NCBI GenBank assembly: GCA_900199505.1
Contig: FZQV01000002.1
Location: 1 to 64,000, forward strand
Source of the DNA: Ruaniaceae bacterium KH17
GTDB taxonomy: Bacteria > Actinomycetota > Actinomycetes > Actinomycetales > Actinomycetaceae
Length of the DNA: 64,000 nt
Reading direction: 5' to 3'
The position numbers and the translations under genes were made by a program. Position 1 is the stretch's first letter, and each line of letters begins with the position of its first letter. Shown here piece after piece: positions 1 to 64,000 of this stretch. The notes below the pieces were generated by a model. The model did not search any database. It was not told the origin of the DNA and saw only the letters and a program-made list of their open reading frames with translations.

Positions 1-867
1 GTGGCGTATGTGGCGCAGTTCATCACCACCACACAGTTGAAGCGGGCCCTGTCAAAGTACGTGTTCGATACTGACGCTCCTGCGCCGGAGCTGTACCGCA
101 CCGGAACGCAGTTGCAGATGGGTGTCAATAGTGAGAGGTTCCGCCTGTCGTTCACCACCACTGATCTGGTGGCCGGTGCGCAGGTGGAGCAGGCGATCCG
201 GGAAGCCAAAGACGCACTGTTCACCGCCGGCAACACGGAGGCCACGCTCGCGGACGGTCTCGTTGAGGTCGCCACGCGTTCGCTCGCCTCGATCACGGAG
301 CCCTCCCGGGCGAAGCGGTACCAGGTCCTGGTGCACGTGGATACCGATGGGCAGTCCTGGATCCACAAGTCCGGTGCGCTGCCGAAGTACCTGACCGAGA
401 AATACACCTGCGAGGGCCAACTCGTTCCCGTGTGGGAGACCGAAGGCACGCCCGTCGCGGTCGGTAGGACCCAGCGGATCGTCCCCGACCGCACCCGCAG
501 GCTTGTTGAGGACCGTGACAAGGGCTGCCGCTTCCCGGATTGCACCTCAAAGGGGTATCTCGAGGTCCATCACATGGCGCATTGGCGAGACGGCGGTGCT
601 ACGGACCCGGACAACCTGTTGTGTTTGTGTAGTCACCATCATGACGAGCACCACCGCGGCAGCTTCACCATCAGCGGGGACCCCGAGAGGGTCGATGGGC
701 TGAGCTTCAAGAACCACACCGGCCGCCCCATCCACCCACCACGCCCCGAACCACCACCCCCGGGTGACGGGCCCCCACCACAATGGGACGGCCCCACCGG
801 CGAATCACTCGACATGCGCTGGCTCACCTTCAGCAAAAGACGCACCAAGACCGCCACTGCGGCATAG
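1..867 (+). CDS. DUF222 / HNH endonuclease domain protein (5' truncated by window edge)
   Basis: The C-terminal part carries a zinc-type HNH motif: C176 and C181, the paired H190/H191, N205, then C208/C210 and a histidine-rich stretch. This is the C-terminal nuclease domain of the DUF222 family, which is abundant in actinobacterial genomes and often repetitive. The remaining 170 residues look like the end of the DUF222 region. Family members are usually 400-500 residues, so the 288 residues seen probably continue to the left of the window and the GTG at base 1 is unlikely to be the true start. The tail is proline-rich. The cellular role of the family is not established. Confidence 0.85.
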   Translation: MAYVAQFITTTQLKRALSKYVFDTDAPAPELYRTGTQLQMGVNSERFRLSFTTTDLVAGAQVEQAIREAKDALFTAGNTEATLADGLVEVATRSLASITEPSRAKRYQVLVHVDTDGQSWIHKSGALPKYLTEKYTCEGQLVPVWETEGTPVAVGRTQRIVPDRTRRLVEDRDKGCRFPDCTSKGYLEVHHMAHWRDGGATDPDNLLCLCSHHHDEHHRGSFTISGDPERVDGLSFKNHTGRPIHPPRPEPPPPGDGPPPQWDGPTGESLDMRWLTFSKRRTKTATAA

Positions 868-1067
868 CCGCGCGCCCGCAGGCCGGAGTTGATGGGTGCC
901 TGGCACTCATCGGTATCGCCTGGGCCGATGGTCTCGCGCCGCCCTCATCAGCGTTCGAGGATCCCACGTGCCCAGCCTCCGCGGTTGCCAGTGCGAGTGC
1001 ACGAGTGGCGAGCGGCGCGGACACACAGCAAGCCCCCGGCCCTAGAGATGTACCAGGGGTGGTGCTG

Positions 1068-1595
1068 CTACTGGAGCTGCCGCACCCTGTACCGGGTGCA
1101 GGCGAAATCCCGATTGCGCGTGACCCCGAGAAGATCCAGCTGTAGAGGCTTCGTGAAGAGAGGCTTGCCGGCGCCGAGCGTGACTGGGGCAAACTGGATC
1201 CAGGCCTCGTCGAGCAACCCTTCTTCGGCGAACTGACTGGCGATGTCCCCGCCGCCCATCACCCAGACGTCCTTACCCTCCGCAGACGCTTCGATGCTTG
1301 CGAAGCTCTCACTGGGGGAGCCGTGGACGAAACGGATGTCGGCGCCGTCGGGCTGGGGGAGAACACGATGTGTGAAGACCCACGCGGGCTGGGTGTACTC
1401 CCACGTCTCCTGGTTTCGCAGGAGCCACTCATACGTGCCCGAACCCATCACCAGCGCGCCGATGGTCTCGGCGAACGCGATCTCCGGCATCTCGGCCTCC
1501 CAATCGAAGTCCTGCGCAAAGAGCCACTCCAGCGAGTGATCCGCCGTGGCGATGAAGCCGTCCAGGGAGGACGCCGTGTAGTAGTGCGTGGTCAT
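1068..1595 (-). CDS. Dihydrofolate reductase-family protein (RibD C-terminal-like)
   Basis: This 175-residue protein opens with the typical MTTHYYTASSLDGFIA start of the RibD-C/DHFR-like fold. It also has the VMGSGTYEW and VWVMGGGDIASQF segments that form the NADPH-binding part of these enzymes. Members are NADPH-dependent reductases related to the riboflavin enzyme RibG, but standalone copies such as this one have no assigned substrate. It is a single gene, and the next gene on the same strand (DinB-like) ends 44 bases upstream of its start. The ATG at 1595 is the only start that keeps the conserved N-terminal strand. Confidence 0.85.
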   Translation of the reverse strand: MTTHYYTASSLDGFIATADHSLEWLFAQDFDWEAEMPEIAFAETIGALVMGSGTYEWLLRNQETWEYTQPAWVFTHRVLPQPDGADIRFVHGSPSESFASIEASAEGKDVWVMGGGDIASQFAEEGLLDEAWIQFAPVTLGAGKPLFTKPLQLDLLGVTRNRDFACTRYRVRQLQ

Positions 1596-1639
1596 GGCTT
1601 CAGCCTAGTGACGCCCCACGGGTTCGTAGCTCGACGGAG

Positions 1640-2167
1640 CTACCTGCCCGTGACGTCCCAGATGTGGTGGGAGATGTCGTGCAAGAAGTAGCTGGCGAGA
1701 GTCGTGGCCGTGAACGTGGAGCCGTCGCCTCGGCGGCCGGTTCGCTGCTCGTCTGACTCCGCAACGAGTTCGAATGCGGTGGCGATCGCCTGTCCTGCCG
1801 CTGCGAGCTCGCGGGCAACAGTGGCGGGATCCTGAGCGTTGTAGTCTCGCTGCTGCTGCGTCTCGTCCTGGTCCCAGTTCACGAAGGCCGGGTCGTCGAG
1901 CACCAGCATCAGGTTGAGCCGCGCGAGCATGATCCGGCAGACATCCCGCACATGGGCCGCATACTCCAGCGGGGACCAGGTGGCGTCGTCGGGCCGGAGA
2001 ATCAGTTCCGCCCGATCGCCACGCAGGACCCTCTCCCACGCGGCCACGTTCTCGCGCGTGAGCCGCGGGATATCGCGGAACGAGGCCGCCCCTGGCTCGA
2101 ATCCACACTCGGGGCAGGGGCGCTCAATCACCCAGGTCCAGTCCTTGGTATCAGGCACGATAGGCAT
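1640..2167 (-). CDS. DinB-family protein (four-helix putative metal-binding)
   Basis: The protein has 175 residues. The helical layout and spaced histidines (WSPLEYAAHVRDV near residues 65-77 and FLHDISHHIWDV near the C terminus) match the DinB/YfiT superfamily. That family uses a three-histidine metal site and includes thiol-S-transferases and damage-inducible proteins of unknown role. The N-terminal PCPECGFEP segment looks like an added knuckle seen in actinobacterial members. The substrate is unknown. The gene starts beside a 39-bp repeat and is divergent from arr. Confidence 0.8.
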   Translation of the reverse strand: MPIVPDTKDWTWVIERPCPECGFEPGAASFRDIPRLTRENVAAWERVLRGDRAELILRPDDATWSPLEYAAHVRDVCRIMLARLNLMLVLDDPAFVNWDQDETQQQRDYNAQDPATVARELAAAGQAIATAFELVAESDEQRTGRRGDGSTFTATTLASYFLHDISHHIWDVTGR

Positions 2168-2169
2168 AT

Positions 2170-2208
2170 CGACAGGCTAACCCGCCGGGACCGCGGTGGG
2201 GAAGGCTC
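2170..2208. repeat. 39-bp direct repeat, left copy
   Basis: These 39 bases recur at 4540-4578 in the same orientation with a single mismatch (A at 2190, G at 4560). The copies are 2,370 bp apart and bracket arr and the XRE/ImmA/PIN-like trio. The left copy occupies the divergent promoter region of the DinB-like gene and arr. Confidence 0.9.
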
Positions 2209-2209
2209 G

Positions 2210-2215
2210 TACACT
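2210..2215 (+). promoter_or_regulatory. Candidate -10 of arr, giving a leaderless transcript
   Basis: TACACT matches the actinobacterial TANNNT -10 pattern. It ends six bases before the arr ATG at 2222, so initiation would fall at or next to the start codon. No Shine-Dalgarno sequence precedes the ATG, which fits a leaderless mRNA. No clear -35 is visible. Confidence 0.45.
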
Positions 2216-2221
2216 TGGCGC

Positions 2222-2641
2222 ATGACTGACGTTCTCGATGAGGGCCCGTTCTACCACGGCACCCGCGCCGCGCTAGAGCCTGGCGACCTGCTCAGCGCCG
2301 GCTTCAACTCGAACTACAAGCCCGAGATCCTCATGAACCACATCTACTTCACGGCCATTCCCGACGGCGCCGGGCTGGCGGCCGAGGTCGCTGCGGCATT
2401 CGTTCCCGACGGCGTTCCCCACGTCTACGAAGTCGAGCCTACCGGGCTATTCGAGAACGATCCCAACGTGACCGACAAGAAGTTCCCCGGGAACCCCACA
2501 CGCTCATACCGCAGCACCGAACCGCTCCGAATCGTGCGGGAAGTAGACGACTGGCCCCGGCTGGCGCCCGAAGCACTCCAGGGCTGGCTGGAGAGGATCG
2601 CCGCACTGCGCGCCGACGAGCGCGCGGAGATCATCAACTAG
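2222..2641 (+). CDS. arr: NAD(+)--rifampin ADP-ribosyltransferase
   Basis: The 139-residue protein matches the Arr family in length and motifs: YHGTRAAL with H12, LMNHIYFT with Y42, then DPNVTDKKFPGNPTRSYRS around residues 80-98. Arr transfers ADP-ribose from NAD to a hydroxyl of rifamycin antibiotics, preventing their binding to RNA polymerase, and acts in the cytosol. Such genes are common intrinsic resistance determinants in actinobacteria. The frame is open far upstream, but the family length and the -10 just upstream select the ATG at 2222. The gene sits within the segment bounded by the 39-bp repeats. Confidence 0.93.
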   Translation: MTDVLDEGPFYHGTRAALEPGDLLSAGFNSNYKPEILMNHIYFTAIPDGAGLAAEVAAAFVPDGVPHVYEVEPTGLFENDPNVTDKKFPGNPTRSYRSTEPLRIVREVDDWPRLAPEALQGWLERIAALRADERAEIIN

Positions 2642-2725
2642 ATCGCGCCAGCTTCCCGGCTAAGCAGACGCGGTCAATCGGCTGGAAAGGCCGGGACTTC
2701 CGTCCAGTGACTGCCGGTGGTAGAC

Positions 2726-2751
2726 TGAATCACTATCTCAGAAATGATTCA
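2726..2751. promoter_or_regulatory. Inverted repeat upstream of the XRE gene (candidate autoregulatory operator)
   Basis: A perfect 7-bp inverted repeat, TGAATCA (2726-2732) and TGATTCA (2745-2751), is separated by 12 bases. It lies directly after a possible -10 (TAGACT, 2721-2726) and abuts the strong AGGAGG ribosome site at 2751-2756. The position suits binding by the XRE repressor encoded next. Confidence 0.5.
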
Positions 2752-2762
2752 GGAGGTTGTAA

Positions 2763-3089
2763 GTGTGCGACATGCTTGCCGTAATCGCAAGTGCGCAGAA
2801 GTCCGCTGGGCTTTCTCAGCGCGCCCTTGCGGAACGGACGGGCATCTCCCAGGCCACCTTGAGCCGGATCCTCAGCGGTGCCCGAACTGCGAAGATGACC
2901 GAGATTCTCCTGATCGCTGACGCGACGGGCTGCACCGTAGCGCAGCTCACCGGCAGCGGAGTGGCTGATCGGGTGCTGTGCGCTGCGCGTGGCACGAATG
3001 GATCGGGCATGGACTCGATGCGTCAGCGATTGCTGCATTTCATGGAGCTTGATGTGTATCTCGACGATTGCGCGATTCCGGAGGTCTGA
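2763..3089 (+). CDS. XRE-family helix-turn-helix regulator of the ImmA/PIN-like module
   Basis: The 108-residue protein has a HTH_3 domain covering roughly residues 5-63, with the recognition region around GLSQRALAERTGISQATLSR. Such proteins act as DNA-binding antitoxins or repressors of their own operon. A perfect AGGAGG lies six bases before the GTG at 2763, which decides the start over the in-frame ATG at 2772. The stop codon overlaps the ATG of the metallopeptidase gene by one base, so the two are co-translated. It probably represses the trio through the inverted repeat at 2726-2751. Confidence 0.88.
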   Translation: MCDMLAVIASAQKSAGLSQRALAERTGISQATLSRILSGARTAKMTEILLIADATGCTVAQLTGSGVADRVLCAARGTNGSGMDSMRQRLLHFMELDVYLDDCAIPEV

Positions 3090-3904
3090 TGGCGTCGCAA
3101 GAGAGGCTCGGCCAACAGGTTGCTGAGGCATTTCGGTGCGAACACGGCCTCGGTGTGCAGCCTCTTGGTGACCTTGCCGCGTTGATTGAGCGGACGACTG
3201 GTCACGATGTAGCAATCCTTGATGCTCCGCCGGACGAGCATGGCCTCACGATGCGGGATCCAGAGCGTGGGAGGGTCTTTGTAGGGGTGGCGCGAACACT
3301 GAACCCGATGCGCCAACGCAGTTCCTTGGCCCACGAGCTTGCACACCTAGTCTTTGGGGACTCCGCTCAAGCTTTGGGGGAGCGGACGCCTGTGGAAATC
3401 AGGGCCGACGCATTTGCGCGGCATTTGCTGATTCCCGTGGAAGGGCTCAAGGGTTTCCTCGGCGCGCCGTCTGAGGTAGACAGTTCGAGGCTCTCAGATG
3501 TCGTCCAGTGGTTCCTTGTCTCACCTGCCGTGGCCGCGATCCAGATGCGTGATGCAGGGTATGTGGAGCCTGAACTCGCTACTGCCTGGATGAAGCTCTC
3601 GACGGCGCAATTGGCCACCAGGTTTGGTTGGAGTGACTACTACGCGACCCTTCAGGCTGACTCCGATCGACTCCGCGCGCCGCAAGGGCTTCTCGCGCGT
3701 GCCATCCGAGGCTATGAGTTTGGGGTTGTGGGCGCACAGGCAATTGCAACTCTCCGTGGGCGCAGCGTTGAAGAGGTGTTGGCTGAGCTGGATGAAGCCG
3801 GTATACGTCAGATCAGTCCCGAGGCTGCGGAGTTTGAAGCCCACGAACTGCCGGTCGTGAATGTCGATCTGAGCGGGTTGGAGGACTTGGCAGGTGATTC
3901 GTGA
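3089..3904 (+). CDS. ImmA/IrrE (M78) family metallo-endopeptidase
   Basis: The zinc-protease motif HELAH (residues 82-86) is followed by EIRADAFARHLLIP (103-116), which carries the third metal ligand region of the COG2856/M78 family. Members cleave XRE-type repressors, as ImmA does with ImmR, or regulate stress responses. The 271-residue protein has a further C-terminal region of about 130 residues without a motif I recognise. The start is the ATG at 3089 behind GGAGG, overlapping the XRE stop by one base. Its own stop overlaps the next GTG by four bases. The likely target is the neighbouring XRE protein or the PIN-like protein, which is inference. Confidence 0.9.
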   Translation: MASQERLGQQVAEAFRCEHGLGVQPLGDLAALIERTTGHDVAILDAPPDEHGLTMRDPERGRVFVGVARTLNPMRQRSSLAHELAHLVFGDSAQALGERTPVEIRADAFARHLLIPVEGLKGFLGAPSEVDSSRLSDVVQWFLVSPAVAAIQMRDAGYVEPELATAWMKLSTAQLATRFGWSDYYATLQADSDRLRAPQGLLARAIRGYEFGVVGAQAIATLRGRSVEEVLAELDEAGIRQISPEAAEFEAHELPVVNVDLSGLEDLAGDS

Positions 3905-4515
3905 ATCATCGACCAATCATGGATGCCGGGCCTGGCATCAACTTCTTCTCCATTAACAAGGAAAGACTGCTCTTTGCGACGATTGGAGCGATCGCGATTC
4001 CGGAAGCTGTGGAAACCGAGATCATGCGGAAAGCGCGACAGGACCAACGGTTTGTTGCAGCGGAGCGGGTTCTGAAGAAGGTCCCGCCGCACTTGTTGGA
4101 GATCCTTTCTGATGACTATACGGACGAGCTTGGTGGCGTCGTGAGTCGTATCGCGGGAATGCCCCTTGAGCGGCGCATGCACTCGAGTAAGGACCTGGGA
4201 GAGATGATGGTCGTTGCCCATGCTGTCGTCGCAGCCGAGTTAGGGGCAGACATTCTTGTGCTCGTTGATGACCAGGGCGGACGGCGGATGATCGCCCGAG
4301 AAAGCGCGCGTCTCGATCGCCTGCGTATCGCCAATCCCTCACTTGGGCGTATTCGTCTGGTCAGCACCATTACGATCCTGCGGAGCGCGGCCGGTGGAGA
4401 CCATCTTCCTGATCGAACCGCGTTGCGCGATCTCTACGCGCGCCTACGTGGGTTGGATGACGGCCTTCCGCCACTTGAGTCGACGGGGCTGCTAGATCTC
4501 CCGACGTGGTCATAA
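3901..4515 (+). CDS. PIN-like (DUF3368-type) putative nuclease, third gene of the XRE/ImmA module
   Basis: The 204-residue protein begins with an acidic strand, PIMDAGPGINFF (D8). A central DLGEMMVVAHAVVA and a later LVLVDDQGGRRMI follow. That acid-at-each-strand spacing is typical of PIN-fold RNases of the DUF3368 kind, where the acidic residues bind a metal. It starts at a GTG overlapping the peptidase stop (GTGA), so expression is coupled. Base composition is lower than in the surroundings (bases 3901-4020 are about 52% GC by count), which suggests acquisition by transfer. A toxin role is inferred from family and context; there is no direct evidence. Confidence 0.65.
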   Translation: MNHRPIMDAGPGINFFSINKERLLFATIGAIAIPEAVETEIMRKARQDQRFVAAERVLKKVPPHLLEILSDDYTDELGGVVSRIAGMPLERRMHSSKDLGEMMVVAHAVVAAELGADILVLVDDQGGRRMIARESARLDRLRIANPSLGRIRLVSTITILRSAAGGDHLPDRTALRDLYARLRGLDDGLPPLESTGLLDLPTWS

Positions 4516-4539
4516 GTAGTCGGAATTGCGGCGAGTAGC

Positions 4540-4578
4540 CGACAGGCTAACCCGCCGGGGCCGCGGTGGGGAAGGCTC
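4540..4578. repeat. 39-bp direct repeat, right copy
   Basis: This is the second copy of the element at 2170-2208, with 38 of 39 bases identical and the same orientation. It lies in the 139-bp gap between the PIN-like gene and vapB, immediately downstream of the trio. Confidence 0.9.
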
Positions 4579-4628
4579 CTCGGTTCGGTCGGCCGCAGGT
4601 CGCTCGAACTTAGGGTCCTGAAACGCCT

Positions 4629-4662
4629 GCAACCATGCATGCTAGAATGCATGCATGGTTGC
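4629..4662. promoter_or_regulatory. Operator/promoter of the vapBC pair: 14-bp inverted repeat around a -10 box
   Basis: Arms GCAACCATGCATGC (4629-4642) and GCATGCATGGTTGC (4649-4662) are perfect inverted repeats. The six-base spacer is TAGAAT (4643-4648), a good -10 hexamer. The antitoxin ATG at 4655 lies within the right arm, six bases after the hexamer, and no ribosome site precedes it. The layout implies a leaderless transcript whose initiation is blocked when VapB/VapBC binds the palindrome. Confidence 0.75.
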
Positions 4663-4918
4663 GGTGCAGATCCGCGATGTGCCCGACGAGGTCCGCGACG
4701 TACTGGCACGCGAAGCTGAGCAGCGGGGGAAGTCGCTTCAGTCATTCTTGTTGGAGATTCTCGAACGAGAAGCTCGTTCGGCGCGAAACAGGGCCTTCGT
4801 CATTGACTTCGCGGCGATCCGCGGCACCGGGCGGGAGATCTCAATCGATGTGCCAGAGCTGATCTCACAGGAGCGTGACGCGCGCGAGGCCCGCTTGCTC
4901 GGGACGCCTTCGAAATGA
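4655..4918 (+). CDS. VapB/FitA-like ribbon-helix-helix antitoxin
   Basis: The N terminus, VAVQIRDVPDEVRDVLA followed by RGKSLQSFLLEILE, is the ribbon-helix-helix DNA-binding fold of FitA-type antitoxins (residues 2-42). The C-terminal half would wrap the toxin. It is 87 residues, the usual length. The stop overlaps the toxin ATG (ATGA), the standard coupling in such pairs. It neutralises the PIN RNase and, as a complex with it, represses the promoter at 4629-4662. Confidence 0.88.
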   Translation: MVAVQIRDVPDEVRDVLAREAEQRGKSLQSFLLEILEREARSARNRAFVIDFAAIRGTGREISIDVPELISQERDAREARLLGTPSK

Positions 4919-5313
4919 TCGTCGTTGATGCGTCGGCTTTCGTGGAGTTCTTGACGGACGAGAACGGACTCGCGCACGCCGTCGCAGAGGAGTTGTACCG
5001 CGACGGCGAATGGGTGTGCCCTTCGCACACGACGATCGAGGTCGCGAGTGCACTGCGCGGGTTGTGGCTCGGCGGCCGCTCGACGAAAGCCGAGTTCCTT
5101 TCTCGTATGGCAGCGCTCGGGCAACTTGATCCGGACCTCGTGGCCGCCGGTCCACTTCTGCCACGCATCGTCGACTTGGCCGAGAACGCCTCGCCATACG
5201 ACGCCGCCTATGTGGCGCTTGCAGAGCACCTGCGCGCTCCACTGATCACCACGGACGGCAAACTTGCCCGGATCTCCGGCGGTTCCGCCGACGTCCGGGT
5301 GCTCACTGCGTAG
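4915..5313 (+). CDS. VapC-family PIN-domain ribonuclease toxin
   Basis: The 132-residue PIN-domain protein shows the four expected acidic residues: D5 in MIVVDASAFVE, E42 in TTIEVASALRG, D96 in ASPYDAAYVALA and D114 in LITTDGKLA. VapC toxins are Mg-dependent endoribonucleases that cut tRNA or rRNA and are inhibited by the co-expressed VapB. The gene begins inside the last codon of vapB. No residue appears to be lost, so the toxin is probably functional. Confidence 0.9.
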   Translation: MIVVDASAFVEFLTDENGLAHAVAEELYRDGEWVCPSHTTIEVASALRGLWLGGRSTKAEFLSRMAALGQLDPDLVAAGPLLPRIVDLAENASPYDAAYVALAEHLRAPLITTDGKLARISGGSADVRVLTA

Positions 5314-5322
5314 GCTGGCGGT

Positions 5323-6039
5323 GTGAGCCAGCTTCGGGAGATCGTCGAGAACAGCGAGCGGATCGTGTTCTTCGGGGGAGCGGGCGTCTCCACCGAGTCG
5401 GGAATCCCTGACTTTCGCTCGGCGGGCGGTCTCTACTCGCGCGAGGGCGAGCACTACGCACCCGAGGAGATCCTCAGCCGGAGCTTCTTCGATAGGCACC
5501 CGGCCGAGTTCTACGACTACTACCGCGCCCACCTGATCTATCCCGATGCCACGCCGAACGCTGCGCATCGCGCGCTGGCCGCGCTCGAACGGGCCGGGAA
5601 GCTGACTGCGGTGATCACCCAGAACATCGACGGCCTGCACACTGCGGCCGGCTCGCAGAACGTGCTCGAGCTGCACGGCAGTGTCCTGCGGAATCGTTGC
5701 ATGGCGTGCCAGCGTGAGGAGGGGATCGCCGTCGTGCTCGAAAGCTCGGGAGTCCCTCGGTGCCCGGGCTGTGGCGGGGTGATCAAGCCGGATGTGGTGC
5801 TCTACGAAGAGCCGCTCGACGAGAACGTGCTGGCGCGGGCGGTTGCCGAGATCTCCCGTGCGGACACCCTTATTGTGGGCGGGACGTCACTGGTGGTCTA
5901 TCCGGCCGCGGGCCTGATCCGCTACTTCGGCGGCGAGAACCTCGTGCTCATCAACCGTGACGCGACGGATTACGACGGCCTGGCGACCCTCACGATCCGT
6001 GAGCCGATCGGCGAGGCGCTTGCGGAGTTCGCGGCTTAG
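5323..6039 (+). CDS. SIR2-family NAD-dependent protein deacylase (sirtuin)
   Basis: All core sirtuin motifs are present: GAGVSTESGIPDFR (residues 20-33), QNIDGLH (100-106) and catalytic H118 in ELHGS. Structural zinc ligands C126, C129, C147 and C150 and a final GGTSLVVYPAAGL cofactor loop follow. The enzyme removes acyl groups from protein lysines using NAD. The FYDYYR segment resembles bacterial sirtuins of the Thermotoga type and lacks the Tyr-x-x-Arg signature of desuccinylases, so plain deacetylation is more likely. The GTG start at 5323 follows vapC by nine bases, but a functional link is not evident. Confidence 0.93.
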   Translation: MSQLREIVENSERIVFFGGAGVSTESGIPDFRSAGGLYSREGEHYAPEEILSRSFFDRHPAEFYDYYRAHLIYPDATPNAAHRALAALERAGKLTAVITQNIDGLHTAAGSQNVLELHGSVLRNRCMACQREEGIAVVLESSGVPRCPGCGGVIKPDVVLYEEPLDENVLARAVAEISRADTLIVGGTSLVVYPAAGLIRYFGGENLVLINRDATDYDGLATLTIREPIGEALAEFAA

Positions 6040-6125
6040 TCGATTACTTGCCCGGGCGCGGGGCTGGCGGACATTGCGTTGGTGCGCATAGCCCTCAACG
6101 CGTGTGGAGTTGGCGATCCCAATCT

Positions 6126-6575
6126 CTAGCGAGCGTGCCAGCGGAGGCGGAGTGTACCCACCAGACCGAGCGCGCGGAACGCGGCGTTCACGGTGGAGAG
6201 CGTGGAGGGCATGATGAATGCCGCGCCTACGGCCTGCACAGCACGCGCACCGATCAGCACACCGGCGCTCCCGGCAGCCGCCGCCAGCACACTCCCGAGC
6301 ATGAACACCACCAACCCGGCGAGGAAGAGACGCCGTCGGCCACGACGATCAGCCAGTGAACCCGTCGAGAGCAGGAGCGCGGCGAGCAGCACCGCGTAGA
6401 GGCTGTTGACCCATTGAGCGTCCGTGAGATCGAGGCCCAGGTCGCTGATGATCGCGGGCAGCGCCACCCCCACGATCGTGCCGTCGAGCACGATGAGACC
6501 CAGCCCGACGGCAAGCACCGCCAAGCCGAGCCAGTCGCGACGGGTGGGGGTGTGCTCGATCAGAGTGGCGGTCAC
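6126..6575 (-). pseudogene. Truncated MFS drug-efflux transporter (N-terminal remnant)
   Basis: The 149 codons from the GTG at 6575 encode the start of a DHA2-type MFS exporter. TM1 contains GLIVLDGTIVGVALP (motif D1), and there is a loop motif A, SLADRRGRRR, and TM4 with GARAVQAVGAAFIMP. Full proteins have 12-14 helices and 400-500 residues. Here the frame stops after about four helices with an unrelated tail. No further MFS coding is seen to 6040, so the 3' part has been lost. The start overlaps the stop of the kinase remnant (GTGA), showing an old operon. Confidence 0.8.
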
Positions 6576-6709
6576 GTCAGGCGGGTTCGCATGAACCGTA
6601 GGCCAAAGCTCGACTCGCTCCCCGGGGCGCGGTCCCATTCGGCCAGATCGAAGCCCACGCCGTCGTCGATGATGCTGAGCAGGACCATGTCGTCTTCGTC
6701 CGCGATGCG
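6572..6709 (-). pseudogene. C-terminal remnant of a sensor histidine kinase
   Basis: About 45 codons encode an ATPase-domain end: LLSIIDDGVGFDLAEW followed by SSFGLRFMRTRL, matching the N/G boxes of NarL-linked (HisKA_3) kinases. No dimerisation domain or sensor part is present upstream, and the region runs into the promoter side of the GH51 gene. It overlaps the MFS remnant by four bases, so a kinase-exporter unit was broken on both sides. Confidence 0.6.
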
Positions 6710-6815
6710 TGTGGTGGGTGCGGGAATCAACCGAAGGGATGATTCGCCGGTATATCGTTGAGACCATCCCCGCAGCGCCGCGCCGGGGCTCGAACGCCAA
6801 TCTCTTAGGACCGCA

Positions 6816-8272
<1,457 letters not shown>

Positions 8273-8276
<4 letters not shown>

Positions 8277-10015
8277 CCGGGACGTTCGAGATCGGCGCGG
8301 AGGACTTCCTGCTCGATGGGAAACCGCACCGCGTGCTTGCGGGCGCGCTGCACTACTTCCGCGTGCACCCCTCGGAGTGGGCCGATCGGATCCGCAAGGC
8401 GCGGCTGATGGGGCTCAACACCATCGAGACCTACGTGGCGTGGAATGCGCACGAGCCGGTGCGCGGCCAATGGGACGCGACGGGCGTGAACGATCTCGGC
8501 GCCTTCCTCGACGCCGTGGCGGCCGAGGGCATGCACGCGATCGTGCGGCCGGGGCCGTATATCTGCGCCGAGTGGCACAACGGCGGCCTGCCCGCCTGGC
8601 TCACCGCGCTGCCCGGTGTCGAGTTGCGGCGGAAGAACTCCGTCTACCTCGCGGAGGTGGAGACGTACCTGCGGAGGGTCTACGAGATCGTGGCACCGCG
8701 GCAAATCTCGCTCGGCGGGCCCGTGGTGCTCGTGCAGATCGAGAACGAATACGGCGCCTACGGCTCCGACAAGGCCTACCTCGCCGAGTTGGTGCGGATC
8801 ACGCGCGATGCGGGCATCACCGTACCTCTGACCACAGTGGACCAGCCCGAGCCGCAGATGCTGCGGGACGGCAGCCTGCCCGGGTTGCACCTGACCGGGT
8901 CCTTCGGCTCGCGGGCGTCGGAGCGGCTGGCCACCTTGCGTGAGCACCAGCCCACCGGGCCGCTCATGTGCTCGGAGTTCTGGGACGGCTGGTTCGACTG
9001 GTGGGGCGGAGTGCACCACACGACCTCGGCCTCGGATGCGGCGAACGAGCTCGATGCGCTGCTGGCGGCGGGCGCCTCCGTGAGCATCTACATGTTCCAC
9101 GGCGGCACCAACTTCGGGCTCACCAACGGCGCCAACCACAAGGGCCGCTACCTACCGATCGTCACCTCCTACGACTACGGCGCGCCACTCGACGAGCGCG
9201 GCGACCCCACCGAGAAGTACTGGGCGTTCCGGGACGTGATTTCGCGCTATGCGCCGGTGCCTGCGGAGTCGATCGAGGCGCGGCCGCCCTCGCCGGAGGT
9301 TTCCGTTGCGCTGGAGGGGCTCGGTGACTGGCTTCCTGCGGGGCTTGGTTCGTCCGTCGAGAGCGCCGAGCCGCTCTCCTTCGATTCGCTCGGCCACGCC
9401 GGCGCCCTCATGTACTACACCGCAGAGCTTGGCGCGGCCGCCGGGCGGCACCGCCTCGTAGTGGGAGAGGCACGGGATCGTGCGTGGATCGAGATCGACG
9501 GCGTCCCGTCCGCTCGGCTGGACCGGATTGCGTCCGAGGTGGCCGCCTCGGTGCCCGGCGGAGAGCAGCTCTCGATCCTCGTGGAGGAGCGCGGGCGAGT
9601 GAACTACGGGCAGCGGCTCGGCGAGATCAAAGGGCTGATCGGCCCGGTGACGGTCGACGACCGGGGCATTGGTCCGTGGTGGAACACTCCCGTGGACCTG
9701 GGAGCCGTGGCGACATGGGCCACGTCGGCGCTGGCGGCGCCGTCTTCTGGGCGGGCCGCCTGGCGGGGCACGTGGTCCCTGCCCGAGGCGACCGACCTCT
9801 TCCTGGACACGACCACCCTCGGCTCCGGGTGCGCCGTCGTCAATGGCTTCCTCCTCGGCCGCTACAACCGGACCGGCCCGCAGCGCACGCTCTACGTGCC
9901 GAGTGGCGTGGTGAACGCGGGCGAGAACACGCTCGTGATCATCGAGCTGGACGAGATCGAGGAGCCGCGCGTGCGCTTCGTGGGCGAGGCCAACCTTGGC
10001 CCCACCGTGGAGTAG
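8273..10015 (+). CDS. Beta-galactosidase, GH35
   Basis: The 580-residue protein has the GH35 barrel with acid/base E159 in [10 protein letters not shown] and nucleophile E235 in [15 protein letters not shown]. It also has the [10 protein letters not shown] and [13 protein letters not shown] motifs. The C-terminal 230 residues form the jelly-roll domains found in bacterial GH35 enzymes of this size. No signal peptide is present. It hydrolyses terminal beta-galactosyl residues and is translationally coupled to the GH51 gene. This pairing points to degradation of plant arabinogalactan or similar oligosaccharides inside the cell. Confidence 0.94.
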
Positions 10016-10144
10016 TCAGATGGCAGTAGCAGCGCCCGCCGTTCCTGATGGTGCCGAGCGAACCGCTGACGTGCCTTTGATTCTGTACCACGACTGGGTG
10101 CGCCGCAGCCCGTCGGCCATGCGCATCTGGATTCCGGAGGCGCG

Positions 10145-10483
10145 CTAAGCCGTCGTGTCCACCATGACGAGCTGCATGTGACATTTGCTCGTGGCGCGCA
10201 GGGCGTGGGTGACGCCGGGGCGCATGTAGAGCATGTCGCCGGCAACCATGTTGTGGGTCTCGCCCTCGAGATCGAAGTCCATGGTGCCCGTGAGGAGCGT
10301 GACAACAACGGCGCGCGGGCTGGAGTGCTCGGTGAGGAGCTGGCCCTCGTCGAATGAGAAGTCGACCACGCGCAGGAGCGGGTTGTTGACGAGCACGCGC
10401 GAGGTGGTGCTCTCCTTGGTGACCGGCAGGTCCTCGAGGATGTTCAGCACGGCGACTGACTCGTTGACGTCGGTGCTTGCCAT
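10145..10483 (-). CDS. Small cupin-domain protein
   Basis: The 112-residue single-cupin protein has a ribosome site (AAGGAG) upstream of the ATG at 10483. A motif-1-like stretch occurs at EGQLLTEHSSPRAVVVTLLTG and a motif-2-like stretch at MLYMRPGVTHALRA, but only two histidines are obvious, so metal binding is uncertain. Such proteins are small binding or isomerase-like folds of unknown function. The gene is isolated and convergent with the GH35 gene. Confidence 0.75.
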   Translation of the reverse strand: MASTDVNESVAVLNILEDLPVTKESTTSRVLVNNPLLRVVDFSFDEGQLLTEHSSPRAVVVTLLTGTMDFDLEGETHNMVAGDMLYMRPGVTHALRATSKCHMQLVMVDTTA

Positions 10484-10552
10484 GGTGCGCTCCTTCGTTC
10501 GGGGGGGCTGTCCCTTCCACCATATCCCCGTGTGGCACGGTACCTTCGTCTG

Positions 10553-10921
10553 GTGAGTACTGAGCGCCGAGTAGCGAAGCGGTGGCTGCTGCTGGCAGGC
10601 GCGATCGTGTGCGAAGTGACCGCCACGTTGTCGCTGCGCGCTACGGTGGACTCGTCCTCGTGGATCCCGCTCGTGGTGCTTGGCTACGCCGCCGCGTACG
10701 TCTTTCTGGGCTTCGCGCTGCGCGCCGGAATGCCGATTGGTGTGGCATATGGCGTGTGGGGCGCGATCGGAGTGGCGCTCGTGGCGTTGCTCGGCATGGC
10801 CGTCTTCGATGAGGTCCTCAGCCCTCTGACCTTCCTGGGCATCGCCATCATTATCGCCGGGGTGGTGCTCGTCGAGACGGGCTCGCACACGCCGTCGGAT
10901 ACTGCGGGGGAGAGCGCATGA
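10553..10921 (+). CDS. SMR-family small multidrug transporter, subunit 1
   Basis: The protein has four transmembrane helices in about 120 residues and the essential membrane glutamate at E21 (IVCEVTATLSLRA). GMPIGVAYGVWGAIGVA is the conserved TM3 motif. The start is either the GTG at 10553 (used here) or an upstream in-frame GTG at 10532. The stop overlaps the ATG of a second SMR gene, as in two-component exporters of the EbrAB/YkkCD kind, where a heterodimer exports cationic compounds using the proton gradient. The substrate is not predictable. Confidence 0.88.
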   Translation: MSTERRVAKRWLLLAGAIVCEVTATLSLRATVDSSSWIPLVVLGYAAAYVFLGFALRAGMPIGVAYGVWGAIGVALVALLGMAVFDEVLSPLTFLGIAIIIAGVVLVETGSHTPSDTAGESA

Positions 10922-11232
10922 GCTGGGTGTGGCTGATCCTCGCGATCCTGCTCGAGGTGGCGGCGACACTGAGCCTGCGCGCCTCCGACGGACTTCGCGC
11001 GAAGCTTTGGCTCGTGCCCATGGCCGCGGGCTATACCGGCGCGTTCTACTTTCTGGCTCGAGCGCTCGGCACAGGCCTGCCTGTGGGCGTTGCCTATGGG
11101 CTCTGGACGGCGATCGGCATCGCGTTCATCGCGGTACTGGCGCGGGCCATCTGGAAGGATCAACTGACCAAGCGGATGATGTGGGGGATCGGCCTGATCG
11201 CCGTCGGCGTGCTGCTGGTGGAGCTCGGATAA
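10918..11232 (+). CDS. SMR-family small multidrug transporter, subunit 2
   Basis: The 104-residue, four-helix protein has E13 in ILLEVAATLSLRAS and the TM3 motif GLPVGVAYGLWTAIG. It overlaps subunit 1 by four bases (ATGA), so the two are made together and likely pair in the membrane. Both partners retain the coupling glutamate, so neither has lost function. Confidence 0.9.
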   Translation: MSWVWLILAILLEVAATLSLRASDGLRAKLWLVPMAAGYTGAFYFLARALGTGLPVGVAYGLWTAIGIAFIAVLARAIWKDQLTKRMMWGIGLIAVGVLLVELG

Positions 11233-11381
11233 CTGCTGGTGCTTCGGCGCTGGGAGGCGATGCGGACGGCCGCGGCCATGCCGCCGTCGGCGAGATCGCC
11301 GCGTCACTCAGTCGTGGAGGAATTGACCGTCGACATCGCGGAATGGAAGGTCATTTGCTCCATTGCGAGGAAGTGGCTCGC

Positions 11382-11421
11382 AAAACGCCCGCTTTCCCAG
11401 GTTCGGGAGAGCGGGCGTTTT
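11382..11421. terminator. Bidirectional hairpin terminator between SMR operon and tRNA-Pro
   Basis: The arms 11382-11398 and 11405-11421 are 17 bp with one mismatch and a six-base loop. They start with AAAA and end with TTTT, so a U-run follows the stem in both directions. It can end transcription from the tRNA-Pro side (minus) and from the SMR operon (plus). Confidence 0.75.
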
Positions 11422-11445
11422 CGTTGGAATAGCAACGATTTCGAG

Positions 11446-11522
11446 TGGTCGGGGCGACAGGATTTGAACCTGCGACCCCCTGCTCCCAAAGCAGGTGCGC
11501 TACCAAGCTGCGCTACGCCCCG
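11446..11522 (-). tRNA. tRNA-Pro (UGG)
   Basis: The minus strand folds as a full cloverleaf of 77 nt, with acceptor stem CGGGGCG/CGCCCCG, encoded ACCA end, and TPsiC arm GGTTCGAATCC. The anticodon stem-loop CCTGC-TTTGGGA-GCAGG places TGG in the anticodon. It is followed by the hairpin at 11382-11421. Confidence 0.95.
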
Positions 11523-11576
11523 GGGTCGAAAGAGCCTGAACGCGCAGGCTCCTTCGAGATTCTAGCCGCTACCGCG

Positions 11577-12413
11577 CTAGTTGCTGTAACTGACCTCCGC
11601 ATGCCCCGCGTTCACCTCAACGAATAGCTGGTTGGGCGAGGACGGACTGGTGCGCACATTGATCTGGCGCTGGCCCGCATTCGATTCGCCCCCGACGGCG
11701 TACTCCGCCTCGGGCAGGAACACGTCGGCTCGGCCAGCGTTCACCTCGACCTCGGTGCGGCTCGGTGCCGTCCCAGTAACGGTCGTGGTGGCGCGGCCCG
11801 CACTGACCTCGACATCAACAGTGTTCGGCCCCGAAGTCGTTGCGGTGGCGACACCGGCGTTGACCTCCAGAGCGAAATCGGTGCTGGCGCCGTCGAACCT
11901 GAACTCGCCCGCCGAGACCGTGATGTCCGTGTTCTTCAGATCGCCCGTGAAGGTCATGATCCCGCCGTTGAGTTCGAGATCCGCGTCGACGGCACCCTCA
12001 AGGCTGCTCGGCAGGTTCAACTGCAGGCGCGGCGGCTCTTTGCCCGAGCCCCAGCCCCAGCTGGGCAGGAACCAGACTCCGCTCGTGTCCGTGAGTCTCA
12101 GGACGCCGTTGCGAACCGTGAGGTCCCATGAGCGCATCCGGCCACTGCCGGAATCGGAGATGTAGAGCGTGGCCTCGGTGGCGGCGTCGTCGAACTCCAC
12201 GTTCAGCTCCCCGGCCGAGATTTCGAGGTCGAGTGCGGTCACGCCGGTCACGTCAACGGAGCTGGTCAACTCGTCCCAACGTGGCATCCGGATCGTCTGC
12301 AACGCGGCGCTCGCCACGAGGAGCAGGATCATCACCACGCCGATCACCGTGACGGTGGTCGAGACCGCGGAACGGCGAGGAGTAGGTGTTGGAGTAGGGG
12401 TAAGGGTAGTCAT
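11577..12413 (-). CDS. DUF4097-family membrane-anchored beta-strand repeat protein
   Basis: One N-terminal transmembrane helix (TTVTVIGVVMILLLVASAAL) is followed by a long repetitive beta region. Short units such as EISAGELNVEFDD, VSAGEFRFDG, VNAGVATATT and VSAGRATTTV recur about every 20 residues, the DUF4097 right-handed beta-helix pattern. These extracellular domains are often paired with envelope-stress two-component systems. An ATG at 12428 overlaps the regulator stop, but the ATG at 12413 has an AAAGG at suitable spacing and is chosen. It is the last gene of the kinase-regulator operon and may be its sensor partner or target. Confidence 0.82.
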   Translation of the reverse strand: MTTLTPTPTPTPRRSAVSTTVTVIGVVMILLLVASAALQTIRMPRWDELTSSVDVTGVTALDLEISAGELNVEFDDAATEATLYISDSGSGRMRSWDLTVRNGVLRLTDTSGVWFLPSWGWGSGKEPPRLQLNLPSSLEGAVDADLELNGGIMTFTGDLKNTDITVSAGEFRFDGASTDFALEVNAGVATATTSGPNTVDVEVSAGRATTTVTGTAPSRTEVEVNAGRADVFLPEAEYAVGGESNAGQRQINVRTSPSSPNQLFVEVNAGHAEVSYSN

Positions 12414-12424
12414 GAGGGGACCTT

Positions 12425-13075
12425 TCATTTGTGGGAGCCGATGTAGGCGAGAACGGCGAGGACGCGCCGGTTCTCAGAGCCATCCGGCTCGAGGTCGAGC
12501 TTGGCGAACAGCGAGGAGATGTGCTTCTCGACGCTGCCCTCGGAGACATAGAGGGACGTGGCGATTGCCTGGTTCGAGTGGCCCTGCGCCATGAGCGCCA
12601 GCACCTCGGATTCGCGTTCGGTGAGACGGCTCATCCGCGCATCGCGGCGGCGCCGCGTGAGCAGCTGCGAGACCACCTCGGGGTCCAGCACCGTGCCGCC
12701 GGAGCCGACGGTTTCCACGCTCGTGAGGAACTCCTCCACGTCCGCCACGCGATCCTTCAGGAGGTAGCCGAGCCCGCCGGTGTTCTCGGCGATCAGCTCC
12801 GTGGCATACCGCTCCTCGACGTACTGGCTGAGCACCAGCACCGCGAGCTCGGGATGCGTGGCGCGCAGCCGCTGGGCAGCGCGGATGCCCTCATCGGTGA
12901 ATGTGGGTGGCAGCCGCACATCCAGAATCGCGAGTTCGGGATCCTGCTCGACGACGGCGGTTTCCACCTGGGTGGCATCCGGCAGGGCCGCGACTACCTC
13001 GTGTCCGGCATCGGACAGGAGCCGGCTGATGCCCTCGCGCAGGAGGACCGAGTCTTCGACAATCAGAATGCGCAC
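12425..13075 (-). CDS. NarL/LuxR-family response regulator
   Basis: The 216-residue protein has a receiver domain with acidic pocket E7/D8 and phospho-acceptor D52 (LAILDVRLPP). A LuxR-type HTH follows (LTERESEVLALMAQGHSNQAIA). It is transcribed after the histidine kinase with a 13-base overlap, so the two form a cognate pair. The likely targets include its own operon with the DUF4097 gene. Confidence 0.93.
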   Translation of the reverse strand: MRILIVEDSVLLREGISRLLSDAGHEVVAALPDATQVETAVVEQDPELAILDVRLPPTFTDEGIRAAQRLRATHPELAVLVLSQYVEERYATELIAENTGGLGYLLKDRVADVEEFLTSVETVGSGGTVLDPEVVSQLLTRRRRDARMSRLTERESEVLALMAQGHSNQAIATSLYVSEGSVEKHISSLFAKLDLEPDGSENRRVLAVLAYIGSHK

Positions 13076-14301
13076 GGGATGCTCACCTCAATCAATGTGG
13101 GGCCGCCGGGAGGGCTGACCACGTACATGGAACCACCGGCCGCGGCCACGCGGTTGGCGACGCCGTCGATGCCACCACCGGGAACCCGGTGCGCACCGCC
13201 GTTGCCGTTGTCCTCGATCCGCGCCCACAGCAGGTTGCCGGGGCGGGGCATGATCGTGACGCGGCAGGACGTGGCGCCGGAGTGCTTGGCGGCGTTCGTG
13301 AGCGCCTCGGAGACCGCGAAGTACATCGCCGCCTCGGCTACTTGCGAGCACCGGCCGTCAAGCTGGACGTCCAGCTGAACGGGGATGTGTGAGCGTGCCG
13401 CCACCGCAGAAAGTGCGGCGTCGAGGCCACGATCTTCAAGAACCGCCGGGTGGATTCCACGCGCGAGCTGGCGCAGTTCGGTGATGGCTTCCTTCGTGGA
13501 GGCGTGTGCCTCCTCGATCAGCGCAGCGGCCGCCTCGGGATCACTCTCGAGCTTCGCCTTGGCCATCCCGAGCGTCATGCCAACGGAGACGAGACGGGGC
13601 TGGACGCCGTCGTGCAGATCGCGCTCGATCCGCGTGCGCTCCACCTCGGCCGCCCGCATCGCCTCTTCGCGGCGAACCGCGGCGGCGCTCGCCTGCTGGG
13701 CGTACTCCGCCTCGCGGGACGGGACCATCAGTTGGAGCGAGACCGAACGGTGCGCCACCGTGAGTACGTACACGCCCACGAGCGCCGCAATGAACGCCAG
13801 AACTCCCACGGTGATCGCGCCACCCCGGCTAAGCGAGATGTCGAACCACGGATCGGCGAACGAGTCCGTCCCGCCACGGATCGCAGAGGCGGCGAAGACG
13901 CTCCCGGTTAGCGCGGCCTGCCAGAGGAAGATCGAGAACACGCCGAGGATCGTGGCGATCGTGATGTTCAGCAACGAGCGCCAGTTATCGCGGCTCGTGA
14001 ACTGCTTCACGATCGTGTGCGGCCAGCGCAACCAGTCAGTGCGCGTGGAGCGCGGCATGCGCCGCTCGGGGACGGGCGCGCGGTATAACCCGGCGATCCG
14101 GTTCTCCTCGAACCATGCGATCGCCCAGATCAGGTAGCCCGCGATGGGCACGAGGAGCAGGCCGATCCCACCCACGAACACCAGCCCGAATGAGGTTGCG
14201 GCCACGGCTGTCAGGGCTGCGATCGCGAGTGGTCCCAGCAGACTGAGCGCCGCGAGGTGTGCGGCGGTCGCAATAGTCGATTTTCTTGTCATAGCCACCA
14301 C
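13063..14301 (-). CDS. Sensor histidine kinase (HisKA_3 type)
   Basis: The N-terminal half has four to five membrane helices with two halves of a bacterial sensor region. A coiled segment leads to the phospho-histidine motif ERTRIERDLHDGVQPRLV and an ATPase domain with EALTNAAKHS, DNGNGG and GGGIDGVANRV. It autophosphorylates and passes phosphate to the regulator encoded next. The start may be the GTG at 14301 or the ATG at 14292. The signal is unknown; the DUF4097 partner suggests envelope or cell-surface stress. Confidence 0.92.
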   Translation of the reverse strand: MVAMTRKSTIATAAHLAALSLLGPLAIAALTAVAATSFGLVFVGGIGLLLVPIAGYLIWAIAWFEENRIAGLYRAPVPERRMPRSTRTDWLRWPHTIVKQFTSRDNWRSLLNITIATILGVFSIFLWQAALTGSVFAASAIRGGTDSFADPWFDISLSRGGAITVGVLAFIAALVGVYVLTVAHRSVSLQLMVPSREAEYAQQASAAAVRREEAMRAAEVERTRIERDLHDGVQPRLVSVGMTLGMAKAKLESDPEAAAALIEEAHASTKEAITELRQLARGIHPAVLEDRGLDAALSAVAARSHIPVQLDVQLDGRCSQVAEAAMYFAVSEALTNAAKHSGATSCRVTIMPRPGNLLWARIEDNGNGGAHRVPGGGIDGVANRVAAAGGSMYVVSPPGGPTLIEVSIPCAF

Positions 14302-14448
14302 GGTAGTAAGGGCCCGCGCGCCGCCATATGGAGATGCCCGGAGGCTTCCCGGGGGATAACCCCCACCTGCTGACCGACGGCGTCATGAGTGTCACGCCCC
14401 GGCAGTTCGACTCTCACCGCTCGCACGGATAGAATCGGTGAGCCAACT

Positions 14449-14522
14449 GCGGGTGTAGCTCAATGGTAGAGCCTCAGCCTTCCAAGCTGATGGTGCGGGT
14501 TCGATTCCCGTCACCCGCTCCA
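14449..14522 (+). tRNA. tRNA-Gly (UCC)
   Basis: The 74-nt cloverleaf has an encoded CCA, acceptor GCGGGTG/CACCCGC, and anticodon arm CAGCC-TTCCAA-GCTG giving TCC. The TPsiC arm is GGGTTCGATTCCC. A -10 hexamer TAGAAT lies at 14430-14435. A hairpin terminator follows at 14524-14562. Confidence 0.95.
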
Positions 14523-14523
14523 T

Positions 14524-14562
14524 GCAGTACGACCGCCCGCCCCAGGTGGGCGGTTGTAGTGC
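14524..14562 (+). terminator. Hairpin downstream of tRNA-Gly
   Basis: ACCGCCC (14532-14538) pairs with GGGCGGT (14548-14554). The stem extends outward with single mismatches through TAC/GTA and GCA/TGC. There is no U-run, as is common for actinobacterial terminators. Confidence 0.55.
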
Positions 14563-14618
14563 GTGAATCGGACTCCGGAATCGAGTGGGGGCACCTCCCG
14601 CCACGAAGTGGTGGGGGA

Positions 14619-14633
14619 TCCCGTCACCCGCTC
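14619..14633 (+). repeat. 15-bp repeat of the tRNA-Gly 3' end
   Basis: TCCCGTCACCCGCTC here is identical to 14506-14520, the 3' TPsiC/acceptor part of tRNA-Gly, and has the same orientation. It lies 113 bp downstream, just before tig. It could be the trace of an element that integrated at the tRNA end. The gap also holds an inverted repeat (CCGCCAC, GTGGTGG) at 14599-14615. Confidence 0.6.
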
Positions 14634-14674
14634 TGATTTCCCAAATGACTGTCTATCCATGAGGAAGCTAAATC

Positions 14675-16216
14675 GTGAAGAGTGTTGTCGAACGCCTCGA
14701 GCCCACCCGCGTCAAGGTGACCGTGGAGGTCCCTTACGAGGAGCTCACCGCCAGCGTTGACGCGGCGTACAAGGAGATCGCCGGCCAGGTGAACATCCCC
14801 GGCTTCCGCAAGGGCAAGGTCCCGGCGCGCGTGATCGACCAGCGCGTGGGTCGCGGCGTCGTCATCGAGCAGGCCGTGAACTCTGCGCTGCCCGGTCTGT
14901 ACCGCGACGCGATGGTGGAGAACGACCTGCGTGCGCTCGGACAGCCCGAGGTCAACGTGACCGAGGTTCCCGCCGTGACGGGGCCGGCCGGTGGCCAGCT
15001 CGTCTTCGACGCCGAGGTCGATGTGCGCCCCGAGATCCAGCTTCCGTCGCTCAAGGGCATCACGCTCGAGGTGGAGCCCGTCGCAGTGACCGACGACGAC
15101 GTGACCGCCCGCTTGGACGAGCTGCGCGCCCGCTTTGGCTCGCTCCTGACGGTGGAGCGCGCCGCCGCTGACGGCGACTTCGTGGTGATCGACCTCTCGG
15201 CCCAGGCTGACGGCGAAGAGATCGAGTCCGTGCAGGGCATCTCCTATGAGATCGGCTCGGGCGACATGGTGGAGGGCCTCGACGAGGCCCTGATCGGCCG
15301 TTCCGCCTCCGAGACCGCCACCTTCACGACCACCCTGATGGGTCCAGACGGCGCCGGGATTGAGGGCGAGGTGACCGTGACTCTCACCGAGGTCAAGGAG
15401 CGCGAGCTGCCCGAGGCCGACGACGAGTTCGCTCAGCTGGCCAGCGAGTTCGACACCATCGACGAACTGCGTCTCGATCTACGTGCCGCCGTCCTCAAGG
15501 ACAAGTCCGAGGGCCAGGCCGTGATTGCCCGCGAGAAGCTGATGGCGCACCTGCGTGAGGTCGTCGAGATCCCGCTGTCCGAGCGCGTAATCGACGCCGA
15601 GGTTGCCGATCACCTCGCCCGCGAGGGCAAGGAAGCGGATGACCCGCACGGCGCCGAGGTCCGTGAGGACACCAAGAAGGCCATGTTCGATCAGCTCCTG
15701 CTCGACGAACTCGCCGAGAAGTCCAAGGTCGAGGTCACCCAGGACGAGCTGCTCCAGTTCCTCTTCGGCACCGCGCAGCAGTACGGCATGGACCCCTCGC
15801 AGTTCATCACCGCGGCGGACCAGAACGGCCAGATCCCGGCGTTCGTGGGCGAGCTCGCCCGCAACAAGTCGGTGGCCGTGGCCCTGCGCCGCGTGACCAT
15901 CAAGGACACCGCAGGCAACGAGGTGGACCTCTCCGAGTATCTGGGTGAGGACACCGAGGCCGAGGCCGAGGCCGCCCTCGCGATGGAGGAGGCCGCCGCC
16001 GCGTCGGCCACGAAGCCCGCCGCGAGGAAGGCTCCCGCCAAGAAGGCCGACGACGCCGAGGAGAAGAAGCCCGCCGCCAAGAAGACTCCGGCGAAGAAGG
16101 CGCCCGCGAAGAAGGCTGCCGAGGCCGACGACGCTGAGGCACCCGCCGAGGAGAAGAAGCCCGCCGCCAAGAAGGCACCCGCCAAGAAGGCGGCCCCCAA
16201 GAAGGACGCCGAGTAG
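14675..16216 (+). CDS. tig: Trigger factor with a histone-H1-like Lys/Ala tail
   Basis: Trigger factor is the ribosome-bound chaperone and prolyl isomerase. The N-terminal ribosome-docking motif GFRKGKVP is at residues 43-50, an FKBP-type domain covers about 155-245, and the helical arms follow to about 425. The last 75-90 residues are low-complexity: an acidic DTEAEAEAAL stretch, then repeated PAAKKAPAKKA units of histone-H1 or Ku-tail type. Such a basic tail is not part of the core fold. The GTG at 14675 lies behind GAGGA. It stands in the usual actinobacterial order ahead of clpP1-clpP2-clpX. Confidence 0.95.
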   Translation: MKSVVERLEPTRVKVTVEVPYEELTASVDAAYKEIAGQVNIPGFRKGKVPARVIDQRVGRGVVIEQAVNSALPGLYRDAMVENDLRALGQPEVNVTEVPAVTGPAGGQLVFDAEVDVRPEIQLPSLKGITLEVEPVAVTDDDVTARLDELRARFGSLLTVERAAADGDFVVIDLSAQADGEEIESVQGISYEIGSGDMVEGLDEALIGRSASETATFTTTLMGPDGAGIEGEVTVTLTEVKERELPEADDEFAQLASEFDTIDELRLDLRAAVLKDKSEGQAVIAREKLMAHLREVVEIPLSERVIDAEVADHLAREGKEADDPHGAEVREDTKKAMFDQLLLDELAEKSKVEVTQDELLQFLFGTAQQYGMDPSQFITAADQNGQIPAFVGELARNKSVAVALRRVTIKDTAGNEVDLSEYLGEDTEAEAEAALAMEEAAAASATKPAARKAPAKKADDAEEKKPAAKKTPAKKAPAKKAAEADDAEAPAEEKKPAAKKAPAKKAAPKKDAE

Positions 16217-16223
16217 CACCTCT

Positions 16224-16333
16224 CGTCATTCTGCGCGAAACGAGCGCAGCGAGTGGAGTCGCAGAATCCATCGAAGCGCAGTGGATGCGCGGTCTGGATC
16301 CTGCGACTTCACTGCGTTACGCACATGATGACG
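16224..16333. repeat. Intergenic repeat element, copy 1 (about 110 bp)
   Basis: The element is bounded by CGTCAT at the left and ATGACG at the right. Inside are GTCATTCTGCGCG, GAGTCGCAGAATC and GGATCCTGCGACT blocks, which form long complementary arms. Its blocks recur at 19471-19588 after the chorismate mutase gene. It fills most of the tig-clpP1 gap and resembles a MITE- or REP-like palindromic element; no coding is present. Confidence 0.7.
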
Positions 16334-16449
16334 GGGTGAGTCGCCAGCGAGCGGTCGGTGCCCGTGCGCCGTCAGCGAAAACGGCTGATTCTGGGAGGGT
16401 TACGGCCTCCCGCCGCGTTACTGTGCGTGTAACCGAATGAAGGAGTGAC

Positions 16450-17055
16450 ATGACGCTCGCTGAGAACAAGGGCGAGGGCAACCCCCTCAACCTGAGCGAC
16501 TCGATCTATAACAGGCTGCTCAAGGAGCGCATCATCTGGCTCGGCTCAGAGGTGCGCGACGACAACGCGAACGCCATCTGCGCGCAGATGCTGCTACTCG
16601 CCGCGGATGACCCGGAGCGGGATATCTACCTGTACATCAACTCGCCCGGCGGCTCGATCACGGCCGGCATGGCGATCTATGACACGATGCAGTACATCAA
16701 GCCGGACGTGGCCACCGTTGCCACCGGCCTCGCTGCGTCGATGGGCCAGTTCTTGCTCTCCTCGGGCGCGAAAGGCAAGCGTTACGCCACGCCGCACGCC
16801 CGCGTGATGATGCACCAGCCTTCCGGCGGCATCGGCGGCACCGTGACGGACATCCGCATTCACGCCCAGCTCATCCTGGACATGAAGCGTGTGCTGGCCG
16901 AGCTCACGGCCGAGCAGACCGGCAAGACCGTCGAAGAGATCAACTCAGACGCCGATCGCGACCGCTGGTTCTCGGCAACGGAAGCTCAGGAGTACGGATT
17001 CATTGACCAGGTCGTCACCCACGCGTCCTCGGTCACGGGTGACGGTGGGCTGTGA
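16450..17055 (+). CDS. clpP1: ATP-dependent Clp protease proteolytic subunit 1
   Basis: The 201-residue serine peptidase has the catalytic triad S97 (GLAASMGQ), H122 (MMHQPSGG) and D171 (DADRDRWF). It forms one ring of the ClpP1P2 tetradecamer that degrades unfolded or tagged proteins fed by ClpX or ClpC. Actinobacteria typically need both subunits. An AAGGAG precedes the ATG. The stop overlaps an in-frame GTG of the next gene, so the pair is one operon. Confidence 0.96.
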
Positions 17056-17066
17056 AGGAAATGGCA

Positions 17067-17720
17067 ATGAATCAGTTCGGAATGCCCGCCAACGTGCCCG
17101 CCCAGTCCCGCTATGTGCTCCCGCAATTCGAGGAGCGCACCGCGTACGGCTTCAAGCGCCAGGACCCGTACACGAAGCTGTTCGAGGACCGCATCATCTT
17201 CCTGGGTGTCCAGGTTGACGATGCTTCCGCCGACGACGTGATGGCCCAACTCCTGGTCCTCGAGGCCCAGGACCCGGATGGCATGATCACGCTCTACATC
17301 AACTCGCCCGGTGGCTCGTTTACGGCGCTCACCGCGATCTACGACACGATGCAGTTCATCCGCCCGCAGATCCAGACCGTCTGCCTCGGCCAGGCCGCCT
17401 CCGCCGCCGCCGTGCTACTCGCGGCCGGAACTCCGGGCAAGCGCCTCGCGTTGCCAAACTCGCGCGTCCTGATCCACCAGCCGGCGATGCAAGGTGGCGG
17501 CATGGCGCAGGCCTCAGACATCGAGATCCACGCCAACGAGATGGTGCGTATGCGCGAGTGGCTCGAGGAGACACTCGCCCATCACACCGGCCAGGATGTG
17601 GAAACGGTCCGCAACGATATCGAGCGTGACAAGATCCTGACGGCCCAACAGGCACTCGAATACGGCATGGTGGACCAAGTCTTGGAGTCGCGCAAGCTCC
17701 CGGTCCTGACCGCCAACTAA
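17067..17720 (+). CDS. clpP2: ATP-dependent Clp protease proteolytic subunit 2
   Basis: The 217-residue ClpP2 has triad residues S112 (GQAASAAA), H137 ([10 protein letters not shown]) and D188 (IERDKI). In-frame starts exist at 17052 (GTG overlapping the clpP1 stop), 17061 and 17067. The AAGGA at 17055-17059 is correctly spaced only for the ATG at 17067. The alanine-rich Ser loop and [10 protein letters not shown] loop distinguish it from ClpP1. It forms the second heptamer of the mixed protease. Confidence 0.95.
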
Positions 17721-17730
17721 TCCGGCGCGC

Positions 17731-17778
17731 CAGCCCGCGAACACATCCGGAAGATAATACGGTTGTGTTCGCGGGCTG
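17731..17778. promoter_or_regulatory. 15-bp perfect inverted repeat between clpP2 and clpX
   Basis: CAGCCCGCGAACACA (17731-17745) and its exact complement (17764-17778) enclose an 18-base spacer. The spacer contains GATAAT (17753-17758), a near-consensus -10. It could act as a terminator or attenuator of the clpP mRNA, or as an operator over a separate clpX promoter. There is no U-run after the stem. Confidence 0.6.
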
Positions 17779-17817
17779 TTGCACGCATGCTAGATGAGAA
17801 CCCATGAGGGAGGTGCA

Positions 17818-19161
17818 GTGAGAGCGGATAACGCGGACCTGCTGAAATGCAACTTCTGCAACAAGAGCCAGAAGCAGGTAAAGAAGCTCATCGGTGGCCC
17901 CGGTGTGTACATCTGCGATGAGTGCATCGAGCTGTGCAACGAGATCATCGAAGAGGAGCTCGGGCCGCGTCAGGTCGTGCCCTCACTGGGTGCTCTCCCC
18001 AAGCCCCGCGAGCTCTACGACGTTCTGGACGAATACGTCGTCGGGCAGGACACCGCCAAGCGGACACTCGCCGTGGCGGTCTACAACCACTACAAGCGGA
18101 TTCAGGCCACCACGGATGACGGCGACGTGGAGCTGCAGAAGTCCAACATCCTCATGATCGGCCCCACCGGGACCGGCAAAACCTACCTCGCGCAGACCCT
18201 CGCGCGCGTACTCAACGTGCCTTTCGCGATCGCGGACGCCACGGCCCTCACCGAGGCCGGCTACGTGGGCGAAGACGTCGAGAACATCCTCCTCAAGCTG
18301 CTTCAGGCCGCCGATTTTGACTCGAAGCGCGCCGAATCCGGAATCATCTACATCGACGAAATCGACAAGATCGGTCGCAAGGCCGCGAACCCGTCGATCA
18401 CGCGCGACGTCTCGGGCGAGGGAGTCCAGCAGGCGCTGCTGAAGATCATGGAAGGCACGGTGGCCTCGGTGCCGCCACAGGGTGGCCGTAAGCACCCGCA
18501 CCAAGAGTTCCTACAGCTCGACACCACGAACGTGCTGTTCATCGTGGCCGGCGCGTTTGCCGGCCTCGAGGAGATCATCTATGAGCGCACGCACAAGGGT
18601 GCGGCCGGATTCGGCGGGCAGCTCAAGCGCTCCAGTAAGGACGATCCGGACATCTTCCTCCAGGTGCAACCGGAAGACCTGCACAACTTCGGCCTGATCC
18701 CCGAGTTCGTGGGGCGCCTGCCGATCACCGCCGCCGTGACCAACTTGGACCGCCAAGCCCTGATCTCGATCCTCACCGAGCCCAAGAACGCGCTGATTCC
18801 GCAGTACCAGCGGCTCCTGCGCGAGGACGGCGTGGAGCTCGAGTTCGGGGCTGGCGTGCTGGAACTCGTGGCCGAAGAGGCGCTCACCCGGAACACCGGC
18901 GCGCGCGGGCTGCGTGCGATCCTCGAGGATCTGTTGCGTGAGGTCATGTTCGATGTTCCGTCTCATCCCGACGTCGAACGGGTCACCTTCTCGATGAACG
19001 AGGCAGGCGAGCGCTGGCTTGGTCACGATGAGACTCGGCTGCGGCTCGCCTCGAGCGGCGTGAGCCTGTCGCAGATGCCCGTGGTCGAGGAGAAGCGGCC
19101 GCCGATGCGGGAGCTCGTTAAGCACGAGTACCGCGCGAAGCGGAAGCGCAAGAGCGCCTAA
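17818..19161 (+). CDS. clpX: ATP-dependent Clp protease ATP-binding subunit ClpX
   Basis: The zinc-binding domain with C11, C14, C33 and C36 is followed by the AAA+ core. Walker A GPTGTGKT is at residues 115-122, pore loop GYVGED at 148-153 and Walker B IIYIDEID at 176-183. ClpX unfolds substrates and feeds ClpP1P2. The open frame begins at an ATG at 17794, but AGGGAGG just upstream of the GTG at 17818 and the family N terminus favour the GTG (447 residues). The stop shares one base with the ATG of the chorismate mutase gene. Confidence 0.96.
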
Positions 19162-19454
19162 TGGCTGAGATTCCGGCCGAGCTCGCCGAGTACCGCGACA
19201 CGATCGACAACATCGACGCGGCCCTGATTCACATGCTGGCCGAGCGCTTCAAATGCACCCAGAAGGTGGGTGTGCTGAAGGCGCGGTTGCAGCTCCCGGC
19301 CTCGGATCCCGCGCGCGAGTCTCGCCAGGTGGCGCGGCTCCGTTCGCTCGCCCACGAGGCCGGACTCGATCCCGTGTTCGCCGAGAAGTTCCTGAACTTC
19401 ATTGTGGCCGAAGTGATCCAGCACCACGAGGAAATCGCGGAGAACGCCGGTTGA
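19161..19454 (+). CDS. Chorismate mutase, AroQ type
   Basis: The 97-residue all-helical protein has the AroQ pattern: R12 in EYRDTIDNIDAALIHMLAERF, K35 in CTQKVGVLKA, and a later ESRQVARLRSLA helix with the FAEKFLNFIVAEVIQHHEEI end. It converts chorismate to prephenate for phenylalanine and tyrosine synthesis. It overlaps clpX by one base (TAATG), so it is expressed from the clp operon, an arrangement I have no functional explanation for. Confidence 0.88.
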   Translation: MAEIPAELAEYRDTIDNIDAALIHMLAERFKCTQKVGVLKARLQLPASDPARESRQVARLRSLAHEAGLDPVFAEKFLNFIVAEVIQHHEEIAENAG

Positions 19455-19470
19455 GCGGAGCCCCGTCTCT

Positions 19471-19588
19471 TGTCATTCTGCGCGGAGGGCATTGGCCCGG
19501 AGTCGCAGAATCTAGGCCGCAACTCGGATCCGGCTGACGTTCCTGGATCCCGCGACTCCGCTCGCTACGCTCACTTCGCGCGGGATGC
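19471..19588. repeat. Intergenic repeat element, copy 2
   Basis: It shares the TGTCATTCTGCGCG, GGAGTCGCAGAATC and GGATCCCGCGACTCC blocks with the element at 16224-16333 and ends in CGCGCGGGATG. The middle differs. It follows the chorismate mutase stop and has no coding potential. Confidence 0.65.
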
Positions 19589-19627
19589 GGGCTTACTGTC
19601 CAGGCTGGGGATCGTGCGTGCCTCGTG

Positions 19628-19672
19628 ATCTTGGCACTCAGTGAACGCTGAGAGTTCACCAACTGCCAAGAT
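19628..19672. terminator. Compound hairpin between chorismate mutase and enoyl-CoA hydratase genes
   Basis: The outer arms ATCTTGGCA and TGCCAAGAT (9 bp) enclose inner arms GTGAAC and GTTCAC (6 bp). The hairpin lies nine bases past the stop of the minus-strand hydratase gene and after the clp operon, so it can end both. No U-run is present. Confidence 0.5.
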
Positions 19673-19680
19673 GATGGCGA

Positions 19681-20442
19681 TCAGCGCGACCGGGCTCGGG
19701 CGGCGAAGGCGGCGATCCTGGCGCTCGCTTCAGGGGTGTCGAAGGCCGCGCCGATCGTGCGTGCCTCATCCTCGAGGTGTTCCGCGAGCGCGCGGTCGGG
19801 CCGCGCGCGAAGCAGCCGCTTCGCCTGGCCGTACGCCGCATATGCTCCGTTCGCCAAAGCGGTGGCGAACTCGTCCGCCCGGCTCTTGACGGCGCCGTCG
19901 GGCACGACCTCCGCAACCAGGCCCCATTCGAGGGCCTGCTGTGCGGTGAGGAGCTGATCATTCAGCGTGAGCTGGAGCGCGCGTCTCTGCCCGACGGCGT
20001 CCCCGAGCAGGGCGGTCACGGAGAGATCCGGGGTGAGGCCTTGGGTCGCGTAGAGTGCGCCGATCCGTGAGCTCTCGCCCACGATGGCGTAATCCGAGGC
20101 GAGGAGTAGGCCGAGGCCGCCGCCCGCCGTGGTGCCGTGGGCCGCCGCAACCACAGGAACACTCGAGCTGAGCAGCGCGCTGAGCCCCCGGTTGATGACC
20201 TGGGCGAGTTCGGTGATCACGCTACCGGACTCCGTGGCGGCCATCGCCACCACATCCCCGCCGGCGCAGAACGCCGGGCCTTCGGCGGAGAGGAGCACCA
20301 CGCGCACCTCCTGCTCACTGATTCGCTCGGCCGCCGCCGCGAACTCGGCGGCGAGGTCGGAGTCGAATGCATTGAGGCGTTCGGGCCGATTGAGGATGAT
20401 CCGAAGAATGCCGTCCGGTCCGAGTATGCAGCTGATCGCCAC
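19681..20442 (-). CDS. Enoyl-CoA hydratase/isomerase family protein (PaaG-like active site)
   Basis: The 253-residue crotonase-fold protein has oxyanion-hole segments AFCAGGDVVAMA and HGTTAGGGLGLLLA. At the position of the second catalytic Glu of hydratases it reads GLTPDLSVTALL, with an Asp as in PaaG-type isomerases. Double-bond isomerisation is therefore more likely than hydration. AGGAGG lies four bases before the GTG at 20442, which selects this start over the upstream ATG. It stands alone, so the pathway is unknown. Confidence 0.88.
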   Translation of the reverse strand: MAISCILGPDGILRIILNRPERLNAFDSDLAAEFAAAAERISEQEVRVVLLSAEGPAFCAGGDVVAMAATESGSVITELAQVINRGLSALLSSSVPVVAAAHGTTAGGGLGLLLASDYAIVGESSRIGALYATQGLTPDLSVTALLGDAVGQRRALQLTLNDQLLTAQQALEWGLVAEVVPDGAVKSRADEFATALANGAYAAYGQAKRLLRARPDRALAEHLEDEARTIGAAFDTPEASARIAAFAARARSR

Positions 20443-20527
20443 GAAGCCTCCTTGCTGAGTCCTTTGCTTCACCCTATGCGGGTTCGCTCGCGACCGCGCG
20501 GCAACTGTCACGTGGCCGCAATATGCC

Positions 20528-20543
20528 TGTAAAACCGTTTACA
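20528..20543. promoter_or_regulatory. LacI-type operator upstream of the peptide-family ABC operon
   Basis: TGTAAAACCGTTTACA has perfect 6-bp arms (TGTAAA/TTTACA) around four bases. It lies 89 bp before the binding-protein start, in the promoter region. The operon encodes its own LacI regulator at 25841-26839, the likely ligand of this site. Confidence 0.6.
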
Positions 20544-20631
20544 TATACCGCTTTACGCTGAGAAGTGTCACTGCTTGACTGTCCAGCACCAAGGTACGAG
20601 CCAGAGTGGCCCTGCCCGACAAGGAGGTCTC

Positions 20632-22251
20632 ATGCGAATCCCACCCATCCGACGAAGGCTGCTGTCGCTCGCCGTCACGGCCTCGACCGCCGCGCTGGTG
20701 CTGACCGGCTGTGCGTCATCGAATAACCCCACTCCGACCACCGGCGCAACGGATGCGGCGGCGGATGGAGCCACCACATCCGAGGAAGAGACCGAGGCGG
20801 CCGCCCCGCGTGGCGGAACACTGAGCATTGCGCTCGACAAGGCGCCCGCGAGCCTCGATCCGGCCAACATGGAGCAGTCCACGAGCCCGTTTGCCCAGCC
20901 GGCGTATGACGCCCTGATCAACGTGGAGGCCGATGGCACGCTCGTCCCGGGCCTCGCGACGGAGTGGGCCTTCGCCGACGACGAGAACAAGGTCTTCGAG
21001 ATCACCCTCCGCGAGGGAGTGACCTTCTCCGACGGAGCCGAACTCAACGCGGACGCGCTGATCGCGAACCTGGAGCACCTCGACACCGGCAAGAGCAACG
21101 TTGCGACACTCGTGAACGGCGGTACCTACGAGAAGGTGGACGAGTCCACCGTGCGGATCACCTGGGACACCCCGCATCCGCTCGCCCCGCAGGCGCTCAC
21201 GCAGCGCTGGGTTGCAGGCATGGTTGCCTCGCCTGACGCCATCGCTGCCGATACCGAGCAGCTCGCCACGCAGACCTTCGGCGCCGGCCCGTACGTGCTG
21301 GACGCGGCCCGCACGATCGCGGGTTCGAGCTACGTCTACACGGCGCGTGATGATTACTGGGACGCCGAGAGCGTGATGTGGGACGAGATCGTCATCACCG
21401 TGATGGAGAACGCCGATCAGCGTCTCAACGCGTTGAAGACCGGTGAGGTGCAGTATGCGGCTGGCGATCTCGGCATTGCCGATGCCGCGAGTGATGCGGG
21501 GCTTCAGGTTCTCGCCGCCCCCACGATCGTCTACGGCATCAACTTCCTCGACCGCCAGGGTCCGCTTGGCACTCCGCTCGCGGACGTGAAGGTGCGCCAG
21601 GCCATCAACTACGCCCTCGACCGCGATGGAATCCAGAACGCCCTGCTCGGCGAGTACGGCTTCGCCACGGATCAGGTGGTTATCCCGAGTGAGCCCGGCT
21701 ATGTGGCGGAGCTCGACGGCCGCTATCCGTACGACCAGGACACGGCGCGCGAACTGCTCGCCGAGGCGGGCTACGCGGATGGGTTCTCCTTCAAGCTGGT
21801 CGCCAGCACCTCGGCGATGCAGGCGTTGCTCGCCCAGGTCCTCGTGGAGCAGCTCTCCCAGGTGGGTATCACCGTGGAGCTCGACTCGCGGCCCAGCGCG
21901 GACTACTTCGAGGCGATGACCGGTGGCACTTTCGAAGCAGCGGCAATCGGCTACGGCAACCAGCCGATGCCGATGATGTACGACGGGCTCTTCGGGCCGA
22001 ACGCCGTCTTCAACCCGCTGAAGTCGCAATCGGACAGCATCGACGCCGCGATGGCCGAAGCGCTGGTTTCCGATCCCGATCGGGCCACCGAGCTCTATGA
22101 AGAGATCATGACCGAGCTGGTCGAGGACGCCTGGTACGCCCCGGCCGTGTTCGCCCCGGTTTTCTACTTCGCGAGCGCGGATCTGGCCCCGGTGGAGATC
22201 ACCGAGTCCCGGCCTCAGGCACCGATCACCTCACTCGCTCCGGCGAACTAA
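20632..22251 (+). CDS. ABC transporter substrate-binding lipoprotein, family 5 (peptide/nickel/opine type)
   Basis: The signal peptide ends in the lipobox LTGC with lipid-modified C27. The mature 512-residue part has the family 5 hallmarks VPGLATEWAFADD-type start, FTLR-like ITLREGVTFSDG, and DVKVRQAINYALDR. It captures a peptide or similar solute at the cell surface for the permeases encoded next. AAGGAGG lies just before the ATG at 20632. A strong hairpin separates it from the permease gene. The LacI and esterase genes in the operon hint at a glycoside- or ester-like substrate and argue against general peptides. Confidence 0.92.
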   Translation: MRIPPIRRRLLSLAVTASTAALVLTGCASSNNPTPTTGATDAAADGATTSEEETEAAAPRGGTLSIALDKAPASLDPANMEQSTSPFAQPAYDALINVEADGTLVPGLATEWAFADDENKVFEITLREGVTFSDGAELNADALIANLEHLDTGKSNVATLVNGGTYEKVDESTVRITWDTPHPLAPQALTQRWVAGMVASPDAIAADTEQLATQTFGAGPYVLDAARTIAGSSYVYTARDDYWDAESVMWDEIVITVMENADQRLNALKTGEVQYAAGDLGIADAASDAGLQVLAAPTIVYGINFLDRQGPLGTPLADVKVRQAINYALDRDGIQNALLGEYGFATDQVVIPSEPGYVAELDGRYPYDQDTARELLAEAGYADGFSFKLVASTSAMQALLAQVLVEQLSQVGITVELDSRPSADYFEAMTGGTFEAAAIGYGNQPMPMMYDGLFGPNAVFNPLKSQSDSIDAAMAEALVSDPDRATELYEEIMTELVEDAWYAPAVFAPVFYFASADLAPVEITESRPQAPITSLAPAN

Positions 22252-22254
22252 CCC

Positions 22255-22288
22255 CTCACGTGGCCGGGGGCGACCCCGGCCGCGTGAG
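22255..22288 (+). promoter_or_regulatory. Intra-operon hairpin after the binding-protein gene
   Basis: The 15-bp arms (22255-22269 and 22274-22288) have one G-T type mismatch and a four-base loop, three bases after the stop. Such stems stabilise the upstream mRNA or partly terminate, giving more binding protein than membrane subunits. Confidence 0.6.
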
Positions 22289-22311
22289 ACTCTCCCGCAG
22301 AAAGGCCTGCA

Positions 22312-23253
22312 GTGTCCCTCAGACGGTTCATCAACTGGTTCGCCATGAGCCTCGTGCTCTTCTTCGTCCTCTCCGCACTCCTGTTCGTTCTGGTCTCACT
22401 CACCCCGGGCGATGCCGCCCGCATGATCGTGGGCCCGAACGCCTCGCAGGAGCATTACGAGATGGTGCGCCAGCAACTGGGGCTGGACCTGCCCATCTGG
22501 CAGCAGTACGGGAACTGGCTCGTGGACCTGTTCCACGGCGATCTCGGCCGCTCCGTGGTGAGCGGCACGCCGGTCAGCCAGGTCCTCGCCGATCGAATCG
22601 AGCCCACTCTTGCGCTGATCATCGGCGCCTTCATTTGCGAGTCGATCCTCGGCATCGTCTTCGGCGTGATCGGGGCATCCCGTCCCGGCGTCGTCGGCAA
22701 GACGGCGGACACCCTGAGCGTGATCGGCTCCTCCGTCCCCAACTTCTGGATCGGCCTGGTGCTCGCCGCGATCTTCGCCGTGCAGCTGCGCTGGTTCCCC
22801 ACCTCCGGCTACGAGCCGATCGTGGACGGGATTGGGCCGTGGCTGTGGCACCTCGTCCTTCCCATCACCACACTCACCCTGGGCGGTACCGCGTTGCTCG
22901 CCAAGCAGACGCGTGACGCCGTTGCCGAGCAGCTCGCCCAGCCGTACATCGTCCTTCTGCGAGCCCACGGCGTGAGTGAGCGGCGGATCCTCTGGCGGCA
23001 CGCGCTGCGCGGCGCCGCGATCCCGATCGTCACGATCCTCGGGATGAAAATGGTGGGACTGACCACCGGCACCGTGCTGGTCGAATCCGTGTTCGTGATC
23101 CCCGGCTTCGCGGGATACGCCGTTAACGCGACGCTGCTGCATGACATCCCCGTGGTTCAGGCGATCACCCTGATCTTCGCGATCGTCATCATCATCACCA
23201 ACCTGATCGTGGAAATCCTCTACGCACGGCTCAACGTCAAGGAGATGTCATGA
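22312..23253 (+). CDS. ABC transporter permease (DppB/GsiC type)
   Basis: The 313-residue inner-membrane protein has six helices, the N-terminal SLTPGDAARM and DLPIWQQYGNWLVDLFHGDLGRS signatures of DppB proteins, and the EAA loop RAHGVSERRILWRHALRGAAIP. It starts at a GTG behind AAAGG and overlaps the next gene by four bases. It forms the channel with the permease domain of the following fusion protein. Confidence 0.93.
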   Translation: MSLRRFINWFAMSLVLFFVLSALLFVLVSLTPGDAARMIVGPNASQEHYEMVRQQLGLDLPIWQQYGNWLVDLFHGDLGRSVVSGTPVSQVLADRIEPTLALIIGAFICESILGIVFGVIGASRPGVVGKTADTLSVIGSSVPNFWIGLVLAAIFAVQLRWFPTSGYEPIVDGIGPWLWHLVLPITTLTLGGTALLAKQTRDAVAEQLAQPYIVLLRAHGVSERRILWRHALRGAAIPIVTILGMKMVGLTTGTVLVESVFVIPGFAGYAVNATLLHDIPVVQAITLIFAIVIIITNLIVEILYARLNVKEMS

Positions 23254-25844
23254 CCGCCGCTGCTACACCCACCCGAGACTCGCGGCAGGTCCTCCCGCTC
23301 TGGCGGATGCTGCTCGGCCGGCCCACCTTCGTCGTGTGCGCCGTTATCCTCATCGCGATTGTGCTCTCGGTGATCTTCGCGCCGCTGATCGCGCCGCACT
23401 CACCCATGGCGCAGGACCTGATGAACGTGCTGGCCACGCCGACGGCGGAACACCCGCTGGGCACGGACAACCTCGGCCGGGACGTGCTCTCACGCATGCT
23501 GTTCGGCGGCCGCGCCACCCTCCTCGGGATCGTCCAGGCGCTGAGCGTGTTCCTCACCGTCGGCGTGACTCTTGGTCTGATCGCGGGCATGACAGACGGA
23601 GTGTTCGACACGCTCATCTCCCGCGCGGCCGAACTGCTACTCTCCGTTCCCGCGTTCATTCTGCTCCTCGTGGTGCTCTCGATCCTGCCGGGAAACATGA
23701 TGGTCGCCATGGTGACCTTGGGTATCCTCACGAGCCCGCTCCTGATTCGGGTGGTGCGTGGCACCACCCGCTCGGTGCGCAACGAGCTCTTCATCCGGGG
23801 TGCCCGCACGATGGGACTCACCGAAGCCCAGATCACCTTCCGCCACGTGCTGCCGCGACTCGCCGGCCCGATCATCGTGCAGGCAACGATCTTCTGCGGG
23901 GTCGTGATCATCTCCGAGACGGGTCTCGGTTACCTCGGTTTCGGCGTGGCACTGCCCGAGCCGAGCTGGGGCAACATGGTCCAGACGGCCAGTGAGAACA
24001 TCACCCGCGCGCCGTGGCTGCTGATCCCCACCGGTGGCGTGATCATCGTGACGATCATGTCCTTCATGTTCCTTGGGGACGCGATTCGAGACGCCGTGGC
24101 CGATCGCTGGAGCGGCCAGTCGAAGCGGAAGCGCGTCAAGCGCGCTCCCGTCCTCGCCGAGGACGCCACCGCGCTATCCTCGGCACCTGCGGCGGCGGCG
24201 CTCTTGGACGTCAAGGACCTCACGATCGTCGTCGACACCCCAACCGGCCCGGCCACGCTCGTCGAGAACGTCTCGTTCTCGCTCCATCACGGCGAATCGC
24301 TCTGCCTCGTAGGGGAGTCCGGCTCGGGGAAGTCGGTCACCTCGCTGGCGCTGCTTGGCCTCAGCCGAGGGACACGCGTCGCGTCCGGTTCGATCACGAT
24401 CGACGGCGTGGACATGTCCACCAAGTCCAGCGAGGCGCTCCGCAAGCTGCGCGCGTCCGAGTTCGGCTATATCACCCAGGACCCGCAGCCGTCACTCGAT
24501 CCGTCGATGCGTGTGGGCGATCTGCTTGCCCAACTGGTGCGGCTACATCAGGGCGTGGACAAGACGACCGCCCGGGGCGTCGTCGTCGAACTCCTCGAAC
24601 GCGTCCGGATTCCCGATCCCGAGGCCGTGGCGAAACGCTACCCGCATCAGCTCTCGGGTGGAATGGCCCAGCGCGTGGTGATTGCCGCCGCGCTGAGCGC
24701 CACGCCGAAGGTGCTGATCGCGGACGAGCCGACCACGGCACTCGATGTCACCGTGCAGGCCGAGATTCTCGCGCTGCTGCATGAGTTGTGCGACAACGAC
24801 GAGTCGATGGCGCTGCTGCTCGTGACCCACGACTGGGGCGTGGTCGCGGATATCGCCGATCGCGTGATCGTGATGCGCAATGGCACGCTGGTCGAGGAGG
24901 CGCCCGCCGCGCAGATTTTCACGGCGCCCGAGCACCCGCACACCCGCGAGATGATCGCCGCCGATCCCGCGCGGCTCGAGATTCACCCCGAGCGGCCCGC
25001 CACCGAGACGCTGATCGAGATCCGCGGACTCGAAATCGACTATCGGAGCCGGGCAAAGGGCAACACGCAGGTGCTGACCAGGGCGGTCGACGGCGTCGAC
25101 CTCGACATCCTGCGGGGGCGGACCCTTGGGCTGATCGGCGAGTCCGGATCGGGCAAGTCCTCGGTGGGCAACACGATCGTGGGGCTCGTGCAGGCCAGCG
25201 GCGGCAGCATTCAGCTGCGCGGTGACGGCGCTCCCGAGGAGTTGACGGCGGTGAGCCCGGCCCGGCGGCGCGAGCTCTCGCAGCGGCTCCAGATCATCTT
25301 CCAGGATCCCTACGGCTCGCTGAATCCCGTGCGCACGATCGGTTCCACTCTCACCGAGCCGCTCGTCCTCGCCCACGGAATGAACCAGAAGGACGCGAAT
25401 GTGGCGGTGAAGGAGGCGCTGGAACGCGTGGGGCTGCCGTCCAACGCCGCGCAGCGTTACCCCGCACAGTTCTCGGGTGGCCAGCGCCAGCGCATCGCGA
25501 TCGCCCGCGCGATCGTGCTCAAGCCGGATCTGATCGTCTGCGACGAGCCGGTCAGCGCGCTCGACCTGACCATTCAGGGCCAGGTGCTCGAGCTGCTCGC
25601 CGAACTCCAGGAGGAGCGCGGCATCGCCTACCTGTTCATCTCGCACGATCTCTCCGTGGTGCGCAGCTTCTGCGATGATGTGGCAGTGATGTACCGCGGC
25701 CACATCGTGGAGTCCGGCAGCGCGCTCTCCGTGATCGGCAACCCGCAGCACGATTACACGAAGTCGCTCCTCGACGCCGCGCCCATCCCGGACCCGGCCG
25801 TGCAGCGGGGACGCTCGCTTCAGGCGGAACGGTACGTGGGATGA
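23250..25844 (+). CDS. Fused ABC transporter: DppC-type permease plus two ATPase domains
   Basis: This single 864-residue protein joins three parts that are usually separate. Residues 1-285 are a DppC-like permease (HPLGTDNLGRDVLSR, EAA loop FIRGARTMGL). The first ATPase has Walker A GESGSGKS at 355-362 and LSGGMAQR near 468. The second has GESGSGKS near 630 and FSGGQRQR near 740, like DppD and DppF in order. A basic linker (SKRKRVKRAP) follows the permease. No frame break explains the fusion. With the DppB-like protein it would make the whole importer from two membrane polypeptides. Confidence 0.92.
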   Translation: MTAAATPTRDSRQVLPLWRMLLGRPTFVVCAVILIAIVLSVIFAPLIAPHSPMAQDLMNVLATPTAEHPLGTDNLGRDVLSRMLFGGRATLLGIVQALSVFLTVGVTLGLIAGMTDGVFDTLISRAAELLLSVPAFILLLVVLSILPGNMMVAMVTLGILTSPLLIRVVRGTTRSVRNELFIRGARTMGLTEAQITFRHVLPRLAGPIIVQATIFCGVVIISETGLGYLGFGVALPEPSWGNMVQTASENITRAPWLLIPTGGVIIVTIMSFMFLGDAIRDAVADRWSGQSKRKRVKRAPVLAEDATALSSAPAAAALLDVKDLTIVVDTPTGPATLVENVSFSLHHGESLCLVGESGSGKSVTSLALLGLSRGTRVASGSITIDGVDMSTKSSEALRKLRASEFGYITQDPQPSLDPSMRVGDLLAQLVRLHQGVDKTTARGVVVELLERVRIPDPEAVAKRYPHQLSGGMAQRVVIAAALSATPKVLIADEPTTALDVTVQAEILALLHELCDNDESMALLLVTHDWGVVADIADRVIVMRNGTLVEEAPAAQIFTAPEHPHTREMIAADPARLEIHPERPATETLIEIRGLEIDYRSRAKGNTQVLTRAVDGVDLDILRGRTLGLIGESGSGKSSVGNTIVGLVQASGGSIQLRGDGAPEELTAVSPARRRELSQRLQIIFQDPYGSLNPVRTIGSTLTEPLVLAHGMNQKDANVAVKEALERVGLPSNAAQRYPAQFSGGQRQRIAIARAIVLKPDLIVCDEPVSALDLTIQGQVLELLAELQEERGIAYLFISHDLSVVRSFCDDVAVMYRGHIVESGSALSVIGNPQHDYTKSLLDAAPIPDPAVQRGRSLQAERYVG

Positions 25845-26839
25845 CGCGCGCGGTCACGCTTCGGGATGTGGCGGAACGGGCAGGGGTCTCGATCGCCACC
25901 GCCTCGAACGCGCTCACCAAACCCGGGCGTGTTGCGGCCGAGACACGCGATCGCGTGCTCGAGTCGGCTGCTTGGCTGGGCTACGAACAGCTCGTGACCG
26001 CTGGGACGCCGTCGGGCACCCGAAGAATCGGCGTGATCGCCCCGTTCACTACCTACACCTCGTACTCCGAGCGGCTGAAAGGCGTGCTCTCGGTGACGGG
26101 GACAGACAGCATCGAAGCGATCGTGTTCGATCATCCTTCGGCCAGCCGCTCACCCTCGCCCCGGCTGGCAACGCTCCCGTTCTCGGGCAACCTCGACGGA
26201 CTGATCATCATGGGGATCCCCGTGGACACAGATCTTGCGACGCGCCTGATCGTCCGCGAGCTACCGACCGTACTGGTGGATACCGATCACCCGCTCCTCA
26301 CCTCGATCGTGCTCGACGAAGCGTATGGCGCGAAACTCGCGGTGGATCATCTTGTGGAGCAGGGCTATACGCGCTTCGCCTACGTGACCGAAGGCCAGGT
26401 CTCGAAGGACTACATCTCGCAAGGGCGCAAGCGGCGCGCCGGCTTCTCGCGGGCGCTCGCCGAGCACGGCTACGGCGAGGATCAGATCATGCTGATCACC
26501 TCACGCACGGGCGATCTGCGCTCGGGCGCCTCGGCGGTTGATGCGGTCAAGGAGAAGTCGACGCGGCACCGCGTGGGCGTGCTTGCGGGCCACGATAACC
26601 TCGCCGCTGGTATGGTTGCGGGCCTGCGCGAACGCGGCGTTGACGTCCCCGGGCGCGTGGGTGTGATCGGATGGGACGGCGGGGACCTCGTGGAGGCGCT
26701 CGGCCTGACGACGATGCGGCAGCCTCTCGTCGAGACCGGCCAGCTGGGAGCGGAGCGGCTGATCGCGGCCCTCAATGACACGGCGCAGGTCGAGCGAGTG
26801 GTGCTGCGCCCGGTTCTGCGGAAAGGGGTCACGACGTGA
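25841..26839 (+). CDS. LacI-family transcriptional regulator of the ABC/hydrolase operon
   Basis: The N-terminal HTH VTLRDVAERAGVSIATASNAL (residues 5-25) and hinge precede a periplasmic-binding-protein-like sensor domain, 332 residues in all. It overlaps the transporter gene (ATGA) and the hydrolase gene (GTGA). It probably represses the operon at TGTAAAACCGTTTACA (20528-20543) until the imported ligand or a product binds. Confidence 0.92.
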   Translation: MTRAVTLRDVAERAGVSIATASNALTKPGRVAAETRDRVLESAAWLGYEQLVTAGTPSGTRRIGVIAPFTTYTSYSERLKGVLSVTGTDSIEAIVFDHPSASRSPSPRLATLPFSGNLDGLIIMGIPVDTDLATRLIVRELPTVLVDTDHPLLTSIVLDEAYGAKLAVDHLVEQGYTRFAYVTEGQVSKDYISQGRKRRAGFSRALAEHGYGEDQIMLITSRTGDLRSGASAVDAVKEKSTRHRVGVLAGHDNLAAGMVAGLRERGVDVPGRVGVIGWDGGDLVEALGLTTMRQPLVETGQLGAERLIAALNDTAQVERVVLRPVLRKGVTT

Positions 26840-27873
26840 CGGATCTGGAGCGACTGATCGCGGCGCTGAGTGAAGGAGCGCAGGAGCATGCGCAGCCACC
26901 TTTCGCGCCCGGCGCCGATTCCGAGGCGTGGCGTGCCGCCGTCGCCGCCGCACGCGCGGAGCATGATGCCAGCGCGATCCGGCACCGGGACCGTGTCGAT
27001 GCCGCGTGTGCGCGGCTCTTCGGGACAACGGCGGCGGAACTGCTCGGCGCACGTGATCTGGCCTCGCGTGAGATCGAGCTGCCGGTTCCCGAGGCCACGC
27101 GCCTGAACGGGGTGTTGCTGCCGGGGTATCTCGAGGCTGGCGTGCCGCGCCGGGATCGCGTGAACGTCACGGTGCTGTTCCCTGAGAACCCGAGTGCCAC
27201 GATCGTGCGGCTGCATGGCGGCGCGTTCTGGATGGGTGGGGGAGCGGTGCGCTCCATCGATCGCCCGCTCGTGGCACACCTCGCCGCCGCGGCGAATGCC
27301 ACCGTCCTGGACGTGGATTATCGGCTCGCCCCCGAGTACCCCTATCCCGCGGCGTTACTCGACGTGCTCGGGGTGCTGGACGCGGTGCACGCCGGCCAGA
27401 TCCCCGAGGCGATGGGTCCGATCGGGCTGGTGGGGACGTCGTCGGGCGGAAACCTCGCAACAATGGTGGCGCGGGTTGCGGACTCGATCGCCGCACTCGG
27501 ATTGATCGTTCCCTCGGTGGAACTGGCGGCGGGGGCGCAATCGGCCGAGGCCGATCCCGCGGCCTGGGAGTCTCGCAGTGCCCTCCTGCGGGGCTACATG
27601 GGCGAGCTCGACCCGGCCGATCCGTGGTTCTCGCCCGGCGCCCTGGATCGGCTCGACGGGATGCCGCCAACCTTTGCCGTGGTGGCCGAGCGCGACGAGG
27701 TGGCCGCCGGAGCGGCGGGCCTCTGCGCGGCGATTCGAGCCGCGGGGCAGGATGCGCAGACGCAGACCTACCCGATGACCCACGTGGTGGCACCGCCTCA
27801 GGTGGAGGCGGCATTCATTCGCGACCTTGGCACATTCCTTGCACGCGAGCTCACGCCGCCGTCCCCGGCGTAG
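26836..27873 (+). CDS. Alpha/beta hydrolase, hormone-sensitive-lipase-like esterase
   Basis: The protein has the HSL-family HGGAFWMGGG motif (oxyanion hole, 127-136) and nucleophile elbow GTSSGG with S202. A late acidic residue (AERDEVA) and a histidine (MTHVVAPP) complete the triad. It lacks a signal peptide and would hydrolyse a carboxyl ester in the cytosol. As the last gene of the LacI-controlled ABC operon, coupled by a GTGA overlap, it probably acts on the imported compound. Confidence 0.88.
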   Translation: MTDLERLIAALSEGAQEHAQPPFAPGADSEAWRAAVAAARAEHDASAIRHRDRVDAACARLFGTTAAELLGARDLASREIELPVPEATRLNGVLLPGYLEAGVPRRDRVNVTVLFPENPSATIVRLHGGAFWMGGGAVRSIDRPLVAHLAAAANATVLDVDYRLAPEYPYPAALLDVLGVLDAVHAGQIPEAMGPIGLVGTSSGGNLATMVARVADSIAALGLIVPSVELAAGAQSAEADPAAWESRSALLRGYMGELDPADPWFSPGALDRLDGMPPTFAVVAERDEVAAGAAGLCAAIRAAGQDAQTQTYPMTHVVAPPQVEAAFIRDLGTFLARELTPPSPA

Positions 27874-27882
27874 GCTTGGGGC

Positions 27883-29454
27883 ATGGCGGATCTCCTCATC
27901 GCCCACCCCCTTCTGACGCTGTTCTTCGTGGTGGGCCTCGGCGCGCTCATCGGCGCCATCCGGTTCGGCCCGGTCCGGTTCGGGGCCGCCGGTGTGCTCT
28001 TCGTTGGCCTGGCGCTCGCCGCATGGAATCCCGAACTCGGCGAGGGCATGGAGATCGTCCAGCAGCTCGGCCTCGCGCTCTTCGTGTACACCGTGGGGAT
28101 CGCGGCGGGGTCCACCTTCTTCCAAGGCCTGCGCCGCCAGATCCCGCTACTCGCAACGAGTGCCGTGCTGTGCCTGTTAGGCGCCATGATCGCCGTCGGG
28201 GGAGGCACCCTGCTGAACCTCGACCGGGCGCTCACGACCGGCCTCTACACGGGCGCGCTCACCGCGGCCCCGGCGCTCGACGCGGCAACCAGGATCTCGG
28301 GCGATCCTCAGGCCGCGGTGGGGTATGCGTTCGGATACCCGATCGGCGTCATTGTGGGGATCGTGGTGGTCTCGATGACCGTGACGCGTTCGTGGGTGGG
28401 GGCGAAGGACGCGCCCTCACTCGCGGCGAGCGGGCTGGACGCGATCACCGTGCGGGTGCGGCACACGATGCAGGCGCGGAACCTGCCCGCGTGGGCCGAG
28501 CAGCGGATCCGGATGTCCTACCTACGGCGCGAGGGCGTGACCCGCGTGGCGGTGCCCGGGGAGGAGTTGCGGGGCGACGATCTCGTGCTGCTCGTGGGCG
28601 ATCCCGAATCTCTGAACGAGGCCTTCAAGCAGGTGGGGGACCCGGTGGTGACCCACCTCGCGGACGATCGCTCCGAGGTGGCCTTCGAGTGGATCGTGGT
28701 CTCGAACCCGGATGTCGCCGGGCGCACGGTGGCCGATTTGAAGCTACCGGTGAAGTTTGGGGCGGTGATGACCCGCGTCAAGCGCGGCGATCTCGAGCTG
28801 TTGGCCCGCGATGATCTCGCGTTGCAGTTGGGTGACCGGGCCGCCGTCGTCGTGCCCGTGGAAGAGCTCGAAGGCATCCAGGACTATCTTGGGGACTCGC
28901 AGCGGCGCGTCTCGGAAGTCGATGCGATGGCGCTGGGCGTAGGCCTCGTGCTCGGCATGGCGCTGGGCGCGATCTCGTTCCCGATGCCCGGCGGCGGGGT
29001 ATTCCAACTCGGCCCCGCGGCGGGGCCGCTGATCGTCGGCATGATTCTTGGCGCGCTCCGGCGCGCCGGGCCCGTGGTGTGGACCATGCCGGAATCGGCG
29101 AACCTCACGATCCGGCAAGTGGGGCTGATGCTGTTCCTTACGGGGCTCGGGCTCACGGCGGGCGACGAGTTCGCGCTCCTCCTGGCGAGCCCGGACGGCT
29201 GGAAGGCGGCGATCCTCAGCGTGGTGATCGCGGGCGTGTGCTGCGCCGCCTTCGCCGTGGCAGGACGCTACCTTGGGCTCTCGGCCGCCCGGACTGCGGG
29301 GGGCGTGGCGGGGTTCCTTGGCCAGCCGGCCGTGCTGCAGGCCGCCGAGGCGCGTGCTGCGGACGAGCGAATCGGGGCCGCGTATGCCACTCTCTTCGCG
29401 TTCTCGATCGTGGTGAAGATTCTGCTCGTTCCGCTGATCTGGGAGCTGCTCTAG
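27883..29454 (+). CDS. AspT/YidE-family transporter with RCK_C (TrkA-C) domains
   Basis: The 523-residue membrane protein is made of two five-helix halves around a cytosolic insert (about residues 185-345). The insert has RCK_C motifs, with VPGEELRGDDLVLLVGD and DLALQLGDRAAVVVPVEEL marking the ends of the two domains. This is the aspartate:alanine exchanger family, whose known member exchanges aspartate and alanine; most bacterial copies have unknown substrates. It starts nine bases after the esterase stop and could be the last gene of that operon. Confidence 0.88.
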   Translation: MADLLIAHPLLTLFFVVGLGALIGAIRFGPVRFGAAGVLFVGLALAAWNPELGEGMEIVQQLGLALFVYTVGIAAGSTFFQGLRRQIPLLATSAVLCLLGAMIAVGGGTLLNLDRALTTGLYTGALTAAPALDAATRISGDPQAAVGYAFGYPIGVIVGIVVVSMTVTRSWVGAKDAPSLAASGLDAITVRVRHTMQARNLPAWAEQRIRMSYLRREGVTRVAVPGEELRGDDLVLLVGDPESLNEAFKQVGDPVVTHLADDRSEVAFEWIVVSNPDVAGRTVADLKLPVKFGAVMTRVKRGDLELLARDDLALQLGDRAAVVVPVEELEGIQDYLGDSQRRVSEVDAMALGVGLVLGMALGAISFPMPGGGVFQLGPAAGPLIVGMILGALRRAGPVVWTMPESANLTIRQVGLMLFLTGLGLTAGDEFALLLASPDGWKAAILSVVIAGVCCAAFAVAGRYLGLSAARTAGGVAGFLGQPAVLQAAEARAADERIGAAYATLFAFSIVVKILLVPLIWELL

Positions 29455-29464
29455 CGCGGACGGG

Positions 29465-30904
29465 CTACCGCAGAATCCGCAGCACGTGGATCGCGGTGGT
29501 GAGGACGTTCGCCCATTGGTGATGGCCGAGCTGTGGCGGGCCGGCAATCGGGACCACGCTCTGTGTGGCGATGGCCTGCGCCTCGGTGTACTTGAGAACG
29601 CCTTCGCTACCGTGGCGGCGGCCGAGTCCGGAGGCCTTCATGCCGCCCATCGGTGCGCCGTAGGACGCCCACGTGGCCGCGTAGCCCTCGTTGATGTTCA
29701 CCGTGCCGGCCTGGACCTGGCGCGCGATCTCGGCGCCGCGGTTCTTGGACCACACGGAGGCGTTCAGCCCGTACTCGGTGTCGTTCGCCAAGCGCACGGC
29801 CTCGGCGTCGGTCTCGACTCGGTAGAGGCTCACCACGGGTCCGAAGGTCTCCTCGGCGTACACGGTCATCGAGGGGTCCACATCGGTGAGCACCGTGGGC
29901 TCGTAGACGAGCGGGCCTAGGTCCGGCCGGGCGCGCCCGCCCGCGAGGAGCGTGGCACCCTTCCCGACGGCGTCGGCCACGTGTTCGGCGACGGTGTTCA
30001 GTTGGTCCTCGTTGATCATCGAACCCATATCCGCGTCCCAGTCCGTCCCCGCGCCGAGGCTCATCGCCTTCACACGGTCCACGAACTCGGTAACGAACTC
30101 GTCCCACACCGCGGTGTGAACGTAGATCCGCTCCATGCTCACGCAGAGCTGGCCGGAGTTGGAGAACGAGGCGTTCACGGCGCCGCGGGCCGCCTTCGAG
30201 ACGTCCGCATCCGCGAGCACAAGCAGCGGGTTCTTGCCACCGAGTTCGGCAGAGAAGCCGATCAGGCGCCGCGCGCACTGCTCCGCGAGGATCCGGCCCA
30301 CGCGGGTGGAGCCGGTGAACATCACGAAGTCGGATTGCTCAACGATCACCTCGCCGAGCTGCGCGCCCGGGCCGTGCACGAGTTGCATCACATCGTGGGG
30401 GAGGCCCGCCGCGCGCATCAGTTCGAGTGCGAATGCGATGGTCTTGGGGGTCTGAGAGTCCGGCTTGAGGACGACGGCGTTGCCCGCCACCAGCGCCGGC
30501 AGAGCGTCACTCACGGGCAGGGTGAGCGGGTAGTTCCACGGGGTGATGATGCCCACCACGCCCTTGGGGACGCGGCGTTCGATCGTCTTCGTGACCACGG
30601 GGAAGGCGCCGGCGTGGCGGCGCTCGCGGAGCAGGCTGGGGGCGGTACGCGCGATGTGGTGCGCGTGGAGCACGGTATCCGTGAACTCCTCCATGGCGCT
30701 CGCACGGTTCTTGCCGGTCTCCTCTTGGATCAGGTCTAGGGCTTCGTCGCGGTGCTGGTGCAGGAGCGTGGCGAAGCGGCTGACGATCGCGGTGCGCTCG
30801 GAGACCGGGGTTGCGGCCCAGCCCCGCTGGGAGGTGCGGGCGCTCGCGAACACATCGCGAACGGCGTCGGGCGTGAGGACAGCATCATCAACGAAAGCGG
30901 TCAT
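29465..30904 (-). CDS. Succinate-semialdehyde dehydrogenase-type aldehyde dehydrogenase
   Basis: The 479-residue aldehyde dehydrogenase has E220 (SAELGGKN) and catalytic C254 (NSGQLCVSMER). Overall it resembles the actinobacterial GabD2 group, which oxidises succinate semialdehyde with NAD(P). The ATG at 30904 gives the correct N terminus; the open frame upstream has no family similarity. It is a lone gene, convergent with the AspT-like gene. A second dehydrogenase of this type is in the aromatic cluster at 47029. Confidence 0.88.
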   Translation of the reverse strand: MTAFVDDAVLTPDAVRDVFASARTSQRGWAATPVSERTAIVSRFATLLHQHRDEALDLIQEETGKNRASAMEEFTDTVLHAHHIARTAPSLLRERRHAGAFPVVTKTIERRVPKGVVGIITPWNYPLTLPVSDALPALVAGNAVVLKPDSQTPKTIAFALELMRAAGLPHDVMQLVHGPGAQLGEVIVEQSDFVMFTGSTRVGRILAEQCARRLIGFSAELGGKNPLLVLADADVSKAARGAVNASFSNSGQLCVSMERIYVHTAVWDEFVTEFVDRVKAMSLGAGTDWDADMGSMINEDQLNTVAEHVADAVGKGATLLAGGRARPDLGPLVYEPTVLTDVDPSMTVYAEETFGPVVSLYRVETDAEAVRLANDTEYGLNASVWSKNRGAEIARQVQAGTVNINEGYAATWASYGAPMGGMKASGLGRRHGSEGVLKYTEAQAIATQSVVPIAGPPQLGHHQWANVLTTAIHVLRILR

Positions 30905-30974
30905 GCACCCATTGTTCCATCTCGAGGCGAACCTCTCGCGCCGGGCGGGTGTGCCCGCGCACAATGTGCGTCTG

Positions 30975-31005
30975 CGTCCCGTTATGGCTGCCGATTAACG
31001 GGACG
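30975..31005. repeat. Hairpin A with conserved loop
   Basis: The arms CGTCCCGTTA and TAACGGGACG are perfect over 10 bp and extend outward with GCGT/ACGC after two mismatches. The loop is TGGCTGCCGAT. The loop and its flanks match hairpin B (31385-31440), although the stems differ completely. Confidence 0.7.
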
Positions 31006-31064
31006 GACACGCAAGATCAGGAGAATCCTTGAGCGCGCACTCTAGGATCGCTACCGTTTGTGGC

Positions 31065-31220
31065 ATGACTAAGGCAGAAGACCCGAGGGAGCACGAGATC
31101 GGCACGTTCTGGAACTCGTTCGCTGGCGTCACTCCGGAGTCCTATGCGGCGACGATAGCCGAAGATGGGGATAGCTGGATCGAGGACTACTCACTTGAGG
31201 ATGCCCTCATCGGCGAGTAG
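31065..31220 (+). CDS. Small acidic hypothetical protein (51 aa)
   Basis: The frame from the ATG at 31065 encodes 51 residues rich in Asp and Glu (TFWNSFAGVTPESYAATI, then WIEDYSLEDALIGE), with a -10-like TAGGAT at 31043-31048. I recognise no family. Its composition looks protein-like and different from frame noise, but it could also be a remnant. It lies between the two conserved-loop hairpins. Confidence 0.4.
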   Translation: MTKAEDPREHEIGTFWNSFAGVTPESYAATIAEDGDSWIEDYSLEDALIGE

Positions 31221-31262
31221 CGGAAGCGCGGCGCAGGATAGGTCATCTGCCGCAGGGAAGAT

Positions 31263-31379
31263 CTAGTAGAACTCGTTGAGGACCCGCGCGATCATCTCGA
31301 GCCCATGCTGTTCGAAAGGCTCATCGTTCATCTGATGCGCCCATACAGTGTTTCCGAGTGCCTGCTTTAGGTGGGTGAG
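31263..31379 (-). pseudogene. Possible 3' remnant of an unknown gene
   Basis: The last 38 codons of an open frame read like a natural protein end (LKQALGNTVWAHQMNDEP, then HGLEMIARVLNEFY). Upstream the reading passes directly into hairpin B and loses any protein character. It may be the tail of a gene interrupted by, or recombined at, the hairpin. No family is assigned. Confidence 0.3.
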
Positions 31380-31384
31380 ACGCG

Positions 31385-31440
31385 GTTGTGGAGTCCTCGT
31401 CCATTTATGGCTGCGAATAGAAGGACGAGGACTCCACAAC
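31385..31440. repeat. Hairpin B with conserved loop (18-bp perfect stem)
   Basis: Arms 31385-31402 and 31423-31440 are exact complements over 18 bp. The 20-base loop contains TTATGGCTGCGAAT, matching TTATGGCTGCCGAT in hairpin A. It follows the stop of the CE7 esterase gene (minus strand) by 15 bases and could terminate it, but there is no U-run. Confidence 0.75.
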
Positions 31441-31455
31441 AGGTGTCTACGGCGG

Positions 31456-32424
31456 CTAGCCGAGGCGGGCGGCAAGCCAGGCGGCCTGCTTCGCCCAGTG
31501 CAGTTGGTCGCCACCTTCGTGGTGGTTGTACCGGTAGATCTCGATCTCGGCCTCGCCGCCGGCCCAGTTGTTCCGCGCCGCGAACACGGTCGAGGGCGGG
31601 CAGGTCATGTCCTGCAGCGCCGTCGAGAACAACGCGGGTGCCGTGGTGCGCGCCGCGAAGCTCACGCCGTCGAAGTATGAGAGCGTCTCGAACACGCGAT
31701 CCTCCGCCTCGCGGTGCACGGCGAGATACCGCACGATCTCCTCGTATGGGTCGAGCCCGGTCAGCCCGACGGCGCGCCCAAAGTGGCAGAGGAACGGCAC
31801 GTTGGGCATCACGCCGAGTAGGCCCGGAACGAGTCCGGCGGCGGCGATCGCGATCCCGCCACCCTGGCTGTTGCCAGTCACGGCCACCCGCGTGGCGTCC
31901 ACGTGTGGTAGCGCCCGGAAAGCGGCCACCGCGCGTACGGCGTCCGTGAACACGCGGCGGTAGTAGTACGTCTCCTGTGAGTCGATGCCGCGTGTCATAA
32001 AGCCGGGGTAGGAGAAGCCGGAGCCCTGCGGATCGGCGGTGCCACCGCCCGCGCCCCACGCACTGCCCTGGCCACGCGTGTCCATGATCAGGTAGGCGTA
32101 GCCCGCGCTCGGCCAGCGCAAGTGTTCGTGTGGGAGACCGCGCCCACCGCCGTAGCCCACGAACTCGACCACGCCGGGTAGCGGCTCATCCGCCCCAGCC
32201 GGCACGATAAGCCAGGCCTTGATCGGGTTGGCGTCGAACCCTGGGAAGGTCATGTCCCAGACGTCCACGAGCGACAGACCTGCGGCATACGGCTCCAGCA
32301 CCACGTCGCCGTCGGGAGAATGATCCGCGAGCGTGCGCGTCCAGAACTCGTCGAAGTCCGCGGGCGTGCGCACCGCGGGCCGGTACTCCTCAAGCTCGGC
32401 CGGCGAGAGATCGAAGAACGGCAT
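31456..32424 (-). CDS. Acetylxylan esterase / cephalosporin-C deacetylase family (CE7)
   Basis: The 322-residue protein has the complete CE7 signature: MDTRGQGSAWG, the nucleophile motif GNSQGGGIAIA, and a C-terminal HHEGG histidine. The YYYRRVFTDAVRAVAAF helix is characteristic. CE7 enzymes remove acetyl groups from xylo-oligosaccharides and similar small esters in the cytosol. It starts three bases after the fadD stop on the same strand. Confidence 0.93.
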   Translation of the reverse strand: MPFFDLSPAELEEYRPAVRTPADFDEFWTRTLADHSPDGDVVLEPYAAGLSLVDVWDMTFPGFDANPIKAWLIVPAGADEPLPGVVEFVGYGGGRGLPHEHLRWPSAGYAYLIMDTRGQGSAWGAGGGTADPQGSGFSYPGFMTRGIDSQETYYYRRVFTDAVRAVAAFRALPHVDATRVAVTGNSQGGGIAIAAAGLVPGLLGVMPNVPFLCHFGRAVGLTGLDPYEEIVRYLAVHREAEDRVFETLSYFDGVSFAARTTAPALFSTALQDMTCPPSTVFAARNNWAGGEAEIEIYRYNHHEGGDQLHWAKQAAWLAARLG

Positions 32425-32427
32425 CGG

Positions 32428-34230
32428 TCACTTCTCGCCGTAGAGCTCGGCGATCGTGTCCGCGTACCGCGCCTCGGTGGCGCCACGCTTCACCTTGAGT
32501 GAAGGCGTCAGGAGGCCGTTCTGCTCGGTGAAGTCCTCGCCAAGCACCGTGAACTTGCGGATCGATTCGGCGCGCGAGACGGCTTCGTTCGTCCGCGTCA
32601 CGGCGCGATCGATGGCCGCCAGTACCCGCTCGTCGTTTCGCGCCTGGGCGACCGTCATCGGCGGCAACCCGTGATTCTCCAGCCAGCCGGGGAGCATCTC
32701 GGCGTCCAGGGTCACGAGTGCGCCAATGAACGGCTTCCCATCGCCGACGACGAGCACCTGGGAGACGATCGGGTGCCCCCTCAAGCCGTCCTCAAGGACG
32801 GCGGGAGCCACGTTCTTCCCGCCCGCAGTGACGATGATGTCCTTGGCGCGGCCGGTGATGGTGACGTAACCGTCGTCATCGATGCCACCGAGATCACCGG
32901 TCTTGAACCAGCCATCATTGAACGCATCCGCAGTGGCGGCATCGTTCTTCCAGTACCCGTGGAAGACGTGATCGCCCTTCGTTTCGATCTCGCCGGTGTC
33001 GCTAATCCGGACCGCCGCCTGTGGGAAGGGCACGCCGATTGTGCCGATCTTCGTGCGATCGGGCAGGTTACAGGTCACGGGGGCGGTGGTCTCGGTGAGG
33101 CCGTAGCCCTCGAGGATCTTGATGCCCACGCCGCGGAAGAAGTGGCCGAGCCGGTCGCCGAGCGCGGCGCCGCCAGAGACGACGTATTCTACGTTCCCGC
33201 CGAGTAGCTCCATGATCTTGCCGAGCACGAGCCGCGAGGCGATGGCATGCTGTGCCTTGAGCGCCGCGCTCGGCCCGCCCGGCTGCTCGAGGGCCTTCGA
33301 GTATTCGATGGCCACCTTCGTGGACCAGCGGAAGATCTTCAGTTTCGCGCCGGAACCGGCCTTCGCATCCGCCGAGTTGAAGATCTTCTCGAACAAGCGC
33401 GGGACGGCGAGGATGTAGGTGGGCTTGAAGGTCCCCACGTCCGCGATGAGGTTCTTGGTGTCGGGGGAGTGCCCGGCCACCGTGGGTGTTGCCACGCACA
33501 GCACCTCGATGAAGCGCGCAAAGACGTGCGCGAGGGGCAGGAAGAGAAGGGTGCGGCTGGTGTCCTTGTTGCACACATCGTGGAAGCCGATCCGGCCAGA
33601 GTGGGTGAGGAACACGAAGTTAGAGTGGTGTAGGACCACGCCCTTGGGGCGTCCCGTCGTGCCTGAAGTGAAGATGATCGTCGCGACATCGTCTCCGACG
33701 ACGGACTCCTCGCGCTCGGCGACGATGGCCGGGTCCACGCTCTGGCCGCGTTCGGTCAACTCGCCGATCGCGCCGTCGTCAAAAACGAAGACTTCGCGGA
33801 CCGACGGCACCTTCTCCTTGAGGCCTTCAGCGATCAGTGCCTGGGCGTGCGTTTCAACGAAGACCATGGTGAGTTCGGCCTCTTGACCGATGTAGAGCGC
33901 CTGTTCCGCCGAGGAGGTCTCGTAGATCGGCACCGGCACGGCGCCGGCCCACCAGGAAGCGAAGTCGACGAGCGTCCACTCGTAGCGGGTGCGGGACATG
34001 ATGCCCACGCGGTCGCCCTTCTGCACGCCCGAGGCGATCAGGCCAGCGGCCACCGCCTGCACTTCCTCCACGAACTGGGCAACGCTCACGGGGATCCAGT
34101 CGGAGCCAATCGAACTCTTGCGCTCCCATTGTGGCCGCGAGGGATCGGCCGCGAGCTTCTCTTTCAGGATTCCGGTAATCGACTGGGTACGATCCCACTC
34201 GACGGGGGTGGGATTCGTCATCTCCTGCAT
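32428..34230 (-). CDS. Long-chain fatty-acid--CoA ligase (AMP-forming)
   Basis: The 600-residue ANL-superfamily enzyme has the P-loop IIFTSGTTGRPKGVV, the A5 motif YGLTETTAP and the A7/A8 motifs GWFKTGDLG and ITGRAKDIIVTAGGKNVAP. It activates fatty acids to acyl-CoA via acyl-AMP. The family resembles FadD15-type ligases. GAGGA precedes the ATG at 34230; upstream in-frame codons overlap the valS end and are unlikely. It follows valS by ten bases. Confidence 0.92.
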   Translation of the reverse strand: MQEMTNPTPVEWDRTQSITGILKEKLAADPSRPQWERKSSIGSDWIPVSVAQFVEEVQAVAAGLIASGVQKGDRVGIMSRTRYEWTLVDFASWWAGAVPVPIYETSSAEQALYIGQEAELTMVFVETHAQALIAEGLKEKVPSVREVFVFDDGAIGELTERGQSVDPAIVAEREESVVGDDVATIIFTSGTTGRPKGVVLHHSNFVFLTHSGRIGFHDVCNKDTSRTLLFLPLAHVFARFIEVLCVATPTVAGHSPDTKNLIADVGTFKPTYILAVPRLFEKIFNSADAKAGSGAKLKIFRWSTKVAIEYSKALEQPGGPSAALKAQHAIASRLVLGKIMELLGGNVEYVVSGGAALGDRLGHFFRGVGIKILEGYGLTETTAPVTCNLPDRTKIGTIGVPFPQAAVRISDTGEIETKGDHVFHGYWKNDAATADAFNDGWFKTGDLGGIDDDGYVTITGRAKDIIVTAGGKNVAPAVLEDGLRGHPIVSQVLVVGDGKPFIGALVTLDAEMLPGWLENHGLPPMTVAQARNDERVLAAIDRAVTRTNEAVSRAESIRKFTVLGEDFTEQNGLLTPSLKVKRGATEARYADTIAELYGEK

Positions 34231-34240
34231 GGTTATTCCT

Positions 34241-36886
34241 CTATGCGAACGTGTGTGCAATAACGGTGGTCTCGTCTCCACCGGCGACAACATCGAGCGT
34301 ACCGGTCACGCGGCTCGCGATGGTCAGATCGGCGAGCGCATTCTCAATCTCGGCCACATCCGCTGCAGGAGCTTCGAGGGTGAGTTCGGTGAGTTCGGCC
34401 TTCTGTGAGACCTGCGCTTCGGACTTCACCTTGCGAATCGCCTGGAGTGCGGCAGCGGTGGCCGGAATGATCCGTTCGCTGGCGCCTTCGGAGATCGCAT
34501 GGACTGCGGCCGAGTCCGGCCATGGCGCGGCGTGCACCGAGCCCTCGCGCCACCAGGACCACACCTCTTCGGTGGAAAACGGCAGGAACGGCGCGAACAG
34601 GCGAAGTAGTGTGTCCACCGCGATCACGAGGGTGGTGCGGGCCGAGGCGCTCGCTGCTTCGGTCACGATCCCGTCGCGGTTGTATGCGCGGTCTTTCACG
34701 AGTTCCAGGTAGTCGTCGCAGAAGGCCCAGAAGAAGGTTTCGCTGACCTCAAGCGCGCGGGTGTAGTCGTAGTCCTCGAAGGCCGACGTCGCCCGGTCCA
34801 CCACGCGGGCAAGCTCGGCGAGGAGGGCCCGATCGATGGGCTCGGTGGCGAGCGTCGGGTTCACGTCGATCGCCCCATCTGACATCGTAAGCGCGAACTT
34901 CGAGGCGTTCAACAGCTTGATGGCGAGGCGGCGGCCAATCTTCATCTGCTGCTCATCGAAGGCCGTGTCCGCGCCGAGGCGGGCCGAGGTGGCCCAGTAG
35001 CGCACGCCGTCGGACCCATGTGCCTGGAGCAGTCCGAGTGGGGTCACCACGTTGCCCTTGGACTTGGACATCTTCTTGCGATCCGGGTCGAGGATCCAGC
35101 CGGAGATCGCCGCGTCAGACCAGGGCAGCGCACCGAACTCGTGGTGCGCGCGCACCACGGAGGAGAACAGCCAGGTGCGGATGATGTCGTGGCCCTGCGG
35201 GCGCAGGTCCATCGGGTAGACGCGCTCGAACAGGTCATCATCGTCGAGCCAGCCCGCCGTGATCTGTGGGGTGAGGGAGGAGGTGGCCCAGGTGTCCATG
35301 ATGTCGTGCTCGCCTACGAAGCCGCCGGGCACGCCGCGCTGGGACTCGTCGTAGCCCGCGGGGGTGTCTGAGCTCGGGTCCACCGGCAGGGCGGACTCGT
35401 CCGGAGTGATCACGCGCTCGTAATCGATCTCGCCGTTCTCGTCGAGGCCGTACCAGAGGGGGAGTGGCACGCCGAAGAAGCGCTGGCGCGAGACCAGCCA
35501 GTCGGTGTTCAGGCCGTTCACCCAGTTCTCGTAGCGCACGCCCATGAAGTCCGGGTGGAACTTCAGTTCGCTGCCCCGCGCGAGCAGGGCCTCGCGCAGG
35601 TCCGCTCCGCCGTGCGTGGTGGCTTCGCGGCCGCCGTTGCGGATGTACCACTGGCGGGAGGTGATGATCTCGAGCGGCTTGTCGCCCTTCTCGAAGAAGT
35701 TGGCCTTGCGCATGGTGGCCTTGGGCTCGCCGTCCATGTCGCCGGTCTCGCGCAGCGCGTCCACCACGGCGGCGCGGGCGGAGAAGGTGGTCTTGCCGGC
35801 CATCTCCTCGTAGCGGGCGCGGCCAGCCTCGTCCGTGATCCACTCGGGGATCTCGCGCATGATGCGGCCGTCGCGGCCGAGCACCGAGCGGGTGGGCAGT
35901 TGCAGTTCACGCCACCACTGGACGTCCGTGAGGTCACCGAACGTACAGCACATGGCGATCCCGGCACCCTTGTCCATCTCGGCGGCGGCGTGTGCGAGCA
36001 CGGGTAGCTCCACGTTGAAGAGGGGAGAGCGGACCGTGGTGCCGAAGAGGGCCTGGTAGCGCTCGTCGTCGGGGTGGGCGATCAGGGCAACGCAGGCGGG
36101 CAGCAGTTCGGGGCGGGTGGTCTCGATGTAGATCGGACCGTTCTCGCCGTGGAAGGCCACGCGGTGGTAGTGGCCCGGGTAATCGCGCGCCTCGAGCTCG
36201 GCTTGGGCGACGGCGGTCTGGAACGTCACGTCCCACAGGCCCGGAGCGGCGGCGGCATACGCCTCGCCGCGCGCGAGGTTACGCAGGAACGCGGCTTGCG
36301 CCACCTTCTGCGAGTGGCGATCGATGGTCTGGTAGGTGTGGTTCCAGTCCACGGAGAGACCGAGGTAGCGCCAGGTGGCCTCGAACTGCTTCTCGTCTTC
36401 CGCCGTGAGGCGCTCGCAGAGTTCGATGAAGTTGCGGCGCGAGATCGGAACCTGATCGGACGCCTTCACGGACTTGCCATCGCCGCCGTCGTGTGGGGGA
36501 ACGAAACCTTCCACGTACGGGAGAGAGGGGTCGCAGCGCACGCCGTAATAGTTCTGCACGCGGCGCTCGGTGGGCAGGCCGTTATCGTCCCAGCCCATCG
36601 GGTAGAACACCTTCTTGCCGCGCATACGCTGGAACCGGGCGACGGCGTCGGTCTGAGTGTAGGAGAACACGTGGCCGATGTGCAGCGAACCGGAGACGGT
36701 GGGCGGCGGGGTGTCGATCGAGTAGACCTCCTCGCGGGTGGCGGTGCGATCGAAGGCGTAGACCTTGGACTCGGTCCACGCGGCGTCCCACTTGTCCTCC
36801 AGGCCGTCAGCCGAGACCTTCTGCGGTACCTGCGGGGCAGGGTAGGTCGCAGGATCTGTGGGCTGATGGCTGGCTGTAGAACTCAT
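34241..36886 (-). CDS. valS: Valyl-tRNA synthetase
   Basis: The 881-residue class I synthetase has the HIGH motif in GSLHIGHVFS (about 67-76), the valine-specific DDNGLPTERRVQNYYGV region, and KKMSKSKGNVV. The C-terminal anticodon-binding domain ends without a long coiled-coil, as in the archaeal/actinobacterial subtype. It charges tRNA-Val. It is preceded by proC and followed closely by fadD and the CE7 esterase on the same strand. Confidence 0.96.
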   Translation of the reverse strand: MSSTASHQPTDPATYPAPQVPQKVSADGLEDKWDAAWTESKVYAFDRTATREEVYSIDTPPPTVSGSLHIGHVFSYTQTDAVARFQRMRGKKVFYPMGWDDNGLPTERRVQNYYGVRCDPSLPYVEGFVPPHDGGDGKSVKASDQVPISRRNFIELCERLTAEDEKQFEATWRYLGLSVDWNHTYQTIDRHSQKVAQAAFLRNLARGEAYAAAAPGLWDVTFQTAVAQAELEARDYPGHYHRVAFHGENGPIYIETTRPELLPACVALIAHPDDERYQALFGTTVRSPLFNVELPVLAHAAAEMDKGAGIAMCCTFGDLTDVQWWRELQLPTRSVLGRDGRIMREIPEWITDEAGRARYEEMAGKTTFSARAAVVDALRETGDMDGEPKATMRKANFFEKGDKPLEIITSRQWYIRNGGREATTHGGADLREALLARGSELKFHPDFMGVRYENWVNGLNTDWLVSRQRFFGVPLPLWYGLDENGEIDYERVITPDESALPVDPSSDTPAGYDESQRGVPGGFVGEHDIMDTWATSSLTPQITAGWLDDDDLFERVYPMDLRPQGHDIIRTWLFSSVVRAHHEFGALPWSDAAISGWILDPDRKKMSKSKGNVVTPLGLLQAHGSDGVRYWATSARLGADTAFDEQQMKIGRRLAIKLLNASKFALTMSDGAIDVNPTLATEPIDRALLAELARVVDRATSAFEDYDYTRALEVSETFFWAFCDDYLELVKDRAYNRDGIVTEAASASARTTLVIAVDTLLRLFAPFLPFSTEEVWSWWREGSVHAAPWPDSAAVHAISEGASERIIPATAAALQAIRKVKSEAQVSQKAELTELTLEAPAADVAEIENALADLTIASRVTGTLDVVAGGDETTVIAHTFA

Positions 36887-36943
36887 GGGGTTATTCTTCC
36901 ACGAGCGCGCCGCCGCGCCGAAAAGCGGGCAGTGTAGTGCTGG

Positions 36944-37753
36944 TTACGCTCCGAGTTCTCGATCGCGCTGAACGGTGGCGTCCACGGCGGCCACGATCGC
37001 GGGCGTGAAGCCTGCCGCCTCGGCGGCGAGGAGCCCGGCGATGGTGGTGCCACCGGGGGAGCAGACCATGTCCGAGAGGTCGCTCGCGGACTGCTCACCC
37101 GCGCGCGCGATCGCAAGCTGGGCCGAGCCGGCCACGGCCTGCGCCGCGATGCGGGCGGCCAGCGGCCGGGTGAGCCCGTGCTTCACGCCCGCCTTGGTGA
37201 GTGCTTCGATGAACGTGAAAACCCACGAGGGGGAGGAGCCGGCCAGCGCGGTGTACGCCGAGAAGTCCTTCTCGGGGATCACGACGGCGTCGCCCACGGA
37301 GTCCATCAGGCCCACCACGGTGTCCACATCCGCGGAGGTGGCGCGCTCGTTGCCGGCCACGGCACTCATCGCCGCGCCCACCATCGCGTTGACGTTCGGC
37401 ATCACGCGCACAACGGCGGTGCCCTGCGGCAACAGCGAGCCGAGCCGAGCCAGCGTGAGTCCCGCGGCGATCGAGACGACCGTGGGCCGGTGCTCGGCGA
37501 ACGCATCCGCCGCCGCCTCCAGCACGCCGGGCAGCACCTGCGGCTTGACCGCGAGCACCACGTAATCCGCGGCGGCGATCACCTCGTCGTTACTCCCGAC
37601 GGCGGTCACCCCCGTGGCCTCGGCCAGTGCGTCTGCAGAGGCCTGGTAGGCATCGGCCACCACGAAGTCGCTCGGGTTGGCGCCCGTGGCAACCGCGCCC
37701 TTCACGATCGCGCTCGCCATGTTCCCCGCGCCAATGAAACCAAAAGTCGTCAT
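36944..37753 (-). CDS. proC: Pyrroline-5-carboxylate reductase
   Basis: The Rossmann motif FIGAGNMASAIVKG at the N terminus, VLAVKPQVL, and the C-terminal AGSSPSWVFTFIEAL and VCSPGGTTIAGL stretch identify ProC (269 residues). It reduces pyrroline-5-carboxylate to proline with NAD(P)H. It lies 57 bases before valS and may share its transcript. Confidence 0.95.
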   Translation of the reverse strand: MTTFGFIGAGNMASAIVKGAVATGANPSDFVVADAYQASADALAEATGVTAVGSNDEVIAAADYVVLAVKPQVLPGVLEAAADAFAEHRPTVVSIAAGLTLARLGSLLPQGTAVVRVMPNVNAMVGAAMSAVAGNERATSADVDTVVGLMDSVGDAVVIPEKDFSAYTALAGSSPSWVFTFIEALTKAGVKHGLTRPLAARIAAQAVAGSAQLAIARAGEQSASDLSDMVCSPGGTTIAGLLAAEAAGFTPAIVAAVDATVQRDRELGA

Positions 37754-37757
37754 GGGG

Positions 37758-37826
37758 TCATGTTAGGCGCAAGCCGTCCCGCTCCGCGAGGGAGAACGTG
37801 TCCACCAAGACGGCGCCGCACTGGGC
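37758..37826 (-). pseudogene. C-terminal remnant of a DUF4185-type or related exported protein
   Basis: Twenty-two codons encode GAVLVDTFSLAERDG, nearly the same as the end of the DUF4185 lipoprotein at 50461-52029 (GAVLVDAFSLAERE). The DNA is about 80% identical over 42 bases, with the differences mostly at third codon positions. The fragment begins right after the gntR stop and ends next to proC. It is the tail of a lost paralogue. Confidence 0.65.
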
Positions 37827-37829
37827 GAA

Positions 37830-38495
37830 TCATGTGCTTGGGCGGTCCTCGACAAACGCTCGCAGTGTCCGCATCTTGTGCTTGCGTGCCGCCATCTCGA
37901 TGTCCTGCGCGGGCGCGCCGGTGGTGATGAGTTCCAGGATGTGATCGTGTTCGCTTACTGATGTTTGGGACCGAACAGGCTCGAAGGAGAACGTGTTGCG
38001 CCTGATAATGGCGACGCGGTCCCACTCGACGTCGAGCAGTTCGTTCATGTGATCGTTGGGGCAGGCGATGCACAGTTGCTTGTGGAAGCGCTGGTTCAAG
38101 TCCGTGAAGAGCCGCGGATCGAAGTTCTGCGTGGCGAGCGAGCGCATGTGGTCGTTCGTGTCGGTCGCGTCCGCGAGTTGCTTCTTGCTGAGTAGCGGCG
38201 CGGCCAATGCCGTGGCGGCACCTTCGAGGTATGCCAGGGTCTCCATGGCATTCGCGTAATCGCCTACATCGATGGAGGCCACCTCCGCGCCAACGTTCCG
38301 GGTGAAGGTGACAAGCTTCTCCGCTTCGAGCCGACGGATCGCCTCGCGTACGGGGACCGGGCTCACGCCCATCTCGCGCGCGATCTGACCCAGGACGAGC
38401 CGGTATCCTGCGACATATCGGCCGGAGATGATGCGGCTACGAAGCTCGCGGTAGACGAGTTCCGACTTGGCCACAGAGTTCGACGAGTCTGGCAC
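37830..38495 (-). CDS. GntR-family (FCD domain) regulator of the aromatic cluster
   Basis: A winged-helix GntR domain (about 10-75, with REMGVSPVPVREAIRRLEAEKLV) is followed by an all-helical FCD ligand domain. FCD metal-site histidines occur in NQRFHKQLC and VSEHDHILELI. The 221-residue protein starts at the GTG at 38495, four bases after GGAGG; an upstream ATG at 38510 is less likely. FCD regulators sense organic or aromatic acids. Its position downstream of the TRAP genes, beyond a terminator, and the shared YGATAYACGAY motif suggest that it controls the hpa/TRAP operon. Confidence 0.9.
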   Translation of the reverse strand: MPDSSNSVAKSELVYRELRSRIISGRYVAGYRLVLGQIAREMGVSPVPVREAIRRLEAEKLVTFTRNVGAEVASIDVGDYANAMETLAYLEGAATALAAPLLSKKQLADATDTNDHMRSLATQNFDPRLFTDLNQRFHKQLCIACPNDHMNELLDVEWDRVAIIRRNTFSFEPVRSQTSVSEHDHILELITTGAPAQDIEMAARKHKMRTLRAFVEDRPST

Positions 38496-38517
38496 CGTGC
38501 CTCCTTCCATGAATCGT

Positions 38518-38528
38518 CGATACACGAC
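38518..38528. promoter_or_regulatory. Candidate GntR site upstream of gntR
   Basis: CGATACACGAC matches the TGATATACGAT repeats in the divergent hpa promoter at 8 of 11 positions, and all three differences are C/T exchanges. It lies in the promoter region of gntR, consistent with autoregulation. Confidence 0.45.
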
Positions 38529-38549
38529 TTCCTATACGGGATAGTACGT

Positions 38550-38589
38550 GATCTGGGGGTGGCGGCAGTGCCACCGCCACCCCCAGATC
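38550..38589 (-). terminator. Terminator of the hpa-TRAP operon
   Basis: A perfect 16-bp stem (38550-38565 and 38574-38589), very GC-rich, with an eight-base loop lies 16 bases after the dctM stop. It separates the operon from gntR. No clear U-run follows. Confidence 0.75.
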
Positions 38590-38605
38590 GAGTCTCGTGG
38601 ACGCC

Positions 38606-40000
38606 CTAGAACGTCACCATTGATGGCAGCCACAGGATGATCTGTGGGAAGGCGAACAGGATGGCAACGAGGATGAGCTCGATCACCACGAACGGTAGGA
38701 CGCCACGGAAGATCGTCGAGACTTTCACACCGGACGTTCCCGCGACGACGAAGCACTGGATGCCCACCGGCGGCGTCACCATTCCGATCTCCACGAGTTT
38801 GACGATGAGGATGCCAAGCCAGATCCCATCGAACCCGAGTTCCATTCCGACCGGGTAGAGGAGGGGAACCGTGATGACGAGGATGGAGATCGATTCCAGT
38901 GCCATGCCGAGCGGGAGCAGCGTGAGTAGCAGCAACCCGATCGTCAGGTGTGGGTTGAGGTTCGCTCCCACGACGGCGGACGTGAGGGCTTGCGGGACCT
39001 TCGCCGCCACAAAGAAGATGGAGAGCACTGCGGAGCCGACAATGATTGAGAAGACCATTGAGGTGGTTCCGGCTGTCTCCTTCAGTGCGTCAACCGCCGC
39101 AGAGAGGGTGGCCTTGGGGCCATCCCGCCACATCTCCATGACCAGCATGACCGCCGCCGCGAGTGCGCCGATCGCCGCCGACTCGGTGGGCGTGAAGATA
39201 CCTGAGTACATCCCGCCGAGCACGATCAGGAAGAGGATCGCCACACGCACGAGGCCGCGCATCGGTAGATCTCGCAGGCGCTGGGACGTTGATGCCTCGG
39301 TTGTGGTGATGGTGCTGTCCGTGCCGTTACCCGAGGCGGTGCCGTGCGTGGTGGCGGCAGCGGAGAGGGCCATGCTCAGCTCTCTCTGCTCTGCCATCGC
39401 CTTGGGTGCGGCAAGCATGGTGTACAGCGCGAACGCGATGGCCGTGAGGATACCCGGGAGGATGCCTGCCGCCAGCACTTTCGCCACCGATTCACCGGTC
39501 ATGATCGCGTAGAGCACCAGGATGATGCTCGGCGGGATCAGGACGCCCAGTGTTCCGGCCATGGCGACTGTGGCCGTTGCGAGGCTGTCTGGGTAGCCGT
39601 GCTTGCGCATCTCACCCACGGAGAGCTTCGACATCGTGGCGGTCGTTCCGATCGATGATCCGGAGACGGCGGCGAAGCCGGCGCATGCCATGACGGTTGC
39701 GACGCCGAGGCCGCCCGGAAGCTTCTTGAAGGCGTGCGCCGCGACGGCGTAGACCTGTTCGGCCATCTTCGCCTTCATCGCGAACATTCCCATCAAGATA
39801 AACATGGGGATGATCGTCAGCGTGAACCGTGCGGTCTCATCGAAGGGTATTGCGCCGAGCATGTTGGTGGCGAAGTCGAAGTCGCGCAGCAGTGCGAGAC
39901 CGACTGCGCCGGAGAGGCCGAGTGCGAATGCGACCGGTGTGCGCATCGCAAGGAGTACGAGCAACAAGAGGACGATTGCGACGACGAGCGGTCCGTTCAT
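38606..40000 (-). CDS. TRAP transporter large permease (DctM)
   Basis: The 464-residue membrane protein has about 12 helices. It has the DctM signatures GLALLRDFDF, IPMFILMGMFAMKAKM, SGSSIGTTATMSKL and the C-terminal VTPPVGIQCFVVAGTSG. A hydrophilic loop of about 50 residues, rich in Ser and Thr, lies in the middle. It carries out Na+-driven uptake with DctQ and the binding protein. It overlaps dctQ by four bases. Gene context makes an aromatic acid the likely substrate. Confidence 0.93.
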   Translation of the reverse strand: MNGPLVVAIVLLLLVLLAMRTPVAFALGLSGAVGLALLRDFDFATNMLGAIPFDETARFTLTIIPMFILMGMFAMKAKMAEQVYAVAAHAFKKLPGGLGVATVMACAGFAAVSGSSIGTTATMSKLSVGEMRKHGYPDSLATATVAMAGTLGVLIPPSIILVLYAIMTGESVAKVLAAGILPGILTAIAFALYTMLAAPKAMAEQRELSMALSAAATTHGTASGNGTDSTITTTEASTSQRLRDLPMRGLVRVAILFLIVLGGMYSGIFTPTESAAIGALAAAVMLVMEMWRDGPKATLSAAVDALKETAGTTSMVFSIIVGSAVLSIFFVAAKVPQALTSAVVGANLNPHLTIGLLLLTLLPLGMALESISILVITVPLLYPVGMELGFDGIWLGILIVKLVEIGMVTPPVGIQCFVVAGTSGVKVSTIFRGVLPFVVIELILVAILFAFPQIILWLPSMVTF

Positions 40001-40590
40001 GATTGTTGTTGACCTTCCTCTGTTGTGGTGGCGGACACCGGCGCGTCCTCCCCTTGCGTCACGTACTCGTAGTGGTGGACTACCACGTCCGGCATCTGCT
40101 CATCGATTCCGAGAACCTCTCTGCCCGAGGCAACGCGGATCAGGTTCACGATGGACACCAGTAGCATCGCCACGAGTCCGACCACGATGATCCAGCGGCT
40201 CGGCCAGATCGGCCAGTTCACCAGGCCCATTCGAATCTCGTGGCTCTCGGTGGAGGCGATGGCGCGCACGGTGGTAGCCCAGATCATCCAGACCAGGAAC
40301 GCACTCGTGGCGCCCCAGGCGATCGAGAGCAACCAGCGGTTCACCTTGGCGGGCATCCGCTCGGTGAGGAGATCGACGCCGATGTGCGAGTTGGTCGCGC
40401 CGGTGTATGACATGCCGAGGAACACGGCGGCAACGAGAGCCGTCTCGCTCAGCTCGAGGATTCCGGGAACGGACCGCCCGTAGAGGGTGCGATAGAACAC
40501 GTCGATCGCGATTCCGATCATCATGATCACCGTGGCGACGGTGGCAAGCACCCCCAGCGTGGAGGTGATCCCGATGACTGCCTTTTTCAT
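39997..40590 (-). CDS. TRAP transporter small permease (DctQ)
   Basis: The 197-residue protein has four helices and the DctQ pattern VFYRTLYGRSVPGILELSE followed by SHIGVDLL. It bridges the binding protein and the large permease. It is translationally coupled to dctM (ATGA) and preceded by an intra-operon hairpin. Confidence 0.9.
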   Translation of the reverse strand: MKKAVIGITSTLGVLATVATVIMMIGIAIDVFYRTLYGRSVPGILELSETALVAAVFLGMSYTGATNSHIGVDLLTERMPAKVNRWLLSIAWGATSAFLVWMIWATTVRAIASTESHEIRMGLVNWPIWPSRWIIVVGLVAMLLVSIVNLIRVASGREVLGIDEQMPDVVVHHYEYVTQGEDAPVSATTTEEGQQQS

Positions 40591-40608
40591 GGTTCAGTCC
40601 TTAGCTAT

Positions 40609-40636
40609 GTGGGCGGGCCCGTGAGAGCCCGCCCAC
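40609..40636 (-). promoter_or_regulatory. Intra-operon hairpin between dctP and dctQ
   Basis: A perfect 10-bp stem, GTGGGCGGGC/GCCCGCCCAC, with an eight-base loop follows the dctP stop. It likely stabilises the dctP message or reduces read-through into the permease genes. Confidence 0.6.
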
Positions 40637-40646
40637 GGTGGTGTGA

Positions 40647-41798
40647 TTAGTTGCCCGCTGCTCGGGCGATGCAGAGCGAGACAGCGTCTTCGACGATGTC
40701 CGGCTGCGCCGAGGCTTCTTCGAGAGCCGCACGGTAATCGGCAAGGTAGCCGCGCGCGTCGGCGAGACCATCGGCCTCGGCCTGCGTGATCCACTCTTCG
40801 ATCAGGGTCTCCTGAACGGCGTCCTTCCACTCGGCCGTAGCAGCCTCATCCCAGGCGGTGAAGCTCTCCGTCTTCGGGAAGTCCAGAAGGGTGGTGCACT
40901 GGCCCTCGGTGCGGGCGTTGAACTGCTCCATGCCTGCGCCGCCGTTCAGCTCGTCGCGGACCTCGTCAACGATCGCACGAAGATCGTCCGGCATTCCGTC
41001 GTAGAAGTCCTTGTTCATCCAGATCGCAAACGTGGTGTAGTGCCCCACGCCCGGATCAGTCCAGGTGTCGAGCTGCTCCATCAGCTTGTAGTCCACGGGA
41101 CCGTCCATTGTCCACGCGACGGCGTCGGCAATGCCGCGCTCGATCGCCTCGTAGGTCTCGTTTGCCGGTAGGGCGACGACGTTCGCTCCCGCCTCATCGA
41201 AGGCGCGCTGGAGCATCTGGCCGGTCACGCGGAACCGCACGCCGTCGATGTCGTTGATGTCTTGCACCCGTGCGTTCGAGCCGAGGATCAGCTTGCCCGG
41301 CCCCCAGGCCGCAACGAGCTCGATGCCTGCATTCTCCCACTGCTCCACCGCCGCCGCATTCTCCTTGTTGACCTTGTAGATCGACTGCATCAGGGCCTGC
41401 GAGTTATCGGCCATGAAGGGGATCGTGGCGACGGTCATCGAGGGGAACACCTGTGCGGAGTAGTCGGAGATCGAGACGCCGAGGTCAACGCGGCCGTCGC
41501 GCACGCACTCTGCGATCTCGGGGGCCTTGCAGATGGTCTCCGGCTCGGTACGGTCCACGGAAATGCGGCCGTCGGAGCGTGCCTCAAGTTCGTCATAGAA
41601 CCAGTTGACGACGGGGGCGCTCGGGGTGTTCGGCTGGACCATCGTCGCTGTGTTGATGGTGATGGACTCGCCGCTGCCGCCACCGTTCGAGGTGCCGCCA
41701 TCGGTCGAGCTGCCGCCGCCGTCATTGCCGCCGCCACAGGCGCTGAGCGCCAGGGCTGCCACCGCAGTCGCGGCGGCGAATCGAATGAGCTTCTTCAT
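40647..41798 (-). CDS. TRAP transporter substrate-binding lipoprotein (DctP)
   Basis: A lipoprotein signal (LALSACGGG, lipid Cys at 21) and a Gly/Ser linker precede a DctP domain with GVSISDYSAQVFPSMTVATIPF, RFRVTGQMLQRAFDEAGANVV and the family GIADAVAW motif. AAGGAGG precedes the ATG. It binds an organic anion outside the membrane. The gene is 27 bases after hpaD on the same strand, so its transport substrate should enter the homoprotocatechuate pathway. Confidence 0.92.
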   Translation of the reverse strand: MKKLIRFAAATAVAALALSACGGGNDGGGSSTDGGTSNGGGSGESITINTATMVQPNTPSAPVVNWFYDELEARSDGRISVDRTEPETICKAPEIAECVRDGRVDLGVSISDYSAQVFPSMTVATIPFMADNSQALMQSIYKVNKENAAAVEQWENAGIELVAAWGPGKLILGSNARVQDINDIDGVRFRVTGQMLQRAFDEAGANVVALPANETYEAIERGIADAVAWTMDGPVDYKLMEQLDTWTDPGVGHYTTFAIWMNKDFYDGMPDDLRAIVDEVRDELNGGAGMEQFNARTEGQCTTLLDFPKTESFTAWDEAATAEWKDAVQETLIEEWITQAEADGLADARGYLADYRAALEEASAQPDIVEDAVSLCIARAAGN

Positions 41799-41824
41799 TC
41801 TTCCTCCTTGAAAACGCGCAGCCC

Positions 41825-42889
41825 TTAGAGCTGGCTGCCAATCTTGAATCCGTGCTCGGTGTCGCCCTTGCGGGTGTAAGAGAAGCCGTCCGCACCGATG
41901 GTGACGGCCATTTCCGAGGACTCTTCGCGCTTGCGCACCGGGACGGGGTTACCGTCCAGGTCGAGCACGGTCGATGCTTCGGTGTACCAGGACGGGACCA
42001 CGGGATTGCCCCACCAGTCGCGCCGCTGGTTGTCGTGGACATCCCAGGAGACCACCGGGTTGTCCGGGTCTCCGGTGTAGTAGTCCTGCGTGTAGATCTC
42101 CACGCGGTGACCGTCTGGGTCACGCAGGTAGAGGTAGAAGGCGTTCGAGACACCGTGGCGGCCGGGACCGCGCTCGATCGCGTCGCTCTTGCGAAGCGCG
42201 CCGAGCTTGTCACAGATGTACAGGATGTTGTGCTTCTCGTGGGTTGAGAAGGCCACGTGGTGCATGCGCGGGCCGTCGCCACCGGTGAGAGCGGTGTCGT
42301 GCACGGTGTGCTTGCGGCAGAACCAGGCAGCGTAGGTGGTGCCAGCCTCGTCGGTGATCTCCTCGGTCCGCTTGAAGCCGAGATCCTCAAGGTACGCGGC
42401 ACCCTGCGGGACATCGGGGTAGACCTGGTTGAAGTGGTCGAGCCGCACGAGCGCGCCGGCGCCCTGCTGCTCGTACGCCCACGCGAGGCGCTCCACGTGC
42501 TCCACCTCGTAGAAGTACTCGTAGGGGAAGCCGAGCGGGTCAAGGACGCGGACGGCGTCGCCGATTCCCTTCGTGAAGTTGCCACGGCGCACGTCGCAGC
42601 CGAGTTCGCGGTAGTAGGCCTCCGCCTTGTCGACGTCCTCGGGGGAGCGGACGCGGAAACCGAAGGCCGCCACCGCTGCCGTGTCCGCCTTGCGGAGCAC
42701 GAGGTTGTGGTGGATGAACTCCTCGAAGGAACGCAGGTAGATCGCGTTCTCATCTTCTTCGGTGACCACTAGTCCGAGGATGTCCACGTAGAACTCGCGC
42801 GATGCCGCGAGGTCCGTCACCGTGAGCTCCATGTAGGCGCAGCGCAGCACGTCGGGTGCTGGCGCCGTCGGGGTTGGAATGCTTGTCAT
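41825..42889 (-). CDS. hpaD: Homoprotocatechuate (3,4-dihydroxyphenylacetate) 2,3-dioxygenase
   Basis: This 354-residue type I extradiol dioxygenase aligns with the Brevibacterium fuscum enzyme at an offset of three residues. The metal ligands are H152, H211 and E264, and the second-sphere residues are N154, H197 and Y254. It opens the ring of 3,4-dihydroxyphenylacetate between C2 and C3, giving 5-carboxymethyl-2-hydroxymuconate semialdehyde. Two vicinal-oxygen-chelate modules precede a characteristic tail (WWGNPVVPSWYTEAS). It lies between hpaE and dctP in one operon. Confidence 0.94.
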   Translation of the reverse strand: MTSIPTPTAPAPDVLRCAYMELTVTDLAASREFYVDILGLVVTEEDENAIYLRSFEEFIHHNLVLRKADTAAVAAFGFRVRSPEDVDKAEAYYRELGCDVRRGNFTKGIGDAVRVLDPLGFPYEYFYEVEHVERLAWAYEQQGAGALVRLDHFNQVYPDVPQGAAYLEDLGFKRTEEITDEAGTTYAAWFCRKHTVHDTALTGGDGPRMHHVAFSTHEKHNILYICDKLGALRKSDAIERGPGRHGVSNAFYLYLRDPDGHRVEIYTQDYYTGDPDNPVVSWDVHDNQRRDWWGNPVVPSWYTEASTVLDLDGNPVPVRKREESSEMAVTIGADGFSYTRKGDTEHGFKIGSQL

Positions 42890-42906
42890 CTGTATCTCCT
42901 TTGATT

Positions 42907-44439
42907 TCAGTTACCCGGGCCGGCGAGCCCCGGATCGTTCTGTGAGTAGCCGGTGGCGCCGAAGCGCGTGGTGTGGACGTCTCCGAGGGTCAGGTGGACG
43001 GCCTGCTGGTTCGAGTAGAAGTCAAGACTCCGGTAGCCACCTTCGTGACCGAGCCCCGATGCCTTCACACCGCCGAACGGCGTGCGCAGATCGCGCACAT
43101 TGTGGGAGTTCACCCACACCATTCCGGCCTCGATGGCGTGCGAGACGTGGTGTGCACGCTCGAAGTTCGTGGTCCAGACGTAGGAGGCGAGGCCATACTT
43201 GACGTCATTCGCCAACTCGATGGCCTCCTCCTCCGTGTCGAACGGAGTGATGGCGACGACGGGTCCGAAGATCTCCTCTTGGAAGATCCGCGCCGTACGG
43301 GGAACATCCGCGAACACGGTGGCCTCGAGATAGTTGCCCTCTGGCAGGCCCTCGGGCCGCCCGCCGCCCGCAACGAGCCGTCCTTCGGACTTGCCGATCT
43401 CCACGTACTCCATGACCCGCTCGTAGTGGCTCGGGTGTACCAGCGCAGCGAGTTCTGTCTCCGGGTCCGAGGGTGGTCCCACTTTGACCTTCTTTGCGCG
43501 CTCGGCGTAGGCCTCCACGAACGTGTCGTAGATCGACCTCTCCACCAGGATGCGCGATGAAGCGGTGCAACGTTCGCCATTCAGTGAGAAGACACCAAAC
43601 AGGGTCGAATCGAGCGCCGCCTCGAAATCGGCATCCGCGAAGACGATTGCGGGGGACTTCCCGCCGAGCTCCATAGACATGGACTTCATCGTGGGGGCGC
43701 AGTTCGCGAAGATGAGCTGACCGGTCGTGGTCTCGCCCGTGAAGGAGATGAGGTTCACGTCCGGGTGCTTTACGAGCGCGTCGCCAGCCGATTCGCCATA
43801 CCCGTGCACGATGTTGAACACGCCCTTGGGTAGCCCGGCCTTCTCAAAGACCTGCACCCACAGTTCGGCGGAAAGCGGAGTGAACTCTGCCGGCTTCAGC
43901 ACCACGGTGCAGCCGGACGCGAGCGCGGGTGCCAGCTTCCACGACTCCTGCATGAAGGGGGTGTTCCACGGTGTGATCAGGCCCGCCACGCCCTTGGGCT
44001 TGCGGTTCACGTAGTTGATTTGGCGGCCGGGCATCTTGTAGGCGTCATCTACCTGAGCCACGATCAGATCGGCGAAGAAACGGAAGTTTTCCGCCGCCCG
44101 CAACGCCTGGCCCTTGGCTTGACGGATCGGGAGTCCCGAATCAAAGGACTCGCGCGCGGCAAGTTCCTCGTTGATCGCGGTGACCTCGTCGGCCACCTTG
44201 TAGAGGATGCGAGCCCGCTCGCGGGGCATCATGTGCGGCCATGGGCCGGAGTCGAAAGCCTCGCGTGCGGCTGCGACGGCGGCATCGATGTCGGACCGAT
44301 CACCCGAGGCGCATTGGATATACACCTCGTTCGTGGTGGGCTCGATGACGTCGAAGACCTCGCCATTGACGGAATCGACGAGCGAACCTCCGATGTAGTG
44401 ACGAAGCTGGTCCGGAAGACCGGCGGGGATAGTTGCCAC
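42907..44439 (-). CDS. hpaE: 5-carboxymethyl-2-hydroxymuconate-semialdehyde dehydrogenase
   Basis: The 510-residue aldehyde dehydrogenase has E257 (MELGGKSP) and catalytic C291 (NGERCTASSR). The HpaE-type RYVNRKP-like INYVNRKPKGVAG region and WVNSHNVRDLRTPFGGVKASG end are present. It oxidises the ring-cleavage product of HpaD to the carboxymethyl-hydroxymuconate. GAGGAG precedes the GTG at 44439; the open frame runs further upstream into the DapA-like gene and was rejected. It lies 11 bases after that gene. Confidence 0.92.
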   Translation of the reverse strand: MATIPAGLPDQLRHYIGGSLVDSVNGEVFDVIEPTTNEVYIQCASGDRSDIDAAVAAAREAFDSGPWPHMMPRERARILYKVADEVTAINEELAARESFDSGLPIRQAKGQALRAAENFRFFADLIVAQVDDAYKMPGRQINYVNRKPKGVAGLITPWNTPFMQESWKLAPALASGCTVVLKPAEFTPLSAELWVQVFEKAGLPKGVFNIVHGYGESAGDALVKHPDVNLISFTGETTTGQLIFANCAPTMKSMSMELGGKSPAIVFADADFEAALDSTLFGVFSLNGERCTASSRILVERSIYDTFVEAYAERAKKVKVGPPSDPETELAALVHPSHYERVMEYVEIGKSEGRLVAGGGRPEGLPEGNYLEATVFADVPRTARIFQEEIFGPVVAITPFDTEEEAIELANDVKYGLASYVWTTNFERAHHVSHAIEAGMVWVNSHNVRDLRTPFGGVKASGLGHEGGYRSLDFYSNQQAVHLTLGDVHTTRFGATGYSQNDPGLAGPGN

Positions 44440-44450
44440 GGTGTTACTCC

Positions 44451-45371
44451 TCAGATGTTGACGTCGGTCAGGTATGCGCTGGCGGATTCGGCGAGGGCGA
44501 GCACCTTCTCCTGGCCCGCCTCGGTGAGTTCGATGAGCGGTGAGCGCACGTGGGCGGAGGAGATCAGGCCGCGCTGGGCCATCAGCCACTTCGCCGGGGC
44601 GGGGTTGGTCTCCACAAAGAGCAGGTCCACGAGTGGGTGCACGCCATAGTGGAGGTCGCGGGCGCGGTCCCAATCGTTGGCAACGCCGGCGTTGTAGGTC
44701 TCGGCAACGGCCTTCGGTGCGATGTTCGAGAGTGCCGAGATGAAGCCGACGCCTCCGAGCGAGAGCAGAGGCAGGCAGAGCAGCTCGATCCCGGACCACA
44801 TGAGTACGTCGCTGCCGCAGGCATACATGGTCCGCGAGAAGTGTTCGAAGTCCTTGGTGGTCTCCTTAATGCCCACGATGTTGTCGAAGTCCCGGTAGAG
44901 CCGGGCGAATGTCTCCGGGGCCATCTCGACGGCGGTCCGGGATGGCACGTTGTAGGCGATCAGCGGGAGATCGGGGAACTCGCGCGCCACGGTGGCGTAC
45001 CACTGGTACAGCGCCTCCTGCGTGGGCCGGGCGTAGTAGGGAGTGATGATCAGGGCGGCATCAACTCCGACCTCCTGCGCGGCGGCCGTGAGCTCGAGCG
45101 TCTCATTCAGCTTGGCGCTACCGGTTCCGGGAACGAAGGAGAGTCCGGTGCCCTGGATCTCCTCCGAGATGGTGCGGATTGCCTCGGCCCGCTCCGCGAT
45201 GGTCTGGCTCGAGGGCTCGCCAGTGGAGCCACCGATTGAGATGCCGGTGGAGCCATTCGCGTGCTGCCAGCGCACCATGCGCCGGAGTGACTCGTGGTCC
45301 ACATCGCCGGAGTCGGTGAAGGGGGTGAAGAGCGGTGCGATCGTCCCGCTGAGCTTCTCTCGTAGCGACAT
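44451..45371 (-). CDS. DapA-family lyase, candidate pyruvate aldolase of the aromatic pathway
   Basis: The 306-residue barrel has Schiff-base K169 (GIKETTKDF), Y140 (AYNVPSRTA) and the GSTGEP pyruvate-carboxylate loop (48-53). True lysine-biosynthetic DapA enzymes have the same folds, but the position inside the hpa operon argues for a catabolic role. The likely reaction is cleavage of 2,4-dihydroxyhept-2-ene-1,7-dioate to pyruvate and succinate semialdehyde, which HpaI performs elsewhere. This assignment is inference. It starts three bases after the FAH-RraA fusion gene. Confidence 0.8.
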   Translation of the reverse strand: MSLREKLSGTIAPLFTPFTDSGDVDHESLRRMVRWQHANGSTGISIGGSTGEPSSQTIAERAEAIRTISEEIQGTGLSFVPGTGSAKLNETLELTAAAQEVGVDAALIITPYYARPTQEALYQWYATVAREFPDLPLIAYNVPSRTAVEMAPETFARLYRDFDNIVGIKETTKDFEHFSRTMYACGSDVLMWSGIELLCLPLLSLGGVGFISALSNIAPKAVAETYNAGVANDWDRARDLHYGVHPLVDLLFVETNPAPAKWLMAQRGLISSAHVRSPLIELTEAGQEKVLALAESASAYLTDVNI

Positions 45372-45374
45372 TTC

Positions 45375-46814
45375 TTACCTTTCGTTCGCGCGCGACTGCT
45401 CGAAGCGCTCGCGCCATGTTCCTGATAGGGGGTAGAGCCCATCCACGCTGTGGCCCTCGCGGACCATCCGCACGATGTACTCCTCTTCTGCTTCTTGCTG
45501 TTCGGCCGCCTCAAGGACCTCTTCCACGAGATGCGGAGGGATGACGATCGGGCCGTCGTCGTCGGCAACAATCACGTCACCGACCTGCACGAGCGCGCCA
45601 CCGCACGCGATGTCCACGTCCGTCTCCCACGGGACATGGCGGCGGCCGAGCACTGCCGGGTGGTGGCCGGCGGCGTAGACGGGCAGGCCGAGTTCCTGGA
45701 GGAGGGCGTAGTCCCGCGCGCAACCGTCCGTGATGATGCCGACGGCGCCACGGACCTTCGCGCGAAGCGCCAAGATGTCGCCGATCGTGCCGGCATCGGC
45801 CACGCCGCGAGCGTCCATCACGAGGACTTCGCCCTCGCCCACCGAGTCGATGGCGCGCTTCTGCGCGTTGAAGCCGTTGCCGCGCTCGGCAAACAGGTCC
45901 TTGCGGTAGGGGAGATAGCGGAGTGTGCGCGCGCGGCCAACGAGCTTCTGGCCGGGGCTCAGCGGGTGAACGCCGTCGATCGAGACCTCGTTGTAGCCGC
46001 GCTTGCGGAGCTGGGCCGAGAGTGTCGCCACACCCACATTGGCGAGGCGTTCGCGCAACTCGGCTGTGAGCTCCCACTTCTCGGGTTCGGTTCCCCATGC
46101 GTCTGCACGCTGCGCGTCATCGACCTTCGGCGGGTTGCCCCAGGGGGCGAGTGCCGGGCCGTCGACGATCTCGGTGCGCAGCATTCCGGTGGTGATGGCC
46201 GGATTCGCGGTGGAGTAGACCTCGACCTCCACGATTTGGCCGGGCTCGGCGACCGATGCGCCGGCCGGCGTACCTGTGAGGATCACGTCGCCGACCTCGA
46301 GAGTCATGAAGCGTGAGAGATCGGCGATCATGGTGCCGAATGTGAAGAGCATGCCCGTGGCCGAATCGTCCTGCACGAGCTCGCCATCGAGGTAGGTGCG
46401 GACGCCGATCTCGTCCTCGGCGATCTCGGAGGCGGGGATCAGCGCGGGTCCCACAGGGGTGAAGCCGTCCCCGCCCTTGGAACGCACATTCGAACCCTTG
46501 TCGGCGTAGCGCAGATCGTGTAGCGCCAGATCGTTCGAGGCAGTCACCCAGCCCACGTGCGCCCAGCCGTCCTCGGGGGAGACGTTGCGTGCGGCCGTGC
46601 CGATGACCAGCGCGATCTCGCCTTCGAAGCCGAGCAACTCGGTGCCTTCGGCACGCGCGATCTCGCCCGAGCCGATCAGGGATGATGCGGGCTTCATGAA
46701 GTACGAGGGGTGTGCGGGAGTACGCCCTCGCTGCGCAGCACGAGATGCGTAGCTCAGGTGCACCGCGATGATCTTGCCGGGCCGGTGCCCCAGTGTCTCT
46801 GTAATGACGTCCAT
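45375..46814 (-). CDS. Fused FAH-family isomerase/decarboxylase and RraA-like aldolase
   Basis: Residues 1-235 are a fumarylacetoacetate-hydrolase-family domain with metal-ligand region FEGEIALVIG (63-72), ASNDLALHDLRYADKG (92-107) and TGTPAG (180-185), like HpaG. Residues 245-479 are an RraA/HMG-aldolase-like domain with GTIGDIL (342-348) and TDGCARD (362-368), where R367 and D368 are the substrate- and metal-binding residues of these aldolases. HpaG-type domains isomerise or decarboxylate 5-carboxymethyl-2-hydroxymuconate derivatives; RraA-type domains cleave 4-hydroxy-2-oxoacids or decarboxylate oxaloacetate. It is the first gene of the hpa operon and there is no frameshift. Confidence 0.88.
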   Translation of the reverse strand: MDVITETLGHRPGKIIAVHLSYASRAAQRGRTPAHPSYFMKPASSLIGSGEIARAEGTELLGFEGEIALVIGTAARNVSPEDGWAHVGWVTASNDLALHDLRYADKGSNVRSKGGDGFTPVGPALIPASEIAEDEIGVRTYLDGELVQDDSATGMLFTFGTMIADLSRFMTLEVGDVILTGTPAGASVAEPGQIVEVEVYSTANPAITTGMLRTEIVDGPALAPWGNPPKVDDAQRADAWGTEPEKWELTAELRERLANVGVATLSAQLRKRGYNEVSIDGVHPLSPGQKLVGRARTLRYLPYRKDLFAERGNGFNAQKRAIDSVGEGEVLVMDARGVADAGTIGDILALRAKVRGAVGIITDGCARDYALLQELGLPVYAAGHHPAVLGRRHVPWETDVDIACGGALVQVGDVIVADDDGPIVIPPHLVEEVLEAAEQQEAEEEYIVRMVREGHSVDGLYPLSGTWRERFEQSRANER

Positions 46815-46839
46815 GTCCCCAATCGCCTCATCTACGAAG

Positions 46840-46944
46840 TGATATACGATTTGATGTAGGAATCTTCACCCCGTTTGCCTGTTCTGTCAAGCCGAAAAGA
46901 ACATCGAATTTCCGCTCGACATCATGCACGACTTGATATACGAT
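46840..46944. promoter_or_regulatory. Divergent control region with two TGATATACGAT repeats
   Basis: The 11-mer TGATATACGAT occurs at 46840-46850 and 46934-46944 in the same orientation, between the fused lyase gene (minus) and the gabD-like gene (plus). A C/T-variant lies before gntR. The repeats are good candidates for FCD-GntR operators controlling both directions. Confidence 0.55.
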
Positions 46945-47028
46945 CGCCGCAACGTACTCAGTGAAGATGCAGGAAGTGTTGAAAATCCACGGTCTTCGCT
47001 GGACCGAATACCCAACGATGGGAGAGAT

Positions 47029-48504
47029 ATGGACGAGTCGGCTCGTCTCGTGGAAGCGGCGCTTGCCTACGTGCCCACGGGTTTGTACATCGACGGAACA
47101 TGGCGCTCGACCGAGAACACCTTCGATGTGATCAACCCTGCGACCGGTGCCGTGATTACCGCTATTTCCGACGCAACTCCGGAAGACGGCATGGCCGCGC
47201 TCGATGCGGCCGCTCGTGCGCAGGAAAGTTGGGCGGCGACCGCGCCCCGCGTTCGCGCAGAACTACTGCGCGCGCTGTTCGAGTGTGTCCACGAGTTGCG
47301 TGATGTGTTCGCCACCCTGATGACTCTGGAGATGGGCAAGCCGCTCACCGAGTCCTATGGCGAGGTCACCTACGGCGCGGAGTTTCTGCGCTGGTTCTCT
47401 GAAGAGGCCGTGCGTATTAACGGACGGTATACACCTTCGCCCGAGGGCAACCTGCGCATTCTGACGGTGAAGCGCCCGGTTGGTCCGGCACTGCTCATTA
47501 CGCCCTGGAACTTCCCGCTCGCGATGGCGACGCGGAAGGCGGCCCCGGCGCTTGCGGCCGGCTGCACCACGATTCTCAAGCCCGCCGGGCTCACGCCGCT
47601 CACTTCCCTGGCCTTCGTGAAGGCGGCCGAAGAGGTTGGGTTCCCACCCGGCGTCATCAACATCGTTGCCACGTCGCGCACCGCCCCGATGACCGGTCCG
47701 ATGATCCAGGATCCTCGGCTCCGCAAGCTCTCCTTCACCGGATCGACACCCACGGGCATGGCGCTCATGAAGGAAGCCGCCGGCAATGTGGTGCGTACGT
47801 CCATGGAACTCGGCGGAAACGCCCCATTCATCGTGTTCGAGGATGCCGATCTCGATGCAGCCGTGACGGCCGCGCGACTCACCAAGCTTCGCAACATGGG
47901 TGAGGCGTGCAACGCCGCCAACCGTTTCTATGTGCATTCCTCTGTGGCACAGAAGTTCGGCGAACGCCTCGCGGCCGAACTCTCAGCGCTCCGGGTGGGT
48001 AACGGACTGGCGGAAGGGATCGACGTCGGCCCGATCGTTTCCGATGTGGAACGCGACCGAATCGATGGCATGGTCCAAGCGGCAATCGAAGACGGGGGCA
48101 CCGTGCTTGTGGGTGGAAACCGCGTGGCGGGCCCGGGCTTCTTCTTCGAGCCGACCGTGATCGCGAACCTGCCGGCAACCTCGACTCTCGTTAACGAGGA
48201 GATATTCGGTCCCGTCGCGCCGATTGTCCCCTTCGAGACTGAGGACGAGGTCCTCGGGTACGCCAACAATTCGGATGTGGGCCTCGCTGCCTACGTCCAC
48301 ACGGGCTCGATCGAGCGGGTGCTTCGCATCGCCGAACGGCTCGAGGTCGGAATGATCGGCATCAATTCCGGCACGATCTCCAACGCGGCGGCGCCATTTG
48401 GCGGCGTCAAGCATTCCGGAACCGGCCGTGAGGGTGGCAGCGAAGGTATCGAGGAGTACCTCGAGACCGTCTACGTCGGCTTCCCTGATCCCTTCACCAA
48501 GTAG
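47029..48504 (+). CDS. Succinate-semialdehyde dehydrogenase of the aromatic cluster
   Basis: The 491-residue aldehyde dehydrogenase has E260 (SMELGGNAPF) and catalytic C294 (MGEACNAANRF), in the GabD group. In this cluster it would oxidise succinate semialdehyde, the C4 product of homoprotocatechuate cleavage, to succinate. The cofactor-site motif reads KPAGLTP where KPAE/KPS is common. The frame is open from 46924, but that part covers the TGATATACGAT repeat and lacks family similarity. GGGAGA lies just ahead of the ATG at 47029. It is followed by the monooxygenase gene after 19 bases. Confidence 0.86.
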   Translation: MDESARLVEAALAYVPTGLYIDGTWRSTENTFDVINPATGAVITAISDATPEDGMAALDAAARAQESWAATAPRVRAELLRALFECVHELRDVFATLMTLEMGKPLTESYGEVTYGAEFLRWFSEEAVRINGRYTPSPEGNLRILTVKRPVGPALLITPWNFPLAMATRKAAPALAAGCTTILKPAGLTPLTSLAFVKAAEEVGFPPGVINIVATSRTAPMTGPMIQDPRLRKLSFTGSTPTGMALMKEAAGNVVRTSMELGGNAPFIVFEDADLDAAVTAARLTKLRNMGEACNAANRFYVHSSVAQKFGERLAAELSALRVGNGLAEGIDVGPIVSDVERDRIDGMVQAAIEDGGTVLVGGNRVAGPGFFFEPTVIANLPATSTLVNEEIFGPVAPIVPFETEDEVLGYANNSDVGLAAYVHTGSIERVLRIAERLEVGMIGINSGTISNAAAPFGGVKHSGTGREGGSEGIEEYLETVYVGFPDPFTK

Positions 48505-48523
48505 CAACAACCCAGGAGTCACA

Positions 48524-50410
48524 ATGCAGTTTCACCACCATGGGTACGTCTCGACGGACCCCCGCGTATTTCCCGCCGCCGGCGTGGGCCTGGATCGCCC
48601 CGACGATCTGCCGGACGAGGTCGATGTCCTGATCGTCGGATCCGGTCCGGCCGGAATGATGACGGCAGCCCAGCTCTCGATGTTCCCGAACATCGTGACC
48701 CGAGTGATCGAGCGGCGCGATGGCCGCCTGGTGATCGGCCAGGCCGACGGCGTCCAGTCGCGTGCCGTGGAGACGTTCCAGGCTTTCGGCTTCGCCGACA
48801 GGATCACCTCCGAGGCGTACCGGATCACCCAGACGTGTTTCTGGAAGCCGGATCCGGAGAATCCGCAGAACATCGTTCGGACTGCCGTCACCGAGGACGA
48901 TCCGACCGGGATGAGCGAGTTCCCGCACCTGATTGTGAACCAGGCGCGCGTGCTCGATTACTTCGCGGAGTTCATGGGGAACGCTCCGGGCCGTCAGAAG
49001 GTCGATTACGGTATCGACTTCGTGCGCCTCGAGGTGACCGATGACCCCGATTACCCCGTCCATGTGCGCGTCGTCTACACGGCGGGGGAGCGCAGTGGTG
49101 AGGAGCGAACGATCCGGGCGAAGTTCGTCGTCGGCTCCGATGGCGCGCGCAGCCGTGTGCGTGATGACATCGGCGCCGTACACCTCGGCGCGGTTTCATA
49201 CCACGCGTGGGGCGTGATGGACGTGGTGGCGAACTCGGATTTCCCAGACATTCGGAGCAAGTGCGCGATCCAGTCGGAAGCGGGAAGCATCCTGCACATT
49301 CCGCGGGAGGGAGGCTACCTGTTCCGGATGTATGTGGATCTTGGTGAGGTGGCGGAGGATGACGATCACAAGGTGCGTGACACCCCGATTGAGACGATCA
49401 TCGCCAAGGCGAATGAGATCATCCGACCGTACTCGGTGGATGTGAAGCACGTTGCCTGGTACTCCGTGTACGAAGTGGGGCACCGTGTGACGGACCGATT
49501 CGACGATGTTCCCGAGGCCGAGCGCGGCGAGCGCCAGCCGCGCGTGTTCATCACCGGCGATGCGTGCCACACGCACTCGGCGAAGGCCGGTCAGGGTATG
49601 AACGTCTCGATGCAGGATGGCTTTAACCTCGCGTGGAAGCTCGGGTATGTGCTCGAGGGGCGCAGCCCTCACGAGCTGCTGAACACCTACACGGCCGAGC
49701 GGCAAGTCATCGCGCAGAACCTGATCGATTTTGACCGGGAGTGGTCCGGCATGATGGCGAAGAAGCCCGAGGACTTCGACAATCCTGCAGAGCTCGAAGA
49801 GTTCTACGTGCGCACGTGGGAGTTCCCCTCGGGCTTCATGACGCAGTACCCGCAGGCGATGCTGATCGGGGACATGGCGCACCAGGAGCTCGCGGCGGGA
49901 TTCCCCGTGGGCAAGCGCTTCAAGTCCGCCCCGACGTGGCGGGTCTGCGATGGGAATCCGGTGCACCTTGGGCATTCGCACTTCGCGGATGGTCGCTGGC
50001 GGATCTACGCCTTCGCCGACGGCGCCCCGGCGGGTGCGGAGAGTGAGCTCACCAAGTGGGCGGATTGGCTGGCAACATCGCCCGATTCGCCGGTGGTCTT
50101 CGCGACCTCTGAAGGGGCGGACGCCGACGCGATGTTCGACGTGAAGGTGATCTACCAGCAGCAACACCTCGACGTGAACCCGGTTGCCGCGCCCGCGATC
50201 TTCCGGCCGTTGACGGGCCCATTCCAGTTGCAGAACCTCGAGAAGGTCTTTGCTTCCGGTCCCGACGGTGACATCTTCGAGGAGCGCGAGATCTCCCGTG
50301 ACGGTGCGATCGTGGTGGTCCGGCCCGATATGTATGTGGCGCAGGTGCTCCCGCTCTCGGCGAGGCAGGAGCTAAGCGACTTCTTCAAGGGGTTCCTGCT
50401 CGAGCAGTAG
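48524..50410 (+). CDS. FAD-dependent phenol-hydroxylase-type monooxygenase
   Basis: The 628-residue flavoprotein has the GxGxxG motif VGSGPAGMM (38-46), the DG motif GSDGARS (204-210) and the FAD/ribityl motif GDACHTHSAKAGQGMN (345-360). A C-terminal thioredoxin-like domain is typical of phenol 2-monooxygenase and 3-hydroxybenzoate 4-monooxygenase. AGGAG precedes the ATG at 48524. By analogy with 3-hydroxybenzoate 4-hydroxylation, it could convert 3-hydroxyphenylacetate to 3,4-dihydroxyphenylacetate and so supply HpaD. The substrate is inferred from context only. Confidence 0.87.
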   Translation: MQFHHHGYVSTDPRVFPAAGVGLDRPDDLPDEVDVLIVGSGPAGMMTAAQLSMFPNIVTRVIERRDGRLVIGQADGVQSRAVETFQAFGFADRITSEAYRITQTCFWKPDPENPQNIVRTAVTEDDPTGMSEFPHLIVNQARVLDYFAEFMGNAPGRQKVDYGIDFVRLEVTDDPDYPVHVRVVYTAGERSGEERTIRAKFVVGSDGARSRVRDDIGAVHLGAVSYHAWGVMDVVANSDFPDIRSKCAIQSEAGSILHIPREGGYLFRMYVDLGEVAEDDDHKVRDTPIETIIAKANEIIRPYSVDVKHVAWYSVYEVGHRVTDRFDDVPEAERGERQPRVFITGDACHTHSAKAGQGMNVSMQDGFNLAWKLGYVLEGRSPHELLNTYTAERQVIAQNLIDFDREWSGMMAKKPEDFDNPAELEEFYVRTWEFPSGFMTQYPQAMLIGDMAHQELAAGFPVGKRFKSAPTWRVCDGNPVHLGHSHFADGRWRIYAFADGAPAGAESELTKWADWLATSPDSPVVFATSEGADADAMFDVKVIYQQQHLDVNPVAAPAIFRPLTGPFQLQNLEKVFASGPDGDIFEEREISRDGAIVVVRPDMYVAQVLPLSARQELSDFFKGFLLEQ

Positions 50411-50412
50411 GT

Positions 50413-50460
50413 CAACGGCAGGGGGCCGGGGTTGCGATGTGCGGCTCCGGCCCCCAGTTG
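50413..50460. terminator. Bidirectional terminator between the monooxygenase and DUF4185 genes
   Basis: GGGGGCCGG (50421-50429) and CCGGCCCCC (50447-50455) form the core. CAAC/GTTG extends it past a small bulge. It lies between two convergent stop codons. Confidence 0.7.
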
Positions 50461-52029
50461 TTACTCCCGCTCTGCGAGGGAGAAGGCGTCCACGAGAACG
50501 GCACCATCGCCGGTTGACTGCGCATAAATCTCGAGCCACTCGCACTCGCCCGAATCGGCGCTGACCAGTAGTCGCTCGTAACTGTCATTACCTGTGGTGC
50601 TCGCTGAGGCCAGAACAGTGCCATCGCAACCGCGCACCCCAAACTCACCCGATCCGCCGTCGGGAACGGAAAGGAACGCAGCCGCTTCGTAACGCGTGCC
50701 GGGATCCACCCAGATTCTCTGTGAGACCTCCGCACCAGCTTCCGCGAGCCGCGCGTTCGTGATTCCCGAGAAATGGTTCGAAGCACCATAAATGGTGTCC
50801 TGCTTGACCGCGCCGGTGATCGTCCACGGGGCTCCGATCTCGTCCCCGAGTTGCCACTCGAAGTTGTGATCGGGCACGAGATTCGGCCGCTGGATAGCGC
50901 CGTCGGCATCGATCGTGACCCGCAGGAGATACACGCTGTAGGTGCGCCACTCGGACATCGCATAGTAAATATCGTTGCCCTCGGCCGAAGCGGGGTGGAT
51001 GAACCCGCCATACAGCGACGGGTGGTCGATCGGATCCGCGATCAGAGTCGCATCGGACCACGGTCCCGTCGGCTCGGGCGCGGTGCGCAGGATGAGCCCG
51101 TCCGCCTCCTGTAGCGTGACCATCACCCAGCGGTCGAGATCGCGGTTGTAGATCACGCTGAGCTCGGATGCGGGGGAGTCGAAGAGCGGAGTGACGGCAA
51201 ACTCGTCCGAACCCCACTCGCTCCCATCCCAGTACTCCCACGCATCGCGCTCGAGGATCCGATCGCTCGCGACCCGCGCAAGGCTCACGGTGCCGGCGCG
51301 TCCGTTCGGGGTTCCGAACATGTACAGCGTGTCCGCGTCCCGTTGCGCGAACGCGACCATTTGGAAGGGGTGGGACCAGTCCTCGGTGTTCTCCCAGGTG
51401 GGGCCGTCCTCGTAGTTCCAGGTCTCGCCGAGATCGTCGGAGTATGCGATGCGCGAGAAGTTCGTGTTCCACCGGCCCGGATCGCCCCATTCGTTCACGG
51501 ACATGAACGCCATGTACTGCCGCCCGCCGACGGCGATCGCCGCCGTTGGAATGGTGGTCATCTCGATCCCTGAGAGCTTCATCGAGGGGATCAGTTCACG
51601 GGCCATCCCGTCCTCCTCCTCGATCGCTGAGTCGAACGTGATGCCGTCGCTCGGATTGAGTTGGGAACTCCGCAAGAGCACGTTCGATCGCCACTCCTGC
51701 CCGCCACCGCCATCGCCGCTCCACGTGCCGAAGGTGTCGCCGAATGCCGTGAGGAGGGTGGCGTCGTCGCCCATCCAGAAAATGCCGAGATCCGTGCCCC
51801 GCACCTTCCACCGCGAGACGGTATCGGTGAGCGCATTGGCTCCCGTGATCTTCGAGATCACGACTGACGGCGTGTGGGCAGTGGGTCCATCAACTGGGGG
51901 CGGGGTGGGTGCTGAGGTACCCGGTGGTGTGCTCTCTTCGTCGCTCTCTGGTGTGGGACGAGTGCACATGGTGAGACCTCCTATCAGCGCGAGCGCGCCA
52001 ATTGCCACTCCGGCTCGTCTGAATCGCAT
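50461..52029 (-). CDS. DUF4185 (GH183-type) surface lipoprotein, putative endo-D-arabinanase-like glycosidase
   Basis: A lipoprotein signal with C22 (GGLTMC) and a Pro/Thr linker lead into a five-bladed-propeller-type domain. It has the DUF4185 marks RGTDLGIFW (77-85) and LLTAFGDTFG (92-101), then FSRIAYSDDLGETW and WVMVTL strands. The last 140 residues form a carbohydrate-binding-like beta-sandwich. DUF4185 founded GH183, whose characterised members are endo-acting on D-arabinan. The protein would act outside the cell and release oligosaccharides for the adjacent ABC importer. The specificity is not proven here. It is divergent from the GH172 gene. Confidence 0.8.
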   Translation of the reverse strand: MRFRRAGVAIGALALIGGLTMCTRPTPESDEESTPPGTSAPTPPPVDGPTAHTPSVVISKITGANALTDTVSRWKVRGTDLGIFWMGDDATLLTAFGDTFGTWSGDGGGGQEWRSNVLLRSSQLNPSDGITFDSAIEEEDGMARELIPSMKLSGIEMTTIPTAAIAVGGRQYMAFMSVNEWGDPGRWNTNFSRIAYSDDLGETWNYEDGPTWENTEDWSHPFQMVAFAQRDADTLYMFGTPNGRAGTVSLARVASDRILERDAWEYWDGSEWGSDEFAVTPLFDSPASELSVIYNRDLDRWVMVTLQEADGLILRTAPEPTGPWSDATLIADPIDHPSLYGGFIHPASAEGNDIYYAMSEWRTYSVYLLRVTIDADGAIQRPNLVPDHNFEWQLGDEIGAPWTITGAVKQDTIYGASNHFSGITNARLAEAGAEVSQRIWVDPGTRYEAAAFLSVPDGGSGEFGVRGCDGTVLASASTTGNDSYERLLVSADSGECEWLEIYAQSTGDGAVLVDAFSLAERE

Positions 52030-52074
52030 GTTCGCCTCGTCTCCGAACGCCGTTGCTAGTGTCGCGAGTTGTGA

Positions 52075-52086
52075 GGAAACGATACC
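52075..52086. promoter_or_regulatory. LacI-type operator A, DUF4185 side
   Basis: GGAAACGATACC matches the GGAAACGATTTC core of operator B at 10 of 12 positions. On the minus strand it overlaps a possible -10, TATCGT, preceded at 18 bases by CTGACA, in front of the DUF4185 gene. Confidence 0.55.
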
Positions 52087-52151
52087 CGGTATTAGACCGA
52101 GATGTCAGCGGCTCTGAGCGGAACATATCCCAAATCGTTATAAATAGAAGG

Positions 52152-52197
52152 TTGACGGTCGTAAGCCACGTCACATATTCTGGGGAAACGATTTCTC
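52152..52197 (+). promoter_or_regulatory. Promoter and LacI-type operator B of the GH172/ABC operon
   Basis: The -35 TTGACG (52152-52157) and -10 CATATT (52174-52179) are 16 bases apart. The operator GGAAACGATTTCTC (52184-52197) covers the expected start of transcription. Repressor binding here would block initiation. Confidence 0.6.
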
Positions 52198-52231
52198 ATG
52201 AAGTACCGTGAGAGGACATTCAAGGAAGAAT

Positions 52232-53311
52232 ATGATCGGCAACATCACCCGTCCACCGCAGTATCAGTCGCGTGCCATTACGGCGGAGAACTTCGATGGT
52301 GCAAAGTCTGGGGGAGGCCGTGCGAGCAACGGTTTCTCCGAGCGCGCCGCGTCCCGTCTTGGGCCTGGCTGGAAGGTGTCGCCGTGTATTGAGATCGCCC
52401 CGGGGGAGACGGCCCTGATCGCGGACATCACGGGCCCCGGCATCATCCAGCACATCTGGATGACCACCCATTTCTCGCTCTGGCGAAACCTCATCCTGCG
52501 GATGTACTGGGAGGGCGAGAGCGAACCTGCGGTCGAGGTGCCCTATGGCGACTTCTTCTGCAACGGGTGGAACGTGTTCTCACAGGTGAGTTCGCAGATG
52601 GTTGCCGCGAACCCCCACGGAGGGTTCAACACGTACTGGCAGATGCCCTTCACCTCACATGCCAAGATCACCGTGGAGAACGTGGGATACGAGCCAGCGA
52701 ATCTCTACTACCAGGTCGATTACGGCCTCGGCGAGATCCCCGCGGACTCGCTTCACTTCCACGCCCAGTGGCGGCGCAGCCGCTTCGTTGAGGACGGGGT
52801 CCACACGATCCTCGACACCATCACGGGCAGTGGCCGCTACGTGGGCACATACCTCGCGTGGCAGAGCAACTCGCCGGGCTGGTGGGGTGAAGGAGAGCTG
52901 AAGTTCTTCCTCGATGGCGATGACGAGTACCCCACCATCTGTGGCACCGGTACGGAGGACTACTTCGGAGGTGCGTGGAACTTCGACATCCCGGGCAGGG
53001 GCTACACGGAGTTCACCGCGCCATATCTGGGTCTCAACCAGGTGCTACCGCCGGATGGTCTCTACCGTAGCCAGCAGCGCTTCGGGATGTACCGCTGGCA
53101 CCTTGATGACGCGATTTCGTTCTTCAACGACTTGCGCATCACTGTTCAGGCCCTTGGAATCGGCCCCGGCCAAGGTAACGGCCTACCGCACCGCTACCGC
53201 ATCCTTAAGGACGATCTCGCCTCCACTGCGATCTTCTATCTTGACCGGCCGAGCCTTCCCACCGAGGAGCGGCCGCACACCCCGGATCTCCTCGAACTCG
53301 AGGTGGAGTAG
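52232..53311 (+). CDS. DUF2961 family glycoside hydrolase (GH172), cytosolic
   Basis: The 359-residue protein is a two-jelly-roll DUF2961 member. It has SRLGPGWKVSPCIEIAPGETALIADITGPG (41-70), EVPYGDFF (102-109), GEGELKFFLDGDDEYP (219-234) and the acidic GTGTEDYFGGAWNF (238-251), with E242 a candidate catalytic residue. Characterised GH172 enzymes act on alpha-D-fructofuranosides or alpha-D-arabinofuranosides in exo fashion. No signal peptide is present, so it would trim imported oligosaccharides. The ATG at 52232 follows AAGGAAG. It is the first gene of the operon. Confidence 0.9.
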   Translation: MIGNITRPPQYQSRAITAENFDGAKSGGGRASNGFSERAASRLGPGWKVSPCIEIAPGETALIADITGPGIIQHIWMTTHFSLWRNLILRMYWEGESEPAVEVPYGDFFCNGWNVFSQVSSQMVAANPHGGFNTYWQMPFTSHAKITVENVGYEPANLYYQVDYGLGEIPADSLHFHAQWRRSRFVEDGVHTILDTITGSGRYVGTYLAWQSNSPGWWGEGELKFFLDGDDEYPTICGTGTEDYFGGAWNFDIPGRGYTEFTAPYLGLNQVLPPDGLYRSQQRFGMYRWHLDDAISFFNDLRITVQALGIGPGQGNGLPHRYRILKDDLASTAIFYLDRPSLPTEERPHTPDLLELEVE

Positions 53312-53333
53312 TGACGTTCCATCTCATTGCTGG

Positions 53334-53388
53334 TGACACGTACGGGCAGTGCCGTGTCAGTTCCGCACCGACATGTGCTGCCCATGTC
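53334..53388 (+). promoter_or_regulatory. Tandem hairpins between the GH172 and binding-protein genes
   Basis: TGACACG (53334-53340) pairs with CGTGTCA (53353-53359), and GACATG (53370-53375) pairs with CATGTC (53383-53388). They fill the 146-bp gap. They may be mRNA-processing structures or a second regulatory site. Confidence 0.4.
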
Positions 53389-53457
53389 AGCCACGTCCTC
53401 CGGGCGTGCATCTTCTGAGGGCGACGGCGTCCTCGATACACAGGGAAAGGAAACACG

Positions 53458-54870
53458 ATGAGGAAGCACAATAGGCGCCTCTCAGTGGCACTCACCGCAG
53501 GCACGATGGCTGCGGCGCTCGTGCTGGCAGGCTGTGGAAGCGGTACGCCCGGCGAACCGGCTCCCGGCAACACAGGGGACCCAACGACGGGCGAAGAAGC
53601 TACTGACGGCGCCGGCGAAGGTAGCGGCGACGCCGTCGAAATCGAGTTCTGGCACCGCACGTTCACCCCCGTGGAGAACGAGTGGTACGCACAGGTTGTC
53701 AAGGACTTCAACGCGGCGCAGTCCGAGGTTGTCGTTGTTGACCAGGAAGTCCCGGCGGATGCATGGGACCAGAAGATGACGGCAGCGCAGGCTGCGGGCA
53801 AGGCTCCCGACATCTACACCCACTCCGGCATGATGGGCGACGCCGTTCGGCTCGGCCAGGTGCTTCCGTTGAAGGGCCTCGTCTCCGACGAGTCGCTCGC
53901 CAGCATCAACGACCCGGCGCGCGCCGTGTCCTCGATCGACGGCGAACTCTACGGCTACCCGCTCCTCGTTGAGCCGCAGACCGTGCTGTTCTGGAACAAG
54001 GACATGTTTGCGGCAGCCGGGCTTGATCCGGAGAAGCCACCGACATCGTGGGACGAACTCTACGAGTACTGTGACGCTCTCAAAGAAACGCTCTCCGATG
54101 GCCAGTTCTGCATCACCACCGCTCAGGACGCAGTGACGTTTGCATGGTCCACGGTGGGCCAGCAGTATGGGATCGCCGGGCACCTGCCGATCAGCGATGA
54201 CTGGACCACGGCGAAGGCTTCGGGCGTTCAGGGCTATGTTGACCTGCTGAACTTCTACAAGACCCTATACGACAACGACTACATTCCGAAGCAGGCGCTC
54301 GGTGCCTATGTTGAGGCCGCCCCATTCGGCCAGGAGAAGTCCGCGATGATGACCTCTGGTTCGTGGGCGCTCAGCGAGCTCGGCTCGGACTACCCGGACG
54401 TGATGGCCGTGACCGGCGTGGGACCGTTCGTCTCGTTCAATGGTGCTCCGGACACTACCACCTCCACGATCGGCAACTTCAAGTGGGTCATCGACGCCAA
54501 GTCTGACGCCCCGGAGGCCGCTGCCGCATTCATGGAGTGGGCACTCGGTGGCGATCCTGAGGTGCTCGTGCCGTTCTTCGTGGCGACGCAGTTCTCCAAG
54601 GCTCCCGCGCGCGACGTCGTGGCCGAGGCCGTCAATGCGACACCGGAAGCGGCGAACGCGTCATGGTCCAACGTGATCTCCGATCAGGTCGTTCCGTACA
54701 CCACGGCCGAGCCGCTCTACCCGTGGGATATCTCGCTGGCTATGGGCACGGCGATGGAGAAGGCGATGACCGGTGTTTCCTCGGTTGAGGACGCGCTGGA
54801 CGAGGCCAATTCCGAGATCCAGAAGGTCATCGACCGCGAGGATCTCGCTTCGAAGGCCCCGGCTCAGTAA
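53458..54870 (+). CDS. Sugar ABC transporter substrate-binding lipoprotein (family 1)
   Basis: The signal peptide ends in LAGC (lipid Cys at 26). The mature domain has EIEFWHRTFTPVENEWY, KAPDIYTHSGM, and the PLLVEPQTVLFWNKDMFAAAGL stretch of family 1 sugar-binding proteins. It hands oligosaccharides to the two permeases downstream. AAAGGA precedes the ATG. Its place between GH172 and the permeases suggests furanoside oligosaccharides as ligands. Confidence 0.92.
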   Translation: MRKHNRRLSVALTAGTMAAALVLAGCGSGTPGEPAPGNTGDPTTGEEATDGAGEGSGDAVEIEFWHRTFTPVENEWYAQVVKDFNAAQSEVVVVDQEVPADAWDQKMTAAQAAGKAPDIYTHSGMMGDAVRLGQVLPLKGLVSDESLASINDPARAVSSIDGELYGYPLLVEPQTVLFWNKDMFAAAGLDPEKPPTSWDELYEYCDALKETLSDGQFCITTAQDAVTFAWSTVGQQYGIAGHLPISDDWTTAKASGVQGYVDLLNFYKTLYDNDYIPKQALGAYVEAAPFGQEKSAMMTSGSWALSELGSDYPDVMAVTGVGPFVSFNGAPDTTTSTIGNFKWVIDAKSDAPEAAAAFMEWALGGDPEVLVPFFVATQFSKAPARDVVAEAVNATPEAANASWSNVISDQVVPYTTAEPLYPWDISLAMGTAMEKAMTGVSSVEDALDEANSEIQKVIDREDLASKAPAQ

Positions 54871-54881
54871 CTCCGCAATCA

Positions 54882-54917
54882 GTTTCTGGCGGGCGGAAGG
54901 GCCCGCCCGCCAGAAAC
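54882..54917 (+). promoter_or_regulatory. Intra-operon hairpin after the sugar-binding-protein gene
   Basis: A perfect 15-bp stem (54882-54896 and 54903-54917) with a six-base loop lies 12 bases past the stop. It is the same arrangement as at 22255-22288 and 40609-40636. Confidence 0.65.
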
Positions 54918-54942
54918 CACGAAACTCACATGGAGGTGAATC

Positions 54943-55842
54943 GTGACTGTCCCCGCGACGAGGAAGGGGCGGCGCCGACCCGATGACGGCTTCGCGCATC
55001 TCATGCTCGCTCCGCTGTTGATTATGCTCGGAATCTTCGTGATCTGGCCGACGATACGCGCGATATACCTGAGCTTCTTCAACTGGAGCTTCTATCAAGA
55101 GTCCACGTTCGTTGGCATCAAGAACTTCCGCGATGTGCTTACGGATTCGAACTTCTGGAACTCGATTCGGCTCGGCCTGCAGTTCGTCCTGATGACTGTG
55201 CCGCTACAACTCGTTATCGCATTCTGCTTCGCGTCCCTAGCTTCATCAGTCGCAGCGAAGCTCGCCTCGATCCTCAAGGTCTCGATCTATATCCCAACGA
55301 TCATCTCCGGCGTGATCACCTCCGTGATCTTCGCCCTGATCTACAACTACTCCGGTGGCCTTCTCAACGCGATCGTGGGCATCTTTGGCGTGCCCAATCA
55401 GGCCTGGCTCGCCGATCCCCGGTGGGCGTTGATTGCGATCGCCGTGCCCGCCGTTTGGCTTGGAACAGGCCTCATGTCGCTGATCATGCTCGCCGGCATG
55501 GTGGACATCCCCGAGTCCTTCTATGAAGCGGCATCTATTGAAGGCGCCAACTGGTTCCAGAAGACGATCTACATCACGATCCCGCAGCTAAAGAACATCT
55601 TCCTGTACCTCCTCGTGGTCACCACCATCGGCGCAATTCAGCAGTTCGAGTTGCCGCTGATCATGACCGGCGGTGGCCCCATGCGGCAGACCGAACTGCC
55701 GAACCTGTTCATCTTCAACCACTTCCGCGGCGATGCGTATGTGGGGTACTCCATCGCGGCGGCACTCATGCTTGCGGTAGTTCTCGGAAGCATCTCCGCC
55801 GTGATCTTCCGGGTCGTGAACTCAGAGAAGTTGGTGGACTGA
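54943..55842 (+). CDS. Sugar ABC transporter permease (MalF type)
   Basis: The 299-residue protein has six helices and the CUT1 signature: LLIMLGIFVIWPTIRAIYLSFF at the start and the EAA loop ESFYEAASIEGANWFQKTIYITIPQL. It begins at a GTG 72 bases after the binding-protein stop, and is followed one base later by the partner permease. No ATPase gene is in the operon, so a shared MsmK/UgpC-type ATPase elsewhere is expected. Confidence 0.94.
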   Translation: MTVPATRKGRRRPDDGFAHLMLAPLLIMLGIFVIWPTIRAIYLSFFNWSFYQESTFVGIKNFRDVLTDSNFWNSIRLGLQFVLMTVPLQLVIAFCFASLASSVAAKLASILKVSIYIPTIISGVITSVIFALIYNYSGGLLNAIVGIFGVPNQAWLADPRWALIAIAVPAVWLGTGLMSLIMLAGMVDIPESFYEAASIEGANWFQKTIYITIPQLKNIFLYLLVVTTIGAIQQFELPLIMTGGGPMRQTELPNLFIFNHFRGDAYVGYSIAAALMLAVVLGSISAVIFRVVNSEKLVD

Positions 55843-55843
55843 C

Positions 55844-56701
55844 ATGACGTCACCAGTTGTGCGGAGGAAGCGGACGCGTTCGCCGAAGGAGATCTTCTTC
55901 ATCATCGCAAAGGGAATCGGGGCCCTGATCTTCCTCCTGGTGGCGCTGTTCCCGCTTGCATGGATGGTGATTGCGGGCTTCAAGACAAAGACGGAAGTGG
56001 TACGCACACCCTTCCAGTTCTTTCCAGACGTGTGGAATCCCCAGAACTACATCGACATCCTGAACGATCCTGCTTTCTTGCGCACCCTCGCGGTGACCGG
56101 TCTCGGTGCGATCCTGTTCACGGCGCTGAGCCTCACGCTGAACTCGTTGGGTGCGTATGCGTTCGCCCGATTGGACTTCCGATTCAAGCGCACGCTCTGG
56201 GTGATCGTGATCAGCACGATGTTCATCCCGGGCATGACCATTCTGCTGACCTCGTTCATCGTGGTCACGCAGCTGCGCATGCTCGATACGCTCGCGGTGC
56301 TTGTGCTGCCCGGCGCGGCCTCAGCGGCGCACGTCTTCTTCGTGCGGCAGTTCTACCTGAACGTGCCGCGCAGCCTCGAGGAAGCTGCCATGCTGGACGG
56401 CTGTTCGCGACTCCAGATCTTCCTGAAGCTGTTCGTTCCGCTCTCGAAGGCGCCCTTCGTCGTCGTCGGCGTGACCTCGTTCATGGCGTTCTGGAATGCC
56501 TATGTGTGGCCGGTCATGACGATCACCTCGCGCGATCTGTACCAGGTGCAGCAGTACTTGGCGACCTTCCGCTCGGAGCGCTCAACCGAGCTCTCGATGC
56601 TGATGGCGGGCTCGGCGCTCGCGGCCGCTCCCGTGATCATTTTGTTCATCGTGTTCCAAAAGCAGATCATCGGAAACATCAAGATGGCGGGCCTGAAATA
56701 A
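55844..56701 (+). CDS. Sugar ABC transporter permease (MalG type)
   Basis: The 285-residue CUT1 permease has FPLAWMVIAGFKTKTE near the N terminus and the EAA loop RSLEEAAMLDGCSRLQIFLKLFVPLSK. It pairs with the MalF-type protein to form the import channel. Translation begins one base after the preceding stop. Confidence 0.94.
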   Translation: MTSPVVRRKRTRSPKEIFFIIAKGIGALIFLLVALFPLAWMVIAGFKTKTEVVRTPFQFFPDVWNPQNYIDILNDPAFLRTLAVTGLGAILFTALSLTLNSLGAYAFARLDFRFKRTLWVIVISTMFIPGMTILLTSFIVVTQLRMLDTLAVLVLPGAASAAHVFFVRQFYLNVPRSLEEAAMLDGCSRLQIFLKLFVPLSKAPFVVVGVTSFMAFWNAYVWPVMTITSRDLYQVQQYLATFRSERSTELSMLMAGSALAAAPVIILFIVFQKQIIGNIKMAGLK

Positions 56702-56727
56702 TCCACCTCAGCAGTGAGGAGATGGCT

Positions 56728-57726
56728 ATGGGAGAGCGCACGACAGTCGTTGATGTTGCGCGTCGCGCCAGCGTCTCGCCATCAACTGTGTCTCGGGTCT
56801 TTAATGGCGTCACCAATGTGGATCCGGACCTGGTGAAGCGGGTGCGGAAGGCGGCGGCGGAGCTGTCGTATGTCCCGAATCCGTATGGAAGGGCCCTGCG
56901 GCGGCAACGCAGTGAGAGCTGGACGGTGATCGTTGCCGATCTGCAGAATCCGTTCTACACGCAACTCGTTGCCGTGATCGAGTCGATCGCGAATGAGCAA
57001 GGCTTCTCGGTGCTGATTTGCGTCTCGGATGAGGATCTCGAGAAGGAGCGGCGGCATATCCAGGTGGCGCTGTCGCAGCACATCGCGGGTGTGGTGATCT
57101 CGCCCGCGTCCGAGTCGCAGACCGATCTCGCGCCGCTCACTCGTGCGGGAATCCCCGTGGTTGTGGTGGATCGGCAAGCGTTCGGGTATTCCGGTGCTTC
57201 GGTCATGACGGACAACCAGCAGGTTGGTGTCCTCGCGGCGCAGCACCTCCTCGAGCGTGGCTATCGGAGCCCCGCGATGGTGACGTCGGCGATCGATATC
57301 TGGCCCGAACACGGGCGCGTGCGCGGGTTCGTCGAGACGTTCCGCAGCGCAGGAATCGAGATACCGGAGTCGCGGATCTATCCGATCGATGTGCACGTGG
57401 GCGCGAGCCAAGACCGTATGCGGCAGATGCTCGCCGAGAATCCCGAACTCGACGTCCTCTACACCGTCAACGGGCCACTGACGGCGGCGGTCTTCACGTT
57501 CCTCGAGACGGAGGGAATCGTCATCCCGGAAGATGTGGCGCTACTCGGGGTGGATGATAACGAGTGGACGTCTATGGTGACTCCTGCCGTAACAGTGGTG
57601 CGCCAGCCAGTCTCCGAGGTGGGCCGAATTGCCGCCGAGTTGCTGAGCCAGCCCGAGGGGCTGGCGCGGCTTGCCGGCGCCCGTGTGGTGCTCCCTCCGG
57701 AACTCGTGGTTCGTCGCTCTACCTAG
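56728..57726 (+). CDS. LacI-family repressor of the glycan locus
   Basis: The 332-residue regulator has the HTH TVVDVARRASVSPSTVSRVFNG (residues 5-26), the hinge with YVPNPYGRALRRQRS and a sugar-binding domain. GAGGAG is spaced six bases from the ATG at 56728, which is preferred over the ATG at 56722. Three operators with the core GAAACGATT lie before the DUF4185, GH172 and GH116 genes, the expected targets. The stop codon overlaps that of the convergent GH116 gene by two bases within CTAG. Confidence 0.92.
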   Translation: MGERTTVVDVARRASVSPSTVSRVFNGVTNVDPDLVKRVRKAAAELSYVPNPYGRALRRQRSESWTVIVADLQNPFYTQLVAVIESIANEQGFSVLICVSDEDLEKERRHIQVALSQHIAGVVISPASESQTDLAPLTRAGIPVVVVDRQAFGYSGASVMTDNQQVGVLAAQHLLERGYRSPAMVTSAIDIWPEHGRVRGFVETFRSAGIEIPESRIYPIDVHVGASQDRMRQMLAENPELDVLYTVNGPLTAAVFTFLETEGIVIPEDVALLGVDDNEWTSMVTPAVTVVRQPVSEVGRIAAELLSQPEGLARLAGARVVLPPELVVRRST

Positions 57727-60290
57727 GTGGACCAGTTGTCCCCCGCACCAATCGGCGCGTGCGGAACCCGGAGTTCGCGACCGTCCAACCACGCCGCGTG
57801 TAGCTCGAGAGTTCCGCCGGCTACTTCGATGGAGAGCTGGCCGCTGGCAAGAGTGACCTCACCCCATGCCTCGCCTGTCACGAAGGGGAACCTGATCTCA
57901 TCTGACGTGAAGTGCTCGCGCGCCGGAGCGATCCGCAGCTCGTGAGTGAGGGCGTCGTAATCCCAGCCGGTCATCGCGCGCAGGATCGTCCAGCCGGACA
58001 TCCCGCGCGCGTAGTAGTCGCCGCATTCGATCTCGTTGAACGGGTTGCGGCGGGTGCCATCGTGGCGTCCGAGCGCACCGTCAATGATTGCGGCTGCCTC
58101 GTCCTGGAGACCCGCGCGCACGCAACTTGCCGCTACTTGGTACTCGACGCCGGACCACACCTCATCCGCATACCGCGTGGGCGTCTCGGGCCTGCCCCCA
58201 TGCGGCCAAGTGGCCATGAGCAGGCCCGTGTCATCGCCGTCGGCATAGACGCGAAAGGGGTGGTCGAGAACGTGGAAGCCGCGCCGTAAATTGTGCCGCA
58301 CGATGCTGGCGAGGGCGGTGCGGACGCGTTCGGGATCGAGCACCGGGCCGAGGCCGAGCTCGTCGGCCCACCATTGCCCGATCAGCTGATCGGCGAGGCA
58401 CCCCTCGCCCCACTGGAACTCGCGTGGATCGCCCTCGTCCAGCGCCTGCCGGTAGTACTCCCCGGTCCACATGATCTCCTCATATGAGGCTTGGGCCCGG
58501 GAAAAGAGGGATGCCGCCCGCTCTGCTTCGGGAGCGTCGTCGGCGAGGAGTGCGAGTTGCTCATAGGCGCGCAGGGCGGCCAGCCAGAGCGTGCCCATGA
58601 AAGGATTCACGCCGGCCAGATCGATGTCATGGGTCGAGGGCTGGATGCCGCGCAGAGTGCCGTCGCCATGGGTGACCCAGCGCCTCTCGATGTGGCGCAT
58701 GAGGCGCTGCAGGTGCGGCCAGAAACTGAGTGCCTCATCCAACGCCCAGCCTGCCCGCACCTCGCGGTAGGTCTTGAGGATGGTTCCGAGCATGCCATCG
58801 AGCGCGGGCTGCTCGGGGCCGTAGATCCGGCCCTCCCAGAGCTGGGCGAGGTAGGTGGGGGCGATCACGCGGTGCGGGATCGAGCCATCGGGTGCTTGCA
58901 TCACCTCGAACTCGGTGCGGCGCATCGATTGCTCAAGGGTGGGGAAGAGGTAGGCGAGTGCGTGCTCGTAGTTCCACACGTGCGTGCAGTTGAGGGGGCA
59001 GGAGCCGCCCGAGCGGGCGCCGTGGCTCCCGGTCGAGGCTCCGGCCGCGCCCTCGAAGCCGAAAAACTCGCCATCGGCTGTGCGGAAGCAGGTGGGAGAG
59101 CGCAGTGGGATCGCCTGAGCTGTGAAGAACTCTCCGAGCGGCGCGCGAAGGGTGCTCGTCTCAAAGATCTCCGCCCAGCGTGTGGTGGCTTCGCGGTGGG
59201 AATCGAGACCGGTACGGAGTTCGGTGAGAATATCCCGGACCGTGGCGTATCGCGTGGCGTAGTGGTTGCCGAGCCAGAACTTCGAGGAGCCCCATGCCGG
59301 GTTAGCGGGGCCGAACTGGTTGTAGTTCACGTACCGGTTGGGGAAGTACCACGCGATCGCGTAGCGCAGGGTGGTGCTCTCGCCGGGCGCTAGTTCCCAG
59401 AAGTCAGCGAGGCCGCCGCACCAGGTGGAGCCGGGGGCGCTCGCCTGGGCGCGGCCCGAGGGTGCGTCGCCTTGCGGATCGGGCCGCTGATCGCCGGGGA
59501 CGAGTGGCTGAGTGACACCGGGCGTGCGGGCGCCGAGAAACTGGATGAACTGGTGCGGGTCCGTCCACTGTGGGAACACGTGGGAGAGCGGGTTCGCTGA
59601 GGCGAGGGCCACCTGGCCGGCGTGTGGATAATCGTGCTCGAGCGAGAGATTCTCACCGATCAATGTGGTCCAGGGGCCTCTCTCGACCCGATTGGTGTTG
59701 CCGCCGTAGCCGGGGTGGTGGACGCCGTCGGGGTTGACGATGCCATCGGCACCCACAAGATTCTGCAGGCTCGCGCCGAGCCAGCCGTGAAGGGTCTGCT
59801 CTCCCTCGTTGCGCAGTGTGAACTCGAAAATCGCCGCCGGTATCCCGCTGCGATCCGGATCATGCGGGTGTAGGGGAGTGAAGGCGGTGAGGTCGACGGC
59901 GATCGGCAGGCTTGGGTCGCGGAAGGCCACGTGGGCGATGGGGTAGGTGGCGGTCATGCGCGTTTCGGCGAAGCCCCCGATCTCGCCGACGAGCTCGCGT
60001 TGCCACTGCGGGATCACGTGGTCGTTGACAAGAGGCGCGAGTCGCTCGGGGCGCGGTTCAGCGGCGGCGTTACTTTGGAGGACCCGGATCGTGTCCAGGG
60101 GCGGTTCGATCTGACAGACACGCAGTGCGAAGAAGCTTCCGGGGGCGTCGCCGAGGTGGTTGACATTGTTGGTGATCTGCCATTGCCGCAGGCCGCCGTC
60201 CGTGCCGATCGAGACATTGCCCGTGCCGATCCCGCCCAGCGGGAAGGCGACGGCGGGCTGTGACTCCGGGGTGTATTCGGAACTGCTCAT
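57723..60290 (-). CDS. GH116 family glycoside hydrolase, cytosolic
   Basis: The 855-residue protein has the N-terminal beta-sandwich (AVAFPLGGIGTGNVSIGTDG) and the (alpha/alpha)6 domain of GH116. CTHVWNYEHALAYLFP carries the probable nucleophile Glu, and GIQPSTHDIDLAGVNPF the region of the acid/base Asp. Known GH116 enzymes are beta-glucosidases, beta-xylosidases or glucosylceramidases. No signal peptide is seen. The start at 60290 is used; the frame is open to 60308, over a few bases of the operator side. An operator-like site lies 19 bases upstream, so it belongs to the LacI regulon of the locus. Confidence 0.9.
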   Translation of the reverse strand: MSSSEYTPESQPAVAFPLGGIGTGNVSIGTDGGLRQWQITNNVNHLGDAPGSFFALRVCQIEPPLDTIRVLQSNAAAEPRPERLAPLVNDHVIPQWQRELVGEIGGFAETRMTATYPIAHVAFRDPSLPIAVDLTAFTPLHPHDPDRSGIPAAIFEFTLRNEGEQTLHGWLGASLQNLVGADGIVNPDGVHHPGYGGNTNRVERGPWTTLIGENLSLEHDYPHAGQVALASANPLSHVFPQWTDPHQFIQFLGARTPGVTQPLVPGDQRPDPQGDAPSGRAQASAPGSTWCGGLADFWELAPGESTTLRYAIAWYFPNRYVNYNQFGPANPAWGSSKFWLGNHYATRYATVRDILTELRTGLDSHREATTRWAEIFETSTLRAPLGEFFTAQAIPLRSPTCFRTADGEFFGFEGAAGASTGSHGARSGGSCPLNCTHVWNYEHALAYLFPTLEQSMRRTEFEVMQAPDGSIPHRVIAPTYLAQLWEGRIYGPEQPALDGMLGTILKTYREVRAGWALDEALSFWPHLQRLMRHIERRWVTHGDGTLRGIQPSTHDIDLAGVNPFMGTLWLAALRAYEQLALLADDAPEAERAASLFSRAQASYEEIMWTGEYYRQALDEGDPREFQWGEGCLADQLIGQWWADELGLGPVLDPERVRTALASIVRHNLRRGFHVLDHPFRVYADGDDTGLLMATWPHGGRPETPTRYADEVWSGVEYQVAASCVRAGLQDEAAAIIDGALGRHDGTRRNPFNEIECGDYYARGMSGWTILRAMTGWDYDALTHELRIAPAREHFTSDEIRFPFVTGEAWGEVTLASGQLSIEVAGGTLELHAAWLDGRELRVPHAPIGAGDNWST

Positions 60291-60308
60291 CTGCCACCTT
60301 TGGTCCAA

Positions 60309-60320
60309 GAAAACGATTCC
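60309..60320. promoter_or_regulatory. LacI-type operator C, GH116 side
   Basis: GAAAACGATTCC shares the AAACGATT core with operators A and B and lies just upstream of the GH116 start. Confidence 0.5.
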
Positions 60321-60509
60321 TGAGAGGTCCAGACTAGCAACCCGAGGGCGTATTCGGGAGGGTTGGTTAACATTCCGGCGAGTGCGGTGATGATGCGCCG
60401 GAATCGGATGCTTCTGGAGCCCGTTTCCGGCAAGAATCCGCGGTTTTTTGACGTCGATCGGGATAAACTGATCGCGGAGTATTTGGTGTTTCGGCGCGAG
60501 GGGATGTCT

Positions 60510-61118
60510 ATGAATTCGCAGGGCTCATTGGACGTGGCGGTCAACGTTGCAGAGAAGGCAATCGCGAGTGAAATCGCGGGGGTCACGGCTGCCACGCAGG
60601 GGATAGGCGATCAGTTGAGCGCCGCGCTCGAGCTACTGCATGGAACGACCGGCAAGATCATCGTTTCCGGGATTGGGAAGCCGGGACATATCGGCAAGAA
60701 GATCGCCGCCACGATGGCGTCGACGGGTTCGCCCGCGTTTTTCGTCCATTCGACGGAGGCGCTCCATGGCGACTCCGGCATGGCCGTGCCGGGCGATAGC
60801 GCCATCCTGCTCTCGAACTCCGGAACCACCGCAGAAGTGTGTGCCTTCGCGTCGATGCTGAAGAGCTGGGGCATCCCGATCGTGGCGATGACCAAGAGCA
60901 AGGATTCGCCGCTTGGCAAGCTCGCAGACGTGACTCTCGAGCTGAAGTTCGGCGCTGAGGCGGATCCGCTCGGACTCGCCCCGACGACGTCGACCACCCT
61001 CAAGCTGATCCTCGGGGACGCGCTGGCGGTGGGTTTGATGCAGCTCTCGGGGTTCACCCCGGAGGAGTTTGGTGCCCGCCACCCGGGCGGCGCCCTCGGC
61101 CAGCAACTGACGAACTAG
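60510..61118 (+). CDS. SIS-domain sugar-phosphate isomerase (KdsD/GutQ-like, without CBS domains)
   Basis: The 202-residue protein has the arabinose-5-phosphate isomerase pattern: SGIGKPGHIGKKIAATMAS (53-71), ALHGDSGM (84-91), LSNSGTTAEV (101-110), LAPTTSTT and the HPGGALGQ end. KdsD interconverts ribulose-5-phosphate and arabinose-5-phosphate, but KdsD has two extra CBS domains that are absent here. Actinobacteria do not make KDO, so a catabolic role is likely. AGGGG is six bases before the ATG at 60510. It leads the operon with dhaK- and dhaL-like genes. Confidence 0.85.
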   Translation: MNSQGSLDVAVNVAEKAIASEIAGVTAATQGIGDQLSAALELLHGTTGKIIVSGIGKPGHIGKKIAATMASTGSPAFFVHSTEALHGDSGMAVPGDSAILLSNSGTTAEVCAFASMLKSWGIPIVAMTKSKDSPLGKLADVTLELKFGAEADPLGLAPTTSTTLKLILGDALAVGLMQLSGFTPEEFGARHPGGALGQQLTN

Positions 61119-61134
61119 AAAAGAGTTGACGAAA

Positions 61135-62136
61135 ATGCGGAAGATCATCAATGCGCCAGAGGCGTTCGTTGACGAGTTTGTCGAGGGAATCCTCCTGGCT
61201 CATCCAGACCTTGTGAAGACACCAGGAGCGGATCTCCGGGTGCTCGTTCGGGCGGATGCGCCACAAGCTGGAAAAGTCGGAATCGTCACCGGCGGCGGTT
61301 CTGGGCATCTGCCGCTGTTCAAGGGCTATGTTGGCCAGGGGCTCTGCTCGGGAGTCGCCATCGGAAATGTCTTTAGCTCGCCCTCGTCGGAGCAGATCTA
61401 TGAGGCCACCAAGGCCGTCGATGGCGGAGCGGGCGTGCTGTACCTTTACGGAAACTACGGCGGTGACGTCTTCAACTTTGATCTGGCTGCAGATCTCGCC
61501 GATCTCGACGGTATTCAGACCAAGACGGTGCTTGGCCGCGACGATGTGGCAAGTCAGCCAAATGAGCGGAAGCTCGATCGCCGTGGCGTCGCCGGAATCA
61601 TCTTCGCGTACAAGGCAGCCGGCGCGGCTGCGGATCGTGGGGACTCACTCGATCAGGTTGCCACCATTGCCGAGGACATCGTTGAGCACACGGCAACGAT
61701 GGGTGTTGGCCTCGCTCCGACGATTCTCCCGACCACAGGTCAGCCGAGCTTCGACTTGCCTGAGGGTGAAGTCGAGATCGGAATCGGCATCCACGGTGAA
61801 CCAGGGATTTCGAGGGGTGCGCTCGCAACAGCCGACGAGATCGCGGAGCAGATTGTGGAGGCACTGATCACCGATCTCGGTCTCACCCAGGGCGCCCGTG
61901 TTGCCGTCCTCGTGAACGGTCTCGGAGCGACTCCACTTGAAGAGCTTTATCTGCTCTACCGCCGCGCACACCAGATCCTCACCGATCGCGGCATAGTGAT
62001 CGACAAGCGGTACATCGGCGAGTACGCCACCAGCCTCGAGATGGCTGGCGCCTCGATTTCGTTGCTCGAACTGAACGACGATCGCCTCGCGCTCCTACAG
62101 GCTCCCGCGAAGTCCCCATTCTTCGAGGAGTCATAG
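61135..62136 (+). CDS. DhaK-like subunit of a dihydroxyacetone-kinase-family enzyme
   Basis: The 333-residue protein has the DhaK fold with VTGGGSGHLPLFKGYVG (51-67), NYGGDVFNF (107-115) and the substrate-binding histidine H220 in GIGIHGEPG, to which a ketose carbonyl becomes covalently bound. Kinases of this family phosphorylate dihydroxyacetone, tetruloses such as erythrulose, or apulose-like sugars. The TTG at 61126 is an alternative start. It precedes the DhaL-like gene with a one-base overlap. Confidence 0.9.
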   Translation: MRKIINAPEAFVDEFVEGILLAHPDLVKTPGADLRVLVRADAPQAGKVGIVTGGGSGHLPLFKGYVGQGLCSGVAIGNVFSSPSSEQIYEATKAVDGGAGVLYLYGNYGGDVFNFDLAADLADLDGIQTKTVLGRDDVASQPNERKLDRRGVAGIIFAYKAAGAAADRGDSLDQVATIAEDIVEHTATMGVGLAPTILPTTGQPSFDLPEGEVEIGIGIHGEPGISRGALATADEIAEQIVEALITDLGLTQGARVAVLVNGLGATPLEELYLLYRRAHQILTDRGIVIDKRYIGEYATSLEMAGASISLLELNDDRLALLQAPAKSPFFEES

Positions 62137-62750
62137 TGGATGGCGCCGTTCTGAAGCAACGCATCTGTGATGCACTCACGGTCCTGATCGAGTCCGAAAA
62201 CGAGCTTCGCGATCTCGACCAGGTACTTGGTGATGGCGACTTAGGTATCACTATCGCTGCCGGGTCGAAGGCTGTTATCGCCGCACTCGAGCAGTTGCCC
62301 GCTGATACGTCACCGCCAGACATCGCGCGGGCAAGCGCGAAGGCGTTCGCCAACGCGAACCCATCGACGATGGCGGCTCTCGTTGCCGGAGGTCTCTTGG
62401 CCGGCTCGAAGACGTGGGCTGGCGTCACGGACGTGACGGTCGCACATGCGCAGGCCTTCGTGGAAGCGGCTACGGCGGGTATCTCGCAACGCGGCAGAGC
62501 TCAGGTGGGGGACAAGACGATTGTGGACGGCCTCGATGCCGTCGCGACGGCTCTCGTGGGCGTCTCTGATGCGACAGGGGCAACAGACCGTGCGGTTGCG
62601 GCTGCGGCGGATGCCGTAGAGCGAACGCGGGGGCTCCAGTCTCAGCGTGGCCGGGCCTCGTGGTTGCAAGAACGAAGCGTCGGCCACGCCGATCCAGGAT
62701 CCGTTGCGCTGGCGCGCTTCTTGGAAGCTTGGCGGGATTCTGCGAACTAG
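62136..62750 (+). CDS. DhaL-like nucleotide-binding subunit
   Basis: The 204-residue DhaL-type helical barrel has the Mg-nucleotide motif DLDQVLGDGDLG (26-37) and the closing GHADPGSVALARFLEAW. D28, D33 and D35 are the metal ligands; the histidine usual in GDGDHG is leucine here. With the preceding DhaK-like protein it forms a kinase. No DhaM (PTS) gene is visible, so ATP may be the donor. The stop overlaps the convergent stop of the DapA-like gene within CTAG. Confidence 0.86.
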   Translation: MDGAVLKQRICDALTVLIESENELRDLDQVLGDGDLGITIAAGSKAVIAALEQLPADTSPPDIARASAKAFANANPSTMAALVAGGLLAGSKTWAGVTDVTVAHAQAFVEAATAGISQRGRAQVGDKTIVDGLDAVATALVGVSDATGATDRAVAAAADAVERTRGLQSQRGRASWLQERSVGHADPGSVALARFLEAWRDSAN

Positions 62751-63616
62751 ATATAAGCTTTCAGGACGCGCTGAATCTCGCTGATTGCCTCGGGGGAAGG
62801 TTCTACGTACGCCATGCGGCAGATGCCGTCGGCGACACCGAGGATGCGGTAGGCCTCCTTCATTCGTGCCATGTCGCCACCGATGATCGTGCAGACATCG
62901 TCCACGTCAGCCTGCGCCGCGTCGATCTCCGTCTGATCTCCGCTATTGGCCGCGTCAGCCAGTGCTCGGAACGGCTTCGGCGTGACCGAGGAGACGCCCG
63001 AAACCACGCCTTGCGCGCCAGCGTTACCTGCCGCAATGAGATCCTTGTCGGCACCCGTGTAAATGATGAAGTCCTCAGGGACGACCTCGCGATAGGCGGT
63101 GATCGCGTCCAGCGGAAGCTCGCTCACTTTGGTGCCCACGACCGAAGGAAGCTCGGCCAAGCGCTCCATGAGCGCCGTAGAGACCGTCACTCCGGTTCGC
63201 TTCGGGTAGACATATACGAAGAGGGGTAGGCCTTCGACCGCGTCCGAGAGCGCACGGTAGTAGTCGAACACGGCGTCTTCGGAGGCGGGCAGGTAGTAGG
63301 GCGTGATTGCCGCGAACTCTTGTGCGCCAAGCCTTCGAGCAATCCTGGTGAGGCGGACGGCCTCATAGGTGCTCGAATGCCCGACGTGCACGATCGGACG
63401 CAGATGATCCGAAAGCTCTGCCAGGTGCATTTCGACGAGTGCTTCGAACTCATCCTCGTAGACCGCAGGGAACTCGCCCGTTGTACCGAGAACGAACGCC
63501 CCCTCGTTGCCGGACTTGGCGACGTACTGTGAAATCAATCGGCTTCCGTCGAGATCGAGGCTGCCGTCACGATTGAAGCTCGTTGGGATTGCTGTGACGA
63601 TATCGCGACGGGTCAC
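62747..63616 (-). CDS. DapA/NAL-family aldolase or dehydratase
   Basis: The 289-residue barrel has Schiff-base K163 (VGTKVSEL), Y135 (FVYVYPKRTG) and GTTGEFP (44-50). Residues around the active site differ from DHDPS enzymes, so the product is probably a 2-keto-3-deoxy sugar acid or similar oxoacid lyase. AAGGA lies before the GTG at 63616. It follows the TctA-type gene by two bases, so transport and cleavage of one acid may be linked. Confidence 0.85.
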   Translation of the reverse strand: MTRRDIVTAIPTSFNRDGSLDLDGSRLISQYVAKSGNEGAFVLGTTGEFPAVYEDEFEALVEMHLAELSDHLRPIVHVGHSSTYEAVRLTRIARRLGAQEFAAITPYYLPASEDAVFDYYRALSDAVEGLPLFVYVYPKRTGVTVSTALMERLAELPSVVGTKVSELPLDAITAYREVVPEDFIIYTGADKDLIAAGNAGAQGVVSGVSSVTPKPFRALADAANSGDQTEIDAAQADVDDVCTIIGGDMARMKEAYRILGVADGICRMAYVEPSPEAISEIQRVLKAYI

Positions 63617-63618
63617 GA

Positions 63619-64000
63619 TTAGTCCTTTCCTGATTCTGTGGGGGTTTCGAGTTCAAGGTGCTTGCGTTCGACGTCTGCAACAACGTCATCGGCAAGGATG
63701 GAGTCTGCGAACGAGCCGCGCTTACCGCCCGACTTCCGCATCTTCGAGATTGCCGGCGAGATGATCGAGATAACGGCGAGGGCAAGCAGAATGATCGCAA
63801 TTGGGCTGACGACTTCGAAGAACGGCTTGCTGGGAAGGATCGCGAGGGTCCGTGCAAGGTTCTGCTCGGCAAGCGGGCCCAGCAGCAGGCCGAGCACGAT
63901 CGGTCCGGCGGGGACCTCGACGCGCTTGAGGATGACGCCGATTACACCCGCCACGAGCATCGTGATCACCGTGGAGAGCCGATTCGTCGTGGCGTACGTG
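63619..64000 (-). CDS. Tripartite tricarboxylate transporter large permease TctA (C-terminal part, cut by window edge)
   Basis: The visible frame has the TctA C terminus: a helix MLVAGVIGVILKRVEVP, the hallmark GPIVLGLLLGPLAEQNLARTL, a further helix and a charged tail. The remaining ten helices lie beyond the right edge. TctA proteins import carboxylic acids together with TctB and a TctC binding protein, which would be upstream outside the window. Confidence 0.85.
   Translation of the reverse strand, partial: TYATTNRLSTVITMLVAGVIGVILKRVEVPAGPIVLGLLLGPLAEQNLARTLAILPSKPFFEVVSPIAIILLALAVISIISPAISKMRKSGGKRGSFADSILADDVVADVERKHLELETPTESGKD

Follow-up and report, generated by a model that had tools for sequence, protein, structure and literature searches.

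A predicted D-arabinan utilisation locus of Microbacterium type with a candidate phosphate-first entry route for D-arabinose

Two described systems for D-arabinan degradation come closest to the locus analysed here. In the actinobacterium Microbacterium arabinogalactanolyticum, Shimokawa et al. (2023; PMC10509167) reported a locus with GH183, GH172 and GH116 genes and an ABC importer with an SBP_bac_8-type binding protein, whose exo enzymes carry no signal peptide and are placed inside the cell. PUL42 of Dysgonomonas gadei (Al-Jourani et al. 2023; PMC10115798) likewise combines GH183 and GH172 D-arabinan enzymes, but in a host from the Bacteroidota. We analysed a 64,000-nucleotide stretch of one contig from Ruaniaceae bacterium KH17 (hereafter the window), in which positions 50461-60308 encode a DUF4185/GH183 protein, a GH172 enzyme, an ABC importer of two permeases and a binding protein, a LacI regulator and a GH116 enzyme (Table 1). 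Open reading frames were found where the initial annotation had placed these genes, and Pfam bore out the gene content that it gave. Its proposal that the layout is new fails, as GH183, GH172, GH116 and an ABC importer already stand together in PMC10509167; by Pfam the window locus shares this combination, which marks a Gram-positive D-arabinan utilisation locus, together with signal-less exo enzymes and an actinobacterial host. It differs in having one GH183 gene rather than four, and the unit extends past the annotated span, at least to 62750, to take in SIS, DhaK and DhaL genes.

Table 1. Features of the locus and of two linked genes outside the window
Feature	Position	Strand	Basis
GH183 (DUF4185) putative endo-D-arabinanase, exported, with C-terminal EndoMA1-like extra domain	50461..52029	-	Pfam, PDB homology
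Operator-like site GRAAACGATWYC	52075..52086	.	pattern made from these sites themselves
Operator-like site GRAAACGATWYC, between GH183 and GH172	52184..52195	.	pattern made from these sites themselves
GH172 putative exo-alpha-D-arabinofuranosidase, no signal peptide seen	52208..53311	+	Pfam, PDB 8ic8
ABC importer substrate-binding lipoprotein	53458..54870	+	Pfam SBP_bac_1 / SBP_bac_8
ABC importer permease 1	54943..55842	+	Pfam BPD_transp_1
ABC importer permease 2	55844..56701	+	Pfam BPD_transp_1
LacI-family regulator	56716..57726	+	Pfam LacI, Peripla_BP
GH116 putative exo-beta-D-arabinofuranosidase, no signal peptide seen	57723..60308	-	Pfam, PDB 8ic6/8ic7
Operator-like site between GH116 and SIS	60309..60320	.	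pattern made from these sites themselves
SIS-domain sugar-phosphate isomerase, arabinose-5-phosphate isomerase type, SIS alone	60363..61118	+	Pfam SIS only
DhaK-like ketose kinase subunit	61126..62136	+	Pfam Dak1, E 8.1e-115
DhaL-like kinase subunit	62136..62750	+	Pfam Dak2, E 6.6e-36
Ribokinase-like PfkB (outside window)	contig 67613-68530		homology
FucU mutarotase (outside window)	contig 68533-68952		PDB 3mvk, E 3.3e-29

Judged by sequence, the nearest solved structures for all three glycosidases are those of the M. arabinogalactanolyticum D-arabinan enzymes. The GH183 protein matches DUF4185 with E 1.4e-105, and its residues 50-504 align with the endo-alpha-D-arabinanase structures PDB 8hhv and 8ic1 (E 6.4e-109 and 2.7e-108). 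The nucleophile Asp33, acid/base Asp51 and essential Glu243 of EndoMA1 are kept as Asp80, Asp98 and Glu289, and EndoMA1 Arg198, Trp138, Pro141, Leu292 and Tyr293 correspond to Arg244, Trp181, Pro184, Leu339 and Tyr340. Inspected by eye, its hydrophobic N-terminus ends in a lipobox, LTMC, whose Met at -1 is unusual; the lipoprotein character claimed for it is therefore likely without being certain. The GH116 protein begins at a TTG codon, with a possible alternative ATG at 60290, and matches Glyco_hydr_116N and DUF608 in Pfam. It matches the exo-beta-D-arabinofuranosidase structures PDB 8ic6/8ic7 (E 3.9e-112), belongs to a sister clade and is 34% identical to the GH116 of Microbacterium psychrotolerans (L066). 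The catalytic Glu431 and Asp557 of ExoMA2, the model for GH116 subfamily 4, and its recognition residues His446 and Arg483 are all kept in a 22-sequence alignment that takes in both clades, the window protein's own among them. An apparent loss of the nucleophile, seen in a phmmer alignment and in a separate alignment of 10 sequences picked by start motif, was rejected, as Glu431 aligns once this clade is included.

The GH172 protein (DUF2961/GH172, E 2.7e-84) bears on the choice of substrate. A locus aimed at other furanosides, for example alpha-D-fructofuranosides or difructose anhydrides, is conceivable in that one member of family GH172 acts in this way (PDB 7v1v, E 8e-32 to the window protein). 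The window protein is, however, far nearer to the exo-alpha-D-arabinofuranosidase 8ic8 (E 2.2e-140), and it has Asn258, not Gly, at the position of ExoMA1 Asn253, reported to exclude fructofuranose (PMC10509167); its GH183 and GH116 partners are also nearest to D-arabinan enzymes. Fructofuranoside use thus appears ruled out by Asn258 and the nearest structures, and we regard an aim at other furanosides as very unlikely. Instead, the window locus very probably serves D-arabinan utilisation and belongs to the Microbacterium (EndoMA/ExoMA) type.

We further find relatives of the importer in the compared loci, where binding proteins at 40-58% identity adjoin GH183/GH172 and relatives of permeases 1 and 2 are 47-70% and 54-77% identical. 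The binding protein carries a plain lipobox, LVLAGC, by eye. No ABC ATPase was seen among window reading frames of at least 150 residues, so the importer probably borrows one. Among 100 loci chosen on GH172 alone, a sample with possible duplicate genomes (apparently L036 and L079, for example), 22 combine GH183 with a permease that shares 50% identity or more with one from the window importer; GH116 is present as well in 14 of the 22. The grouping is thus more than chance. The GH183 and permease combination is absent from the other 78, indicating that GH172 of the window type also occurs in other settings.

Cutting outside the cell, import by the ABC system and finishing inside, as the initial annotation proposed, are supported by the characterised homologues and the kept active-site residues. 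GH183 would cut mycobacterial-type arabinogalactan or lipoarabinomannan to oligosaccharides, and the importer would take these into the cell. There terminal D-arabinofuranose would be released by GH172 where it is alpha-linked and by GH116 where it is beta-linked; neither enzyme's N-terminus shows a signal peptide by eye, again as proposed. LacI would regulate the gene set. Operator-like sites within the window are confined to the GH183/GH172 and GH116/SIS promoters, three being found against 0.05 expected, a figure flattered by the motif's having been picked by eye beforehand. The core AAACGATTTCT of the site at 52184..52195 also lies 5' of GH172 in two other loci (L045 and L052). A CG-centred palindrome scan, in whose output the motif was spotted, gave nothing common to the promoters.

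Mycobacteria retain GH183 genes, possibly for remodelling (PMC10509167), and the window enzymes might in the same way act on the wall of the host itself, in remodelling or recycling. Against this, the host genome has no match to the Emb arabinosyltransferase (Arabinose_trans), for which the control matches in Corynebacterium glutamicum, and own-wall recycling, one of the uses first suggested, is therefore unlikely. In addition, our draw from the order contains just one further genome from the family of the host with a GH172 match, and a weak one. Taken as a whole, this explanation is extremely improbable, and we retain the use of D-arabinan as food, through predation or scavenging alike.

The less usual part, absent from the initial annotation's account, is the SIS gene in the window and the PfkB and FucU genes outside it. 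SIS stands beside GH116, whereas other Microbacterium loci (L067-L069) have a FucI-type isomerase and an FGGY kinase, a usual though not universal pair for which the window locus gave no match. The true start of SIS is probably downstream of 60363, homology beginning near 60513. The protein scores below the cut-off of both the KdsD model (E 1.3e-57, 195.6 of 505 bits; profile 328 long, matched over 14-202) and the kpsF model (194.6 of 203.7 bits; profile 268 long, matched over 1-153), and its PDB relatives are 5uqi, 2xhz and 3etn. Five residues of KdsD, Lys59, His88, Glu111, Glu152 and His193, we take to be functional in arabinose-5-phosphate isomerase: His88, Glu111 and Glu152 are kept in alignment to 2xhz and His193 in alignment to 5uqi and 3etn, and position 59 is Lys in the window protein, where 2xhz itself has Ala. 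The protein thus resembles KdsD, GutQ, KpsF and the short relatives 5uqi and 3etn in its SIS fold and kept catalytic residues; it differs in being an SIS domain alone and in lying beside genes for glycan breakdown. A host of this kind would not be expected to make Kdo.

Across 29 loci with GH183 and an importer, 17 have FucI and/or FGGY (FucI in 16, both in 10), nine have SIS, the window's included, and three have neither; FucI and SIS never occur together. Close SIS relatives (E below 1e-50) were found in 12/297 genomes of the order, counting the window's own, and GH172 is present in 11 of these 12 as against 47/297 overall (Fisher p 6e-9, relatedness ignored and both counts taken as the same genome draw). 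PfkB adjoins SIS in all 11 other genomes, in eight of which GH183 and an importer lie within the same 19-20 kb; these eight loci are spread over three genera within a single family and hence represent few events. At class level SIS was found in 5/394 genomes, three of them from one family (f44), and within that family in 5/61. Three f44 loci pair SIS-PfkB with an RbsD-type protein and, over 12-19 kb each, show no window-type glycosidase nearby, so that the pair by itself is no proof of D-arabinan use.

In the window genome PfkB follows SIS at a distance of 6.5 kb, with a DapA-TctA-TctC-GntR block in between, and FucU begins two bases after PfkB. No operator-like site was found upstream of these two genes, and a one-mismatch search of L003 gave a single match (3728-3739) inside the TctC gene, with 0.45 expected. 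This PfkB is the only strong match to the locus-type kinase in the host genome (E 1.2e-73; next 7.2e-10) and clusters with the SIS-adjacent kinases in our tree (support 95/90), outside whose group the L109 kinase (Met14, Gly98) falls. Ribokinases are its best solved relatives, with the same PfkB fold as bacterial RbsK, and it scores 294.8 bits against the ribokinase model TIGR02152, just under the cut-off of 299.65. The SIS-linked kinases differ from RbsK in having Met for Asn at position 14 (E. coli ribokinase numbering; 14/14 against 0/26 controls), Pro at 100 and, in most, Gly at 98 (13/14 against 0/26). The window genome's own kinase has Met14 and Pro100 but retains Ala98. The 26 controls (23 + 3) were reached after dropping L219 and L221, which have no trimming motif, and keep L214 despite its poor alignment at position 14; the L163 kinase, cut by a contig end, is not among the 14. 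In E. coli ribokinase, A98G raises kcat on D-arabinose 15-fold (PMC9604405).

These genes suggest a route in which FucU would provide the right ring form of D-arabinose, PfkB would phosphorylate it to D-arabinose 5-phosphate, and SIS would convert this to D-ribulose 5-phosphate, entering the pentose phosphate pathway. Most comparable loci, with FucI/FGGY, isomerise the free sugar first; here phosphorylation would come first, and such a back end probably operates in the window genome.

The same D-arabinan locus could also feed an unrecognised isomerase elsewhere, after which one of the host's seven FGGY kinases, all on other contigs, would add the phosphate; SIS-DhaK-DhaL would then serve another sugar, such as a tetrulose. 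The three nearest DhaK relatives (77-81% identity) fit this reading, lying in other clusters with no SIS match. By eye, these clusters contain a ribose-type ABC importer, and two of the three also contain a hydroxyisobutyrate-dehydrogenase-like gene. However, the host genome has no match to Fucose_iso_C (the control matches in E. coli) or, in a search run without a control, to the divergent locus-type isomerase; of the isomerase families, which also include AraA and RhaA, these searches covered the fucose-isomerase types. The window SIS moreover belongs to the clade that adjoins PfkB in D-arabinan loci, and the operator-like site between it and GH116 resembles those at GH183/GH172. We consider isomerisation first unlikely.

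Alternatively, phosphorylation could come first with DhaK-DhaL, instead of the distant, Ala98-retaining PfkB, as the partner kinase in this strain, DhaK beginning 7 bases after the end of SIS and abutting DhaL. Dak kinases, however, bind ketones or ketoses, a class that excludes aldoses such as D-arabinose, and DhaK is missing from every other SIS locus tabulated; this partnership is decidedly improbable. Nor is DhaK-DhaL supported as a conserved component of loci for D-arabinan, as it is absent from all other 117 loci tabulated.

We therefore favour, with some confidence, a D-arabinan locus with phosphate-first entry through PfkB and SIS. We found no description of this order in the open-licence literature; the entry route, phosphorylation and then isomerisation, looks new, and the gene set does not. 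Extended to other genomes, the balance tips slightly towards several actinobacterial lineages, and perhaps one in the Bacillota, having for D-arabinan catabolism a natural PfkB kinase dedicated to position 5 of D-arabinose, marked by Met14 and mostly by Gly98, the substitution that engineers introduced into E. coli ribokinase, and a stand-alone arabinose-5-phosphate isomerase, with the pair plus an RbsD-type pyranase, and once a ribose-type importer, serving free D-arabinose in small-genome actinobacteria.

Arabinose 5-phosphate is familiar as a compound of Kdo synthesis. If the proposed back end is true, it would also be an intermediate of carbon catabolism, there would be a second natural way of catabolising D-arabinose, and arabinose-5-phosphate isomerases in bacteria without Kdo would have a reason to be there. 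Natural kinases would then exist for producing arabinose 5-phosphate, where engineers have modified ribokinase. For the organism itself, the locus suggests mycobacterial-type D-arabinan as food for an actinobacterium that apparently makes none.

Open reading frames bore out the gene positions that the initial annotation had placed within 50461-60308, and family profile searches agreed with the families it had named for the locus genes. The host genome is estimated to be 100% complete (2,724,385 bases in 72 contigs), and the window covers bases 1-64000 of contig C44, whose length is 188,820 bases. The best solved relatives of the DUF4185 (GH183) protein are 8hhv/8ic1, an endo-alpha-D-arabinanase, that of the GH172 protein is 8ic8, an exo-alpha-D-arabinofuranosidase, and those of the GH116 protein are 8ic6/8ic7, an exo-beta-D-arabinofuranosidase; from their names and the Asp51-to-Asn change in 8ic1, they are the ones reported by Shimokawa et al. 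2023 (PMC10509167). Among the residues named in that paper, GH183 has retained its two catalytic Asp and essential Glu along with the Arg, Trp, Pro, Leu and Tyr that bind sugar, and GH172 keeps the Asn that excludes fructofuranose. GH116 keeps the acid/base, the His/Arg pair that marks its point of difference from beta-glucosidases, and the nucleophile, which was alignable only with the protein's own clade. Judged by sequence, all three enzymes are of the D-arabinan type.

The layout had been proposed as new, a claim that fails because an actinobacterial locus combining GH183, GH172, GH116 and an ABC importer is already described (PMC10509167), and because several Microbacterium loci hold the full gene set among the best 80 of 564 relative-encoding stretches, which were kept as loci when named genomes were scanned with the GH172 alignment. 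In the published locus, which also includes a putative isomerase and kinase, the exo enzymes lack a signal peptide, and D-arabinose and mycobacterial wall extract induce the GH183, GH116 and binding-protein genes strongly or significantly and GH172 mildly (PMC10509167). In its enzymes, the locus is an ordinary member of this kind. Emb has no match in the host genome, and the D-arabinan therefore most likely comes from other organisms. Of 297 genomes of the order, 47 have a GH172 match (E up to 1e-20); within the host's own family the only further one is weak (E 4.9e-24), suggesting that GH172 was acquired by transfer.

An operator-like motif, GRAAACGATWYC, occurs at three sites in the 64 kb, two between GH183 and GH172 and one between GH116 and SIS, with no further site in the window when one mismatch is allowed and none upstream of PfkB; since the pattern was built from these same sites, its shuffle figure is an unfair test. 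The core AAACGATTTCT lies upstream of GH172 in L045 and L052, two of the compared loci, and the shorter core AACGATT has no site in 14 of the 18 other loci of that check. At window 45375-50410, a fumarylacetoacetate-hydrolase-like protein, an aldehyde dehydrogenase and an FAD monooxygenase, recognized by eye, suggest breakdown of aromatic compounds next to the putative D-arabinan genes. Between DhaL and PfkB, contig C44 62747-67503 (window 62747-63616, and up to 4504 of L003, the stretch beyond the window) encodes a DapA-like aldolase, the transporter proteins TctA and TctC and a GntR regulator (the last recognized by eye), an arrangement that looks like the insertion of a sugar-acid uptake unit. 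Large proteins encoded at other GH172 loci are listed in the table; a related importer without any GH116 match is found in L033 and L035, whose large proteins are candidates for uncharacterised furanoside-active enzymes.

Large proteins encoded at GH172 loci
Feature	Coordinates	Strand	Profile match
Large DUF6259 protein, 1171 aa	L033:5581-9096	-	DUF6259
Large protein, 1209 aa	L035:9442-13071	-	
Large DUF6259 protein, 732 aa	L080:2397-4595	+	DUF6259

D-arabinose may enter metabolism by isomerization first (FucI/FGGY) or, with SIS and PfkB, by phosphorylation first, through D-arabinose 5-phosphate. We compared 118 loci in a table (sets of 20 and 80 from GH172 searches, 17 from SIS, and the window's own), a few genomes possibly being counted twice. 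In the 29 loci that combine GH183 with a close importer relative (permease identity of 50% or more), a FucI-type isomerase and/or FGGY kinase is present in 17 (FucI in 16, both in 10), SIS in 9, the window included, and neither type in 3 (L033, L080 and L116), and FucI and SIS never occur together; these shares mean little because 6 of the 9 SIS loci were selected by SIS. Selection by GH172 alone gave 22 of these loci, of which 17 belong to the FucI/FGGY type, 2 to the SIS type and 3 to neither. The eight SIS loci besides the window's all belong to a single family, in which they represent three genera. Fucose_iso_C has no match in the window's genome, nor does the divergent locus-type isomerase, in a search run without a control. 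L045 (G245) and L052 (G175) have a near importer relative, GH172 and, visible in part, a GH116 whose identity to that of the window is 50% or more, with neither a SIS nor a FucI match within the 20 kb fetched.

The SIS protein (60513-61118) consists of a SIS domain only, and its nearest solved relatives are arabinose-5-phosphate isomerases and related phosphosugar isomerases. It scores below the curated KdsD and KpsF cut-offs, both profiles being longer than the protein, and in the alignment it keeps KdsD residues 59, 88, 111, 152 and 193, which have roles in that isomerase. Among 297 genomes of the order, 12 have a close relative (E below 1e-50), and GH172 is also present in 11 of the 12 (Fisher p 6e-9, relatedness ignored); the remaining genome is 69%-complete. 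PfkB adjoins SIS in all 11 genomes other than the window's. In the tree, the window's SIS groups with these close relatives and with proteins of L109 and family f44, separate from a set of eight remoter SIS proteins that have FGGY kinases in their neighbourhood (support 99/97).

In the window genome PfkB is not adjacent to SIS: it is encoded at contig 67613-68530, beyond the end of the window and 6.5 kb downstream of SIS. It matches the locus kinase with E 1.2e-73, the only strong match in the genome (7.2e-10 for the runner-up), and groups with the SIS-adjacent kinases (support 95/90); five other host kinases, on very long branches, and the L109 kinase fall outside. A FucU-type mutarotase follows PfkB after two bases, and is apt for D-arabinose because this sugar has the same ring configuration as L-fucose. 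According to PMC11591822 and PMC9604405, ribokinases can form arabinose 5-phosphate from D-arabinose, poorly; PMC9604405 reports that A98G in E. coli ribokinase raises kcat on D-arabinose 15-fold, and that the Asn14-arabinose bond was absent in simulations, a result its authors did not regard as decisive. At the positions singled out in PMC9604405, Met14 is found in 14/14 and Gly98 in 13/14 SIS-linked kinases, 13 of which lie directly beside SIS and one (L109) with a LacI gene between; the one kinase lacking Gly98 (L166) retains Ala98, and the SIS-adjacent kinase of L164 is the clearest case, with Gly98. Control kinases, of which 23 belong to the order and 3 to SIS-free loci (two control loci being left out), have Ala98 in 26/26 and Met14 in 0/26. 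The window genome's own PfkB, outside the 14, has Met14, Pro100 and Ala98, the last making strong D-arabinose activity in this strain less likely.

In L109, from Lederbergia citri (Bacillota), PfkB, a LacI-like gene, SIS and a pair of GH172 genes lie near one another (3861-11053), the PfkB carrying Met14 and Gly98 despite only 36% identity to the window genome's. L190, L191 and L192, from f44 genomes of 1.3-2.2 Mb, have a SIS-PfkB pair and an RbsD-type protein, encoded directly 3' of PfkB in L191 and L192; L190 also has an ABC importer of the ribose type and a match to LacI, and none of the three loci has window-type glycosidases. These are possibly clusters for free D-arabinose.

DhaK-DhaL starts 7 bases after SIS, yet it is absent from every other SIS locus in the table, and the three proteins closest to it, at 77-81% identity, lie in clusters without a SIS match. 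A second DhaK-DhaL-like pair occurs near 79 kb of the contig, so the SIS-linked pair may act on another substrate. The back end of the locus departs from the usual one, and is likely to represent a new, testable catabolic route.
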